Below are positions 1-64,000 of a stretch of DNA of 64,000 bases, one piece after another; the stretch's first letter is position 1; each line of letters begins with the position of its first letter. Below the pieces are notes generated by a model, which was not told where the DNA came from, ran no database searches, and saw nothing but the letters and a program-made list of their open reading frames with translations. This DNA is from Kappaphycus alvarezii (Eukaryota; Rhodophyta; Florideophyceae; Gigartinales; Solieriaceae): the NCBI GenBank assembly GCA_002205965.3, contig NADL03000014.1:848796-912795 (forward strand), in the 5' to 3' direction. The position numbers and the translations under genes were made by a program.

Positions 1-449
1 AAATCTTGGTAACGGTTACTGGAGGAATACTGTCAGGGTACTGGGGTACAATCGTTACAATTCCTTCAAGAGGGCTGAAACGTTCAATCTAGCCACTAAA
101 GTTAGTCTTTTCATATGTTTTTGGCCCCATTACAGTCCCGTCACTAGTATATGCAAGGTAGTTTGTGTCATGCATTGACGAGTACTCGGTATGGACAGCC
201 ATTTACCCTTTATCTCATAAATTAATGATTTTGGAATGCTTTCGAAACTAAAGAGTACTTGTGGAGAAAAAAATCATCTATTTCGTTCAATTTATTCAAA
301 TCCACTTGTTTCCAGACTAAACACCGAACTCTGAAGAAAATGGACTCCTCATTAAGGACCTGTAGTCATATATTGGGGTATAATACCATTAGACCGCTTT
401 CAGGGAGTTCTTTATCAAAGAAAGTATCAAATAACAGTTCGCTCTCTTA
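1..449. other. no recognisable gene
   Basis: I see no convincing coding signal here. It lies upstream, in element orientation, of the copia integrase relic and may be decayed gag, protease or early integrase of the same element, but no motif can be read. Confidence 0.3.
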
Positions 450-2530
450 GTTCTCACCAGAGTGAAAATTTTTAGCGATTGAAACGGAATTTTCTTAACC
501 TTGTACGTTCCATGCCACACCACAAGCTTTTTCTAATCGACCTCTACCGGATGCACTCTCTACAGATATTTATGCTATCCATTGGATCACATCGAGCTCC
601 TTTCCCAAGGACGAAACTCCTTTGCACCTCTGGAATGGCATTGCTCCCATCGATGCGAGTACCATGAGTACTTGTTTGCCAATTTTGGTATTTCTTACAA
701 AAAAAATCAAGAAAGTGGATCCTAGATGTCTTGGAGCTGTTATGATTGGATATTTTCCCGAAGTAAGTGTGATACAAACTTTGGGACAACTATTTGAAGA
801 AATGGTCGTTTCTGATTTTTTGCGTTTCAATGATGAATTTAATTACTCGTCAAGTTCTGATATATCTGATTTGTAGATGATTCTACGAACTATAATGAAG
901 AAACTCATGAAGTCTCGGAAGGCCAGTCTGTATGGTTACTCGTATTAGGAAGTTTTACGTTATACGCAACAAACCACAGAAACTACTGCTCAAGCTGAAA
1001 AAGAAAAACACAGAATTCTGGTACCCCTTAGGTCATCTAGAGTTTATGGAAGACCTGAGGGGTGGATATCTTCCGGTTCGAAAGACAACATCCCTCTTGT
1101 TACAGTCACAGAATTTTTTACAGTGCTACAGCACTTCTCTCCACTCAGTTCCCCGGGTCATTTTAATAAACCAATTCTGCCGAAAATATCGATTTTGGAA
1201 GCGTGGAATCAAGAATGAAGAAAATTTTATTCAAGGAACGGAGCGTTCAATCTTGTTCCACGAAGCAGGGAACTCACATGATTATTTGCCTTTATATCTT
1301 CCGAGTCAGACCTGAAGTCAAATCTAAAGTGCGAATAGTCACTAAAGCTTTAGGGAAGTTAAAGGGTTAGAGAGAACCAACAAGTATGATTCCATAGATT
1401 CTATCCTGTTTCTCCGTATGTTTCTGTGATTTGCGAACCTCTTCGATTTGAAGTGAGATCAGATGGACATCGTGACCTAACTTCTCAACGGATACTTGTA
1501 TGAGTATATATTTATGGAAATTCCACCTGTCTTTTGCGATCCAAGCAGGTCTGAGTTTTTATGCGAGCGCTTCTTTTTGGTGGAATGCAAAGATCCATTA
1601 GTCACATACCCAATAACGTCAATTCTGAGGCGGTCCCCACGAAACTTGTCCTCACTTATATCAAAAAGTCCCTCTGATTTGCATCATTATCCTTTACGTC
1701 TATTATTGGCTGCTTGAGGGAAATAAAGGAGTCATGCTAGACGATATGAAGATAGAATTGGGAACGCAATTCAAAATAAACTATCTGGGCAAATTAACTG
1801 AGTTTTTAACCATCAAAACAAGCCACTATCATGCGAAATGTGCAAATCGTCTCGAATGAAAGTCAGTGTGGAGAAAATACTGGACAAATTCCAAGTGGCC
1901 GACTTGGAACCTGCTATTACTCCCATTTTCAATTAATACACAAAAAATCTTTCAGGGGAGGTAAGTCCTTTCGTATATGCCCTATCGATCTGGCACTAGC
2001 AGTTTCATGTGCTTGATGACGTGTAGTTCTCTGAACATAGTTTATGCTGTAAGAAATCTCTTATAACAATGCGAAATGCCCTCTGTGAGTCATTAGACAG
2101 GATTCAAACGAGTAAAGAGTTACATTTAGGGGACCTGGGATCTCCGAGTTTGCTCTGTACTACTTCTTCCCCATAATTCATGGATAAAACGATTCTGACC
2201 AGGGCGGTTTCTGGCTGACTCAAAATCCAATAGAAAGATTATTACTCATGAAATATAGATGAAATATTTCATGGCGTTCACAAAAGCGAGGTTGCATTGC
2301 ATTTTCTTCTTGAAAATGTCTTTGTATATAGCTTTGGACAGCTTCCAAGGAGACTGTTAGGTTTTCGAGTCTTCTTCCGGCCTAATGGATGCAAAAGAAG
2401 CAGTAACTGTGTCAATTCTGGTTGGCAACTCTGGCTCAATGAGCTCTGTACGGAATGACCATATTAATGACCGTAGCGAACACATTGACATTCAAGTGAG
2501 GCTGCTATTGCAAAGCAAGCACTTATAACC
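450..2530 (+). pseudogene. Ty1/copia retrotransposon pol remnant
   Basis: Frameshifted remains of a copia polyprotein, recognised by motifs in family order. The end of integrase reads at about 600-770: a PLHLWNG segment, then LVFLTKKIKKVDPRCLGAV and an IGYF segment, matching the copia 'tPyelW ... K.D.rs..cvFiGY' block. Reverse transcriptase pieces follow: a TxLLNGYLYEYIFMEIP-like stretch near 1470-1530 (copia 'FLNGdL.EevYMeiP') and KILDKFQVADLEPAITPI at about 1870-1930 (copia 'iLekFgm.d..pv.TPm'), then a PYRS/SPFVYA-like piece. RNase H ends at about 2400-2530 with NDHINDRSEHIDIQ, matching 'N...H.RtKHIDI'. Several frame changes and stops exclude function. LTRs were not identified. Confidence 0.8.
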
Positions 2531-3229
2531 CACTAAAGCACTGAATATCAAGTCCCGGATATTATACCTTAACCTTGTCTTCTTATCAAATTTATTCTAT
2601 TAAGTCCTTTCTTGGAACTTTTCGGGATCTACTGTCTAGAAGTATCACTTTCGTGAAGATCCTGACTGGAAGGGGCATTTTTAGTGTAAAATTATTGCCT
2701 AAAGGGTCCCATCAGTGTAGATACCAAGGTGTTGAAAGGTATGCTGAATACTAGTATAAGGTTTTGTCTTAATTTAAAGTAATATAGAGTCTAAAGTGAC
2801 GCGGAATCGATAATTTGACCGTTATGTATCTGTAGCTTGAACTTCTTCAGATTAGCTCACATACCTTATGGTTATTCTTTAACCTTCATTTTTTGCTTCT
2901 GGAATCTTGTAGAAACAAATATAAAGCTTCGACAGGCCAGTCTGAAAGTCTATGCAAAAACGACTATCACATACTCTCCGACCTCAAGAAACATCACTGC
3001 CATCTTCTCTCCTCAACTCTCTCTTTTGTTTACAAAATCTTCTCTCTTTCTCTCTGTTCGTACTCTTGCTTCTCTCTCTACTTATTCCTGTCCTTCTCCT
3101 TTGCTCTCCCTCGCTCCTTCTTCCCTTTCATCTCCAACAGTCTTCACTTCTATTGCTAAAAGAAGGGAGGTCATTGACAGATAGGTTCATCTTCCCACGG
3201 CGGTAGTCGATAAAGTACTCGTACTTCTC
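2531..3229. other. non-coding spacer with pyrimidine tract
   Basis: Between two decayed retroelements. Positions 2990-3150 are a CT-rich tract (repeated ctctct/ttcct runs) that opens three overlapping frames of S/L/F-rich peptide. The peptides follow from composition, so I do not call genes. Confidence 0.5.
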
Positions 3230-4890
3230 GAAATAAATTGAGCCAATGGGCCACTTATTCGTGTGCTTCCTCCCTATAAAATGCATCTTGAGGATCCTGT
3301 CATCCGTTACGAACTTGCAAGGGTGGCTAGAGAGGAGATAGATGGGAAAATTTCGTGACCCAAAAACAAAATTTAAAGCTTCGTGCTCAGAAGCAGACAG
3401 AACATCGCCTCTCCGTAGAGTTAACTGTTCGTTTCGCGTATTATAAAGGGTTCATTTTTCCTTCTGCTTGTTTTTTCGATAGTACAGTACCAACGGCTGC
3501 TCCCAAAGCGTCTTCATCGATTCTGACCTAATTTTATAAGTCTGCGAAAGCGAATAGAGGCGGAGAAGAGAGCACAAAAAAGCGAGCAAAGGTGGAGAGA
3601 AGGGCAATTTTTCTAGAATTCCTCTTCTGAATTCCCCTATGATAATCTCTTTTTGCTTGCGTTCAATACATTCGGAACATATTTAATTTCCAGGGAAGTA
3701 GCCTCTTAGTCTGCAGTAATATCCAGATATAACGAGGAAGCCGCTAGCTTGGGTAATGTTAGCCGTATTAAGAGTGTCTCTACTTTATCTTCTTTGGATC
3801 GACCTCTACGCCATGATTGGTAGCGACATGGCCAAACAGATTGACCTTATCATTTTCTATTTTCCATTTAGTGCTTATTTCTTGATAACTCCATTTAGAG
3901 TAGACACGTCAAAATTGCTCTTCTAGACAATTTGATAAAATTATCATGTCGTCCAAGTAGACTTGAGCGAGTTCTACATCTGCTAAGACATGACACATTA
4001 TCCTTTCACTTTTCGGAAGCACATTCATGTAGCCCAAGGGCATGAAGTCAAACTTAACGGTGCCAAAGTACCTAAAATTAGCTGGTTTTCTTATACGGGA
4101 TCCCTCAAGCAGGACTGGTCTAATAACTGCTGAAGAGATCTAGTAAGATGAATACATTTGCCCCTAAAAAAGCATTTTAAGATCTTGTCTGCCTTCTGAA
4201 GTGGCCAGTAGTTGTCTTTCATCCTTTGATTAAGTTTACAGCAATGAATTCAAGAGCAGGGCAGACCGCCTTTCTTGAAAGCTATGACGACCAGATAGGA
4301 CCATGCAGATGACACAGGCTACATTTTTTCAGCTTCTATTATTTTTTCTAGTCCTTCATGCACAAGCTTCTTCTGTTTCGGCGGTAGACGACAGCCTGGA
4401 TTATATTGGATTCTCCTCAGTGAGGTTGAATGAGTTCTCAATCGTTTCTGTACAGTGATGGAGATCAAATGATAATTAGGCCCCGCGTCACTTACTAACG
4501 CATTAGACGCGTGGATATAACAGACCACATCTTCCATGCAATAAAATATCCCAAAAACATCCCCTTACCAAGGGACGTCTTTGAATTGATTCTTCTTCAT
4601 ATCTGGTAGATGAGTAAGCTTTCACTCCAGCGATTCGACCGCCCCAGCTTTCTTTTCCTTGCACACCAGAGAATCCTCGCCGCTTTGAATGGTTAGAACA
4701 ATTCCGACGTCTTCGGAATCCTCATGTGCACTTGGAAAGTTCTTCGAGCTTTTCTCTTCGGAGATCAGTTCAGAAGACGTCAAGGAGAGGTCCTTGCTAT
4801 CGGTCTCTCCTCCTTCCTTGACAACATCGTCCGCGCGGTAAATCAACACAGGTGGGATTAGTTCTTGTCGAAGAAAGTGGATCAAGATTT
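3230..4890 (-). pseudogene. Ty3/gypsy retrotransposon pol remnant
   Basis: On the minus strand the family order is readable in broken frames. At 4885-4622 there is an acidic linker ORF. At 4440-4320 the pre-RT block ends in RLPPKQKKLVHEGLEKIIEA. Near 4290-4190 comes WSYLVVIAFKKGGLP with LNQRMKDNYWPLQKADKIL (RT blocks 'SPWs.PvV..kKdG' and 'lN..t..d.yPLP..d..l'). At about 3975-3930 sits the catalytic block VYLDDMIILS. Downstream are a GFLVISGYYCRL piece (about 3750-3715) and an RNase H piece with ERRCS..EHEALNFVFG at about 3410-3360. Each block is convincing, but frames change repeatedly. It is head-to-head with the C-terminal half of no recognisable element, and no LTRs were found. Confidence 0.82.
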
Positions 4891-4969
4891 TGTGAACCGG
4901 ATCATTCGTTTTAGAACTGGCTTATCAACTGCGACCTAGATCACAGATATTAAAACTAGCTGCGAAATT

Positions 4970-6860
4970 TTTGAACCAGTTGTTTAATCTGGGAACCATT
5001 TGATGAATAATGAACAAGTTTATGAATTATAAATCGATTTAAAATATGTGAACTTGTTTAGAAGTTCTTAACTGTTTTAAAATTTGTGAACTATTTCATT
5101 AGTTTGTGAAGTGGCTTAAAAGTTCAACCAGTTCATGAAATGTGATACAGTTAGTGGAATTCGGACCAGTTCAAAATTTATGAACTACCTTATAAAATCT
5201 GAAATGGTTCATAAATTAGCAAACTGGTTAAATATTGTGAACCAGTTCAAATCAATAAAAATTCTTCATAAATTTGCGAGCTTGTTCAAAAAAATGCACT
5301 GGACTATAAATATGTGAACTATTGTATAATTCATTAACTGAACCATAAATTTGCGAGCTAGTCCATACAGTCTGAAGAAGAAGAAGAATGACTTTATTGT
5401 TTGAAGACAAGTCCGCACTACACAGAACCTCGGGTTCTGCTAGACGGACGACTCCGGGCAATGGCTGAACCAATTGACCACTCAAGCGAGAAAGGAACCA
5501 GAAGAAAAATCGACCACCTGAACCGAGGATTCAGGAGGCTCGGAAAACTCCCGCTGTAAGCATATATGCTTACAGATAGAGACGGCGACGGCAACGGCGA
5601 GAACTCCGGACGAGCGAGCTTGACGACGAGCCCGCAAGGCTGTGAAGACGATAACCCCTCGCAGTCCGTAAAAATGACGGAACATTTGAGCGCACAGGGT
5701 ACGGTGGACTTCGAAAACTTTGTTCGAGTAGTAGATCCATCCTTATACACCTTTTGCAGTCCGTCCCACGTGCGCTGGGGGCGCGGAGAAGCAATCCACT
5801 CGATGTGTCCATCGAAAAGAAGTTTGCAGCGAGAGCTCTGCAGCCGTGACCGGCAATCTCCTGAGGGAAGAGCCGACTGGAGAACCGGCGCCGTGCGCCG
5901 TGCGCGGGCGCCGAGCGAGATGAAGTGAAGGTTGGGTGTAGTCAGTCGAGATGAGATGGATTGAAACACTAAAAGTGAGGGGGAAATTTTGCCTGCAGTG
6001 CAAACAGTCTGCTAACTGGTTCATAAATTTTTGAATTGGTTTTTAAATCCTGAATTTGTTCGTAAATTTGTGAACTGGTTTACATATTCGCAACTGGTTC
6101 AGAAATTTGTGATCTGGTTTACAAATTCTGAACAGCCTCAAAGAAAATGGACTAGTTTTCAAATTTTCGAACTGTTTTATATATTTTGAACCTGTTTAAA
6201 AAGATTGAAATAGTTCATAAATTTGGTAGTTGGTTCAAAAAATGGACTGGTTCACAAATTGTGAATTGCTTTATAATTTCTGAACCGATTCGAGAAAATT
6301 GTGAATTAGTTTAAAATTTCTGAACTTGTTCATAAATTAGTGATCTGGTTTATATTTCATCAACTAGATCAAAAAGATTAAACTGGTTTATAAATTTAGG
6401 GACCGATTCGAACAAATGGACTTGTTCATAAATGTACAAACTGGTTCGTTTATTTTGAGATGGTTCAGATAAAATGAGCTGGTACATGATTTTTGAACTC
6501 GTATATTTATTCTAATTAGGTTCATAGATTTTTGAACTGGTATATTTATTTTGAACATGTTCATAAATTTTTGAATTGGGTTATAATTTCTGAAACGGCT
6601 CGAAAAAAAATTGAACCAGTTCATAAATGTGTGAACAGGTTTACTTATTTTGAACCGATTTATAAATTTATGAACTGGTTTATAATTTCTGAAGTAGTTC
6701 AAAAAAATTGAGCTGGTGCATATATTTACCAACTGGCTTATTTTTTCTGAACAGGTACATAATTTTTGTGAACTATGGAAAAAAGTATTGACAGTGGTCA
6801 TAAATTTTGAAATGGTTTGAAGTTTTGAACCGGTTTATGTAATTCTGAACAAGTTCAGGC
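4970..6860. repeat. degenerate ~18-20 bp tandem array with palindromic core
   Basis: About 1.25 kb of array sequence, split by the insertion at 5367-6011, consists of tens of imperfect copies of a short unit resembling TTCATAAATTTGTGAACTGG. The core ttcaNaaatttNtgaa is self-complementary, so neighbouring units can pair on one strand. Units alternate between 'ttcataaattt' and 'tttataatttct' forms, suggesting an older ~36-40 bp higher-order unit. Minus-strand ORFs through it (for example 6388-6801) show the periodicity as repeated K(P)VHxFMNxF motifs and are not regarded as genes. Confidence 0.8.
5367..6011 (-). mobile_element. retroposed insertion with 8-bp target duplication
   Basis: A GC-richer block interrupts the AT-rich array. 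ACAGTCTG occurs exactly at 5367-5374 and 6004-6011, flanking it as a target-site duplication. Read on the minus strand the insert ends with an AATAAA hexamer (about 5398-5393) followed about a dozen bases later by (TTC)n, the architecture of a SINE, a truncated LINE or a retroposed transcript. A 183-codon minus-strand ORF (5969-5418) crosses it but I recognise no domain. No reverse transcriptase is present, so it is non-autonomous or 5'-truncated. The array flanking it resumes in the same style on both sides. Confidence 0.65.
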
Positions 6861-6889
6861 ATTAATGAACTAGGTCAGAGAAGTATTAT

Positions 6890-8430
6890 TTTGTGTAACA
6901 AGTACGAAAATAGTTGTCGAAGAAGTAAATGAGTTCGGAAGATGACCATTTCACCTACTCGATTAATAGATGAGACATGTTGGATGCAGTTGTATAGGGG
7001 TGAAATAGGTTGAGGAAAGATGTGAAATAATGATGAAATGTTTTGAAGAGTTGAAAGTTGCTGAACGATTAATAGACCATTTCATAATATATGAAGTTAT
7101 TTGATCTGAATTTGAAATGGTCTAGAAATTAGGAAACATTTTAAAATAAATAAATATGCTGAAGAGAATTAAGGAGTAGGTCGGTAAAGGATGAAGCTGT
7201 TCATACATTTTGAGGTGGTTTGAAGGAGGTGGGACGGTATTCGAATGCAAGGAATGTAATTGGAGATTATGTAAGTGGTGATTAATATTTTGAGAGTGTG
7301 AAGGAGGAAGAAATAAAAGATTATTTGAGAGTAATATGAAGCGGATAGAAACGTTGAAAGTTTTAAGATGTTTTAGGGGAGATTGTGGAAATGTTTGAGG
7401 AAATTTGAAGTCGTGGAGGAAATATGAAAATATTGGGGCAAAGAACGTATACAAATATTAAAGTAGGACGTAAGAGGCTCCTAGAGGTAAGTGGAGACAT
7501 ATGAAATGTGTAGGGGTTGTTGTGAGCGTATGGGAAGGTGTAATGGAAAACGTAAGCAGGGAATGTGGAATGGTTCTTTTTGTAGAGCGGAAATGGAGGG
7601 AATGTTTTGAAAGTACAATGTTTTGTGTGATTGGAGTATGGAAACGTTAGTGGAAGGGTTACGGTAATTAGTAGGGAAGTGTAAATTTTGTTGAGATGGA
7701 ATCGGTTGAGATTGTACATGTAGATTTTTATGGAGGTGAAGGGGAGAAGATTTATGATTGTAAAAAATGGAATTAGAGCAGGAGGGATGAGTTGTGAAGG
7801 GAGTAGAGGTGGCTGTGGGAATGTGGAGGAGGTCAGGAGGCGGAGGGATAATAGGAGATGTTTGAAGTTGATGGGGGTTAGGTGAAGTTTGAGGAGTGGT
7901 ATGCCTAATGGGGGAAAGTGGAGGTACTGGGAAAGTGGAGTTATAGGGAAAGTGGAAGTGTAAGAGAAGGAAGGAAGGAGTGGGGTTAGAGTTGTGGATA
8001 GTTTCACTAGGTTACAGGAGTAGGTCTAAGTTTAGAAAAGGAAGGAGTGCTGGTAGGATTTAAGGAACGGTAGATAGTAAAAAGGTTGGTTAATGAGTTA
8101 TTTTAATGTATCAGATAAGTGCGGTGTGGGAACATGATGCGTTCGGGAGGTAGATTAGAAGTAGGTAGTAAATGTGGTTGACGAAGTTAAATGTAGTGGT
8201 AGTGTGTTAGAGGCAAGGAAAGAGTTTGGAATGGGAAGGAAAGGAGGTACAGCAGGGTGTCAGATATGAATGATAAAGTGTGCATAGATGTGCATAGAGG
8301 TTGAAATTGGGAGCTAGAGGAGTTTGATGAAATGCGAGGGTAGTGTGAAGGATGCGAATGAATGAGAAAAATAGTCGTGATGGTTCAAAAAGCATATTGA
8401 AAGTAAAGTGGGTAATGAAAATTGAAATTT
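6890..8430. other. C-depleted, G/A/T-rich segment without genes
   Basis: For about 1.5 kb the + strand is nearly devoid of C while G remains frequent (typical runs: tggaggaggtcaggaggcggagg, gatgtgaaataatg). The effect begins where the short-unit array ends and fades near 8430. The bias opens long minus-strand frames of P/L/F/S/T-rich peptide (7363-8007, 7122-7454, 8207-8395), which I take as composition artefacts because they lack domain-like heterogeneity. Confidence 0.6.
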
Positions 8431-8635
8431 TTTTTGATTCAACAATACGAAGTAAATATGAGAATAAAAATCGAAAAGAATCAGTACAAGATATGATTAG
8501 AAGAGCAAATAACGATTAATTTTCACAACATTGCAGTAAATGAGATTATCAACATAATTTTGCCTACAAAAAAGATATAGAATAAGACATGGTTTAAATT
8601 AGAGACATAAGGCACCCACGAAATCAGGTACAGCC

Positions 8636-8760
8636 CCGAATATCTCGACATCCCCGGGATTTAGGGATTTTACACGGTTTGGGGGATTTAGGAGTATTAC
8701 GGACAAGAGAATTAAGGATTCTAGGGATTAAGGGGTTTGAGGGGTTTTGAGTTACAGCCC
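8636..8760. repeat. interstitial telomere-like G-rich patch
   Basis: A run of units such as gggatttaggg, gggggattta and ggattaagggg resembles the array that closes the window but is shorter and more mutated. It could be a relic of a former chromosome end or a chance product of the neighbouring G-rich strand bias. Confidence 0.4.
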
Positions 8761-9189
8761 GATCGGGATTTTGGTGGTCAACGGGATTCGTTGCAAATGG
8801 TAATTTTACTCTTCCATACGGCTTTTAAGGCTTCTTTCATGGGTTTTCCGTGCTTTGATGTCCTCTGATTAAGAATGAAAGTTTCAGAAGTTGAAAAAAT
8901 TTGATATTAAATTTATTTGGAAATTTCGGTTCTGGATATTTTTCGTAGGGGATGGACCGGGTGACCTTCCAAATGGATATGAGCGTATTACACCATCATT
9001 CTTTAGCAAATATATGTTATTTCCATTGTGAATCTACAACTTTAAGCACAGGTTATGCAAAATTATCGTCATAGCGACCCGTATTGGGCCATTTTCTGAG
9101 ACTTTTTGCGGTACTTTTAATTTTTTGGACAGCGCTTGTAATTGGTGGATAATTGCAGTGCACTGGAGGTGATTCTGAAGCGAAATTAG

Positions 9190-10350
9190 GTGCCTGTATT
9201 AGATTTTTGAACTGTGGTCATGCTCCAAGTAGTAGAACGGGTCGGAGTGAGCTGAATTTCCCTACTGGATCCATTTTTGAGATTATTTAAAACCTGGTGG
9301 AGCAGAAAGGTTTTACTAATAAGGGATGTGTGTGTTATGCTGCAAAAATAGCTCTGCATATTAATGATATTCTTCAAAAATTGTTCTCCAAACGGATTTG
9401 ATGACGCCCTCGTCGGGGAATAAATGATGCCAATATGCCCTAAGTATATTCTTGGTTCCAGTACAAGTATTTGAATACTACATGAGTTTTGAGCGGAAAA
9501 AATTACGCAGCGGTTTGTCAGTTGTAGGAAAGTGGGTAGCGTTCACTGAACATGAGGCTCTGCCGAAATTATGTAGGTGTCTTTACTCAAGGCAGCTGTT
9601 GATATTATGCTTCCTAACTGAGAAAAGTGACAATTAAATACCTTATTGTCTTTACTAAATCCATTGTGTGGCGAGAAAATACTTGAATCCAGATAAATGG
9701 AGCAGATAATCTTAGTAAAGGATGTGTTTGGTTTTTGAGCGGAACACATGGCTCTGGTGATTGGTGTCGGTTTTGAATTATATTCCTCCTATGGTGCGTT
9801 TTTGGTAAAAAAAGACGCATAGTGACCCTGTTTTGTTTACTGTATCCATTTGGTGGGGAGAATATACTTGAAAACAGATGCGTTGGTCATGGCGCGAGAG
9901 TGGTAAATGTGTTTGGTTCGCGGGATACGATGATTTGGTGAATGTTTTTGTAGGTATTACAGCTATTGGCTGACTCATTGCTTCTGGGATAAGAAATATG
10001 ACCTGAAACTACCTTATTGTCTCTACTGGATCCATTTTACGCAAATAAATCTGTTGAATACTTATGAATGGAAGTAAGGCATGTGTCCGGTGCGCGGAAT
10101 GTAGGACTCTGGTGTGTGTAGGTGTCGATTATAAACCCTTAGCTGCTATGATGCTTCGTGACCGAAAAAGGTGACGCGGACCAGGTGACTTACCTTTAAG
10201 AACTATCTAATTGTCTTTACTGGATCCATTTGGTAGGAATTTTTTACTTGAAACCCGAGGAATGGAGCAGTTAATCTCAGTAATGCATTTATATGTTGCT
10301 CGTAAGGTTATGCTCAGGTTAATGTAGAGTGTGAATTTATGCCTTGAAAT
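9190..10350. repeat. ~190-bp satellite, about six diverged units
   Basis: A landmark 'TTTACTGGATCCATTTGGT' recurs, with changes, near 9265, 9657, 9840, 10025 and 10220. Spacings are about 184-196 bases, and there is a double gap with a degraded unit near 9460. Each unit continues with 'a(a)tacttgaa...', 'atggag(c)ag..a..', 'gtgtttggt...cg.g' and 'tctggtg.'. Units are too diverged for recent homogenisation. Small ORFs inside are incidental. Confidence 0.7.
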
Positions 10351-11949
10351 CCGTTCGAGCAGTTCGTCGAAGGAAGGGAAGTTTATGGGGCGCTCCGAGT
10401 CAGCCGTTCGAGCATGGGCGGGGAACCATTATCCCTCTAGCGAATATCTTAGCACTACCAGATGGAAAATTGAGCGATATGTCGGAGGATAAATTATGAC
10501 ATTTCGTTTCATTAGAAATGCTTCAGAAAGATATGGATTATGGATAAATGACATTGAAGGCCATCTGGACTTATTCCTAACTGGCATGATTTAGCGATGC
10601 GAAAGAGGTTTTGGATCTCCACGAGGCTCTTAGAACTAGAGCGTTATTCCCAGTCCTATTTCTTTAAAAATTGTCATAACTTCCATCTTATACGGCGCAG
10701 AGATTGCAGTTTGCAATTCCCGGCTCTACTTTCGAAACATTATAATAAAATATAGCTTAGACGGCCGGGAGAATGGGGGTTGCAATGAGCGAATTTAGAG
10801 GGTGCTGTCCCCTAATTCCTGAAAATTGTAAGTGTTCATGAATTGGCTTTCATTCTTGACTTTTGTCGCCACTTGTATGTCAAAAGTTTTAGAAATATAC
10901 GTCTAGAAGTCATTAGTCGATAGCCAACATTTGCTAAAAATTGTGCTATTCACTAGCCATAACTTTGGGTGCTTAGTCTTCTCCCTTTTCCTTTTGTTTC
11001 CTCCATCTCCCCCTCCAAACACTTCTACCCTTCATCCGCAACAGAATCAAAGATTATCTCTTTCTACTAATTCCTTGCACACTTTTCTTAACATCACTTT
11101 CTCCCAAATGGCACAAATATTCCGTGCCTGTTTTAGCATCAAGCAGATCAACATTATCTCCGATGCCATGTATAGGTAGACTCTTCGTCCTGTCGAAAAT
11201 AACTTTTTCGAGATCATCGCCGAGGACATGAGGAGTTTTTTTTGACCAAGCTAAGAGAGGAACATTTATGATAGGGATCAAGCCCTCGCAGTTAGCTCAC
11301 TTCAGCAGCATCGCGCCCGGTTTTATTAAAGGAATGGTTTGGAAATTTAACGCTGAAGAATTAGAAGCCCTTCAATCCATACATCGATGCACTTTAGAAG
11401 CGAACACGGAGTTGGCCCTGAAAGAATTCACCTTCATTGATTGACATCACCGACACCGGAACATTTCCGGAGTCTTCTCGGATCGAGATGACATAATCGA
11501 AATCTATCTGTACTTTGATATTTACTCAATATTCCGACAATCCAGGTCTTAATTATGTCCCACAATGCATCTCGAATTACAAAATCGCCAGTTGCGTGCT
11601 TTCTCGACAAGTTGATCTGCATGATAATCTAAATTACCCGCGAAACGGGCATCTGAGCCTACCTCTTAACCGTCGAGTTCAGCTGCACATATTGATACAG
11701 AAGTTGTAACCAAAATTGCGTACGCCTCAATTTGTTTCAAACTGGCTGATAAATACCTACAAAAAAATCAAAATTATTCAGGTATCGCAGCACGAAGAGC
11801 TAATTCTCTAAATCAGGCCGTAAGGCTTCCACAATGGAGCTAAGTGGATTAGCTTTTTCAAGTCCTGTGATAACTGCCACTGGCATAAAATCTGCAAGGT
11901 ACTTGAAGAGATTTGCCTTAAGAACTATAAGATGTAGTATGCCATTATT
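10351..11949. other. no recognisable gene
   Basis: Unique-looking sequence with only short frames on both strands. A CT-rich run lies at about 10975-11030. No family motif could be read. Confidence 0.4.
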
Positions 11950-12429
11950 GTGCACAAGGCTGCCGTCATGTCTCCTGAGAAGTCATTTGGAAACGAAAAG
12001 CTGAAACTTTGCTCTCAAACAATCGTCATCTTGCCAGATTTCGATGGATCATTGTTGAATATCGCTTTGACATATATCTGCCACATTCCAGTTTACGCTA
12101 GTATCCCGGAGATACAAACATCGCTTAGAACTCTATCGGTGAACTCCGAGGGGTTGGAAGATGACCTTCAATCTTTCCCCAAACTGGAGTTTCGCAAATT
12201 CATACGGAGATTCATACGCCATAAATTTTTCGACTTTACTGGCGGAGATACCAAGGTTCTCAAGGAATTCCTAACTGTGACCCGCCCATCATCTCAGACT
12301 GTTCTCCGAAAGGTCATGGCATGGGTATTTGATGGCCGGAGATCGACATCGATTGGGGTCTTCGAGGCGTTGAAATCTATTTTCTCACGGAGTGGCATTG
12401 TGGTGGTCATGAAGTCCTGGGAAAACTAA
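11950..12429 (+). CDS. hypothetical protein, 159 codons
   Basis: An open frame of mixed, soluble-protein-like composition starting at an ATG, with no signal peptide, membrane segment or motif I can name. It contains a basic patch FRKFIRRFIRHKFF near residues 79-92 and hydrophobic stretches typical of a helical globular domain. It lies about 450 bases upstream of a retropepsin-like relic on the same strand, so it might be a decayed gag of the same element; that rests on position only. The frame may also be fortuitous. Confidence 0.3.
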   Translation: MHKAAVMSPEKSFGNEKLKLCSQTIVILPDFDGSLLNIALTYICHIPVYASIPEIQTSLRTLSVNSEGLEDDLQSFPKLEFRKFIRRFIRHKFFDFTGGDTKVLKEFLTVTRPSSQTVLRKVMAWVFDGRRSTSIGVFEALKSIFSRSGIVVVMKSWEN

Positions 12430-12849
12430 ATGAAAGTACTTTCAACCGCCATCCTGAATGAATCAATCTTGTTAGATCTATTTCAGTACCTTTTCTGATG
12501 GCGTTGCATCCGCCCGTATGGGTGAATTCAAAAATTGGTTTGAAAGCATATGAAAGCATTTTACTCAATAAAGACACTCTATTAGAAGAGGCTCAAAAAC
12601 GATGGAACTCCAGTAAACCATGGATTTTTTCTTTCAAAAAAGCTGGCTGGGGAAATAGTCGAGCGTGGAGAAAAGCCTTCCCCATTGGTCCTTCAAAAGC
12701 CCTATTTAGTTGAATCGGAGAGCGGTTTCAAAGAACACGAGCATCGTCTACCACCGTTGAGCAGCGAAATACATTTGTAATCGGCATAAAAATAAACTTT
12801 GCTGGCTCTCTTTCTATGACGATAGTCTAGCTTCGAAATTCAACCACTA

Positions 12850-13262
12850 AAGTGATAGAAATTGCGTTTTCACCGAGCGGCAGCTGGACCACGCACAGCT
12901 CACGGAACTATACGGAGCAGAAGCGCTGAAAAAGAACCTTCTTGTTCTTCCGATGTTGTACCCAAAACTATCGGAAAGGCTTTTGGAGTCTAATAAATGC
13001 TACAAACTATCTGTGGTGTGATAAAATCACTAGTAGACTATGGAGCAAGGTACACATTTACTTAGCGTGCGATCAAGCTGGGAGTAAAAGAGTATACTCA
13101 GAAAGAATGGGTAGGTGCTAAATAGCAAGCTCGTTGCCCAACAGTTAGAAAAGCTTAATTTTCAGTGTACATTTACAGCTGCAAATCGACAATTTGCCAA
13201 TAACATGTGGAAAGAAGGCTTTCCACGTAAATTGAATGGTTTGGTTTACCCATGCCGTGCAA
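12850..13262 (+). pseudogene. retropepsin-like relic (probable Ty3/gypsy)
   Basis: In one + frame the stretch SLVDYGARYTFT, a stop, then RAIKLGVKEYTQKEW resembles the aspartic protease of LTR retroelements ('LvDtGA.ytFi...A.klgl'), with the second residue of the DSG/DTG triad changed to Tyr. A second frame nearby gives FTAANRQFANNMWKEGF and LNGLVYPCRAII, reminiscent of the 'aaNG...g.....l.l.g' strand block. Stops and frame changes mark it as dead. I could not find the reverse transcriptase that should follow. Confidence 0.4.
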
Positions 13263-15614
13263 TTATCTTATCTAGGTAAATATACCTTCTGATTAATCCT
13301 CGGTGTGCTTTCCCGCGTTATAATTCGGTCCGGGGAAAATGATTTGCATCCATGATGAGCCGTCACAAGAAATAGCTTCCACACCAGATGAAATCGAACC
13401 CTTTCGATTTCAAACCCCATTTCCCCAAAATACTCCTCCAAGCTTGTAATGTTTTTCACAGCTACGCTGAGGCAAACTGCAAAGAACTTTCCAGTCTGAA
13501 TCCTCTTCGACAGAGAACCTGTCTCTACGGGCCCGCTTGAACCATAACAAAGTTTTCCAGACGCTAAGAGGGTGAAGTTCGACCACGAGAGGTATGAGAA
13601 ATCCAGTACCCTTCCGTAAGTGACGATGGTGGTCCTATTACCCCAGAAGACTCCCCATTTGTAATGAAAGGTGGATTAGGTACTCATGAAGCCCCGTGGT
13701 GCGTCTCAGTAAGTACTCCAGTGGGCGTTGGAGCTTTTGTCTAAATCAGTTTCTCAAGGAGAGCAAGTATCTCGTTCATATTTCACAAAAGACTGGCCGT
13801 CCACAGGAAATACTTGCTTAAGCAGGTCATAGCGTAGAATTTGCTAGAGTTCCGAAGTACGAAGAAAGCATTAATCGAGATCAGTTCGGTTGAAAAATGG
13901 ATTGCCATCCTTGCTCTTCAACTCGCACAATCAATATTAGCGGTGTTAAAGGCCGTACGAAAACTCTACCCTCCTTGGCACCAGTGCGGAAGAGCTTCAA
14001 AAATTTGAACAGGTTTTCGGTGCGGTATCCGTTGGCGAAGCCTCTTTTTCTTAGCTCATGGCTTGAAAATTTGTGATTCGAAGGTCTCGCTGCCGAGAAA
14101 CGACGAAAAGTAGACCACCAAATATATCCCCATGTGACAGGCTTCTATTTGTCCATACCTTTCGTACAAGAAAACGGCAAGGATGACATGCAAAGCTAGT
14201 TTTTCTCGAGAAAGAGGCTCTATTAATATCCATATATCATCATAGGAGGTCATTGAGGGTGCGACAGCCGAGTTACTAGCTCATTTGGAGTATCAACGCC
14301 AAGGAACGAACGCAGATGTCTTACGAACTTGGTGTTAAGGTGCAAAACGAAAGTATTTGAAGTATTTGTCCTGAACCGGCTGAAGAAATATCCCTCTACG
14401 GTCCACTTCGATCCGGGGAACCGGTGCATGAAAGATACATTTGGGAGGAACAGGCATTATCAAATTCAAAGGGAGTTTCAGCACAAAGTTTTATCATATC
14501 CTTCTCTAATTTTAGTGACAGAAATGAAAACTAAATAGCAGTTCTCACACATAGAATTGTGGTTCCGGCTGCTGAAAGTAATTTAAATCGGCCAGTGAAG
14601 AGAACAAGAATAGAGTAACTTAATTAGTAATTTACAATTACAGCCTTCGATTCCTGCTCAATTTGACGATTCATTTCTTCGCCAAAGTTCATATTACTAC
14701 TGTCATCGCTCTTGGAGCTGTCGAGAGAGGAGAATTCGCTCTTGTTATCATTCGAAGGAACTCGGTTAATCGCCGATTTCGACTTCATTAGTCCTTCCTT
14801 CCGAACAATTTCTTTCTTGCTTAATGGGGCATCATTCTCTACCGGCGGGGACGCGGATTTGCTTCGAGCTTTGGGCTCTGAAAATGAGCCTTTTTTCTGC
14901 GTTCAAGTTTGGGAGAGCCAGAGGAACCCATTTTGAATCACTCCGGAGAGATTCAAAATTGTGATTTTTTCTTCGATGGGGCTGTTTTTCTGAGAGGAGC
15001 TTTTGTGGTTACGATGATCTTGCTGCCATGGTAATAGTGCTTTTTTTGGAGACTCTCCTCTTAGACGTTTTAGAAACGCAAGAAATTTTTGGAAGCCATC
15101 GTTAGTCTCAATGATGGTCCCCTCATTGCCTTTCGTAACGGTTGACCGTGAATACGGCGCACCTTCGATGATACTTCCTTCAGCTCGGAATGATCGTTCT
15201 CACTCCAATAATTTTTTGACTGCATGATGAATGTTAGTGTAACTACTTTCTATCGCCTCTGCTGACAGCTTACAGCCGGCAAAGAGGCTTACAGACTTCT
15301 GTTACTTAGTTTACTGTACACCCTAGAACTTGACCGCTAGGCTTTTTGCACCGTACAGTGCGGTAAGCTTTAGCTGATCATCTTTATATCAGCTCAAGCA
15401 TGTTTAAAGTTAGCCTCCCACCGTCGTCTACATCGCTTCTGGAAACTTCTTCCGATCGTCCGCAAACACCAGTCGACTCGCCTCGAGGTCTATGGAAGCC
15501 CTGCTCTCTATCCATGTTCTGTCTGAGTAAAGGTCCTCACCACCTTCTCTCCTTTCAGCTCTCTTTCTTGGTCCCCAACACCTCTGTCTCACTCTCCCTT
15601 TCACTATTTTTCTC
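13263..15614. other. no recognisable gene
   Basis: Expected position of the rest of the element whose protease relic lies upstream, but no RT, RNase H or integrase motif is readable. Short frames (for example 14329-14538 and 14712-14936 on +) show nothing known. Positions 15530-15660 are CT-rich. Confidence 0.35.
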
Positions 15615-16214
15615 TCATTCCTTCCTTCTCTCTCTCGCTCGCTCCATATCCTCCTTCCCTCTATCAATGAATACAGATAGGGTTGCGATGATTTCTTGGA
15701 AGGTATTTACAGTATTCCTGTCAACGTCGGCAGCATTTTTGTCTACTTTCAACTTCTTAGTAAACGTCGATAAATGATCTGAGGCATCAGAACAATACAC
15801 TGCGGAGCCATATGTACCGACACATCCAGATAAAATTAGAGGATTGAGGGGAAGCACGAAGCATTCCACCACGTCATTAGCAGAGAAAACTGAAGCCCCC
15901 GGCGGCGAAGAATACTTATTAATGCCAATATTCAAGGGAACTGTGACAGAAGGAAATAGGCTGGAGCCTTGCTGCATGTCATAGGCTTGCAATCCATTTG
16001 AATCCTGCGATTTTTCTTCGAAGGCGACTGTCATGAGCTGTTTAGGGGCTTGACTGGGAAGCGTGGGCCTGTAGAATCCTTCGAACGATGGTAGCACGTT
16101 CAGAAGGTCGTGGGAGTCATAAACTTTTCCGTTTGGAAGAAGCTCAATCCACTCGACTAAAAATCGAAAAGTCGCGAACGTATACCACCTGACGCATTGA
16201 TTGTGAGGGTTCAT
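15615..16214 (-). CDS. hypothetical protein, 199 codons
   Basis: The longest open frame of the first 20 kb outside the C-poor tract. Composition is balanced, with no transmembrane segment. A central acidic/serine region is followed by LSTFTKKLKVDKNAADVDRN and a charged C-terminus rich in Glu/Arg (KEDMERARERRKE), partly imposed by the CT-rich tract at 15530-15660. It resembles no family I know. The frame upstream (16326-16144, another frame) could be a preceding exon, but I see no clear splice sites. It may be a genuine host gene fragment or chance. Confidence 0.35.
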   Translation of the reverse strand: MNPHNQCVRWYTFATFRFLVEWIELLPNGKVYDSHDLLNVLPSFEGFYRPTLPSQAPKQLMTVAFEEKSQDSNGLQAYDMQQGSSLFPSVTVPLNIGINKYSSPPGASVFSANDVVECFVLPLNPLILSGCVGTYGSAVYCSDASDHLSTFTKKLKVDKNAADVDRNTVNTFQEIIATLSVFIDRGKEDMERARERRKE

Positions 16215-17830
16215 CTTTTATGGCAGTCTGCGCTCCAGCTCCTAAAGATTCGCCTTGAGTAATATACAAACGTTGAGAAATGCCCAGGAAAGAACAAAAC
16301 AGCCCCCTGCAAGAGTCCCTATGCAAATCCTCGCTGTATTCCTTCCAGGAACAATGTCGATTTCTTCGAATTTCTATACTTTCAAAACATTAAAGTTGAG
16401 ATTGAAGTTCTGTGATCCATTTTATTAGTAATGCTTATTTAGCAAAGCGTTATTATCCGCTTAGCAGGTTATGTCTAAGCTTTACTCCGTTCTTGACGCC
16501 GTGTCAATCGGCGGAGCTGTTTCCAGCGGATCGAGTGATGAAGTCGACTATAGAAATGAGAATTATTTGCCCCTTGAAAAGAACACTACGGGGATCTTTA
16601 CAGCGCTAAATTGTATCTCAGGGAGGTATTCTACAAAGATTAGAGGTTGCGGGGTGCGAGGCTCCATCATGGTGCGATTTTCGTCATTGACGAAGAGAAT
16701 GCCGCTCAATCTCTCACTGTTAGAGACATTGGTGAGTTTGGAAAACATAGGAGATGGTAGAGGAAGGGTGACTGTTGAAGATTGAGGATGCCGACTTGGG
16801 TTATCTCAGTCTGCCAAGTCGCTACACTAAGTAGTGGAAGATTGGGCGTCCTATTTTTATATTTTCAATGTTCAGTGTATTTTGAAAATTTTCCGGTTAA
16901 ATTTCGCATAAAAGATCCGCATCCCATCACTCCTCTCTTCCTGCAGATTATGATGCAAACACTCTCCCGCACACCCAGTTACCTTTCCATGCAAGCCCCT
17001 ATTTAACCGTCCTCCTTTTCTTCTCCGCACGACCCCTCATTCATCTTTGCCGGCCCTCCCAATTCATTTTAGCAAGACCACCCCACTCTTCTTTCATTCC
17101 TCTCTACTGCGTCTCTACTACTTAGCAGAGATTTTTATCACCACAGAGCTGGTGGTTCAAGTGTAACTGGTATCCTTTTGTACTACTCTAATCCTTCTAG
17201 ATCGCGCCATAATCGAAAGAATGGCCGCTTTCTGCAATACTAAAGGACGATATTTGTGTACTACGCATCCAAAGCCAACTAACCGAGGCGATGCTTACTT
17301 TTTCGCATAAGGTACTTCTGAAGCACCAACAGTTGTGAATTTGCCAGTTTTGTGGAAGAAAGTACAATCAAACTTCTTCTCCCATACAGAAAGTCCGAAC
17401 AGTGGATATAGATTCGAAAAATAGCGAAACAAGTTCTACCCTCTCTGCAAAATTCCCATTTTGGGAAATTCCAGTACCAACGAAATATCAACGAGTGCAC
17501 GGATACAGACCGGGAGCTGCTACATTATTCTTTCATTATTTTCGGAGATCATAACTAGCCAAAACCTGGATCGGATGTCTCCCAAGCCTTCAGGAGGTAC
17601 TCCGCGTGATGATTCTACCTCGATATTCTCAAGATGCCCTTTTCAAAAAAGTGGAATAAGAAAGTGGAGCGGACCAAGTAATTGATGAATCTGCATAATT
17701 TGTTTGCTGGATATCGTGGTCCTTATGGAAAACAGTAGATTTACGTGCTTTCCTTAATTGCCTTTATAACCAAAAACACTTCAGATTCGACTGTCTCGAA
17801 CAAATTGTCTGTGAAACAAAACCATTTCGC
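16215..17830. other. no recognisable gene
   Basis: Only short frames on both strands, with nothing that matches a family or a repeat elsewhere in the window. Confidence 0.4.
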
Positions 17831-18238
17831 TCAGGTTTCTATCTTATTCTGCTGTCGGACGATGTCGAGAAGGAAGACACTGCTCAAAATATCATGATTC
17901 TCTTGCACACCAACATTCCTCCAAGATGAGCTCACGGTCCCTTCTAGGAGGGATGAATCGCTAGAGGCGAATAAGTTTGGCTCTGATTGTTCAAAAAGGG
18001 TCCAAATGGCGCTGCAGAACGCATCAGTCATTTCTCTCCCAGCAGGGCAGCCCTCTTCATATTGGGATGCAAGGCGGTCACTTGGCCGGCAGACAGGTTT
18101 CTTTGTCAAGACGCCCTCCGGTAAGCTCCCATGCTCGTTAACTCCTGTCAGTAAACCCCTTAATTTCGCCCCAGTAGGCCGTGCTTTGGATGAACCACTG
18201 CCTCGGTAAGTCGCGGAAACTCTCTGGGCTACTGACAA
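17831..18238 (-). CDS. hypothetical protein, 135 codons
   Basis: Open frame of moderate length with soluble composition: a basic, Gly/Ser-rich N-terminus (YRGSGSSKARPTGAKLRG), a Cys-containing centre and a Ser-rich C-terminal half. No domain recognised. A + strand frame overlaps it, so strand is uncertain and the call is weak. Confidence 0.2.
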   Translation of the reverse strand: MSVAQRVSATYRGSGSSKARPTGAKLRGLLTGVNEHGSLPEGVLTKKPVCRPSDRLASQYEEGCPAGREMTDAFCSAIWTLFEQSEPNLFASSDSSLLEGTVSSSWRNVGVQENHDILSSVFLLDIVRQQNKIET

Positions 18239-18406
18239 ATGTTTTGTTTCAGAGGGGCGAATTGGATCATCTATGCTATGGAAAAAGGTACGTAGATGAA
18301 TAGCACAGAATTAGAGTGTAATTTTTTATATTTTTATTATATTCGTTCTCACTACTTATGAATATCAATGAACAAATATACGGTTTTAAAACCTTGGCGT
18401 ACTAAT

Positions 18407-18494
18407 GTTTTATGAAGACTGTCGTCCACTTCTTTTGTCACATTATCGCACCATGCCTTTAGTGTTCACCGGTAGCTCTGAGACCGTACAACAC
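18407..18494. repeat. left arm of long-range inverted repeat
   Basis: This ~85-bp stretch is the diverged reverse complement of 21825-21904. Shared blocks include 'gactgtc.tccact' , 'tatcgcaccatgc' and 'accggtagctctgagaccgtac'. The arms lie 3.3 kb apart. Confidence 0.65.
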
Positions 18495-21400
18495 CAGCCC
18501 TAATGCATTTTTCTAGAGATTAGTTAATGAACACAAAATTCACAGACTTATGTTCAAAAGATATCTCTGCTATTTGTGTTTCTTCTAGTTTTAGGTAAAA
18601 TGCAATAGGTACTGTCATTAAAATGGAGACGACATTATCATAAAGAAGATCTGACGTGTCCAGTATAAGGTAGCAGGCGTCCGATTCGTTAGGTAGATCT
18701 TTCCGATGCCCACGACAGCTCAGTAGAAGCCAGTGTAATGAGAAAGCGAACGTAACAAAGAAGTATCAATATGAACTGGACTATTTTCATGGAATAGAAA
18801 TTCCGTAGAAAATACTTTAAATTTAGTGTCTTTGGATTTTGCGGTAATACAAAAGGTTCCCTTCTCGATTAACTTTCGTTGCAGAAAGGGGTGCACTTTT
18901 TTAGTCGAATTCATGCACATTTCTAAGAAAACGCGAGTGCTCGTGTGTTGAATGGTAGTTATCGACGCAATCCACTCCTTCGCAATCCTTTTCCCATCCA
19001 CAAAACTGTCTTGATCATGAAATTGACCGATACTGCTCGTCTGCAGTTTCATCATAGGAAGTTCCGAGTGGTCAGGGAGCATTGGACATCTGATGTTGTA
19101 TCCAGTTGCATGCGATATCAAAATAATTAGTGAGTTGATAAGTCTACAAGGTTCGAAGTTCAACTACCAGCACATTTGCTGGATTTTTCGTTATTAAAAC
19201 TCTTCGTTTCGCCAGAAAAACGCAAGTTCAACAACTTCGAGAGGAGTGGCGTTCGTAAAATGAACTAACTTGACCAGGGAAAGGACTCCTGTCTGGTTGC
19301 GAATGATTACTTACGGCCGAAGGCTTTATGGCACGAAAATACTATATTCTCTGTTATACTCCTCGTAGTTGATCAGGACGGCCGAAAAGGTAGCTGGAAC
19401 AGAAGACTTAGAGCACCTGTAAATAATGTGAGACTCTTTTCGGCTACGCAAAACATTTCGGCCAAAGCCTTACCAAAGAGTGATGACTAAAGCAAGTAAA
19501 GGGTCGTTCACATCTTTTAGATACCAAAAGTAGCGTAGATGACTGCACCGCATGAGTGAGCAAATGCATTTCATTTCAAGACAGCTACTTTGACACGTGT
19601 AACTTACAAATTTTAGCATTACAAGTGGTGAATATATATACCTACAACCTTAAACAACCCAAATCCGCTATAATCCGTAAAAAAAGTAAAAAAGCAGCCC
19701 TGGAGCAGCGCGGCAATCTTCGACGTATTGCCACGTGTAAGTAACAATTTTTCGAAATACACGTATCCAAGAGGAATATACAAATGGGCACACCTGGAGC
19801 ACACCTGGAGCGATGCAGCAATTTGGAGCTATGCAGCAATTTCCAACATTTAGCGTGTCTGTGTCACAGCTGTCACTGAAATCTTGCTAGCCCCTTCCGC
19901 TTTTCCGAATAACTCCTGCCCGCGAATCGAAGCGAAGCGCCCTTGTTACCAGTAAATCTAGCTCTACACATATCATTCGCGTTAAAGCTACCTCCAATAT
20001 CCTCCTGCACTCTTTGCTCAGGAGTCATGAAAATTTGAGATAGGAGGAAAGAGAGGAGGAAAGGATAGATAGGGTGCGAAGATGATTCACTTACCATACG
20101 TTGGAGACAATTCGTGAAGGGCACTCTTCCTATAGGGTCTTCATGAACATGAAGTGAACGTTTTTTTTGGCCACAACGCTCCGTCGGATTCCTGGTTCAA
20201 GCGATATCCGCACCACCTCTGCTGACTCATTTATGAGTAGTTGTCTCGATCCATTTTCTCCCACTGCACATCCAACTAGCAATTAGACTTCATCTGATTG
20301 ACATCCATCAACCATATTCATCGTCATTCCCTCAATATTCCAATGCGCATGGAAGCCTCTGCGCCTACATCAACTCTACTGGACAAAAGAAATTCCAGGA
20401 CCAACATAATTTCTTATCATCATACTCCGAAATGGTACCAGAGAACAACAAGAATCTAATAGCGAGGAAATTACCCCAAAAGCAGAATCCGATGTTATTA
20501 GGAGTGAGAGAAGAATGAAAAGTAGTTGTTTAACAACACGTGTGTTGTTGTGAGTAGAATTTTGGTCTATATTCGTCCCTATGAACAGAATATTCCCGTG
20601 GCTCGAACCCATGATCGTTTTATTGACTTGAATACGCCCCGTGCTCGCAGTTGGAATACTGAACGCGTTACTGATGTGCTCAGACTTGAAGTTCGAAGAA
20701 ACGAAGGAACAACTGGTCGGGAGCTAAATTGTGAAACAAAACACAATTCTGCTCCTCAAATTTTGTCCGCATTTGAAAGTATGGTATGTACAATCATTCT
20801 TCCGACGCCCGCTCTTCAGAAATGGGAGTTCAAATCTTGTGCTGTAGACGTGCCACTGGGCGTTCTGACGGCCCTTTTTCATCAGGCGCATCCTATGTGC
20901 TAGTTCTCTTCAAAAGCAAACGGAATGTCAGCAGCTGTCGACATTATCGCGACCAAAGTTCTTTAGCTGCTTCATTTCTGCAATAATCCTACTCTATCAA
21001 GTAAGGTGAGAGAAACGTGTACCTAACTTGTCCATGGAAATGATTGTAACATGAATTGGACATGAAAAGCAGTGGAAAGTCGGGGTATTCTTGAAATCCA
21101 TGACGTTGTGCTCGATTTATATGAGGAATACTTTAAGCGGATGGAATGTCACTGTTCAGAGACATTTTCCAGCGCGTGTTGCTGAAAGCTATGAACACAA
21201 TGGTATTCATTTTTGGGTGATTTTAACTATCTGTAAAAATAACTACGATAGTGGTTTGTATGTCTTGACCTTGTATTATCTACAGACGAGAGCAGAGATA
21301 GAGATCATGAGAAAATTCTGAAGTTTCTGGATTGCGACTGGATGTGGGGTCTCTTGCCGACGATAACGATGTGATCAGCAAGAAAGAATCCTCAGTGGGC

Positions 21401-21824
21401 ATCATATCTCTTATAAAGCCTAACCTGGTCCACTTTATTGCGGGCTTGCGGATAAACGGAACTTTCTTTACCTACTATGGGATGAGATATGACAATTTAT
21501 TTAGCAGTTCTAGTATTTCTTCAACTTTTTCTAGCCCAGACAGCCATTCTATAGATCGTTCATTGATGGTGTATCTCATCGGGCATTATTTAATGGCACA
21601 TATAATGAACCCATGTAGTCGAGATAGGGACCGACTATGTGTAATGAAATATGAGAGCTAGTCCCGCCAAAGCCCTAAACACATTTTCTATTGGTTTCCA
21701 CGAACAACAAAATTTAATGGACAAGAGAAAAGCAGTACCTCTTCTTTTTGGATTCAAGTAGTAGACCGGGAGAGATCCCCGTCTGGAGGTCCGATGGTGG
21801 TGGCAAATGCACTCGGGTGGTTTC
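18495..21824. other. no recognisable gene between inverted-repeat arms
   Basis: Contents of the inverted-repeat interval. The longest frame (20526-20903, +, 125 codons) has an Arg-rich stretch RSWNTERVTDVLRLEVRR but no identifiable domain. I found no transposase motif that would explain the arms. Confidence 0.35.
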
Positions 21825-21904
21825 GTACGGTCTCAGAGCTACCGGTAGACGCGAAATGCATGGTGCGATAAAGTGGCAGAATAAGTGGAAGACAGTCGTC
21901 AGAA
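21825..21904. repeat. right arm of long-range inverted repeat
   Basis: Reverse-complement partner of 18407-18494. It ends where the integrase-like reading frame of the following gypsy relic becomes recognisable, so it may mark an insertion boundary. Confidence 0.65.
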
Positions 21905-22440
21905 AACATTGATGCGCGGATGGCGGACCGCAGGACAGAGAAGATGGTAGGGAAGATCAAGCATTCTATTAAGAAGTGAATTGTGGAAAACCGAGGAGAC
22001 TAGGCGGAAGTGCTTCCTCAAATTCTTTACGGATATCGTAGTCGTGATCGCGGCCCCAACCCTTCTCCGTCCCTCTGATGTAAGGCATCAACCCGAGAAT
22101 GTTAAAGAGCAACGCAGTGGCGCCCTTCACCGATACTGGAACTCATCATAGGCTACTCAGGATGATCGGTGAGTCGGGCGTTCGCGCTGCTGCGGCCGCT
22201 ACGTCCGGGAAAACAAGGACGAGCACGAGGGAGGAGCAGAAGTTCGACGTTGAAAACGAATTGCTGGTGGCACACGGTCTGGCATCTAACAAGCCCCGCA
22301 AATGGGCCCCTTCTGGATCTTACCTCAATGATTCATGCCGAGTGATTAAGGCGAACCACCCACGCTACTAGTTGAAGTCTTGGACTTGCCACGTTACGCG
22401 GAAAGGAATCCATTCGCGCCGCATTATCCTCAATAAGAAG
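21905..22440 (+). pseudogene. Ty3/gypsy integrase C-terminal remnant (H3-tail lineage)
   Basis: Starts in DDE-domain sequence: MADRRTEKMVGKIKHSIKK, aligning with the 'NGRAERMVGTIKHAL' block of the element at 52-56 kb and including its catalytic Glu. It continues with LPQILYGYRSRDRGPNPSPS, then GINPRMLKS and THHRLLRMIGE. The C-terminal DNA-binding module reads ENELLVAHG ... KW ... CRVIKANHPRY. Two stops and a frame change show decay. Catalytic Asp residues and all upstream pol are missing. About 150 bases after its end a convergent frame related to the H3-tail protein begins, the same order as at 50-52 kb. Confidence 0.8.
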
Positions 22441-22444
22441 AGAC

Positions 22445-23664
22445 CTAACCATTTACGCATCTATAGAGAAGCAAGAAAATCAAATAATCAAGCAGAATGG
22501 ACAATGACGACGTAGAAAAATGTAGATCACTAAGCACCGGAGAATAATCGAAGGATATTGTAAGCATAAGGGTTGAAGCTTTGAGTCTTGGGTAATTAGG
22601 GACCAGCACTGCTGCCGCCTTCGCCTTTCTTAATGGCTCGCTCGCGTTTCCTGACCGAAAGAGAATTACGGCCAGGGCGGAGCTTTCTGGTTTTCCCGCG
22701 CTTACCAAGAACGACCCATCGTACTCCTGTGATGCATATAAACATGGAGTTCGGTTGAACACTGTCTTTGAGTGTCCAAGGGAAAGGGTTAACGCTAAGG
22801 GCTCGCTTGAATCCCAAATTGGGTGGGTCTTGCCTTCAAAGTCATACAACTTCACCTTCCAGAGGTCATGTGGGGAGACCCCACATGACCTCTGGAAGGT
22901 GAAGACCTACACGTATGGAGGTAAACTCAGGATATCCGTAAGGAAAGGGTTCAAGGGTAGTACAAACGAAGCAGGGCAAGCTTGTGTGCGTCCCTAAAAC
23001 TTAAGATACGACTTCCTCGTTGGAAGTCGTCCTTTGCTTCCTGGGAATTGCTCTTGAAGATTTCGAACAACTGAATAGCGATCGAAGGTGCCCCGAGTTG
23101 CCAATGGGCGTTGGCAATCGCATAGCCAAGGCACTAGTCGGAGTTGTCACTGGAGATAACTCCGGTGCGCGGATCTGCAAAGAAGGATGAAGCAGAGGCC
23201 TGCGGTTCACGGGAGCGTGCGCACAAGAGAATGAGACGCCTTCCTCTGTGAAGTTGACATCAAATATGGAAGCGGAAGGTACCAAGGCGGCAAACACTCC
23301 CGAAAAAAGTTTACGTCAAGGTGAGTCAAAAGGCGTCGTCCGGGGTGAGCTCTGTTCCGCACGTGTGCGTTACGTAGGCGGTTATGTGAGCGCCGAACAA
23401 ATGTTCGTATTCGTTCGCATTTACTCAATAAACCGCGCTTCTCCCTAAGGAGGCGTAGATAGCGTGGGGCATCTGGATATCACCCCCGAGGTAGAATACA
23501 TTGGTGATTTCTGACCTCCCCTCCAAGCGCCGCACAAGGTTTTTAGGGTTGGTCGGCAGCGACTTCTTCGCGCCCCTCGGATTCCGAGCAGACTTAGTCG
23601 CTAGCTCCGCCCAGGATGCCCGCCCGCCGATGCTAAGACGCGCTAGCTGTTTGGTGTGCACCAT
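22445..23664 (-). pseudogene. decayed paralog of the H3-tail protein
   Basis: Starts at an ATG (23664) that has an in-frame TAG four codons upstream, so the N-terminus is real. The first residues align without gaps to the histone H3 tail: 15 of 26 match (T3 K4 Q5 A7 R8 S10 G12 G13 A15 L20 A21 T22 K23 A25 R26). K9 is Leu, K14 Arg, K18 Ala, K27 Asn. LVRRLEGRSEI follows, matching LMRLLSERSDI of the other copy. After a stop (23425) homology resumes in other frames: ADPRTGVISSDNSD, a stop, then CLGYAIANAHWQLGAPS (about 23180-23090), the same putative Cys motif; RILSFRDAHKLA; IWDSSEPLALTLS (about 22820-22780); and a basic end with RNSLSVRKRERAIKK (about 22680-22630). A perfect palindrome sits where the His block should be. 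Lies convergent to the integrase relic. Confidence 0.75.
22850..22904. repeat. perfect 26-bp palindrome with 3-bp loop
   Basis: Positions 22850-22875 and 22879-22904 are exact reverse complements separated by AGA. It lies inside the decayed H3-tail paralog, at the place of the His-containing block. Possible origins are a snap-back or fold-back duplication during repair, or an assembly artefact. Confidence 0.95.
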
Positions 23665-24987
23665 TAAAGACGACTAGAAGAGGTGAGCACAGGAAGAAGA
23701 ATGATATCTGAGTAAAGCGACTATCGGACAACTAACGTAGCTAAACGCAAATGCCCAGGCGGAACGAGAGCTGCTGCACGCAACAGAATTGCGTATAGGC
23801 AGAGAGTAGAGAGTAACAGGGGATTGCTTAAAAGGAAAATGATAACGAATGAAGCCAGATAACACGTAACTTCGATAGAATGCAAAAGAAGTCCCTAAGT
23901 TTTGAGTTCACGCGAACTCAACTCCGAAAAAAAAAGATTTGATGGACAACTCGCTACCTTCCCCTGTAGGAGCTGATTTATTCCCTTAAATTCTAAAAGC
24001 AAAATACAGTGAAAATGATTACAATACATAATTACTGACGCAACTCAATCATCCCTGAAGGCTGGTTGCGCTTGCAACAGGGAGGAAACTGGTCACCAGG
24101 ATCCGCGGGTCGTCTGAATTTTAAAAAGAAGTAGAGATGCGGAAAAGAGCGGTGAAGAAGCCGAGAAAGGCCATTACCCCTTGCTTCGATACCTAGCAAC
24201 CCACGTTGCGTTCCAGCGAGACGGCCCCGCGAGCACGGCCCTACGACCACCCGCTCTACCACTGTGCCTGATAACACCTGCATATACCGGTGGTTTAGGA
24301 CCACACTTCAGTCGTTCGCTGGTGTTGGTAGGAGGAAGTAGTGTGCGGAAATAACGGCGGAAACGTGGGACTGTTGCCAGAGACCGGCTTGAGGAGCACG
24401 GTGCAGCAGGTAGGCCGAAAGGTTGCGGAGGCTGGAAGTCCGTAGAAGAGAGGCCGAGGTTTAGCTTGTTAATTAGGGAGACAGCGGAGAAGTCGGGGTA
24501 GGAGCTAGGAGGGTGTGGAGACAGCGGAGGCCGGAAGTTTACGCAGGGGGACGTTGTGGGAGCTCAGGACTTGGGAAGGCAGGAGGATGGCGTGGGGAGG
24601 GTGGCAGCATTTCTGCACTGAAAAAACAGGTCGTAATGGGACTGTGAATCGAGTGGAAATTTCGGGTTTGGTTAACGTATGGAAGAAGTAGCCGGTTGGT
24701 GGTACTTCCTACGTGCTAATATTTCCTACGTGCTAATAAGTAGGAAAGAGAAATAAACCTAGTTAAATTAATTCATGCCAATCTGAGCTCATGAAGAGAA
24801 AAGAAAAATTCCCAAGAAATAGTACTACGTATTTCGTTACCTACTGATAAACTAGCATACTTACCAGAGCTAGTTAGTAATAGTATCGCAGCTACCATAC
24901 TTATCGTAGATAGTATCTTTTAGGTGAATACTTATATGTTTTATGCTAATTACGATAACGTAACATTTTTTACTAACTGCGGTAACG
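23665..24987. other. no gene; G-rich then AT-rich spacer
   Basis: Upstream of the H3-tail paralog start. A minus frame at 24304-24032 is Arg/Gly-rich with no domain. Positions 24300-24660 are G-rich with short direct repeats (ggagacagcgga). From 24690 the sequence turns TA-rich with TAC/GTA triplets, including a direct repeat tttcctacgtgctaata near 24706-24738. Confidence 0.45.
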
Positions 24988-25517
24988 TATACCACAGTTG
25001 TATCTACATTAAGTAGTATTTGCTAAACCCTACTACCTGCTACCTATATTCTGTAGGAGCTACCTTTTATCTGTACTAGGTATTGAACTAACTATTGCCG
25101 ATGTTAAATAATACTTACTTCCTACCTGCTATTAAGTAATCGCAACTATGTACTAATATGTGCGACACTGATTCTGTGTCACTAGTAACTAACAAGTAGA
25201 TAGTGAGTACTTCCTGCAGTACATTAGCGTTGACGTACTACTAGTAAATAGCTCCTTTGCGGTAGTAAATTACTAGCCTTTATTATTGTGTAGTAATTAC
25301 TCACTTTTGAGTAGCTACTAGTGCTGCTACCAACTCGTAAAAAGTACTAATAGTACTAGTACCTGTTGTAATACAGTTCTATGTATTAGTGAACCGTAAT
25401 TGCATCTACCATCCAATACATAGTTTTATAACTACTACGAAGTATTTAGTAGGTCAAAATAGCACCATCAAGTAATATCTGTTACTACAATTATTAGCTA
25501 CTAGAAATTAGATTCTA
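24988..25517. repeat. TAC/GTA-rich repeat, left copy flanking duplicated block 1
   Basis: About 530 bp, nearly identical to 31855-32382 and 47825-48353. It consists largely of TA steps in TAC, GTA, TAG and CTA contexts (tactac, gtagta, agtactag). It joins directly to pol sequence of the following gypsy copy at 25515-25517, where both partners share CTA. In the other copies the same repeat lies only downstream of the element, so this junction is head-to-tail. Confidence 0.85.
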
Positions 25518-28500
25518 GGCTAGATTATGGAATGCTGGAGCATATCCCAGCACCTGTACTTCCTAAGACAAAGAGTTCTGATCAAGTTGTTCCAAGAGTT
25601 GTGATCACTCCGGCCAGGAAAACGAAAACGAAGAAGAAATTTAAGAGTATCCCGAAGGACGTACTAGAGTATGTGAAGAAGTACAATTTGGTAGCTGACC
25701 TTGCATCGGCCCCAACTGGAATACCATTTGGTCAACTTTTGAGGGGCGACGCAGAGGATGTGAGAAAAGAACTCAAAAAAATTATAAGGTCTAATAGTCC
25801 GCGAATGGTAAGAAATTGTTTCTTCAATCGTCCTCGACAGCGCCAAGACGTCTTAAGCTGGTACCAGTCAAAGTATTGGGAATGAAAACCCAAGCTCTTT
25901 TCGATTCGAGCGCTGTTCCACCTCATTTCAGAAACTTTGGAGACAGATCTAGGTCTCGAAATTATTCCAACTGCTCGAAGAATAACTGTTGCGGATGGAA
26001 CCGCATCAAAATGCATGGGCACTGTTGACAAGGTTCCGTGTTCTTTGGGGACTCTAAAGTTGATGTAGACTTTCTTGTCATGCCTAATCTACCTTTCGAT
26101 GCAATTATTGGTTGCTGTACCATGGAAAGACTAGGGACATGCATCGACTTTGGCAACCAAAGCGTTTCAGTTCATATAGACAGCAGAACCGTGAAAATGC
26201 CCCTGGACTTCGACAAAAGCATACACACGGAAGATTTAAGAGAAACGGACAGCGATTATTTCACTTCTAGCTTTGACAGCGAAGATTCCGAACCAACTAA
26301 CATTTTCAGAAGTGGAAAAGGGTACGCTCGAGGGATAATGAACATGGCATGGAATGATTATGATTCTGGGTTCAAAACAGATGACGACTGGAATTCCAGG
26401 GCAAATTTGAGACCCACTGTGTTTTGTTTTGCGATAATATCGAATCAAAGGACGGCATTCAGAGGATGAAAGAAGATTATTTTTGCAAAGAGAATGAGAA
26501 TATGTCGATTTTCCTATCTGAAGATATGAGAATGTCGGAAGAGGTTCTTCATAATATGGAGGGTAAGAATCAAGAAGAAAAAGAGCGCAAGACTGCAGAA
26601 ATTCAAGAAAAAATACAGCACGTTCCCGCTCCCGCCTCAATGAAAATATCAGACATTTTAACATCTTCCGAAGTAATTGCATGGAGCGTTTCAGATCTAA
26701 GACAAGCAAGTGCACCGGTCACTCAGTCATTTGAACTTACCGATACTCAACCAATTCACCTTAGGCCTAGGCGTCAACCGCCAAAATATGACCAATTATC
26801 TCAGAGAATGATACAAGAATGCTGGAAAATTGATATTATTCGGGCAGTTTCATCCCCATGGTCATTTCCAGTTGCGACAAGGAAGGATGGAAAAGTTCTC
26901 TTTTGCGTCGACTACCGACAGTTGAACCAAAGAATGATACCTGATCGATTTCCGATTCCGAACATGGAGGAAATCCTCGAGGACTGAAGGACGGGAGGTA
27001 CTTCACCTCAATTGACCTTTACACTGGCTATTGGCAGATTCGTTGATGAAAAATGTAAGGAAAAAACAACTTTTACCTGCAAAGCCGGTACATTCAGGTT
27101 CGAAGTGATGCCTTTTGGTCTCATGAATCAGCTACATTCCAAAGAATGATGAACGAGGTTTTGAAAGGACTTCCATTTGCAAGAGTTTATATCGATGATG
27201 TCGTTATATCTCAAAAACCTTGGATCAGCACATATCGCATGTCAAGGCAGTGGTGGAGAGGATATCGGCATACAGCTGAAAATTAAGTTGAGCAAATGCT
27301 TCTTTGCGAAAATTCTATCCAATTAGTCGGTCATATCGTCGATCAAGAGGGAATTAAAGTGGTGATCCAGAGAAAACGAAAAAATCAATTGGCACCAAGG
27401 CCCGCTTCAAAGACGGAGGTTGAAGCTTCTTAGGACTGCCTCATATTACAGAGATTTATCAAAGATTTCGCCAGACAGCAGCACCGTTACATGCAGTACT
27501 ACGAAGAACGAAAGTTTTACTGGAAAAGGAAATGCAAACTGCATTCGAGGAGCTTAAAGAGCTATGTGTCCCCCAGTGCTCATGTATCCAGATTCAAGAG
27601 ACCATTTGTTGGGAAACAGATGCCTCAGAACGGCTTTGGGTGTTGTTTGTCCCAAAAACATGAAAACGGAAGACTGCACCCTGTTCAATTCAATCGTACT
27701 CTGAATGATGCGGAAAAGAGATACTCAGTCTGCGAGAAAGAAGCACTAGCTTTCGTCTTCGCAATAAAAATGTTTCGCGTGTAACTTTTATCACTCGAAA
27801 AATTTGTCTTGATAACTAATCACCAGGCACTTAAGACGCATTCCAAAAGAAAGATGTACATCACCGCTTGGCCGATGGCTCGACATTTTCGCAGAATATC
27901 GGTCTGAAATTGTGTGTAGACTCGGACGCAGTAATCAGCCTGCTGACTACCTGTCCCGCTTGAGGGATCCAATGAGTCCAAATGAAAAAGCTTCCGAGAC
28001 ATCGTCGGAGCTGCCGAGGTGCAAGTGCCGAACGATAAAGAGTACAGCTAGTATTCACGGACTAATTAAATTCCTTGATGGACTAGAAATGAAAAAGGTT
28101 GATCTTGAACACAGAAATTTGGGTACGAAGGAATCAAAAGGCTTTTACATTGCGGAACGGTAAACTCGTCCTAGACAATAACGCCATTCCTCGACTAGTG
28201 GCCCCTTTGAAAGAAAGGATGAAGATCCTGAGGACTTTTCATGATGAGCTAGGGTATTGGGATCTAGTAACAACAAAACAATTTATACGGAAATATTGGT
28301 GCCAGTATCCATAAAGACATCTATAATTTCGGGAAAAGTTGCGATAAATGTCAAAAATTCACTCCAAAAAGAACGTATAAGACCAATCTAAGCTTTCCAG
28401 TTTCAGGTATTTTTGAAACCCTCAATCGACTTTGCCGGCCCATTCAAGGAAACCTATTCCGGAAACAAATATCTCCGTAGTTTTGGAACACTGGCCAATA

Positions 28501-29275
28501 GCAGTTGCAGTTGAGGAGGCCAATGCTGGGGTGGTCCTGAGATTCATCGAAAAGAAATAATTGAACCGTTTGGTCTACCAAAAAGGATCATCTCGGATAG
28601 CGCCCTTTGTTTTACTGCAACGTGACTGCTTCGTTTTTTGGAAGAAAAGGAGTTCAGTTGAAGACAGTTCTCGTATACGCTCCTATGTCAAACTGGAAAG
28701 CTGAAGGATGGTTGGAACCATCAAACGAGCAATATCGAAAACTATGTCGAAGAATGAGATCTAGTGGGAAGATGCCTTACCGAAAGTGTTACACGGCTAT
28801 CGTCGAAGAAGAGGAAGAAGTGGACGCTCACAATTTGAGCTAATGTACGGAAGGGCTCCCAGAATAGTAAAGATAGCCGTGGAAATAAATAAGATCGATG
28901 TAGAGAGTAGAGAAGTCGAACTACTGGCCACAGAAGGCTGGAGATCACACCGCGCGTTAACACAGACAAGAATTGAGGGTGCAGAGGCTCCAGTCCAAAC
29001 CTTCTCAGTCGGCTCTAGAGTACTTGTAGTACATTGAAAAGCAATGCAACCGGTGTGAAGTGGCCGGCTTTCCAAACAAAGTACCGAACCCTTGCATCGT
29101 CACGGAGGAAAGACACCCGCATTATAAGCTCTGTTGAAGCTCAGGGAAGAGATAAAGGAGGGCCATCAATGCACGTCGCCTTGTCCCTTATCATCGTAGG
29201 CCTGAAGAATTCCTTCTCACACAGGACTTTGTGCAACCACGAGGCATACTCATCTTTAACTATAGAATGATTCCT
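25517..29275 (+). pseudogene. Ty3/gypsy pol, copy 1 (frameshifted, 5'-truncated)
   Basis: Copy of the element at 41.4-45.3 kb, truncated at its 5' end. Order: pre-protease linker (EHIPAPVLP..., PKDVLEYVKKYNLVADLAS); retropepsin at about 25840-26170 (ALFDSSAVP; Gly of DSG changed to Ser, then VMPNLPFDAIIG); acidic linker; RT at 26740-27230 (RPRRQPPKYDQL, SPWSFPVATRKDGKVLF, YRQLNQRMIPDRFPIPN, RVYIDDV); RNase H at 27560-27780 (a damaged TDASE block, then SVCEKEALAFVFA); integrase at 28190-29090 (RTFHDELGYWDL, LPKRIISD, FELMYGRAPR, FSVGSRVLVVH). At least a dozen frame changes, mostly 1-base gains or losses relative to copy 2, so it is inactive unless the indels are sequencing errors. No CCHC gag is visible. 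Confidence 0.9.
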
Positions 29276-30372
29276 ATGGGAGGAAAGAGAGCCTGGGAGG
29301 TGATCATCTCGATTACGCATTACGCGGGACTACTACGAACTCCACGTAATCCTCCATTTCTACATTAATATGTGCGTATGGTTTCGTACGTTGAACGGCC
29401 CATTGCTACCCAAAGAAGATTTCCGACTATTAATAAGAGTTCTATTTTCATTCCAAAACGGAAGGTTCACGGAAGCAGGTCCAGAGTTTGTGGAGGTAAT
29501 ATATCATTACTCTACAGAAAAGTAGGGGAAAGTAGCTATCGGAGACTTGTCGAAAACCTATCTCAATGTTATCCGCCCGATTTATGTATTTGTCAAGAAC
29601 AATCAAGATTTGCAACTGAAAGGTTACAGCTTACCCCCTGATATGGAATAGCGACGGGTCCCATATCCAATATGGGAACCTTGCGTTTCTCCGCCAAGGA
29701 ACACGAGCTCAGCTGAAGATCAAGATCCTCCGAGACCGTCATGATGATACGAGCAAGACCATCCAGTGATCGTGGCGGATCATCGAAAAGGACAGGGTGT
29801 CGAGAGCAACGAGGAAGATCAGCAAGGAGATCACCTCAAACAAAGCCTAGTCTCCCAAGTGTAAGCTATGCCTCCATAATTATTGGAAGGCTACCGAATA
29901 GACGTTGGCTTCGCGAAATAACGGAGGACCCCCGAGAAGCCGAGGTAATTTCCTATTTTGCGATTAGTATTTGCATGTGCTTCCAAAGCATTCATGGGGC
30001 GCACCTTACTCGTGAGGACTCAGTCCTTATGTTGCTATTCTTTTCTCCATCAGATACCCGTTTCTGGACCCATTGGCAGAGAAATTCGCATACTACATCT
30101 ACTACGTTACATTTGGAAGGTTCGGAGAAGTGAAACAAGAGTATTTCACTAGAGACCACTGTGAAACCATACTTAGGATATATGAAACTATCGACCAAGA
30201 GGCAGAGCCAGTCATCGCACGGTACACACTCTCCCACTATATCGGAAATCAGTTAATGTCATATCCTTTCAGTCAACCGTATAGTCTCCCTGATGAATGG
30301 ATGGAACTACCAGAAGAACAGCAGGAGCAATGTAAACGAGCCGGGACGAACGTCTCGAGAGGGAGGACGTGA
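29276..30372 (+). pseudogene. extra two-domain ORF after integrase, copy 1
   Basis: Sense frames continue for about 1 kb past integrase, in the position of an additional or env-like ORF. Two homologous segments of ~110 residues can be read. Segment A (about 29290-29640) contains ITRDYYELHVILHFYIN and NGPLLPKEDFRLL. Segment B (about 29880-30250) contains ITEDPREAEVISYFAISIC, HLTREDSVLMLLFFSP and FAYYIYYVTFGRF. The C-terminus SLPDEWMELPEEQQEQC ends in a TGA that coincides with the first bases of the LTR-like block at 30370. No transmembrane segment or glycoprotein signature. I do not recognise the fold. Frames are interrupted by single-base indels. Confidence 0.6.
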
Positions 30373-30655
30373 TGTGCGCTAAATTTGCACACGAAAGAAA
30401 ATCTAGAAGAGGACCAAATTCGGATATAGTATCGGAATTTGCAAGATATTTTTACAGTTTCTGAATTTGCAAGATATTTTTAATTTGGATGAGTGTGGCA
30501 AGTTCATAGGTTCATTTTGTTTTAAGACACGGTGCCAATTATGTATGTCATTACACGTCCAAGGTCGTCATACTTTTCGAAGACGTCTCAGTATTTAAAG
30601 TTCGAAATCGACGTCGTTGAGGAAAACCTCCCGGCATCAACTACCCTATCGGCTC
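30370..30655 (+). promoter_or_regulatory. LTR-like block, copy 1 (TATTTAAAG box)
   Basis: Begins TGATGTGCGCTAAATTTGCA immediately at the stop of the two-domain ORF and recurs at 39909 and 46361 in the same orientation. It contains a tandem 'gaatttgcaagatattttta' pair and a TATTTAAAG element near 30592. In copy 2 the block lies on both sides of the element, so I interpret it as (part of) the LTR. Similarity ends after ATCGGCTC. Confidence 0.65.
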
Positions 30656-31054
30656 ACTCACAATTCGGAGGCCACACGGTGAAGAATTCTGACTGTCGTG
30701 GGCCGTAATCTTTGCCTTGATAGCTTGGCGGAGGTCATTGCAATCACCGAGACCAGATGATTGGGTAGCGTGAGAACTGTTCAGGCGGTATTGGCAACTT
30801 TCGATACCGATTACATTGTCGATATCCTCATTGGTCTTGCGGTCGATGTAGCTCACGGCCGGGGCGGTGAGAATGGATAAACGGCGCCCCATGTGACCTT
30901 CCAGCTCGACGAGAGCAGCCTTACGAGAACTGGAAAGAGTACCGGGGTGAATGTCAACCAAAGTACCGTCAAAGTCGAGACCCATGACGAGAGTGTCATT
31001 GTTGATGCCAGCAAGCACATTAGCTACGTCGGACGAGGAGAGACCGGACGGCAT
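30641..31054 (-). CDS. truncated HAD-family phosphatase-like protein, copy 1
   Basis: Reads VMGLDFDGTLVDIHPGTLSS near residue 23, carrying the DxDGT nucleophile motif of HAD phosphatases; the LDFDGTLvdI context is most like trehalose-6-phosphate phosphatases. RLSILTAPAVSYIDR, an S/T motif-II-like strand, and an NVIG segment follow. The Lys/Asp motifs III and IV are absent; the frame stops after 137 codons, inside the end of the LTR-like block, so a retrotransposon insertion probably truncated a host gene. I chose the Met at 31054: the 51 upstream codons of the open frame are hydrophobic leader-like and a TATAAATA lies on this strand at about 31185-31176. Identical in the second copy. Confidence 0.55.
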   Translation of the reverse strand: MPSGLSSSDVANVLAGINNDTLVMGLDFDGTLVDIHPGTLSSSRKAALVELEGHMGRRLSILTAPAVSYIDRKTNEDIDNVIGIESCQYRLNSSHATQSSGLGDCNDLRQAIKAKITAHDSQNSSPCGLRIVSEPIG

Positions 31055-31192
31055 AGTGGAGTGTAAGGGTAGAAGCGGGGAGTGTGTGTTCGAGAGTAGA
31101 AAGGTGAGGAGGAGAGCAATGGTGGGGTGAGAGATATTTGGGTTGTGGCGCTGATAGTCCCGGTATTTACAGCCGGTATTTATAAAAAGATT

Positions 31193-31270
31193 ATAGACCT
31201 GTAGCACCCGCTCGATTTCGCCACCGCTCGCAAGCTCGCTCCCGCTTGAGAGCGCGTCCTACAGGTCTAT
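31193..31270. repeat. hairpin with 12-bp outer stem, copy 1
   Basis: ATAGACCTGTAG and its exact reverse complement enclose 54 bases of GC-rich sequence containing repeated gctcg motifs. Located 5' of the HAD-like ORF and conserved at 47182-47259. Its length and ends are tRNA-like, but no proper D-arm or T-loop could be fitted. Confidence 0.7.
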
Positions 31271-31597
31271 GCACATGGAAAAGTAAAAGTGCTGTGTGAT
31301 AGAAACGAAGGTGTGAGGAAAGCGACGCAAGCAGTAGTACTAAGAAAACGATATTGCTTTTTCTTGATTTTCTAGAGAGAGACACACCCACCAACCAAGG
31401 CCAAAAACTTTCTATAGCTTGGGCTCAAGCAACACAGAGTTGCGAGCCCCAGATACTAAGCAATATCACGATCACGGCAAACAACTACCTAAAATTGGCC
31501 TAATAAACCTTCATCAAAGCTAATGAACAGACTGGTGCGCTCCACAACTCCCACCATTACCACGTCCATTCCGGTCCTTCTTGTCCTCGTCCTTCTT

Positions 31598-31855
31598 TTA
31601 CTTCTTGTCCTTCTTCTCTTTGGCCCTTCTCTCCTTCGTCTCCCTCTTCTTGTGAGCTCGGTTAATCGCGTCTTGGTAAAGTTGCAAAACAACTTCATCA
31701 TTGATCCCCAAACCACGCACAGCTGCTGCATATTCGGCCTGTAAATCTGTAAGAGTAGCACCATAAGCGAAAAGTTGGGAAAAATTGTTTGGGTTGGTTC
31801 TGTTGCGCTCGCGACATGCGTGACTGTCCCAAATTTCGTATACGCGTCTGCACAT
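31598..31855 (-). pseudogene. Lys/Arg-rich small protein, copy 1 (frame-disrupted)
   Basis: Starts MCRRVYEIWDSHACRERN and continues with a helical segment FSQLFAYGATLTDLQAEYAAAV, then LQLYQDAINRAHKKRE and a Lys/Glu/Arg-rich tail. Copy 2 (47499-47825) has a cleaner 108-codon version. Here an expanded Lys/Arg-coding tract (about 31590-31620) changes the frame. No known domain. Its start lies exactly at the border of the TAC/GTA-rich repeat. Confidence 0.4.
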
Positions 31856-33110
31856 ATACCACAGTTGTATCTACATTAAAAAGTAGTATCTGCTAAACCC
31901 TACTACCTGCTACCAATATTCTGTAGGAGCTACCTTTTATCTGTACTAGGTATTGAACTACCTATTGCCGATGTTAAATAATACTTACTTCCTACCTGCT
32001 ATGAAGTATTCGCAAGTATGTGCTTATATGTGCGACACTGATTCTGTGTCACTAGTAACAAGTAGATAGTGAGTACTTCCTGCAGTACATTAGCGTTGAC
32101 GTACTACTAGTAAATAGCTCCTTTGCGGTAGTAAATTACTAGCCTTTATTATTGTGTAGTAATTACTCACTTTTGAGTAGCTACTAGTGCTGCTACCAAC
32201 TCGTAAAAAGTACTAATAGTACTAGTACCTGATGTAATACAGTTCTATGTATTAGTGAACCCTAATTGCATCTACCATCCAATACATAGTTTTATAACTA
32301 CTACGAAGTATTTAGTAGGTCAAAATAGCACCATCAAGTAATATCTGTTACTACAATTATTAGCTACTAGAAATTAGATTCTACTTACCGACCTAATACT
32401 GCTATTTCATGTACGTATTAGTCACTAAATACGTATGAAACAGTAGTGCTACTACGCACTTACCTACTACCTACCTATATAAACTACGTACTTAGTACTA
32501 GTACATGGCGGTACAATTAGTACAAGTGTGCTATTAGTATTATTGCTAGGTACTATTAATACGATCACTAAGCTCTGTAATACCATAGCACCTATTAGAT
32601 AGGAAGTAGTTCCCACTACTTACTATAATTATTGCTTTGAGAGACCAGTACAAATAGGTAATACTACCAATACCTACTAGTACCTCCTTTCTATTAGGGA
32701 CCAGTACAAATAAGTAATACTACCAATACTTACTAGTGCTTACTATCTTTTTGGGACTGTCACTGCTAGTTAGTACTACTAATACCTGCTTGGTACCAGA
32801 TAATAGTAGGTCGGTGATGGAAACGCAAATGCATGTTCGGATTTATTTATAGTGACATTACTGACATTCAAGTGTCCCCACTGACATTCATAAGGATCAA
32901 CAATGGACTCTATAATCATACAGCTCGTTCGGGCAATCGAAAGAACTACTAACTTAGCTAGCAATGCGGCAGAGCTAAGACACTAGCATCGAGTGCTTAC
33001 AGTGCATTCCGTAATGATTTAGTGCCGCGTGAGTGTAGTTTACACTGGCCAGGGATGATACCAATTTCCAGCTGGTTCGCTGGGCCAAATCCTATAACAA
33101 TCTTCTGATT
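31855..33110. repeat. TAC/GTA-rich repeat, right flank of duplicated block 1
   Basis: The first 528 bp equal 24988-25517. The next ~730 bp continue in the same triplet style and match 48354-49530 of block 2. Contains a ~60-bp tandem pair near 32640-32756 (accagtacaaata.gtaata unit). A degraded form of the perfect hairpin of block 2 lies near 32403-32440. No coding frame. Confidence 0.85.
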
Positions 33111-33877
33111 TTGTTTCAGCACCAAATTTTCGTTTGCATGCTGTGAATTAAACATAGAGAAACACAAACACATTTACTAGATTCACTAAAGGTAAAATAG
33201 CTAGAACATGACGTATAACATACCCGCGTTCTCGTCGCATACGTCGTCAGTAGCCGTCTCGACAGGGATGGCGAAACTAAGAGGGTCAGGTGAGTCAAAT
33301 TTTGGAAAAGACGATTTCCATGAGATGGTTAGGGTGCTAGCGTCCTATCCAAATCACGCTAAAAATTGAGGTATCGTCAGTCCCAGATTTCACGAGATGT
33401 GACAGTCATCTTGAGGTGTCCATTCTCACGAGGGTGGATCGGAGGTACGCAAGTGCCTCCATCTGTCGCGAGCCGATCGGCCCGTCTCTGTAACATGAAT
33501 TTCACGCTAAAGCCTTCTCGTGGCGATCTTCGTTCAGAGAACCGAGAAATCGGTTGACCACTAATTTAGCACCCTCATAGAAGATTTCTGTCTTGCAGAA
33601 GCTTACGACTTGTTCAGTTGACGTGTCGCGAAAGCGATACTCCTGCAAGCGAACTTGAGAGCGATTAATGATGCGAGGTATGATATCGAAGTGAAAGAAA
33701 CCATAATATCCAAATGACACGATATTTCAAATCACAATGCAATGAGCGACCAAAGGATGCACAATTTTGATTCGAAACGTGTAAAGAAAACAATACTCAA
33801 AGGATTCAAACAAATGAAACAAAGAACAACGATGACTTGTGATTGGGCCATGAAGGATGAATGGAGGGCGGGAGGCG
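33111..33877. other. no recognisable gene; possible B2 end of DIRS element
   Basis: Short frames only (72 codons at 33720-33502, -). The stretch 33720-33877 adjoins the 3' repeat of the DIRS-type element. It contains, on the minus strand, an AATCCTTTGA segment similar to the sequence on the other side of that repeat (34205-34245), as expected of the B halves of split direct repeats, though diverged. Confidence 0.4.
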
Positions 33878-34199
33878 GAGAACAAGCGACGACTTGAGGA
33901 ACCAGAAGTTGCGCTAGAGGTTTTCAAGTTGGCGGTTATATGGCCCTGTTGAACCGGTCTTGATCGGGGTCCAAGTCCCTTGCGCAAGCGGTACGGCTGC
34001 TACGTAGAAACCAGGAAGCATATGCGGCCGCGGCAGCGAGTGTAGGGTGTACAACGGTAAGCTGCCTACGTGGCCATCATAAAAGGTGCTTACAGTCAAT
34101 TGATGCAACCGTGACAGCGTGACTTATCCAGAGTGGCAGATCAAGGCCACGTTCAACCCCCCTTCTCATATTCACCCATAATTTTCCAATTAAAGTACC
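33878..34199 (-). repeat. 3' direct repeat (A2) of the DIRS-type element
   Basis: About 97% identical to 38138-38460 and in the same orientation. Differences are a few substitutions (for example tggccatcat versus tggccttcct) and one base in a C run. Both contain GCGGCCGCGGCAGCG. Confidence 0.95.
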
Positions 34200-34251
34200 G
34201 AATTAAACATTGAGAAAAACCAAATTCAAAGGATTTGCTTCGAGACTGCGG

Positions 34252-35054
34252 TTACAACAAGTGGCCGAAGAAAAAATACGAATCTTCACACGGTTGCACT
34301 CTTCCATCCAAATACGACTCTCGAAACGTTCTGCCGGCTGACCAATCACCGCAGATGAGGATACCGTATTCTTGGACCCCGATTGCTACGCTTTCAGATG
34401 CAGCGCCCATACGTAGGGAGTGTGAGGACCAAGTAACCTGCGGTGGTGGGGTTATTTTCAGACGAGAGAGCGTAGAAGAAATCCAGATAGATAGGGTGCG
34501 TGCGCCAGTAGACAAGCGAGTACCCGGTAAAGCCCAATAATAGAGCGATTTAGAAGTATTCCCACGGCGTAGAACATAACGAAGCATCAAATCATATCAG
34601 ACTTTCCGAACAGTTTGAATTCCGACCGTAGGAGAGCGTGTGCGAAACCCGTTGCTTGTTCTTGCGGAGCGCTGTTGCGATATCGATAGATTGAGCGTTG
34701 ACAGCAATGTTGTCCAGTAGCAATGATATCCCAGCTTCACCCTGCTCGAAGAACACGTAGCTCACGAGTATTGCGCAAAAATTTCGTAGAAATTCCAAAT
34801 CTGTCGTTGGAGAGGTCATGGCGGCTTGGAAGATTTGGCGGGCCACCGAGCTTGGTAAAGCGCGACGTTCCTTAGAGGCTTCCGGGTCGGTTATGATTTT
34901 TGCGTTCCAAATCGGCTTGCTGATATGCAGTCACTGCGAGCTGTATCAAAGGAGTGAGAGTGAGGGGGCGACCAATCCTGGTGTGAGCAGTTGTAACCGC
35001 GGAGAGATAGTTACGAACTGATCCAGCACTTACGCGAGATTCATCAAAGAGCAA
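34252..35054 (-). pseudogene. tyrosine recombinase of the DIRS-type element (frameshifted)
   Basis: Three overlapping frames give the order of a tyrosine recombinase. The N-terminal core-binding part reads RVSAGSVRNYLSAVTTAHTR. Then comes FFEQGEAGISLLLDNIAV, where the first catalytic Arg of box I is expected near the FFxQGE and appears as Glu. The C-terminal catalytic part reads SHSLRMGAASESVAIGV (HxxR), GDWSAGRTF (W in the H/W position) and SYLDG (the Tyr). Two frame changes separate the parts. The enzyme would integrate circular element DNA; with the present frames and the Arg-to-Glu change it is probably inactive. Confidence 0.75.
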
Positions 35055-35139
35055 CCCGATAGCGAAGTAAAGGACCTACGGAGCCCTCCAGTGGGTCGAT
35101 TCCATCCTGCGAGCAAAAAGTAACCCATTTCTTCCATAG

Positions 35140-37204
35140 TTATCTCATTCGAGCGCCAGGTGTTTGGGGTACGTGCCTTTGGCATGATCCGTGCAATAGT
35201 ATTCCCCCCGAAGTATTCCCTAACCCGGCCGCTGTAAGCACAGATTGCTGGAGAGTCACTGCGAGCGGTAGCGATCGTGCTTCTTCTGCGAGATTTTCCA
35301 GACGGCGATATTCCACGGGGACGGGCATCGACGGCGGAGCCCACAGAGGCGGTAGGTAGAGGTTGTCGGCGGCGAATACGTGTGGCCGTGACAGTTGGCG
35401 CAGGTTGAGAAACCATGATTGAGCGGGCCAATACGGCGTGACCAAGATTCCTGCGGCCTGTTCCTTGATGATCTTGGCTACGACGAGTGGTATCAACTTG
35501 AGGGGCGGGTTCCAAAAATTGACTTCTGATTTCCAATCCTGGGAGAGCGCGTCTACGGCGAGGGAGCCAGGAGACGCAAACTCGCTGTTGTACCTCCTGC
35601 AGATCCGATTGGTGTTGTCTGCGAATCTGTCGATTGTTGGCGGGAAAGATTCGAGTAGAGGCTGAAGGGGCTTGGTATTGATCCTCCAATCGTCGAGTGT
35701 CTGAAGGCGTGACAGTCGGTCGGCGAAACGGTTGACTGCCGAGGGCAGATACTGTGATTCGATGGTGATCCCGAGTTTGAGAAGCAAGCGGTGTAGCGAA
35801 CGGAGCTCTCTCATTAAGGGCCGAGACTTGGTGGTCATCGCATTGAGTATCGATACCACCGCCTGATTGTCCTCCCAAATCTTGAGATGAGTCCCGTTCT
35901 TCAGCAACGACGCGAAGGCCCGAATATTGTCCGTGACGGCCCGTAGTTCCAAGAAAGTTATTGGCTTGACTCGCAGTACGGGGTCCCAGAGTCCGCGAGC
36001 CTCCCAACAACCCTGTCCCTGGCCTCAGATCCGATCCCAATGTTCCTCCCTGTCCGACTCCCGTCGACGCGTCTGAGTGTAGCCAATGTTGGCTGTGGGT
36101 AGCGATAGGCCTTTCTGGAGGATTGGTAGTGAGGTCCCTCCAGAAGCGCAGGTCCCGAAGAGCGGCGTGTAGAAGCCTCACGCGTTTCCCCGTCTTGCTC
36201 AGATTCGTCTTGAGAGACTCGTAAATTGATCGAGTGTAGAACCGGGCGAGGGGCATAGCGAGCGAGCATGAGATAGCGACGCCTGCGAAGTGGCGTAGCA
36301 GTGATACGTCGACTAGTCGGCGATTGCGGCGTGCTTGGCGTAATAGTTGCCGGGCAATACCTCGCAACTTTTCCATCCTTCGAGCCGTAATCCCAAAAAC
36401 TAGACGGTCTGTATCGATTAGAAATCCCAAATGCTCGATCTGCCTCGTTCCTTCCCAGTGACCTTTGTCCTCCTTTCTCTGAAGTCCACACGAGCGGAGC
36501 AGAGAATCGATCTGTCGGCGGGCCTTGTTGAGGCGTGAAGGACGGTTTAGAGCCACCAAGAAGTCGTCCATGTAGGGATGGATTCGGAGACGTAAGGTTT
36601 CCCGGACATATTGAACGAAAGGTCGCATGAACTTGATGAAGTAGGCGGGAGAGAGTTTCCATCCGAAAGGGAGGGCAACACAGCGAAAGTAGCGATGGTC
36701 TACTTTGAACACGAACCAATTTCGAATATCGGGGTGTAGACGGAAATGGTGGTAACCTTTGGCGATATCGAAAGAAAACATCATGTCGGATTTCTGGAGG
36801 TCCAGTGCGAATCCTTCTAATGTTTCCATGCGAACGGGGATATCCCGAAATAGGGTAGATTGCCGAGAAAGATTGACCACGAGCCGCTTCTTTTCCGCTG
36901 AAGTTGTCACAAAGGCGTTGGAGATAGGGAAGCCAGCTTGGTGTAAGGAAAGAGCGGTCGACTCGGAGATTTCTTCGTAACTGCGACGGTGGAGCGCATC
37001 CGATATTGCTGAATCGAAGAATTCCCGGTCTTGGGGATCGATGGGGATTTGAGGGAGTTGGAATTTTGTGCGTGAAAGGGAGGTTGTGATGGGTTTTTCG
37101 TAGACCCCAAACCGTAAAGCGCGGACGAGGAATTTCGAGGCGCCGAGGGTTTCGGCCCAGAAGGGAGCGGCGCACTGGGTATTGCGCCAGAGGACGTGGG
37201 ACAT
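35140..37204 (-). pseudogene. reverse transcriptase-RNase H of the DIRS-type element (one frameshift)
   Basis: RT occupies the first ~410 codons from 37204. Readable blocks are LVVNLSRQSTLFRDIPVRME, DMMFSFDIAKGYHHFRLHP, CVALPFGWKLSPAYFIKFMR, the catalytic HPYMDDFLVAL, and HLGFLIDTDRLVFGI. These are characteristic of DIRS-order RTs (LPFGw.lsP..F.k). RNase H begins WLHSDAST (catalytic Asp). Near 35955 the frame shifts, and RNase H continues in a second frame from 35952 (MELRAVTDNIRAF, WEDNQAVVSILNA). The first frame stays open by chance to 35030, giving a misleading 724-codon ORF. Sits 32 bases after gag and just before the recombinase. Confidence 0.88.
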
Positions 37205-37236
37205 AGGGACAGAAAGAAAGAGTCGCGGAGGCGACT

Positions 37237-38076
37237 TTAGTTGGACTTAGAGTCCTTGGAACCTTTTCCGGACTGATTCTTGCGAGGTCGAGAGCCTTGA
37301 GCGGCCTGTTTGTTGAACTCCTTAGCGTATGCCTGGGAGCGCAATTCAGCGAACTTGGCCTTAGTTGAGCGATAGAGCTCAGAAGAATACGGGTAGTCGT
37401 CTTCACGAAGGTAACGCTGGAGCAGGATGGCTTCGGACTTTCCGGACTCGACAGAGTCAGTGAAGAAGTCGGTCCGTTCCAGAACGCGGCTGTAAGTGGC
37501 CTCCAAGTAGTGGTGTAGAACAGAGAAGAACTCAGTAGCGGCTGAGATGTCTTTGTTCTGGAGGGCCTCGGTGACCCGGTGAGCGCAGGCGATGGCGGTC
37601 TCACAGTTGTGCCCAACGTTCCAGAGTACTTCCGCTTCCCACCCGTCACGAACGTCAGCGGCCTTGATGCGACCGAAAAGACCTTCTGGTTCCGGAATGA
37701 ACCTCTTGGCGGGATAGGGAGCGACGGAGCTAGGACGCTGGTACTTGTTGAGTTTGCCGACCTCAGCGTATTCCTGGCGGGTAGCGAGTGTGTCGGCAAC
37801 TGCGGTTGCAGAGGGCGTGGGCAGTGTGAACTGAAGAACGCCCGTTTTGTAAGCCTCAGCGGCAGTTGAGGGCTTGACGGTAGGATCAGATACCGGTGGA
37901 TCTGAATCGGCGGCGGCGGCGGGCTCTGCGGCAGGAGGGTTCGACGGTCCAGCGGAAGCTTGGAGCAAGTTGACAATCTGCGAGAGCTGGGTTTCGATGC
38001 CGGTGACCTTGTTCTCGAGGGTATGGAGGCGAGAAGCGTCGGACTGCGAGGATTCAGAGGAGGTGGCATGGGACAT
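37237..38076 (-). CDS. gag-like protein of the DIRS-type element, 279 codons
   Basis: First ORF after the 5' repeat, starting at an ATG 62 bases inside it. Residues ~15-45 form a short coiled coil (LHTLENKVTGIETQLSQIVN). A Pro/Ala/Ser-rich linker (about 45-75) follows, then a helical domain, and the C-terminus is Lys/Ser-rich (RPRKNQSGKGSKDSKSN), suited to nucleic-acid binding. No CCHC knuckle, as in many DIRS-type gag proteins. The frame is intact. A 703-codon frame overlapping gag and RT on the same strand is Pro/Arg/Ser-rich and is a shadow. Name rests on position and architecture, not on a motif. Confidence 0.75.
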   Translation of the reverse strand: MSHATSSESSQSDASRLHTLENKVTGIETQLSQIVNLLQASAGPSNPPAAEPAAAADSDPPVSDPTVKPSTAAEAYKTGVLQFTLPTPSATAVADTLATRQEYAEVGKLNKYQRPSSVAPYPAKRFIPEPEGLFGRIKAADVRDGWEAEVLWNVGHNCETAIACAHRVTEALQNKDISAATEFFSVLHHYLEATYSRVLERTDFFTDSVESGKSEAILLQRYLREDDYPYSSELYRSTKAKFAELRSQAYAKEFNKQAAQGSRPRKNQSGKGSKDSKSN

Positions 38077-38137
38077 GGTTGATGTGCAAGTGTGATAGTC
38101 GACCTAGACAGATTCGTCTGGAGCTGGTTCGAGGGAT

Positions 38138-38460
38138 GAGAACAAGCGACGACTTGAGGAACCAGAAGTTGCGCTAGAGGTTTTCAAGTTGGCGGTTATA
38201 TAGCCCTGTTGAACCGGTCTTGATCGTGGTCCAAGTCCCCTTGCGCAAGCGGTACGGCTGCTACGTAGAAACCAGGAAGCATATGCGGCCGCGGCAGCGA
38301 GTGTAGGGTGTACAACGGTAAGCTGCCTACGTGGCCTTCCTAAAAGGTGCTTACAGTCAATTGATGCAACCGTGACCGCGTGACTTATCCGGAGTGGCAG
38401 ATCAAGGCCACGTTCAACCCCCCTTCTCATATTCACCCATAATTTTCCAATTAAAGTACC
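38138..38460 (-). repeat. 5' direct repeat (A1) of the DIRS-type element
   Basis: Partner of 33878-34199. Its outer end (GGTACTTTAATTGGAAAATT on the minus strand) abuts a 27-bp minisatellite, and its inner end leads into the gag start. Confidence 0.95.
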
Positions 38461-38580
38461 AATACAGAAAATGGTCCTCCCCTCATGTAATACAGAAAAT
38501 GGTCCTCCCTCATGTAATACAGAAAATGGTCCTCCCTCCATGTAATACAGGAAATGGTCCTCCCTTCGTGTAATCCAGCA
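38461..38580. repeat. 27-bp minisatellite, four units
   Basis: Four adjacent copies of a unit like AATACAGAAAATGGTCCTCC(CTCATGT), the last two diverging (caggaaatgg, atccagcaac). A single related unit (aatacaagaaattgtcctcccc) occurs at 40736, upstream of the third small paralogous ORF, so the motif belongs to that repeat family. Confidence 0.9.
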
Positions 38581-38930
38581 ACCTACAACGATCCGCCCCT
38601 AACTTCTCCCACCGTCATTTCCAAATTTACTTCCATTTATCTAGATATTTTTATACTGTATTTAGCCATCTGAATCGACCCCGAATCAAGTTCCTTTTCC
38701 CTTTTAGCTTACTTCCTCCTCCAAATTCACCTTTTTTTGAGAAGGAGGGCGCAAATGCACTACTGCAAAATCCCTTGCAGATTTATTTCACCTATTCCTA
38801 ATCTATAGAACCTGCCCCGGAGCCTATTTAAACCCCTTTATTCCAAGTTCCAAATGTCCCGATCATTTTACTCATCACCCCTCCCCCCAAAACACCCTAC
38901 ATTGCCTCCCATTCCCCAACGTCTATCAGA

Positions 38931-39427
38931 ATGAACAACCTTCGCCCTCCGCCCCATCACCAAAAGCCGCCCCTCTCGCCCCATCAAAGGCCTAGCCCTA
39001 ATGAATAATGGGCCAACAGACTACGACGACTACTTCAGGAGGATGGACCGTGAGCGTGTTCGGGAGTGGGTTCGTCGGCACTTCTTGGAGGAGCGGAGGA
39101 GGAGGAGTCAGAGGGGACTGAGTCGGACGTGGAGGGATCCGGGGATGAGGAAGACTTTGTAGCTCCGTGGGAACCGATGGGTGTAATCGTGGGAAGTTGC
39201 TGTGGGGATGGGGATAGTGGGCGTGATCGTCATCTCGGATTCTTCGGATGGGGTTGGCGCGGAGGCGGAGGGTCGCGAGGGAGGGTTGGAGATCTGGATA
39301 TGTCTGATGAAGCCATTTATCATTCTGAGCCGTTCGAGGGAATTTGTAGGGATTGCATTGAGAGTATGGATATTTTGGAGGAGTTATTTGGTTCTGATCT
39401 TGAGGATAACGATTGTGAGGAGTAGAT
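38931..39427 (+). pseudogene. small SIM-like acidic protein family, unit 1 (frameshifted)
   Basis: Starts MNNLRP like unit 3. After a 1-base loss the homologous frame reads GLALMNNGPTDYDDYFRR then VREWVRRHFLEE (about 38985-39100), matching unit 2. A further frame gives GVIVISDSSDG at about 39220-39250, a hydrophobic VIVIS core followed by acidic/serine residues as in SUMO-interaction motifs. The last frame ends MSDEAIYHSEPFEGICRDC and a Glu/Asp-rich C-terminus at the TAG of 39423-39425. Its ~470-bp upstream region resembles that of unit 3. Function unknown. Confidence 0.5.
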
Positions 39428-39908
39428 ACAGATATTTTCCTTGATAATATCTTCCCTCTGGCCAATCACATCCACAAGATGCCCTTTTATGCGTTTTATG
39501 GTATTTAGTATGTTTGATTGAGACTTTAGGATTAGCCGAAAAGTCTATATAAGCTGAGTAAAGTGCTTCCTCCTTGAGAGGTCAAGCAAGTTGGCAGACA
39601 ACTTCAGGTCAAGCTCCGAGTAGTAGGAAGTTGAGAGTCAACTTCAGACCCAAGAAAACTTTTTCCTAAGCTGGTCGCAGAGCATCAGTGGTACCCTTCC
39701 CCTTTTATACTTGCTTGTAGCCCTCTCAACTCTCTCCCATATACACTCCTTTTTATTTGTTAACTATACCACGGTAGCACTTTTGTCGCTTGCAACACCT
39801 CCTTCTTGGGGTATTTGGTTCTGAGTATCTCTTCTCCGACGATTTATCCCTATCACATGCCATCCTGTTGGGTCAAATTTCAGAACATCACCCTCCACCA
39901 TGAGAGAG
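39428..39908. other. non-coding, possible solo LTR fragment or promoter
   Basis: No coding frame. Contains TCTATATAAG near 39545, a short internal repetition (gcaagttggcagacaacttcag / ggaagttgagagtcaacttcag, about 39587-39650) and CT-rich stretches. Composition resembles an LTR, but no second copy is in the window. Confidence 0.35.
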
Positions 39909-40193
39909 TGATGTACGCTAAATTTGCACACGAAAAGAAAATCTAGAAGAGGACCAAATTCGGATACATATCGGAATTTGCAAGATATTTTTACAGTTTC
40001 TGAATTTGCAAGATATTTTTAATTTGGATGAGTGTGGCAAGTTCATATGTTCATTTTTTTTTAAGACACGGTGCCAATTATGTATGTCATTACACGTCCA
40101 AGGTCGTCATACTTTTCGAAGACGTCGCAGTATTTAAAGTTCGAAATCGACGTCGTGAGGAAAACCTCCCGCCATCAACTACCCCATCGGCTC
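39909..40193 (+). promoter_or_regulatory. LTR-like block, 5' side of gypsy copy 2
   Basis: Same 285-bp block as at 30370 and 46361, starting TGATGTACGC, with the duplicated gaatttgcaagatattttt motif and TATTTAAAG near 40131. Together with 46361-46644 it brackets the copy-2 element in direct orientation, hence the LTR interpretation. The downstream flanks of the two blocks differ completely. Confidence 0.65.
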
Positions 40194-40214
40194 GCCCCTT
40201 TTTTGGCCCTTAAC

Positions 40215-40735
40215 ATGACCAACCTTCGCCCTTCCCTCACCATCACCAAGTCATCCCGAGGCCGTCGTCCACTCAAAATTCTGGCCCTGATGGCAAATGG
40301 TCCAACCGACTACGACGATTACTGTAGAAGATTGGACCGGGGACCCGTTCGGGAGTGGGTCCGCCGTAACTGCTTCGAGCAGGCAGAAGAGGCAGAGGAG
40401 GAGAAAGAGGAGGACTGGGTGGACCCGTAGGATCCACTTGTGTACAACGGTTGGGCAGCTCCATGGAAAACATAGGGGAGACTGAGGGAGTAATCGTGAT
40501 CTCTGACTTTTCTGACGAAGATGAAGAGAAGGGTGAAGAGGAGGATGAGGAGGATGAGGGGAGGGAGACATGGAAAGTGCTGGAATAGTGGGGAGGGGGC
40601 TGGAAAGTATGGACCAGGTAGTCACGACTCTGGAAGCGACTCTGGAACCGGATGGGGCATCTGCAGTAGTCTAGATATTTCGCAGGCGGCAATTGAGAAT
40701 TCGAAGCCGTTCGCGGATATTTGTTGGGACTGTGT
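40215..40735 (+). pseudogene. small SIM-like acidic protein family, unit 2
   Basis: Frame from ATG 40215: MTNLRPSLTITKSSRGRRPL (basic N-terminus), LALMANGPTDYDDYCRRLDR, VREWVRRNCFE, then a Glu-rich tract, stopping after 72 codons. In the next frame MENIGETEGVIVISDFSDED is followed by a Glu/Asp run (about 40462-40590). This is a strong SUMO-interaction-like motif, VIVIS next to DFSDEDEE. A third frame gives ISQAAIENSKPFADICWDC, homologous to the end of unit 1. Two frame changes relative to a full-length product. It follows the LTR-like block directly, whose TATTTAAAG could drive it. Confidence 0.5.
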
Positions 40736-41116
40736 AATACAAGAAATTGTCCTCCCCAAGGGATCAGCAACTTACAAACAAAATTAACCATACCGCCCCT
40801 GAAATTGTTTACCGTCCTTTCCAAAATTGTCTACAATCCCCCTTAGATATTCTAGTACTGTATCCTCCAAATCAGCGCTTTACGTCTTTTCTATGTACAT
40901 TCTTCATCAAGTTCACTCCTTATGGAGACATTGCACGCAATTGTGCTACTGCAATGTCGATTTTAACTTTTTGGTACCGACTCCAATCAGTCTCTGAGGT
41001 GTACCTAAACCCATTTAACCCAACTTTTTTGAGATCCACCAAATTCTACACACAATACCATCCCCTAACACCCTCTACCCTCCATCCACAATCGCCCCAC
41101 TCCATTTACAACCAAA

Positions 41117-41338
41117 ATGAACAACCTTCGCCCCTCCGCCCCCATCACCAAAAACCGCCCCTCTCGCCCCTTAAACGGCCTTGCTCGCTGCATTGGCCCG
41201 AAGGACGCAGACGACAAACGTCTGCGACGCGAGACGAAGAAGAAGATCATAGAGTTCGTCCGCGAACCCTTCATCGAAGGTGAGGCAGAAGTCAGCGAGG
41301 GAGACGCGGAGAAGGAAAATGATGAGCTCGGCAAGTAG
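41117..41338 (+). CDS. small SIM-family paralog, unit 3 (73 codons)
   Basis: Intact short ORF starting MNNLRPSAPITKNRPSRPLN, the same basic N-terminus as units 1 and 2. It continues with RRETKKKIIEFVREPFIEG, related to their RR....VREWVR..F.E region, and ends in an acidic tail. It lacks the VIVIS motif and the ICxDC end. A related gtcctcccc minisatellite unit lies ~380 bases upstream, as in unit 1. It is followed after ~95 bases by the polyprotein frame of gypsy copy 2. Could be a recruited element protein or a host gene pierced by the element. Confidence 0.5.
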   Translation: MNNLRPSAPITKNRPSRPLNGLARCIGPKDADDKRLRRETKKKIIEFVREPFIEGEAEVSEGDAEKENDELGK

Positions 41339-41433
41339 TAACTGCTGATCTAAGACAACAGAAGAGCAAATTTATCGGACGCGAGCGAATCAGGACCAGA
41401 GATGAAAAGTTTACAAACAGGAAGGAATAAAGG

Positions 41434-44400
41434 TTGACGGATGCCGGTAACGTATCCATCGCTGAAGAAATCAGTCAAGTCAATGTGACAAAAAGGGATG
41501 GGGAAGGGAACATTTTATCGAAAAAACCTAGGCTAGATTATGGAATGCTGGAGCATATCCCAGCACCTGTACCTCCTCGAACCAAGAGGTCTGATCAAGT
41601 TGTTCCAGGAGTGGATCACTCCGGCCAAGAAGACGAAAGAAGAAGAAATTTAAGAGTATCCCGAAGGACGTACTAGAATATGTGAAGAAGTACAATTTGG
41701 TGCTGAGCTTGCATCGGCCCCAACTGGGATAACGTTTGGTCAACTTTTGAGGGGCGACGCAGAGGATGCGAGAAAAGAACTCAAAAAAATTATCAGGTCT
41801 AATAAGTCCGCTAAGGGTAAGAAACTGTTTCTTCAATCGGCCTCGACAGCACCAAGACGTCTTAAACTAGTACCAGTCAAAGTATTGGGAATGAAACCCA
41901 AGCTCTTTTCGATTCGGGCGCTGTTCCAAACCTTATTTCAGAAACTTTGGTGACAGATCTAGGTCTCGAAATTATTCCAACTACTCGAAGAATAACTGTG
42001 GCGGATGGAACCGTATCAAAATGCATGGGCACTGTTGACAAGGTTTCCGTGTTCTTTGGGGACTCTAAAGTTGATGTAGACTTTCTTGTCATGCCTGATC
42101 TCCCTTTCGATGCAATCATTGGTGCCCTACCATGGAAAGACTAGGGACCTGCATTGACTTGGGCAACCAAATCGTTTCAGTTAATGACGGCAGAACCGTG
42201 AAGATGCCCCTGGATTTCGACAAAAGCACACATCCGGAAGATTTAAGAGAAACGGACAGTGAAGATTTCACTTCTAGCTATGACAGCGAAGATTCCGAAC
42301 CAACTAACACTTTCGGAAGTGGAAAGGGTACGCTCGGGGATAATGAACATGGCATGGGATGATTATGATTCTGGGTTTGAAACAGATGAAGACTGGAATT
42401 CTAGGGTAGGTTTGACACCAATGTGTTTTTTTTGCGATAATATCGAATCAAAGGACGGAATTCAGGGATGAAAGAAGATTACAATTGCAAAGAAAAGAAT
42501 ATTCGATTCCATATCTGAAGATGTGAGCACGCCGGAAGAGGTCCTTCAAAATATTGGAGGGTAGATCAAGAAGAAAAAGAGCGCCAAATGCAGAAATTCA
42601 AGAAAAATACAGCACCTTCCCGCCCCGCCTCAATGAAAATATCCGACATGTTAACATCTTCCGAAGTAATTGCATGGAGCGTTCAGATCTAAGACAAGCA
42701 AGTGTACCGGTCACTCACTCATTTGAACTTACCGATACTCAACCAATTTACCACAGGCCTAGACGTCAACCGCCAAAATATGACCAATTTATCTCAGAGA
42801 ATGTTACAAGTATGCTGGAAAATGATATTATTCGGCCAGTTTCATCCCCATGGTCATTTCCAGTTGCGACAAAGAAGGATGGAAAGCTGCTTTTGCGTCG
42901 ATTACCGACAACTGAACCAGAGAATGATACCCGATCGATTTCCGATTCCGAACATGGAGGAAATCCTCGAGGACTTGAAGGACGGGAGATACTTCACCTC
43001 AATTGATCTTTACACTGGTTATTGGCAGATTCCATTGATGAAAAATGTAAGGAAAAAACAACTTTTACCAGCAAAGCCGGTACATTCAGGTTCGAAGTGA
43101 TGCCTTTTGGTCTCATGAATGCCCCAGCTACATTCCAAAGAATGATGAACGAGGTTTTGAAAGGACTTCCATTTGCAAGAGTTTATATCGATGATGTGTA
43201 TATTCTCAAAAACCTTGGATCAGCACATATCGCATGTCAAGACTGTGGTGGAGAGATATCGTACAGCCTGAAAATTAAGTTAAGCAAATGCTTCTTTGCG
43301 AAAACGTCTATCCAATTACTCGGTCATATCGTCGATCAAGAGGGAATTAAAGTGGATCCAGAGAAAACGAAAAAAATCAAGTTGGCACCAAGGCCCGCTT
43401 CAAAGACGGAGGTTCGAAGCTTCTTAGGACTGGCCTCATATTACAGAGATTTATCAAAGATTTCGCCAAGACTGCAGCACCGTTACATGCCAGCACTACG
43501 AAGAACGGAAAATTTTACTGGAACAAGGAAATGCAAACTGCATTTGAGGCTTAAAGATAAGCTATGTGTCCCCCCAGTGCTCATGTATCCAGATTTCAAG
43601 AGACCATTTGTTGTGGAGACAGATGCCTCAGAACGGTCTTTGGGTGCCGTTTTGTCCCAAAAAATGAAAACGGAAGACTACACCCTGTTCAATTCGCAAG
43701 TCGCACTCTGAATGATGCGGAAAAGAGATACTCAGTCTGCGAGAAAGAAGCGCTAGCTGTCGTCTTCGCACTGAAAAAGTTTCGCGTTACCTTTTATCAC
43801 TCGAGAAATTTGTCTTGATAACTGATCACCAGGCACTTAAGACAGCATTCCAAAAGAAAGATGTACATCACCGCTTGGCCCGATGGCTCGACATTTTCGC
43901 AGAATATCGGTTTGAAATTGTGTATAGGCCCGGACGCAATAATCAGCCTGCCGATACCTATCCCGCTTGAGGGATCCATGATTCCAAATGAAAAAGCTTC
44001 CGAGACATCGTCGGAGTTGCCGAGGTGCAAGTGCCGAACGATAACGAGTACGAAGCTATATTCACGGACTAATTAAATTCCTTGATGGACTAGAAATGAG
44101 AAAGGTTGATCTTGAACACAGAAATTGGGTACGCAGGAATCAAAAGGCTTTTACATTGGGAATGGGAAACTCTTCCGACACAAAAGCCGGTCCTCGACTA
44201 GTGGCCCCTTTGAAAGAAAGAATGAAGATCTTGAGGACTTTTCATGATGAGTTAGGGCATTGGGATCTCGAAACAACAAAAAATTCATACGGAGATTCTG
44301 GTGGCCCAGTATCCATAAGGACGTCTATAATTTCGTGAAAAGCTGCGAACTGTCAAAAATTCACTCCAAAAAGTATAAGACAATCTAAGCTTTCCAGTTT

Positions 44401-45275
44401 CCGGTCTCTTTGAAACCTTCTCAATTGACTTTGCCGGCCCATTCAAGGAAACCTCTTCCGGAAACAAATATCTCCTTATAGGGGTGGAACATCTTACTGG
44501 ATGGCCAATAGCAGTTGCAGTTGAGGAGGCCAATGCTGAGGTGGTCCTGAGATTCATCGAAAAAGAAATAATTGAACCGTTTGGTCTTCCAAAAAGGATC
44601 ATCTCGGATAACGCCCTTTGTTTTACTGCAACTTCACTGCTTCGTTTTTGGAAGAAAAGGATTCAGCTGAAGACAGTTCTCGCATACGCTCCTATGTCAA
44701 ACGGGAAAGCGGAGAGGATGGTTGGAACCATCAAACGAGCAATATCGAAAACTATGTCGAGAATGAAATCCAGTGGGAAGATGCCTTACCAAAAGTGTTA
44801 TACGGCTATCGTCGAAGAAGAGGAAGAAGTGGACGGTCACCATTTGAGCTAATGTACGGAAGGGCTCCTAGAATGTTACAGAGAGATGGAAACAAATAAA
44901 TCGATGAAGAGAGTAGAGAAGTCGAACTACTGGCCACGAAGGCTGGAGATCACACCGCGCGCTAACACAGACAAGAAATGAAGGATGAAGAGCCTCCAGT
45001 CCAAACTTTCAGTCGGCTCTAAAGTACTTGTAGTACATGGAAAAGCAATGCAACAGGCTGTGAAGTGGCCGGCTTTCCAAACAAAGTACTCGAACCCTTG
45101 CATCGTCACGGAGGAAAGACACCCGCATTATAAGCTCTGTTCAAGCTCAGGGAAGAGATCAAGGAGGGCCATCCATGCACGTCGTCTGTCCCTTACCATC
45201 AGAGGCCTGAAGAATTCCTTCTCACACAGGACTATGCGCAACCACGGGGCATACTCATCTTTAACTATAGAATGA
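41434..45275 (+). pseudogene. Ty3/gypsy pol, copy 2 (frameshifted)
   Basis: Fuller copy of the 25.5-29.3 kb element. It has its own N-terminus at 41434 (MTDAGNVSIAEEI...) and no CCHC gag before the protease. Retropepsin at about 41870-42140: LFSIRALFQ in one frame, a DSGA-type triad in the neighbouring frame at 41915, then VMPDLPFDAIIG. RT: RPRRQPPKYDQ (42765), SPWSFPVATKKDG (42845), YFTSIDLYTGYWQIP (42990), FRFEVMPFGLMNAPATFQRM (43090), RVYIDDV (43190). RNase H: ETDASERSLGAVL (43615). Integrase: FHDELGHWDLETTK (44240), DFAGPFKET (44430), LPKRIISDN (44595) and GKAERMVGTIK (44710), giving D, D and E. Frames change several times, so inactive as read. Confidence 0.92.
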
Positions 45276-46363
45276 TTCCTATGGGAGGAAAAAGGGCCTG
45301 GGAATGGATCATCTCGATTACGCGTGACTACTACGAACTCCACGTAATCATCCATTTCTACATTAATATATGCCTATGTTTTCGTACGTTGAACGGACCA
45401 TTGCTACCTCAAGAAGATTTCCGACTATTATCAGAGTTCTATTTCATTCCAAAACGGAAGGTTCACGGAAGCAGGTCCAGAGTTTGTGGAAGTCATATAT
45501 CATTACTCTATAGAAAAGTAGGAAAGGTAGCTATCGGAGACTTGTCGAAAACCTATCTCAATGTTATCCGCCCGATTTATGTATTTGTCAAGAACAATCA
45601 AGATTTGCAACTGAAAGGTTACAGCTTACCCCCTGATATGGAATAGCGACGGTCCCATATCCAATATGGGAACCTTGCGTTTCTCCGCCAAGGAACACGA
45701 GCTCAGCTGAAGATCAAGATCCTCCCGAGACCGTCATGATGATACGAGCAAGACCATCCAGTGATCGTGGCGGATCATCGAAAAGGACAGGGTGTCGAGA
45801 GCAACGAGGAAGATCAGCAAGGAGATCACCTCAAACAGCCTAGTCTCCCAAGTGTAAGCTATGCCTCCATAATTATTGGAAGGCTACCGAATAGACGTTG
45901 GCTTCGCGAAATAACGGAGGACCCCCGAGAAGCCGAGGTAATTTCCTATTTTGCGATTAGTATTTGCATGTGCTTCCAAAGCATTCATGGGCGCACCTTA
46001 CTCGTGAGGACTCAGTCCTTATGTTGCTATTCTTTTCTCCATCAGATACCCGTTTCTGGACCCATTGGCAGAGAAATTCGCATACTACATCTACTACGTT
46101 ACATTTGGAAGGTTCGGAGAAGTGAAACAAGAGTATTTCACTAGAGACCACTGTGAAACCATACTTAGGATATATGAAACTATCGACCAAGAGGCAGAGC
46201 CAGTCATCGCACGGTACACACTCTCCACTATATCGGAAATCAGTTAATGTCATATCCTTTCAGTCAACCGTATAGTCTCCCTGATGAATGGATGGAACTA
46301 CCAGAAGAACAGCAGGAGCAATGTAAACGAGCCGGGACGAACGTCTCGAGAGGGAGGACGTGA
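45276..46363 (+). pseudogene. extra two-domain ORF after integrase, copy 2
   Basis: Best view of the post-integrase coding region. Segment A (about 45300-45640) reads ITRDYYELHVIIHFYINICL, NGPLLPQEDFRLLSEFYFIP and DLSKTYLNVIRPIYVFV. Segment B (about 45840-46230) reads ITEDPREAEVISYFAISICM, a REDSVLMLLFFSPSD block (other frame), FAYYIYYVTFGRFGEV and ETILRIYETIDQEAEPV. Positions of I-T-x-D, E..VI..F.I.IC.CF, G..L..ED and the following F.P agree between segments, so this is an internal duplication of an unidentified ~110-residue domain. It ends in a TGA overlapping the LTR-like block. Confidence 0.65.
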
Positions 46364-46644
46364 TGTGCGCTAAATTTGCACACGAAAGAAAATCTAGAAG
46401 AGGACCAAATTCGGATATAGTATCGGAATTTGCAAGATATTTTTACAGTTTCTGAATTTGCAAGATATTTTTAATTTGGATGAGTGTGGCAAGTTCATAG
46501 GTTCATTTTTTTTAGACACGGTGCCAATTATGTATGTCATTACACGTCCAAGGTCGTCATACTTTTCGAAGACGTCTCAGTATTTAAAGTTCGAAATCGA
46601 CGTCGTTGAGGAAAACCTCCCGGCATCAACTACCCTATCGGCTC
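46361..46644 (+). promoter_or_regulatory. LTR-like block, 3' side of gypsy copy 2
   Basis: Starts TGATGTGCGC at the stop of the two-domain ORF and is nearly identical to 30370-30655. Relative to 39909-40193 it differs by scattered changes. It ends at the truncated HAD-like ORF, whose stop codon falls inside it. Confidence 0.65.
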
Positions 46645-47043
46645 ACTCACAATTCGGAGGCCACACGGTGAAGAATTCTGACTGTCGTGGGCCGTAATCT
46701 TTGCCTTGATAGCTTGGCGGAGGTCATTGCAATCACCGAGACCAGATGATTGGGTAGCGTGAGAACTGTTCAGGCGGTATTGGCAACTTTCGATACCGAT
46801 TACATTGTCGATATCCTCATTGGTCTTGCGGTCGATGTAGCTCACGGCCGGGGCGGTGAGAATGGATAAACGGCGCCCCATGTGACCTTCCAGCTCGACG
46901 AGAGCAGCCTTACGAGAACTGGAAAGAGTACCGGGGTGAATGTCAACCAAAGTACCGTCAAAGTCGAGACCCATGACGAGAGTGTCATTGTTGATGCCAG
47001 CAAGCACATTAGCTACGTCGGACGAGGAGAGACCGGACGGCAT
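46630..47043 (-). CDS. truncated HAD-family phosphatase-like protein, copy 2
   Basis: Translation identical to the copy at 30641-31054 over all 137 codons, including the DFDGT nucleophile motif. The C-terminal motifs are likewise missing. Because the LTR-like block and this ORF are together in both copies, the ORF lies in flanking DNA that was duplicated with the element and was not picked up twice. Confidence 0.55.
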   Translation of the reverse strand: MPSGLSSSDVANVLAGINNDTLVMGLDFDGTLVDIHPGTLSSSRKAALVELEGHMGRRLSILTAPAVSYIDRKTNEDIDNVIGIESCQYRLNSSHATQSSGLGDCNDLRQAIKAKITAHDSQNSSPCGLRIVSEPIG

Positions 47044-47181
47044 AGTGGAGTGTAAGGGTAGAAGCGGGGAGTGTGTGTTCGAGAGTAGAAAGGTGAGGAG
47101 GAGAGCAATGGTGGGGTGAGAGATATTTGGGTTGTGGCGCTGATAGTCCCGGTATTTACAGCCGGTATTTATAAAAAGATT

Positions 47182-47259
47182 ATAGACCTGTAGCACCCGC
47201 TCGATTTCGCCACCGCTCGCAAGCTCGCTCCCGCTTGAGAGCGCGTCCTACAGGTCTAT
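47182..47259. repeat. hairpin with 12-bp outer stem, copy 2
   Basis: Same sequence as 31193-31270. Exact stem ATAGACCTGTAG / CTACAGGTCTAT around a GC-rich interior. Confidence 0.7.
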
Positions 47260-47498
47260 GCACATGGAAAAGTAAAAGTGCTGTGTGATAGAAACGAAGG
47301 TGTGAGGAAAGCGGACGCAAGCAGTAGTACTAAGAAAACGATATTGCTTTTTCTTGATTTTCTAGAGAGACACACCCACCAACCAAGGCCAAAAACTTTC
47401 TATAGCTTGGGCTCAAGCAACACAGAGTTGCGAGCCCCAGATACTAAGCAATATCACGATCACGGCAAACAACTACCTAAAATTGGCCTAATAAACCT

Positions 47499-47825
47499 TC
47501 ATCCCTTCATCAAGCTAATGAACAGACTGCTGCGCTCCACAACTCCCACCATTACCACGTCCATTCCGATCCTTCTTGTCCTTCTTCTCTTTGGCCCTTC
47601 TCTCCTTCGTCCCCTCTTCTTGTGTGCTCGGTTAATCGCGTCTTGGTAAAGTTGCAAAACGCCTTCATCATTGATCCCCAAACCACCCACAGCTGCTACA
47701 TATTCGGCCTGTAAATCTGTAAGAGTAGCATCAATAGCGAAAAGTTGGGAAAAATTGTTTGGGTTGGTTCTGTTGCGCTCGCGACATGCGTGGCTGTCCC
47801 GAATTTCGTATACGCGTCTGCACAT
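47499..47825 (-). CDS. Lys/Arg-rich small protein, copy 2 (108 codons)
   Basis: Open frame starting MCRRVYEIRDSHACRERN at the edge of the TAC/GTA-rich repeat. A predicted helical middle (LTDLQAEYVAAVGGLGI, VLQLYQDAINRAH) leads into a very basic stretch KKRGRRREGPKRRRTRR, which could bind nucleic acid or serve as a nuclear localisation signal, then a hydrophobic C-terminus. No family recognised. Present but frame-disrupted in block 1. Confidence 0.4.
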   Translation of the reverse strand: MCRRVYEIRDSHACRERNRTNPNNFSQLFAIDATLTDLQAEYVAAVGGLGINDEGVLQLYQDAINRAHKKRGRRREGPKRRRTRRIGMDVVMVGVVERSSLFISLMKG

Positions 47826-48371
47826 ATACCACAGTTGTATCTACATTAAAAAGTAGTATCTGCTAAACCCTACTACCTGCTACCAATATTCTGTAGGAGC
47901 TACCTTTTATCTGTACTAGGTATTGAACTACCTATTGCCGATGTTAAATAATACTTACTTCCTACCTGCTATTAAGTAATCGCAACTATGTACTAATATG
48001 TGCGACACTGATTTTGTGTCACTAGTAACAAGTAGATAGTGAGTACTTCCTGCAGTACATTAGCGTTGACGTACTACTACTAAATAGCTCCTTTGCGGTA
48101 GTAAATTACTAGCCTTTATTATTGTGTAGTAATTACTCACTTTTGAGTAGCTACTAGTGCTGCTACCAACTCGTAAAAAGTACTAATAGTACTAGTACCT
48201 GTTGTAATACAGTTCTATGTATTAGTGAACCCTAATTGCATCTACCATCCAATACATAGTTTTATAACTACTACGAAGTATTTAGTAGGTCAAAATAGCA
48301 CCATCAAGTAATATCTGTTACTACAATTATTAGCTACTAGAAATTAGATTCTACTTACCGACCTAATACTT

Positions 48372-48415
48372 CTATTTCATGTACGTATTAGTCACTAAAT
48401 ACGTACATGAAATAG
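48372..48415. repeat. perfect 18-bp hairpin in the TAC/GTA repeat
   Basis: CTATTTCATGTACGTATT at 48372-48389 is exactly reverse-complemented at 48398-48415 around an 8-base loop. The block-1 counterpart (about 32403) has lost bases in the right arm. Confidence 0.9.
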
Positions 48416-48928
48416 TAGTGCTCCTACGCACTTACCTACTACCTACCTAGTATAAACTACGTACTTAGTACTAATACATGGCGGTACAATTAGTACAAGT
48501 GTGCTATTAGTATTATTGCTAGGTAATATTTATACGATTACTAATCCCTGTAAAGCCTAAATCCTCAAATCTAATGTTATGTCCATAATCTCCTCCTTTT
48601 TCTGTTTTCATTGAGCTAGCATCAAATCCTTGAATATTCTAGTACTATTATGAGGGAAGGGCGTTTAATGGTTTGAATCGAGGAAGCTAAAATGTACTTG
48701 GTAGCCCTATGAAATCGACTAAACGGGTAGCTAATAGCGGCATACGCTGTCAATTCTACATCAAAGCATATTTCACCCATAACTTTACCTTGTAGAGCAC
48801 GCACCGCTAGTACTGCAAGGTAGAAAGTGGTACTAGAGCTAACTAATCTGCTAGTGTTTGCTTTTATTTGTACCTAATTGCTAGTAGGTACTAGTAACTA
48901 GTACCTAATACTATTTACATAGGTACTT

Positions 48929-49032
48929 CGTCCTATCACTGTACCTACTACTGTCAAGTAGAACGAACCGTGTACCTACTCGTCCTATCACTGTACCTAC
49001 TACTGTCAAGTAGAACGAACCGTGTACCTACT
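48929..49032. repeat. exact 52-bp tandem duplication
   Basis: 48929-48980 is repeated without change at 48981-49032 (unit begins cgtcctatcactgtac). Identity shows a recent slippage event or an assembly error. Confidence 0.9.
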
Positions 49033-49678
49033 ACTGTACCATAGTACCTTCGAGGTATGTAGTAGTTCTCACTACTTACTAGTACTATTACTATGATGGA
49101 CTTGTACTTATAAGTAGTACTACTAATAATTACTTGTACATAATATTCATCACGGACGAGTACAATTAGGTAATACTACTAATACCTACTAGTATCTATT
49201 ACATTTTTTGGACTAGTACTAGTTGGAACTACTAATACCTAATTGATAACAGATAATAGTAAGTAGCTGAGGAAAAAGCAGTGCATGTTCGCATTTACGT
49301 AAAGTTAAAACACTGGTATTCATGACGATCAAGGGTGGACTCTATAATCATACAGCTCGTTCGGGCAATCGAAAGAATTACTAAACCTAGGTGGCAATGC
49401 GGCAGAAGTAAGACACTAGCATAGAGTGCTTACAGTGCATTCTGTAACCATTTAGTGCCTCGTAAGTGTAGTGTACACTTGCTAGCGATGATATTAATTT
49501 CCAGTTGATTCGCTGGGCGAAATTCTATAACAATTATAATACTTGTTTTTGTTTACTCTATCTTCCATCTATTTTTTGCGGCCGAGCGGAACCTACCGTC
49601 CCTTCCTCCGGACTCCAGCAGCCCTCTCGTCCACTTATAGGGGCGGCCGTGCGGGGTCTCTACTCGCGAAACATGTAA

Positions 49679-49730
49679 GTACAGTGTACAACACTACTGT
49701 ACACTGTACGAGCCCACTTCTAGCTCGTAC
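49679..49730. repeat. nested short palindromes upstream of the H3-tail ORF
   Basis: GTACAGTGTAC / GTACACTGTAC (49679-49689 and 49699-49709) form an 11-bp hairpin, followed by GTACGAGC / GCTCGTAC (49706-49713 and 49723-49730). Related gtacag/ctgtac words continue to 49770. This lies in the probable 5' regulatory region of the + strand ORFs and in the 3' end of the gypsy element. Confidence 0.7.
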
Positions 49731-49908
49731 AGTGAACAGTAGTACTGTATTCTGTACGAGCACACCGGGCCAATCAACAAGTGACCGTCGCGCGACACAA
49801 ATCGCGCGACACGCCCTCCCACTGATTGTGAGCCACGGGCGCCACAAGATAATAACGTACTAGCGGAGCTTACACCACACGCAGGGGGCCCCCTCGTCAC
49901 CACTATCA

Positions 49909-50226
49909 ATGACCAGCTCAAACACCACGACCTCCACCACCGACCACAGCCCCACTCAACTTCTCAACCTACTCAACGTTTCAACTTCCGTCGGGCGAAC
50001 GACTGAGGTGCTGATAAACGGCCAGTATACGCCCGACGTGCAACAATCCTCCGGGCGAACGACTGAGGAGCTGATAAACGGCCAGTGTACAACGGAGGTC
50101 CCAAATTCTGCAGACTCTGTCAACCTGTTTTCTGATCTCAACCTCTCGGCATCTCAACGAGCCAAGGCACTTTTGAAGCTTTCCTTACTCTTCTGGGCAT
50201 CCTCAACCGCTCTGAACTTATTCTGA
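49909..50226 (+). CDS. hypothetical Ser/Thr-rich ORF, 105 codons
   Basis: Short ORF just upstream of, and in the same frame as, the H3-tail ORF, separated by a stop. It begins with a Ser/Thr-rich stretch, then two repeats of GRTTExLINGQxTxxV encoded by an imperfect ~63-bp tandem duplication (about 49988-50098), and ends in a hydrophobic helix-like segment. No family recognised. May be a leader ORF, an upstream exon or chance. Confidence 0.3.
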   Translation: MTSSNTTTSTTDHSPTQLLNLLNVSTSVGRTTEVLINGQYTPDVQQSSGRTTEELINGQCTTEVPNSADSVNLFSDLNLSASQRAKALLKLSLLFWASSTALNLF

Positions 50227-50334
50227 ACCCTCTTCCTTCTCCACAACTCCCACCGTTCATTAATCTATTCTCCATCCTGCACCTCCTTGAATGCTGAACC
50301 CATTCGAAACTCGTTCCTCCCCTTTCTTTTCTCA

Positions 50335-51596
50335 ATGGCTCGAACGAAGCAGCTTGCTCGTTGGAGCACTGGTGGTCGTGCACCTCGCAAGAACATCGTC
50401 ACTAAGGCGGCGCGAGTCGCCCGCGGCGCAAATGGGCCTCCTCCGGTGGCAAGAGCGAATTTGATGCGTTTGTTGTCGGAGCGTTCTGACATCAAAAAGG
50501 TGCTCTTCATCGGCAGGAAGGACCGGAATCCTTTCGTCATCCACACCGACTCCTGTGGAATTCACCCGTACCGCGTCTCTCGTCAGGAGTTCCTCGATCT
50601 CTTCGGGACCCACATCACAGATTACGTGACTCACTGCGTTGGTGACGAGGTCACGCGTGATGATGCTTTCCAACTCGGTCTCACGGAATCCCAGCACGAT
50701 CGGCGTGTGTACGATGTGGTGCGAGAAGGGGATTGGATTATCAGCATGGTCCGCTGGGACGACGACACTCTCAGACTTATTGAGCAGTTGACACGGAAAC
50801 GGGAGAAGAGCACTCGGTTTTGCTCTACACTCTCGCGTTTTTCGGCCCCCAAGAGCCAGACGGTCACTCCATCTCTCGTCAGGCCCGGTTCTCTTTGGGG
50901 TGTGAAGGCCGACTCAGTGCCGGATCGAGCGCTCACATGTGGTGCAACTTCATCCCAGTCGTCGTCTCCAGTTGTCAGCAGTTCGTTCCCGGGAGCCACG
51001 TGCTTCCCCTGATTCTCTCTTGGCCTCTCCTCGCACTGATGTGGTATTCCGTGATAACACCGACCTATGCATCGGTTTCTTAATCTCCAACGCCCTCTGT
51101 CAGTTGGGTGCTCCTGCCGTCGCACGAGAGTGGTTGGAGTACTATAAGGGTAACGATCGAGCTTTGAAGGCCGACGTCACGCGTCGGGGTCGCATCAGGA
51201 GCTTGAGAGACGCTCAGAAGCATGCGTCTCCACGCTCGTTCATTATCCATCAAATCTTCAGTCCCAACCCGGCTATCAAGGAGACTTTGGCGCTTCCTAG
51301 TGGGGCCTACGTCGTGAAGATCCAGGGTTTCCATTGTGTCCATCACTGCGTCACTATGAACACCGAGACGGGCCAGATATGGGACCCTAGTGAGCGCTTT
51401 GCCTTGGAACTCTCCTTTCAAGCTCTCCGTGAATGCGTCGGTGATAATTCTACATTCATTTCGTCCTAGAGGTCCGGAAGGCGATGATCTAGCCGGAAAG
51501 CGAAGGAAGCGGCGTCCTTGTCGCAACTCCCTGTCCGTCCGGAAGCGCGAGCGGAGGATTAGGGAGAACCAGGGAGACCACAGCGCCGCTCCCTAG
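50335..51596 (+). CDS. histone H3-tail-like protein with putative Cys-protease-like region
   Basis: From ATG 50335 the protein aligns gap-free with mature histone H3 residues 1-26 at 20 positions: A1 R2 T3 K4 Q5, A7 R8, S10-G13, A15-K18, T22-R26. Changes: T6 to Leu, K9 to Trp, K14 to Arg, Q19-A21 to Asn-Ile-Val, K27 to Val. No histone fold follows. Residues ~45-215 form an unfamiliar domain (LMRLLSERSDIKKVLFIGRK at its start), then a Ser/Pro linker. After a frame change near 50950-51010 comes DNTDLCIGFLISNA (Cys at 51068), RSLRDAQKHA, YVVKIQGFHCVHHCVT and IWDPSE, a Cys-His-Asp order as in papain-like enzymes. A second frame change near 51400-51465 leads to a basic end (GKRRKRRP, RNSLSVRKRERRI). 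Frameshifts may be real decay, introns or errors. Start: the paralog has a stop just before its equivalent Met; an upstream in-frame ATG (50287) exists here. Confidence 0.7.
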
Positions 51597-51886
51597 TTAC
51601 TCAAGATTCAAGGCTTCATCCACAATGTTTACGACTTCTCTGTTTACGACTTCTCTGTGTGCTTTTTTAGTACTAAGCCTTCTATCATGCGTTTTCTCTG
51701 TCATCGCACTTCAATCTACTCTATTCTTGGTTCTTCTTCTCTTGTTCTCTCGCTTTCTAGCTCTTATTTAGCTGAATAAATGGGCCAATCTCTTCTGATA
51801 CGGGACAATCCGGCTCGCATGAATTGCCTTCCTTGACACGAGACCGGTGGAGGAAAGTAACTCTTAGCGAGGATGGTTCGCCTTCG
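51597..51886. other. intergenic space between convergent ORFs
   Basis: Separates the stop of the H3-tail ORF from the C-terminus of integrase on the other strand. AT- and CT-rich, with ctgtttacgacttct direct repeats near 51633-51660 and AATAAA at 51775 on the + strand, a plausible 3' end signal for the H3-tail transcript. Confidence 0.45.
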
Positions 51887-52860
51887 TCACCCTGCACGAT
51901 CCATAAAAATACGAGTCGAAGGCCGGCCAGTTGCGCCCTTTATTGAAGACAGCACCGTGCCTACCAACACTTCATCTCCAACTTCGAATTCCTTGACTTT
52001 TCCTTTGGTCTTGCGGGGTTCGCTAGTCTTCTCCACCACGCCATCCCGCGTCCCAGAACCGGCTAAGGTCTCGAGCCGATGATGGGGGCCGGCTTCACTG
52101 GGAAATGCTACCGAATCACTGGCCAGCATCCTCAGATTAATTCCATACATCAGTCGGAAAGGGAACGGGCGTCGCTTTGGTCCCGTCTGCGGTAAACGTA
52201 TAGGACCTTGGGAGGGCATCTGCCCAGTCTGCCCCACCGCGGAAAATTGATCTATAGAGCGCGTGCTTGATGGTTCCCACCATCCGCTCCGCGCGGCCGT
52301 TTGCCATCGCGCGTAAGCAAAGCACCGCCTTCCATTCGACTCCTTTCCTTCATGTACTGTTGCACCGCTCCCGCCATAAACGCAGTCGCGTTATCCGAGA
52401 CGATTCCTTTTGTGGTCCAAACGGTGATAATATCTCTTCCTCATGAACCTTATCACGGTATCGGCAGTAGAATCCGTCGTGGCCCACGCTATGGGCCACC
52501 CCGTCATATGTTCTACAGCGATCAGAATAAATCTTTTCCCAGTCTTCGGAGGCTTGAATGGTCCAGGAAGTCCATCGAGAAGGTCTCAAAGATTCCAGTA
52601 ACGGGAGCTCTCAGACTCGAGTGATAAGTCGGCAACCTTCTCGCACGTTGACACCCATCACAACTTTGTACATATTCGGTGAAATCACGGTACACTCCAG
52701 GCCACCAGAATCGATCTCTCACGAACTTTCTTGTCGAACCGACGTCCCAGTGGCCAATATCGTCATGAACCGTGGCATGTATCTCCGAGCGTTGACCGAT
52801 CGGAGGCACGACACGGAGCCCGTCCTTCTCGCGACGAAAGAGGGTGTCTTTCCGGAGCAT
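51887..52860 (-). pseudogene. integrase of the H3-tail gypsy element (frameshifted)
   Basis: The N-terminal HHCC zinc module reads HDDIGHWDVGSTRKFVRDRF then VQSCDGC (about 52780-52650). The DDE core is split over frames: MDFL with the first Asp (about 52575), a VAHSVGHD-type block, and NGRAERMVGTIKHAL (about 52300) carrying the Glu. The C-terminal part reads FRLMYGINLRMLASD, GPHHRLETLAGSG and VKEFEVGDEVLVG (about 52160-51960), homologous to the relic at 22.1-22.3 kb. Several frame changes, not functional as read. Confidence 0.88.
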
Positions 52861-53094
52861 GAAATCTTCGCACTCCGTCTGACTGCGACCTTCTTCTTCG
52901 GGTCGGTTTCTTTAACTAGTTATCGGCAAAGAACTGTGCTACATCTAGCAAGTGCGGTTCCACTGTCGCTACCATTCCTTCTGTTATGTTTTCATCGTTT
53001 CTTCTTTCTTCCTTCGGTTGGGTCTTCGCGAAAGATAATCGGCGGCCCCATCGCTAGTCCGGACGATACTTGATACCAAAGTCGTATTCCGCCA

Positions 53095-54150
53095 TCAAGT
53101 CCATCCACCTTGCAACCGCCCGTGAATATCTTTCTTCTTGAACGCGGTTTGAAGTGCTTGATGGTCTGTATAAACGACGAAAGGCTTATCAGACAGAAGG
53201 CACACTCTGAACTTCTTAAGACGAAAACCACGTCTAAAGCTTCTAGTTTGCTTGTGGAGTACCGGCGCTCCTAGTCCGTCATCGTTCGAGAAGCGAACTG
53301 AATGGGATGTATTTTCCCGTCTTCTTTCTTCTGCGAGAGAAAAACCCCAAGGGCTGCCGAAGAGGCGTCTGTTCCACCAAGAAAGGAGAATTGAAATCCC
53401 GAAACGCCAATACTGGAGGTAGTAAGTTTCCCCTTCAAGTATTCGAAAGCCTCTTGCATCTCCGAGGTCCATTCGAAAGCCTTCTTGACAGACGTCGCTG
53501 CGTGCAACACTGCTGAGCTGTCGGCAAACCCCCTTATGAACCGTCGGTAGTACCCCGCGATTCCTAGAAAACTCCTGCGTTTGGTCACGTTTTTAGGCAC
53601 GGGGCTGCCAAAATATCCTTGATCTTGTCGGGATCCACCTTACACCACTTGAATTAACTATGTGACCAAGCAATTTCACTTCTGATTGAGCAAAGTTGCA
53701 CTTGGTAACCTTCAACTTCAGTTCGATTTTTTATCCTCCTGAACACTTCTTTGCAATGAGCTATGAGTTCCTCCAACGTCTTTGAGAAAATATCAACGTC
53801 GTCCACACAAAACCATAGCGAACGTCAGCCCGCGAAGCACCTCCTCCATCATTCTTTGAAACGTCGTGGAGCGTTCAGAGTCCAAAGGAAATACCTCGAA
53901 CTTTTACGTTCCATATCGAGAGAAGAACGTCATCTTTTCCTTGCAAGTTTCGACATCCTAACCTGCCAGTATTCTGTGTAAAGGTCCAATGCTGTGAAGA
54001 ATCTGCGCCAGAGAGTCGTCGAAGATTTCTCCTGTTTTTGGTAACGGACAGCGGTCTAGCTTCATCACCCTGTTCAACTGACTGAAGTCGACGCAAACCG
54101 GAGCCTTCCGTCTTTCTTTGTGGCTATCACTACCGGAAAGGACCAGGCGG
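53095..54150 (-). pseudogene. reverse transcriptase and RNase H of the H3-tail gypsy element
   Basis: RT pieces: LNRVMKLDRCPLP near 54080, FQRMMEEVLRGLTF near 53850, and the catalytic block CVDDVDIFSKTL near 53800. After the connection comes KRRSFLGIAGYYRRFIRGFA (53590-53530). RNase H follows: FLGGTDASSAALGVFLSQKK (53390) with the catalytic Asp, IHPIQFASRTMTD (53300), and FVVYTDHQALQTAFKKKDIH (53170-53110) in another frame. Upstream RT blocks are eroded. Confidence 0.88.
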
Positions 54151-54689
54151 ACCTTGACGGCGTAATGATTCCAGCTTCCATAATTCCTTAACTTCTATCC
54201 TTACGACTTCGTTATGCCTCGGCGGCATTCGGCGAGCTTTCGGATGTATCGGAGTCTCGTTCGTCAACTCGAAAGAATGCACCACCGGCACATGAGCAGG
54301 CTCCAGGTCGTGAATGTCCTAAGCTATGACATCCGTTTCCTTGAGAGCTTTGCCAGCTCCTTCTGATTCTTCTCTTCGAATGGTTAGCTTCGAGGCCAAT
54401 AGAGCCGAGCGGTCCACCTCCTCTTACCTCCTTCTTAACTTCAGTCTTCGTCGAGCGAGATAGATCAGGCTCGTACGACTCCTTGTTAATGATGGCTAAG
54501 ACCAGGTCTTGTTCGGTATTAGATCCACTATCGCTTTCGCTAGACGACGAGAACGGGTGGAGAGATTCCTCATCGTCCGAAACTTTGGGGACGTGAATCT
54601 CACCGTCCGTCTGAGTCCCATTGATTCTGAACGCTCGTTTACGAATGGGAACACAACCTCTTATTCTCCAATAACCAAAGTGACGTGTT

Positions 54690-54990
54690 GGAGTGCGTAA
54701 TCAATGCGCGTCTGGAGCTTCCAGAGTCGGGCTTCCAACAATAACGTCAAACGGGGCATTTGACTCCAGGAACTCAAGATGCACAACCATTACCCATACG
54801 ACACAGGCACTCCTTTGAGATAACCAAGAACCTCGGCGACAGTTCTGTCTGCTACGTCACCTGACGATCGGTCTCTGTTGGGGTGAGGGCAAGCCTTTTG
54901 CAGAATTCCCGAGAGCTCAAGTTAGGAACTCCACCTGTCCAAAAGTGCATGAGTCTCCGTTCCATACAACTTCACGGCTACTACCTTGAG
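54690..54990 (-). pseudogene. retropepsin of the H3-tail gypsy element
   Basis: Reads VAVKLYGTETHALLD, then in the next frame TGGVPNL, which together form the DTG-type active-site loop broken by a single base. PFDVIVGSP in a third frame and IDYALQHVTLVIGE follow. Position between gag and RT agrees with the family. Confidence 0.65.
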
Positions 54991-55409
54991 TCGGCGTGAA
55001 CCTCCTGAAGAGCTAACCATCGACGCCTGTGTAACCGGTAACCTCTTGGATAACAATCTTATTAAAACCTTTCTGGCCTCCTCGCATCCCCGCGCAACGG
55101 TTGCCCGAAGTTCATTCCTGTGGAAGCGGAAGCCAGTTCAGAGATCACGTTATACTTCCCTACATGATCCTGAAGCCCAACGGATTTCTTCTTCCATTTG
55201 CGGTTTCCTCTCTTAGTTTCTTCTTGGGACGGGAGCCATCATCGGCGGACGATTAGCAGGGGCTTTGTTCAAGATGGCATCAAGATCCATCAAGTTTTCC
55301 CTCCGCTGTTTCGGGAGTGCCTGCCCGTCCGCACTTCTCGTCGCGGCGGCCACCACGTCCTTTTTGCAAGATTCCTGAACAACGGCGATCTTGTCATCGT
55401 CCTTCGGCT

Positions 55410-56217
55410 TCTTCATTTTCAATTCTTCTCCAGACTCAGACCGGCCCTAGCAACTTCTCCTCGCTGATCATCACCACGAGGGTTCTTAGACCAGCATTTT
55501 GCTTCCGAATTTCCTCTCTCCACAAATCGTACAGCGTGTATCTCTATGCGAATTATGCGGGCAACGGCTCGCTCCCTGGCCCTTCTGATTGCAATAGCTG
55601 CAGAAATAATTAGCAACCGTCTTCACTGGCGGCGTCGTTCCGTCAAATTACTTCTTCACGAGCAACGATAGTTCAGCGAATTGGTCGGCCAGCTTATCCA
55701 CCTTGTTTTCCAGATGCTGTGAAATACGAGCATCCGGACTTTGGAAGATCTTCTTCGGCGCTTCACTCGATGATTCTCCTTGACTTTCTTCTCAATAGAA
55801 CGTCTTATTACCAATTAAGAAGTCCGCTATTGCCCTCTCGGGCTCTTTGTAGCCCGTAGGAGCTCTAAACATCACAAACTGCGCCATTTCTTGATTTCCT
55901 GTCACTGCTTTCCGAAGCAGGCCGAACGAAGCGGTATCGTTGAATCTAACTCTCTAACATAGAGCATCAGACTGCGCCAGGGAGCCCGTTAAGTCTTTCG
56001 GGTCCAACCTAGCGTTGATAGCCTTCCGCAATTCTTCTTCTGGCTTCGGGTTATCCCCAAACTCCTCGATGAGCTTGGCCTTAACGGTCGAATAGTCCTT
56101 CGCCTCCTCCACCAACGCTCCATCTCTCGCGAAATCCTCGTAGTAACGCTCAAAGGCTGCGCCCTCGAGGTGGCAAAGGATCTGGAGCGCCTTTTTCTCG
56201 TCGCTTTTGTCGCGCAT
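55410..56217 (-). pseudogene. gag remnant of the H3-tail gypsy element
   Basis: The frame at 56217-55954 contains LCHLEGAAFERYYEDFARDG and DYSTVKAKLIEEFGDN, typical of the Ty3/gypsy capsid domain ('a..w...l......ty..f...l...F'). Downstream, at about 55605-55490, CSYCNQKGQGASRC and CTICGERGNSEAKC are two CCHC-type zinc knuckles whose His positions have become Gln and Asn. Frame changes lie between. Confidence 0.7.
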
Positions 56218-56400
56218 AACTACATTCTCGTACGCGAAAAAGAAGCGCGCGAAGTCGGAAGAAGGGGAACCGTTGAAGGAAACGTGGGTCTCGGGGAATC
56301 TTTCATATTCATAGTCGGCCTTGGATGCGGTACCATGTAATGCTTGTTTTTATTTACTCTGTCTTTCTTTTTTTGCGGCCAAGCGGAAACTACCTACCAC

Positions 56401-58043
56401 CGCATGAGTTGGAATCGCAGCTAATGATTTATTGTTATTTTTCGCTGGACATGCAGATCACATGTAGTTTTTTTGGTTAAAATTTCTTGTCCCTGCAGAT
56501 CATTATATTAAGCAGATTCAGTTGGTAGCTGTTCCCAATATTATTTCCAGTCCGAATCCTTAAGAAGTTTCACAATATCATTGCAGAATTTCATTCACAG
56601 TGTTTCATGTTTCCAAAAGCCCTTCAATGTACAAACGGATGCATCACTAATCTTGTTGCACATTCAACATTCTTTAAAATTCAAATAGATGTTAGTCATA
56701 TTTGCCTTCGCAGAAAGCTTTGCATGGCAAACAAATGAGAATTATGTACCTTTTTCCTGGTGCAGAAGGTTACACGAGGAACAATTGGCACCAGTCCAAG
56801 TATTCTCAGGACTGTACTAGTCGAATTACCAGTTGTGTCATATTGGCATTCCAAAGTTGGTAAATAGTTGGAGTTGTTGAATTTCATAGTTAGAAACCCG
56901 TTCAGAGCAAATAGACGGAAGAGATACCGCAAATGAAACCGGATGATTTGTCCAGGTGATATCCTTACAAGTTGGATTCTCCGCTATCAAATTTCTCGTC
57001 GCATAATTTTTCTTCATTTCGAGATTGCCTTAATTAACATTCATAGTCAGGTATCTTGGGTTAGCTACTGAGCGAATTTTGCTCGCAGTTTTCGGTGCAG
57101 AACGTGTACCATGGAATAGAGTTAACCAAAAAGCTACCAGTACTAGTTTGCGAATTGAGGGGAAACAATTCATACCGATTATGTCAAGGAATGTTGCATG
57201 TCGATCAACCATCAGCCGATTTTCGCACATGAAGAAATCAGATCAACTGAAGTTTCCTGGAAAATAAAATTCTTTCGGTGGCCAACAGGCAGGTTAATGT
57301 TGAATAAAGGAGAGTAAATACAGGTCAAAGCAGCTCTCTTGAGTGTTGCAGTCAGTCACGGTACCAAATTTGGGAAGCGATACTAATCAAGGTATGGTTG
57401 CACAAACCGGCGACGTCTTGTACCACTTTGGTTAAACAAGAGATCTCAGATTGCAAATTATTGTACATTCACATGATTGCGTCAACGGAATAGATGTTAG
57501 TTTTGAGCTCGATTGAGATCGCAAAGAAAACCCTACACCCAATAGATTGGCATGACTCAGAAAACCCTACACCAAATAACAGAAAAAAAGTAAGACTTAC
57601 TTCCTGAAATTTTTCTGCCATAAATATAACTCTCAGTCTAAACTCCGATCGGTCGGCATGACATACGACTCCTTTCCCATCTCGTCGGTAGAAACAAGTT
57701 TGCTGTCACCCATATTCTCGTCCCTCACCCTCCTTGACCTCTTTTCTTTCCTTTTTCCTCCAATCTATCCCTGCTTGTTCCCTTTTGATTTTCAAGCAAC
57801 TAGAAGCACAAGATCTGCTACCTTTACACGGCTTGTGCAATATTTGTTGCCACAGATTGCTAAGACATTGGAAACATAACTTTGTATCGAAGTTGGTATT
57901 ATTGATCGATTCGGTGACGGAATATTTTGGCGTAAATTGTTCCACGTGGAATAGTTTGCACCTACTTGACACTTTTTTCAACACACTGGAATTATTCCCG
58001 TTGGTTTTCAACCCAATTTTTTTGAGGAAAAAAGAAATAATCA
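56401..58043. other. no certain gene
   Basis: Short frames only. A + frame at 57079-57267 ends VACRSTISRFSHMKKSDQ, faintly zinc-finger-like (one Cys, one His). A CT-rich run lies at 57660-57790. A duplicated gaaaaccctacacc occurs at 57528 and 57560. This may be the 5' flank of the gene-like region that follows. Confidence 0.35.
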
Positions 58044-61000
58044 ATGGAGAAAGCTTGGAAAAATATCACCGAGGAAATTGCCAATGCTCGTACTCATGAA
58101 TTGGGAGTTAGCCGTATCCACGCGGATTGGAAAGACCAGTATAATAAAATCAGAATGATTCTTCTACAAAAAGGCTACACGACAAGTGCACTTGACAAGA
58201 CCCGATTACATTGGCAATCCGGCTACTATTCAATCAAATTGAGCCGAAATCTGCCATTCTGGATATTGAAAAGGCGCTTGAGAGTAAGGTTGAGACTTCA
58301 GATGTGACCTGCTTAGAATTGGTGAAATTGGCTGAAAGAAATCCGAAATTAGTAAGAAGCTGCTATGAAGTATTCTGTGCACACGCCGAATGAATAGCTC
58401 GAGCATATCCGAAAAACTTGCTTAGATCCAATCGTGATCTTATTTAAATCCTTTTGGCAGATCATTGATCCCATCGATTGATAGTTTTAAGCCCTTGAAT
58501 TTACCTGGAATGAGGGTAGAGCCACAGACATATTTTGGCGGGAATATTCGAAAACAGTAAATGACATCCTCATTTTGGTTCTGTCCCTCTTCTTCCGGGA
58601 GACCAGCTTACTGAAAGCTTATAAAATGATTTCGCCAAAACATAATGTAGGAAATGACGGAGTGACGGAACTGCTGCGTAAAAGAGAGGGTGTTTACCGT
58701 TTGTTCTCCAAATAAACACACATTCTCACCACTTTGGTTGCAGCTGATTGCTTCTGCAGTTCTTTTTGCCCAAATCCAACCTTGCAGGGTTGACATTATT
58801 CTTCTTCTGACTTGGTTTCTGCTTTGACGCGTTTGAGAAGAACTTTGCACCTTTGAACTGCAGTTCGAGACAGTAAGTTTTCTGGTCAACGAGAAGTAGA
58901 CTGTTGCTCGGCAGCAAGCAAGATCTTTAATCCAATTCAAGAAAAGATCAAGTCTGTATCACAGAAAATAGTATTGCGAAGGAGGCAACAGTCTGGAAAA
59001 TCCTGTCTTTGCTCACTTGAAGAAACATATTTAGGATCTTTCTGTTTTGCAATAGCTGAGAAGCGTAGTACGATAAGCTGAATCCTCCATTTGGTCACTA
59101 CATTCAACGGTCTCAGAAAAAAAAATACTCAAAATGTTTGTGTAGCTTGGTCCTCGATGAACAATTTGCACCAAAATTGTCTCTCCGGAATATCTTGGAA
59201 ATCGCAGTAAAAACGGACAACAGTTTTGATTCAGGTATAAACAGGAATGGAACAAAAATTGAAAGAAGGCCAGGAAGATTTCATTAGAAGGTCAAATATA
59301 CACATCGTTTTGCATGCAAATTTATAATTTGTGGGATATGTGAAGGTGGAATTGAGTCAGATAAACCAAATGTCATACGCCACATGCGCAGAGAGCATGG
59401 ACACTGCTAGTGCACGGAATCTGTTTAGAAGTGTAATGAACAAAATTTCCAAGTCGAAAATCAATGCTGAGCTTGAAGTACGGTACAAGGAAAAAGAAGT
59501 AACGAGCAAGCAATTCCAGCTACTTCCCAAGCTTCTGCACTGCATGTGACAAACGTTGTGAAATGCATGTTCTGCAAATATGTATACAAAGGTCACAGAA
59601 ATAGCTCGTCATATTCGGGAAAGTAAGAATCATGATGAGTTCGATGGAGACGTAGACATATCTGATACTCCAATTCTGAAGGGCCAGTCGCTTTGGCGTG
59701 GAACCAAGCAGAGGTTCTATTTTGCAATTGACAATAATGAAACAGTACGATTGGGAGGTCACGAAGTAAGGTTTTTCTGCTGATAATTCCCTATAAGTTG
59801 CTCTTCGTCATGTAATGAATGCACAAAATAAAAGGCTTCCAAGTATTGCAGATATACATGTCAGAAAATTGCACACCTTTGCAGCCATGAAGAGACTGGA
59901 TTTGTACTTGTTGAACTTTGGAATAACCTGGGAGAATGCTGTCTGTCTTGCTGCTGGTCCAGGCGCGGGCTCCAACGATATCTGCAAGAGGGAGAAAGTA
60001 ATGAAGCTGGTTGTAGAAATCAAAAGTTATTTCCGAGCCCTTTTCCGTTTCTCACGTATCCACGCAAAAAACCCAACATGCGACGGAACAATGCAATGCA
60101 GGCAGTTTCAGCTCCCGGAATTCTTTCGAAAAGAAACTTTCAGCACTGCCAAGAGAGCACAGAAGAAAGGTATGGTCTTCATGGTGTTTGTCTCATCCTA
60201 ATGATTTTTCGTTTACGCAGACTCATTGATTTCCCTGGATGCAAAAAGTTTCAATTTGAGTTGTCGGAAGACGTGAGAAAAGCCTTTGTTCAGTTTTTCA
60301 AGACGTTGGTCCCGAAAAAACTTGACTGCCAAAGTTTGAAAGAATCCTTCACTTTTAATGGTAAGGATTGCTCTCGAGGGACAATATAAACCGTAAATGC
60401 ACGATCGAAGCAAGTCCAGGGATTGGACCCGAAAAAAGTATGAGGTCCTGAAAGAACTCTTTGACCTTACGAAAAGCGTTCTGTATGAGGAGAACAGTCT
60501 TGAAATCTCCGCTAATCTAACTGCAGCCATTGTATTCATTACATGCCTTGGAGTCTACCAAGGCAGAGGCGAGGAGGCACGTCTCTCTGAAGGGAGAGAA
60601 AATTCTCCAACTCTTGCTGGACTGGCGTATATTGCTGGATCTTGCGGCATTTTGGAAATTCATCTTTGGCACGGCCCGACTGGAAAAAAAAGCGCTGGAG
60701 CTTTTTTCCCAGAAGCATAGTCCGAATGCTGGTATTGGAATCAATGTCTTTCAAGAGATGCTTGCAAAAACGAAAATAACACTATTGCAGAATATGCTAG
60801 ATTTTTTTGGGTGCCATGCTCCGATCCGAGTCATGTCAACTGTGGGTGGGCTTCTGCTCTGCATATTCCTCCAACAGATGTTGGCCTTATTGTGAGAAAG
60901 ATGGAACAAGGTATTTGCACGCTGATGTTCGGAGTAGGCGTCATATTTGGTGGTGTAATGGTTCGAATGGATATTCAGAATCAATTTGGAGATCTCTGCG

Positions 61001-62419
61001 ATGACGTGACTGAGAAGAAAGTTGGTTATTGCTTCATGGGCCACCGTGCCAGTCCATGTTCGTCGTTGAATGTCGTAACTTCGTCACCAGGGCTCTCAAA
61101 TCAATGTCCCTGATACCTGCCACCCAAAGATTCCATTAAATACGAAGGAGGCTCAAAACATTGAGGAAGTATCAAAGTTGATGACAGCCTTGATATATTT
61201 ATCGAGCGGCGGAAACCCCCGCGTGGTACAGAAATAGGACTGCATCTTTTCGCAACTCGGCGCGTTGCTCCTCGGAACTACGTGTTTTTCAACGAGAGAC
61301 TAACTTGTATTCCAGGTTATGACAAGACAAAAGCGATGCGTGGCGGAAGAAAGAGAGTCGTAAGCCGTCATCCAGATATTACTCTTCAAAATATTTGTTG
61401 CAGTCGTGATGGAAATGCAAGCAGTGATGAGGCTGCAATTTTTGGGGAATCAAGCTTCTCTTGCGGACGAAGAGAAAGCCAATGGTGATCGAGGAAATTT
61501 GCGCCGGAAAAGTATGCTGTTCATGCTGAAATACCTGGGGATGGCTCTTTAAGAACACTGATGAAGAGTACAGCCAGAAATGTTATCGATGAAATTCGGA
61601 GTGTGGGTTGGAAAGAGCAAGGGAAAGCACTTATTTCTGTACTTACTAGAAGTGATGCCGAAAATATTGCTTCAGAATTATAAGACTTGTATGCAGCGTT
61701 GGGAATGGTATCAATCACCGTGCAATCATCCGCAACATCACAACGGAATAGATGAAATAGATAGAGAACAGTCAGCGAATGAATGGCGCTGCGCCCCTGC
61801 AACTGATGTGAATCATTTGTGATGGCGGCAACTGGTGCGTTTGCGAAGGAATTGACAGTCCGAATGTCAGATCAGTGCATACCGCAGGGTTGCTCGATCA
61901 TTGATTGACCTTGGTCAGATAATTGGCAGAGTAGGAACAGGGGCTCAGCTGGGATGGACATGATACTATTCATCTGGCACACATAAGAAGGGCAAACGTC
62001 AACGACAACTTTGGAATGCACCGGCTGAATAACTTCGTGCAGTGGGCCAATAATAGTGATAAGTCCGAATGGTAGCATTGAAGAATATCTGAGGAGTGTC
62101 AGCGGAAGGGAATAGTATGGGAGAGGAAAGGATCCAACGGAGAGGCCGTTCAAATATGTGATGTTTCACGGAATTATTGTTTCCAACCGGAATCCTGGGC
62201 AAAAAGAAAAGAGAAAGAGAACTTAGATTGAACTTAAACGACAGCGCGTCGAAGCGATTTTGTAATCAAAAGAACAAGAACCGTCAACATCAACGTGTGG
62301 CGAGGGCCATAAGGTCCTCGAGAATCATTGCAGAAATTGAAAAATATGAGAGAATGCACGAGATCTTGGCCTACATTGCGCACCCTGCCGTGTACGATCT
62401 CCACATGTTCCAAAGCTGA
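58044..62419 (+). pseudogene. frameshifted gene-like region with C2H2 fingers
   Basis: For 4.4 kb the + strand keeps protein-like sequence, with frame changes every 150-400 bases. Pieces in order: MEKAWKNITEEIANARTHEL (58044); CLELVKLAERNPKLVRSCYE (58310); a C2H2-type finger CGICEGGIES...VIRHMRREH (59336-59397); a second, frame-broken finger KCMFCKYVYKG...ARHIRESKNH (59563-59640); VALRHVMNAQNKRLPSIADI (59796); LLNFGITWENAVCLAAGPGA (59910); a long helical part (60230-60800); a Cys-rich part (60730-60900); and a basic C-terminus (62177-62419). Either a multi-exon host gene with sequencing indels, or a decayed element with a zinc-finger protein. No transposase or polymerase motif recognised. Confidence 0.4.
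60170..60220 (+). other. candidate 51-nt spliceosomal intron
   Basis: GTATGG at 60170 and TTTACGCAG ending at 60220, with CCTAATG about 23 bases before the acceptor, look like a short intron. Removing 51 bases keeps the frame, yet the downstream homology-like frame is the neighbouring one, so an additional 1-base indel would be needed. Weak evidence. Confidence 0.3.
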
Positions 62420-62641
62420 TGGAAAGTGGTTGGACGGAGAAACTGTAAATTACATCTAGCATAGATTGAAGGAACTAAAGAGAGTAGTAGAGAATGGATA
62501 ACTTCTGTATAGTTATGTGTATATCGCAACTCCAACCCTCTAGAAGACCCTTCTTTGGCTTTTTCAGAAAATAAGAAATTTACCCGATCTTCAAAACTAA
62601 ATGGCTTTTTTTAAAAAACTAGTGCTCCAGGGCGCTCAGGG

Positions 62642-62749
62642 ATGTCAAAAGGGACCCGAAACATCAAAAAACAAATCTCGATTTTCATGCCCAAAAGTGC
62701 GTAAATACCCCCATTTCAGCACATATCCCCACGATCCCGAGGTCAGGTT
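62642..62749. repeat. subtelomeric direct repeat, proximal copy
   Basis: 108 bp almost identical to 63153-63262 (aaaaggga.ccgaaacatcaa ... gatcccgaggtcaggtt). After this copy the sequence continues as ordinary DNA (cagttacaacg). Confidence 0.9.
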
Positions 62750-63152
62750 CAGTTACAACGTTCCCAGTCAACCATAACTTCCAAACCCAACAATTAGTTC
62801 CAAAAAGTGTTCAAATCGATTAATAAATAATGTGCACAATTGTATACTATTGCAACCCGTAAATTTACCCCAACCTGAACCCCAAACTGATCCCACATAG
62901 CAAAATCGCAGTAACCGAATAAAGGTCAGTACAAAACGATTTATGAACAGAAAAATGAGTCCCCGCCGCACAACTACACCTCACAGCCGCCAGAACCACA
63001 AATCTCCTCAAAAATGAGCACCAAATAGTGAACCCATAATCCCTAAGTGCCCCTAACTCCCTCAACCCCCCCAATCAACCCAAATAAACTTTAATACTGA
63101 CTCTTCAAAATTAAACCTCGAACAAAAAATTATTAATACTAACTTCCTTAGC
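62750..63152. other. non-coding subtelomeric spacer
   Basis: C-rich on the + strand, with short minus frames only. No features beyond its position between the two direct repeats. Confidence 0.5.
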
Positions 63153-63262
63153 ATGCCAAAAGGGACTCGAAACATCAAAAAACCAAATCTCGATTTTCAT
63201 GTCCAAAAGTGCGCTAATACCCCCATTTCAGCACATATACACCACGATCCCGAGGTCAGGTT
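63153..63262. repeat. subtelomeric direct repeat, distal copy joined to telomere-like array
   Basis: Same 108-110 bp as 62642-62749, but directly after GGTCAGGTT the sequence becomes TTAGGGGATTAGG, i.e. the telomere-like array starts at the repeat's end, sharing the TT. Confidence 0.9.
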
Positions 63263-64000
63263 TTAGGGGATTAGGAAATTTTAGGGGATTTAGGGGATTA
63301 GGGGATTTAGGGAATTAGGGATTTAGGGGATTTAGGGATTTAGGGGATTTAGGGTTTTTAGGGATTTAGGGGATTTAGGGGATGAGGGATTTAGGGATTT
63401 AGGGGATTAGGGGATTAGGGGATTTAGGGGATTTAGGGGATTTAGGGGATTTAGGGGTTTTAGGGATTTAGGGATTTAGGGGATTAGGGATTAGGGATTT
63501 AGGGGTTTTAGGGGATTTAGGATAGGGGATTAGGATTAGGGTTTAGGGTTTTAGGGTTTAGGGATTTAGGGGATTAGGGATTTAGGGATTAGGGGATTTA
63601 GGGATTTAGGGATTAGGGGTTTTTTAGGTTTTAGGGATTAGGGATTTAGGGTTTTAGGGATTTAGGTTTAGGGTTTAGGGTTTTAGGGTTTTAGGGATTT
63701 AGGGGTTTTAGGGATTTAGGGATTTAGGGTTTTTAGGGGATTTAGGGTTTTTTAGGGATTAGGATTTAGGTTTTAGGGATTTAGGGTTTTAGGGTTTAGG
63801 GTTTTAGGGTTTAGGGTTTTAGGGTTTTTTAGGGGATTTAGGGGTTTAGGGGTTTTAGGTTTAGGTTTTTAGGGGTTTTTTTAGGGTTTTTTGGGGTTTT
63901 TAGGGATTTAAGGGTTTAGGGATTTAGGGTTTTTTTTAGGGTTTTTAGGGATTTAGGGATTTAGGGTTTTTAGGGATAGGGTTTAGGGTTTTAGGGGTTT
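63262..64000 (+). repeat. irregular TTTAGGG-type telomeric array
   Basis: Continuous G-rich array. Units vary between GATTTAGGG, GGATTAGGG, TTTAGGG and TTTTAGGG, with scattered single-base insertions. Proximal units mostly contain GATTTAGGG, distal ones more often TTTAGGG/TTTTAGGG. Orientation (G-rich strand running 5' to 3' rightwards) fits a right chromosome end. Part of the irregularity may come from long-read homopolymer errors. Confidence 0.85.

Follow-up and report, generated by a model that had tools for sequence, protein, structure and literature searches.

The H3-like open reading frame

The DNA analysed here (the window) is a stretch of 64,000 nucleotides from Kappaphycus alvarezii. 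An open reading frame (ORF) on the forward strand starts with an ATG at 50335, and 20 of the 26 residues that follow its methionine are those of the histone H3 tail, aligned without gaps. The copy of the ORF at this locus comprises four parts:

50335..50415, + strand: Met and 26-residue N-terminus resembling the H3 tail (20/26 identity, shuffles at most 9; phmmer E 1.7e-6)
50416..50769, + strand: first domain of the accessory gene, antisense to pol, no assigned fold (frame 1; matches many places in the genome)
51035..51469, + strand: second domain, in which a Cys, a His and an Asp are conserved (frame 2; genome matches, residue counts)
51474..51596, + strand: basic tail at the C-terminus (read in frame 3, ending at the stop at 51596)

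The H3-like start had been reported in the original prediction and was confirmed by a recount, by shuffling and by phmmer. When the window was shuffled 60 times by mononucleotide, no 26-mer following an ATG matched H3 at more than nine positions, which rules out a chance resemblance. The phmmer match was between an H3 chain from the PDB and ORF residues 1-34. A second stretch of the same chain scored -0.6 bits and therefore no histone fold was seen after the tail; the resemblance was confined to about residues 1-36, and the Pfam histone family was absent from the four tail-bearing copies examined for it. The earlier description of a tail without a fold was thereby borne out, and its assignment of individual positions (R2, K4, R8, S10, K18, K23 and R26 kept, with K9 replaced by Trp, K27 by Val and K14 by Arg) is right for the window copy.

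The same prediction treated 50335-51596 as a single ORF, which did not hold, as three frames are needed to read it. Frame 1 is open to 51009 and frame 2 to 51466, and the C-terminus is encoded in frame 3 to 51596. A natural, unbroken genomic copy (L017) is open for 421 amino acids and has the same basic C-terminus as the window copy; another (L013) is open for 475 amino acids and differs at its C-terminal end. As these natural copies read through in one frame, the window copy must contain frame breaks, and because both are uninterrupted, introns in place of the breaks were ruled out. Comparison with the unbroken copies also placed residues ~146-225 of the frame-1 ORF out of frame, and these residues are consequently not protein of the ORF family. 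The window copy of the ORF is broken.

No Pfam family matched the first domain, and its AF2 model was of low confidence (mean pLDDT 38), with a mixed alpha/beta composition.

The carrier element

The ORF is convergent with a degraded gag-pol region on the opposite strand, and further remnants of the carrier element flank both:

51760..56349, - strand: gag-pol with many frame breaks, convergent with the ORF (Pfam and tblastn)
49535..49601, - strand: LTR end adjoining the start of the ORF (direct repeat; the rest of the LTR is inferred, up to about 50310)
56336..56398, - strand: remnant of the opposite LTR (direct repeat)

The gag-pol region matched Integrase_H2C2 (1.7e-15) and RT_RNaseH_2 (4.4e-12) in Pfam and was related by tblastn to another gypsy family of the window, which itself matched RVT_1 (1.7e-13) and rve (2.6e-7, just under the rve cut-off). 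Gag was assigned by its place and a zinc-knuckle-like stretch, with no family match. The probable LTR ends, only 67 and 63 bp long, form an 82% direct repeat with a score of 220, compared with a maximum of 158 for shuffled sequence. The gag-pol on the opposite strand and the repeated end place the ORF in antisense orientation between pol and the probable LTR, as an accessory gene of the Ty3/gypsy element.

The same arrangement was found across the genome. A match to the end of pol was present at 57 of 89 loci, and in 56 of these 57 it lay antisense to and downstream of the ORF; the stretches read for this mostly extended only 1-1.5 kb beyond the ORF match. Gag-like sequence directly follows the ORF in one further genomic copy (C813). 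The ORF is part of the element in many copies. That it is borne by an LTR retrotransposon had been proposed before and agrees with these data; its antisense orientation to pol is a new point.

A second copy of the ORF lies elsewhere in the window:

22596..23664, - strand: copy 2 of the ORF, decayed, with an H3-like start (tblastn E 1e-22 and 1e-24; codon pattern)
22057..22332, + strand: remnant of the C-terminal end of pol, from copy 2, in convergent orientation to its ORF (37% identity by tblastn, E 1e-10)

Copy 2 is 45% and 48% identical to the window copy at 50335 in two matched stretches. A 55-bp inverted repeat, 94.5% self-complementary by BLAST, lies within it at 22850-22904, near the expected His motif.

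Among plant Ty3/gypsy elements, Retand, Grande and RIRE2 are likewise described with an ORF that runs antisense in the interval from pol to the 3' LTR, where a TRP28 domain is involved (PMC11963269, available part); these ORFs encode a different protein in different hosts, and the word 'histone' is absent from the main text of that paper.

A second Ty3/gypsy family occupies 24985-32383 and 41528-48553 of the window, with copies 94% identical and LTRs of about 0.53 kb. Here too an ORF lies antisense in the interval from pol to the 3' LTR (30644-31258 and 46633-47247, - strand); its HAD-IIB match reached an E-value of only 0.022.

The family in the genome

The first part of the ORF had at least 155 matches in the alga's own assembly (336,021,096 bases in 884 contigs), and the second domain (query 51005-51466) at least 151. 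Both are lower bounds, with 150 of 569 and 150 of 530 candidates scored, respectively, and a single copy may yield several matches. From the first search 89 distinct loci were read: the 30 best (including the window copy), 40 in list order and 19 diverged loci picked because their match started at residue 1-3, a choice biased toward tail-bearing copies. An N-terminus could be aligned at 82 of them (63 of the 70 best and list-order loci, and all 19 picked loci), the remaining seven having no recognisable tail. The start residue was Met in only 55 of the 82, so many copies are decayed.

From the second search 20 diverged matches were chosen and 600 bases were read at the expected start of each, a tail being called where at least 10 of the 26 H3 residues were present. 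An H3-like tail was found at 17 of these loci; shuffled single stretches reached 10 at one of the 20 (L112, scored tail-less) and 7-9 at the others. The three loci without a recognisable tail in 600 bases (L097, L103 and L112) may be truncated, decayed or truly tail-less. The 82 and 17 sequences together make up the 99 N-termini tallied below.

The original prediction had suggested a search of this genome for further copies and had named as contrary outcomes a recent fusion confined to one decayed copy and a lineage whose other members lack the tail. Many copies were found, and the tail is common to diverged subfamilies, despite the 7 of 89 and 3 of 20 loci at which none was recognised. Decay of a single copy is ruled out by the 99 N-termini. 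Scans of viral contigs and genome contigs, with two to six short peptide patterns per scan and with pol pieces also run on the viral contigs, revealed no relatives in sets from which records near this genome may be absent.

Substitution pattern of the tail

Lysine was present at position 27 in none of the 99 N-termini. Val (64), Met (11), Ile (7) and Phe (5) gave a hydrophobic residue in 87 sequences, and the others had Asn (4), Ala (3), Ser (3), Glu (1) or Arg (1). Position 9 was similarly altered, with lysine kept in 6 of 99, leucine in 83 and a hydrophobic residue in 89; the Trp previously noted at this position is real in the window copy, but is a quirk found in one N-terminus of the 99. 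Elsewhere the tail was better kept (K4 in 79, K23 in 83, R26 in 80, K18 in 63 and R8 in 60 of 99), with the exception of K14, which was kept in 13 and replaced by Arg in 70. At the extreme N-terminus, the 82 sequences from the first search retained A1 in 65, R2 in 62, T3 in 68, K4 in 73 and Q5 in 71. The 61 N-termini whose first 60 codons contain no stop gave the same picture: K27 in none, K9 in 6, K4 in 54, K23 in 55 and R26 in 52.

These counts are not independent events, because the copies share ancestry, and the weight of the pattern lies in the agreement between diverged clades. A FastTree tree was built without the tail from 45 of the 99 rows, namely those in which the first 95 codons are free of stops. 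Clade B (nine rows, support 0.99) had Met27 in eight rows, Ile27 in one and Ser28 in all; A-R-M-S, the H3K27M sequence, was present in eight of the nine. Clade E (four rows, support 0.95) was placed apart from clade B and had R8A, K9 and Ile or Val at 27. All six copies that keep K9 (L105, L109, L110, L111, L113 and L114) belong to clade E, and all have R8A and Ile or Val27; at position 4 they have Arg (4), Gln (1) or Leu (1). The clade-E subfamily carries a differently edited H3 tail. The sequence A-R-I-S was found around position 27 in L045, L109 and L113. By the genetic code, a lysine codon becomes one for Met or Ile through a single base change, and one for Val or Leu through two.

This pattern bears on two ways in which the tail might serve the element without engaging silencing enzymes. 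It could be a decoy for the activating end of H3: K4, together with K23 and R2, would draw a K4 methyltransferase, acetyltransferases or readers of the PHD type to the pre-integration complex or to the element itself, and the lysines at 9 and 27 would have been lost only to avoid silencing of the decoy. The retention of K4 and K23 and of residues 1-5 speaks for this explanation, and the position of the tail at the start of the ORF makes a free N-terminus possible. It fits less well with the replacement of K4 in the six clade-E copies, with the Met or Ile at position 27 in 9/9 clade-B rows, and with Val and Leu, which lie two base changes from a lysine codon, beyond what mere loss needs. We consider the explanation unlikely.

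The second proposal is that the tail hijacks the import and chaperone routes of H3 (importins, H3 chaperones), or nucleosome contacts, and so delivers to chromatin either the integration complex or the domain with Cys, His and Asp. The H3 tail does act as an import signal, and both the N-terminus and the C-terminus of the ORF product are basic. A basic stretch alone would be enough for that purpose, and the conserved uncharged positions and the loss of K27 in 99/99 and of K9 in 93/99 are left unexplained; this proposal is accordingly improbable.

Conservation and origin

Tail identity between subfamilies A-D was 0.56-0.82, compared with 0.23-0.30 over the rest of a 145-residue stretch (~118 residues), in a comparison of 19 rows chosen by hand, some of which shift frame beyond the tail and so depress the non-tail figure. 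Between the two window copies, pS and pN were 0.76 and 0.26 in the tail, 0.72 and 0.43 in codons 28-111, 0.75 and 0.29 over a block of 86 codons in the second domain, and 0.83 and 0.09 over a 12-codon C-terminal block. Silent change therefore dominates between these copies. In the C-terminal block 8 of 11 base differences fell at third positions, and the stop position is the same in both.

The host's own H3 genes were located elsewhere in the assembly, which speaks against the insertion of a host H3 gene here by chance, the remaining contrary outcome considered beforehand. The five best of 26 histone matches were read and all encode the canonical H3 tail; in three it is read in a single frame, and in two it is interrupted by a frame break. 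The latter two (L094 and L095) are perhaps pseudogenes or assembly errors. When six copies of the ORF were compared with three host H3 genes, a different codon was used at 10-19 of 20-23 shared residues, so a recent capture of a host H3 gene is ruled out.

The broken state of the window copy and copy 2 would be in keeping with a chance origin, with decay, or with one host H3 gene having been inserted recently. Given 99 N-termini in several subfamilies, codons unlike those of host H3 and a tail conserved above the rest of the protein, the probability of any of these is negligible. As the host H3 codons differ so widely, the tail is an old, selected mimicry of H3. The Ty3/gypsy lineage, which comprises several subfamilies, has carried the ORF as an accessory gene for a long time.

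The second domain

The second domain contains a Cys, a His and an Asp (residues 55, 147 and 160 of the translation of 50906-51466) that are conserved in order. With the window copy left out, closer matches (at least 55% identity) had the Cys in 31 of at least 36, the His in 31 of 36 and the Asp in 34 of 35; in diverged matches the Cys was present in 16 of at least 25, the His in 25 of 29 and the Asp in 18 of at least 26. The domain had been called Cys-protease-like. The residues are ordered and conserved as in such an enzyme, but no sequence or fold match to a protease was obtained, and the identity as a Cys protease is not supported. The suggested comparison with Pfam and the PDB yielded no Pfam match near the cut-off (the best was RAMA, E 0.031), no NCBIfam match of note and no PDB match below E 0.1. 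The AF2 model was of low confidence (mean pLDDT 43), and the best Foldseek match with it had an E-value of 0.86, the model being too poor to exclude a protease.

The domain could be a papain-like protease or a transferase, with the tail acting as a pseudosubstrate in cis or with the protein cleaving or modifying host H3 tails. The order of Cys, His and Asp, and of helices and strands in the low-confidence model, would suit such an enzyme; the database and Foldseek results do not point to one, and we regard this explanation as quite improbable.

A possible decoy of silencing methyltransferases

Three roles for the tail had been put forward in the original prediction: recruitment of activating readers, service as a pseudosubstrate and titration of silencing enzymes with an unmethylatable substrate. 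The family data (K27 in 0/99, K9 lost in 93/99) favour the last. The gene, its position, its copy number, its conservation and its substitution pattern are observed; from these we infer that the ORF is expressed and that its product is probably nuclear. If the initiator Met is removed, as is assumed here, the free N-terminus would imitate the H3 tail. Being H3-like around positions 9 and 27, the tail should occupy the substrate groove of a putative host PRC2 without being methylated, and perhaps likewise that of H3K9 methyltransferases. Binding of this kind would trap or inhibit the enzymes, as H3K27M, H3K27I, H3K9M and EZHIP do, and would benefit the element by relieving its silencing. The Cys/His/Asp domain may contribute an enzymatic step.

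Support for this mechanism comes from inhibitors described in other organisms. PRC2 is inhibited when residue 27 of H3 is Met or Ile, and not when it is Lys or Arg; Met406 of EZHIP can be replaced by Ile, though not by Glu, Lys or Arg (PMC6513997, available part). H3K9M traps Clr4, and peptides with K9M or norleucine (K9Nle) bind G9a more tightly (PMC5030085, available part). The presence of A-R-M-S and A-R-I-S in copies of the ORF, taken with this literature, therefore favours a methyltransferase decoy. In the red alga Cyanidioschyzon (C. merolae), about half of the repeats are under H3K27me3, according to the accessible portion of PMC5405695.

Several observations tell against the decoy. The commonest states, Val27 and Leu9, lie outside the M/I27 and K9M/K9Nle data in the available parts of these papers, and inhibition by branched side chains may be weaker than by Met. 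Asn, Ala, Ser, Glu or Arg is found at position 27 in 12 of 99 N-termini, and six clade-E copies keep K9. The absence of both lysines would also be expected of a decoy whose only need is to escape silencing itself. With these points weighed, we give about even chances to the ORF product being an EZHIP-like decoy, encoded by a transposon, for H3K27 methyltransferases and mostly for those of H3K9 too. A fuller version, to which we attach slightly less than an even chance, is that of a retrotransposon 'oncohistone': an antisense-encoded H3 tail, hydrophobic at 27 and 9, that would jam the silencing methyltransferases, with the exchanges between subfamilies (M27/L9, V27/L9, and I/V27 with R8A) reflecting an arms race with PRC2 and the H3K9 writers.

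Comparison with known systems

The known system nearest to the proposed action is EZHIP (CXorf67), a PRC2 inhibitor of placental mammals. It is a non-histone protein with an H3K27M-like motif in which Met replaces K27 (PMC12713659, PMC6513997, available parts), and the H3-like context is likewise found in a non-histone here. EZHIP is a host gene with a short VRMR motif at the C-terminus, whereas the ORF is a transposon gene with a 26-residue N-terminal tail that includes position 9. H3K27M, H3K27I and H3K9M share with the ORF the exchanged positions and their context, but are true histones with a fold; the ORF product has none, and V27 and L9 are its commonest states.

Among parasites, the viral histone mimics also place an H3-like motif in a parasite protein, without a full lysine-swapped tail; the motif of influenza NS1 is a few residues long and lies at the C-terminus. 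VANC is a transposon-encoded anti-silencing factor that acts on DNA methylation. To our knowledge, ALP1 is not an H3 mimic. It is a domesticated transposase in Arabidopsis PRC2 and so a transposon-derived antagonist of silencing (PMC4671723, available part), while the gene described here is still in its transposon. Antisense accessory ORFs (plant Retand) and PRC2 antagonism by a domesticated transposase (ALP1) are thus already known; a transposon-encoded H3 tail was not found in the open-licence PMC literature among the matches listed.

If the proposed mechanism is correct, the ORF would be a transposon-encoded H3-tail mimic with an exchange of the H3K27M-oncohistone type, selected across diverged subfamilies. 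Two questions would then be open to direct test: whether histone methylation itself is a target of transposons, and whether repeat silencing was an early role of PRC2, as data from a red alga and a diatom have suggested (PMC5405695, available part). The natural variants at positions 8, 9, 14, 18 and 27 would be a ready panel for studying methyltransferase recognition.

Other features of the window

Rfam and tRNA scans of the window gave no matches, and a Pfam search for host genes in 84 other ORFs of the window gave one RVT_2 match only. An element at 35030-38183 (- strand), which we take to be DIRS-like, matched RVT_1 (E 1.1e-20) and, below the cut-off, a Dam methylase (E 9.5e-4). A repeat of ~295 bp, ~96% identical between copies, occurs at 30363-30655, 39902-40193 and 46354-46644, one of these lying outside the gypsy copies. 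The region 6001-10000 has a strong GC skew (0.54 and 0.34), with a G-rich + strand.
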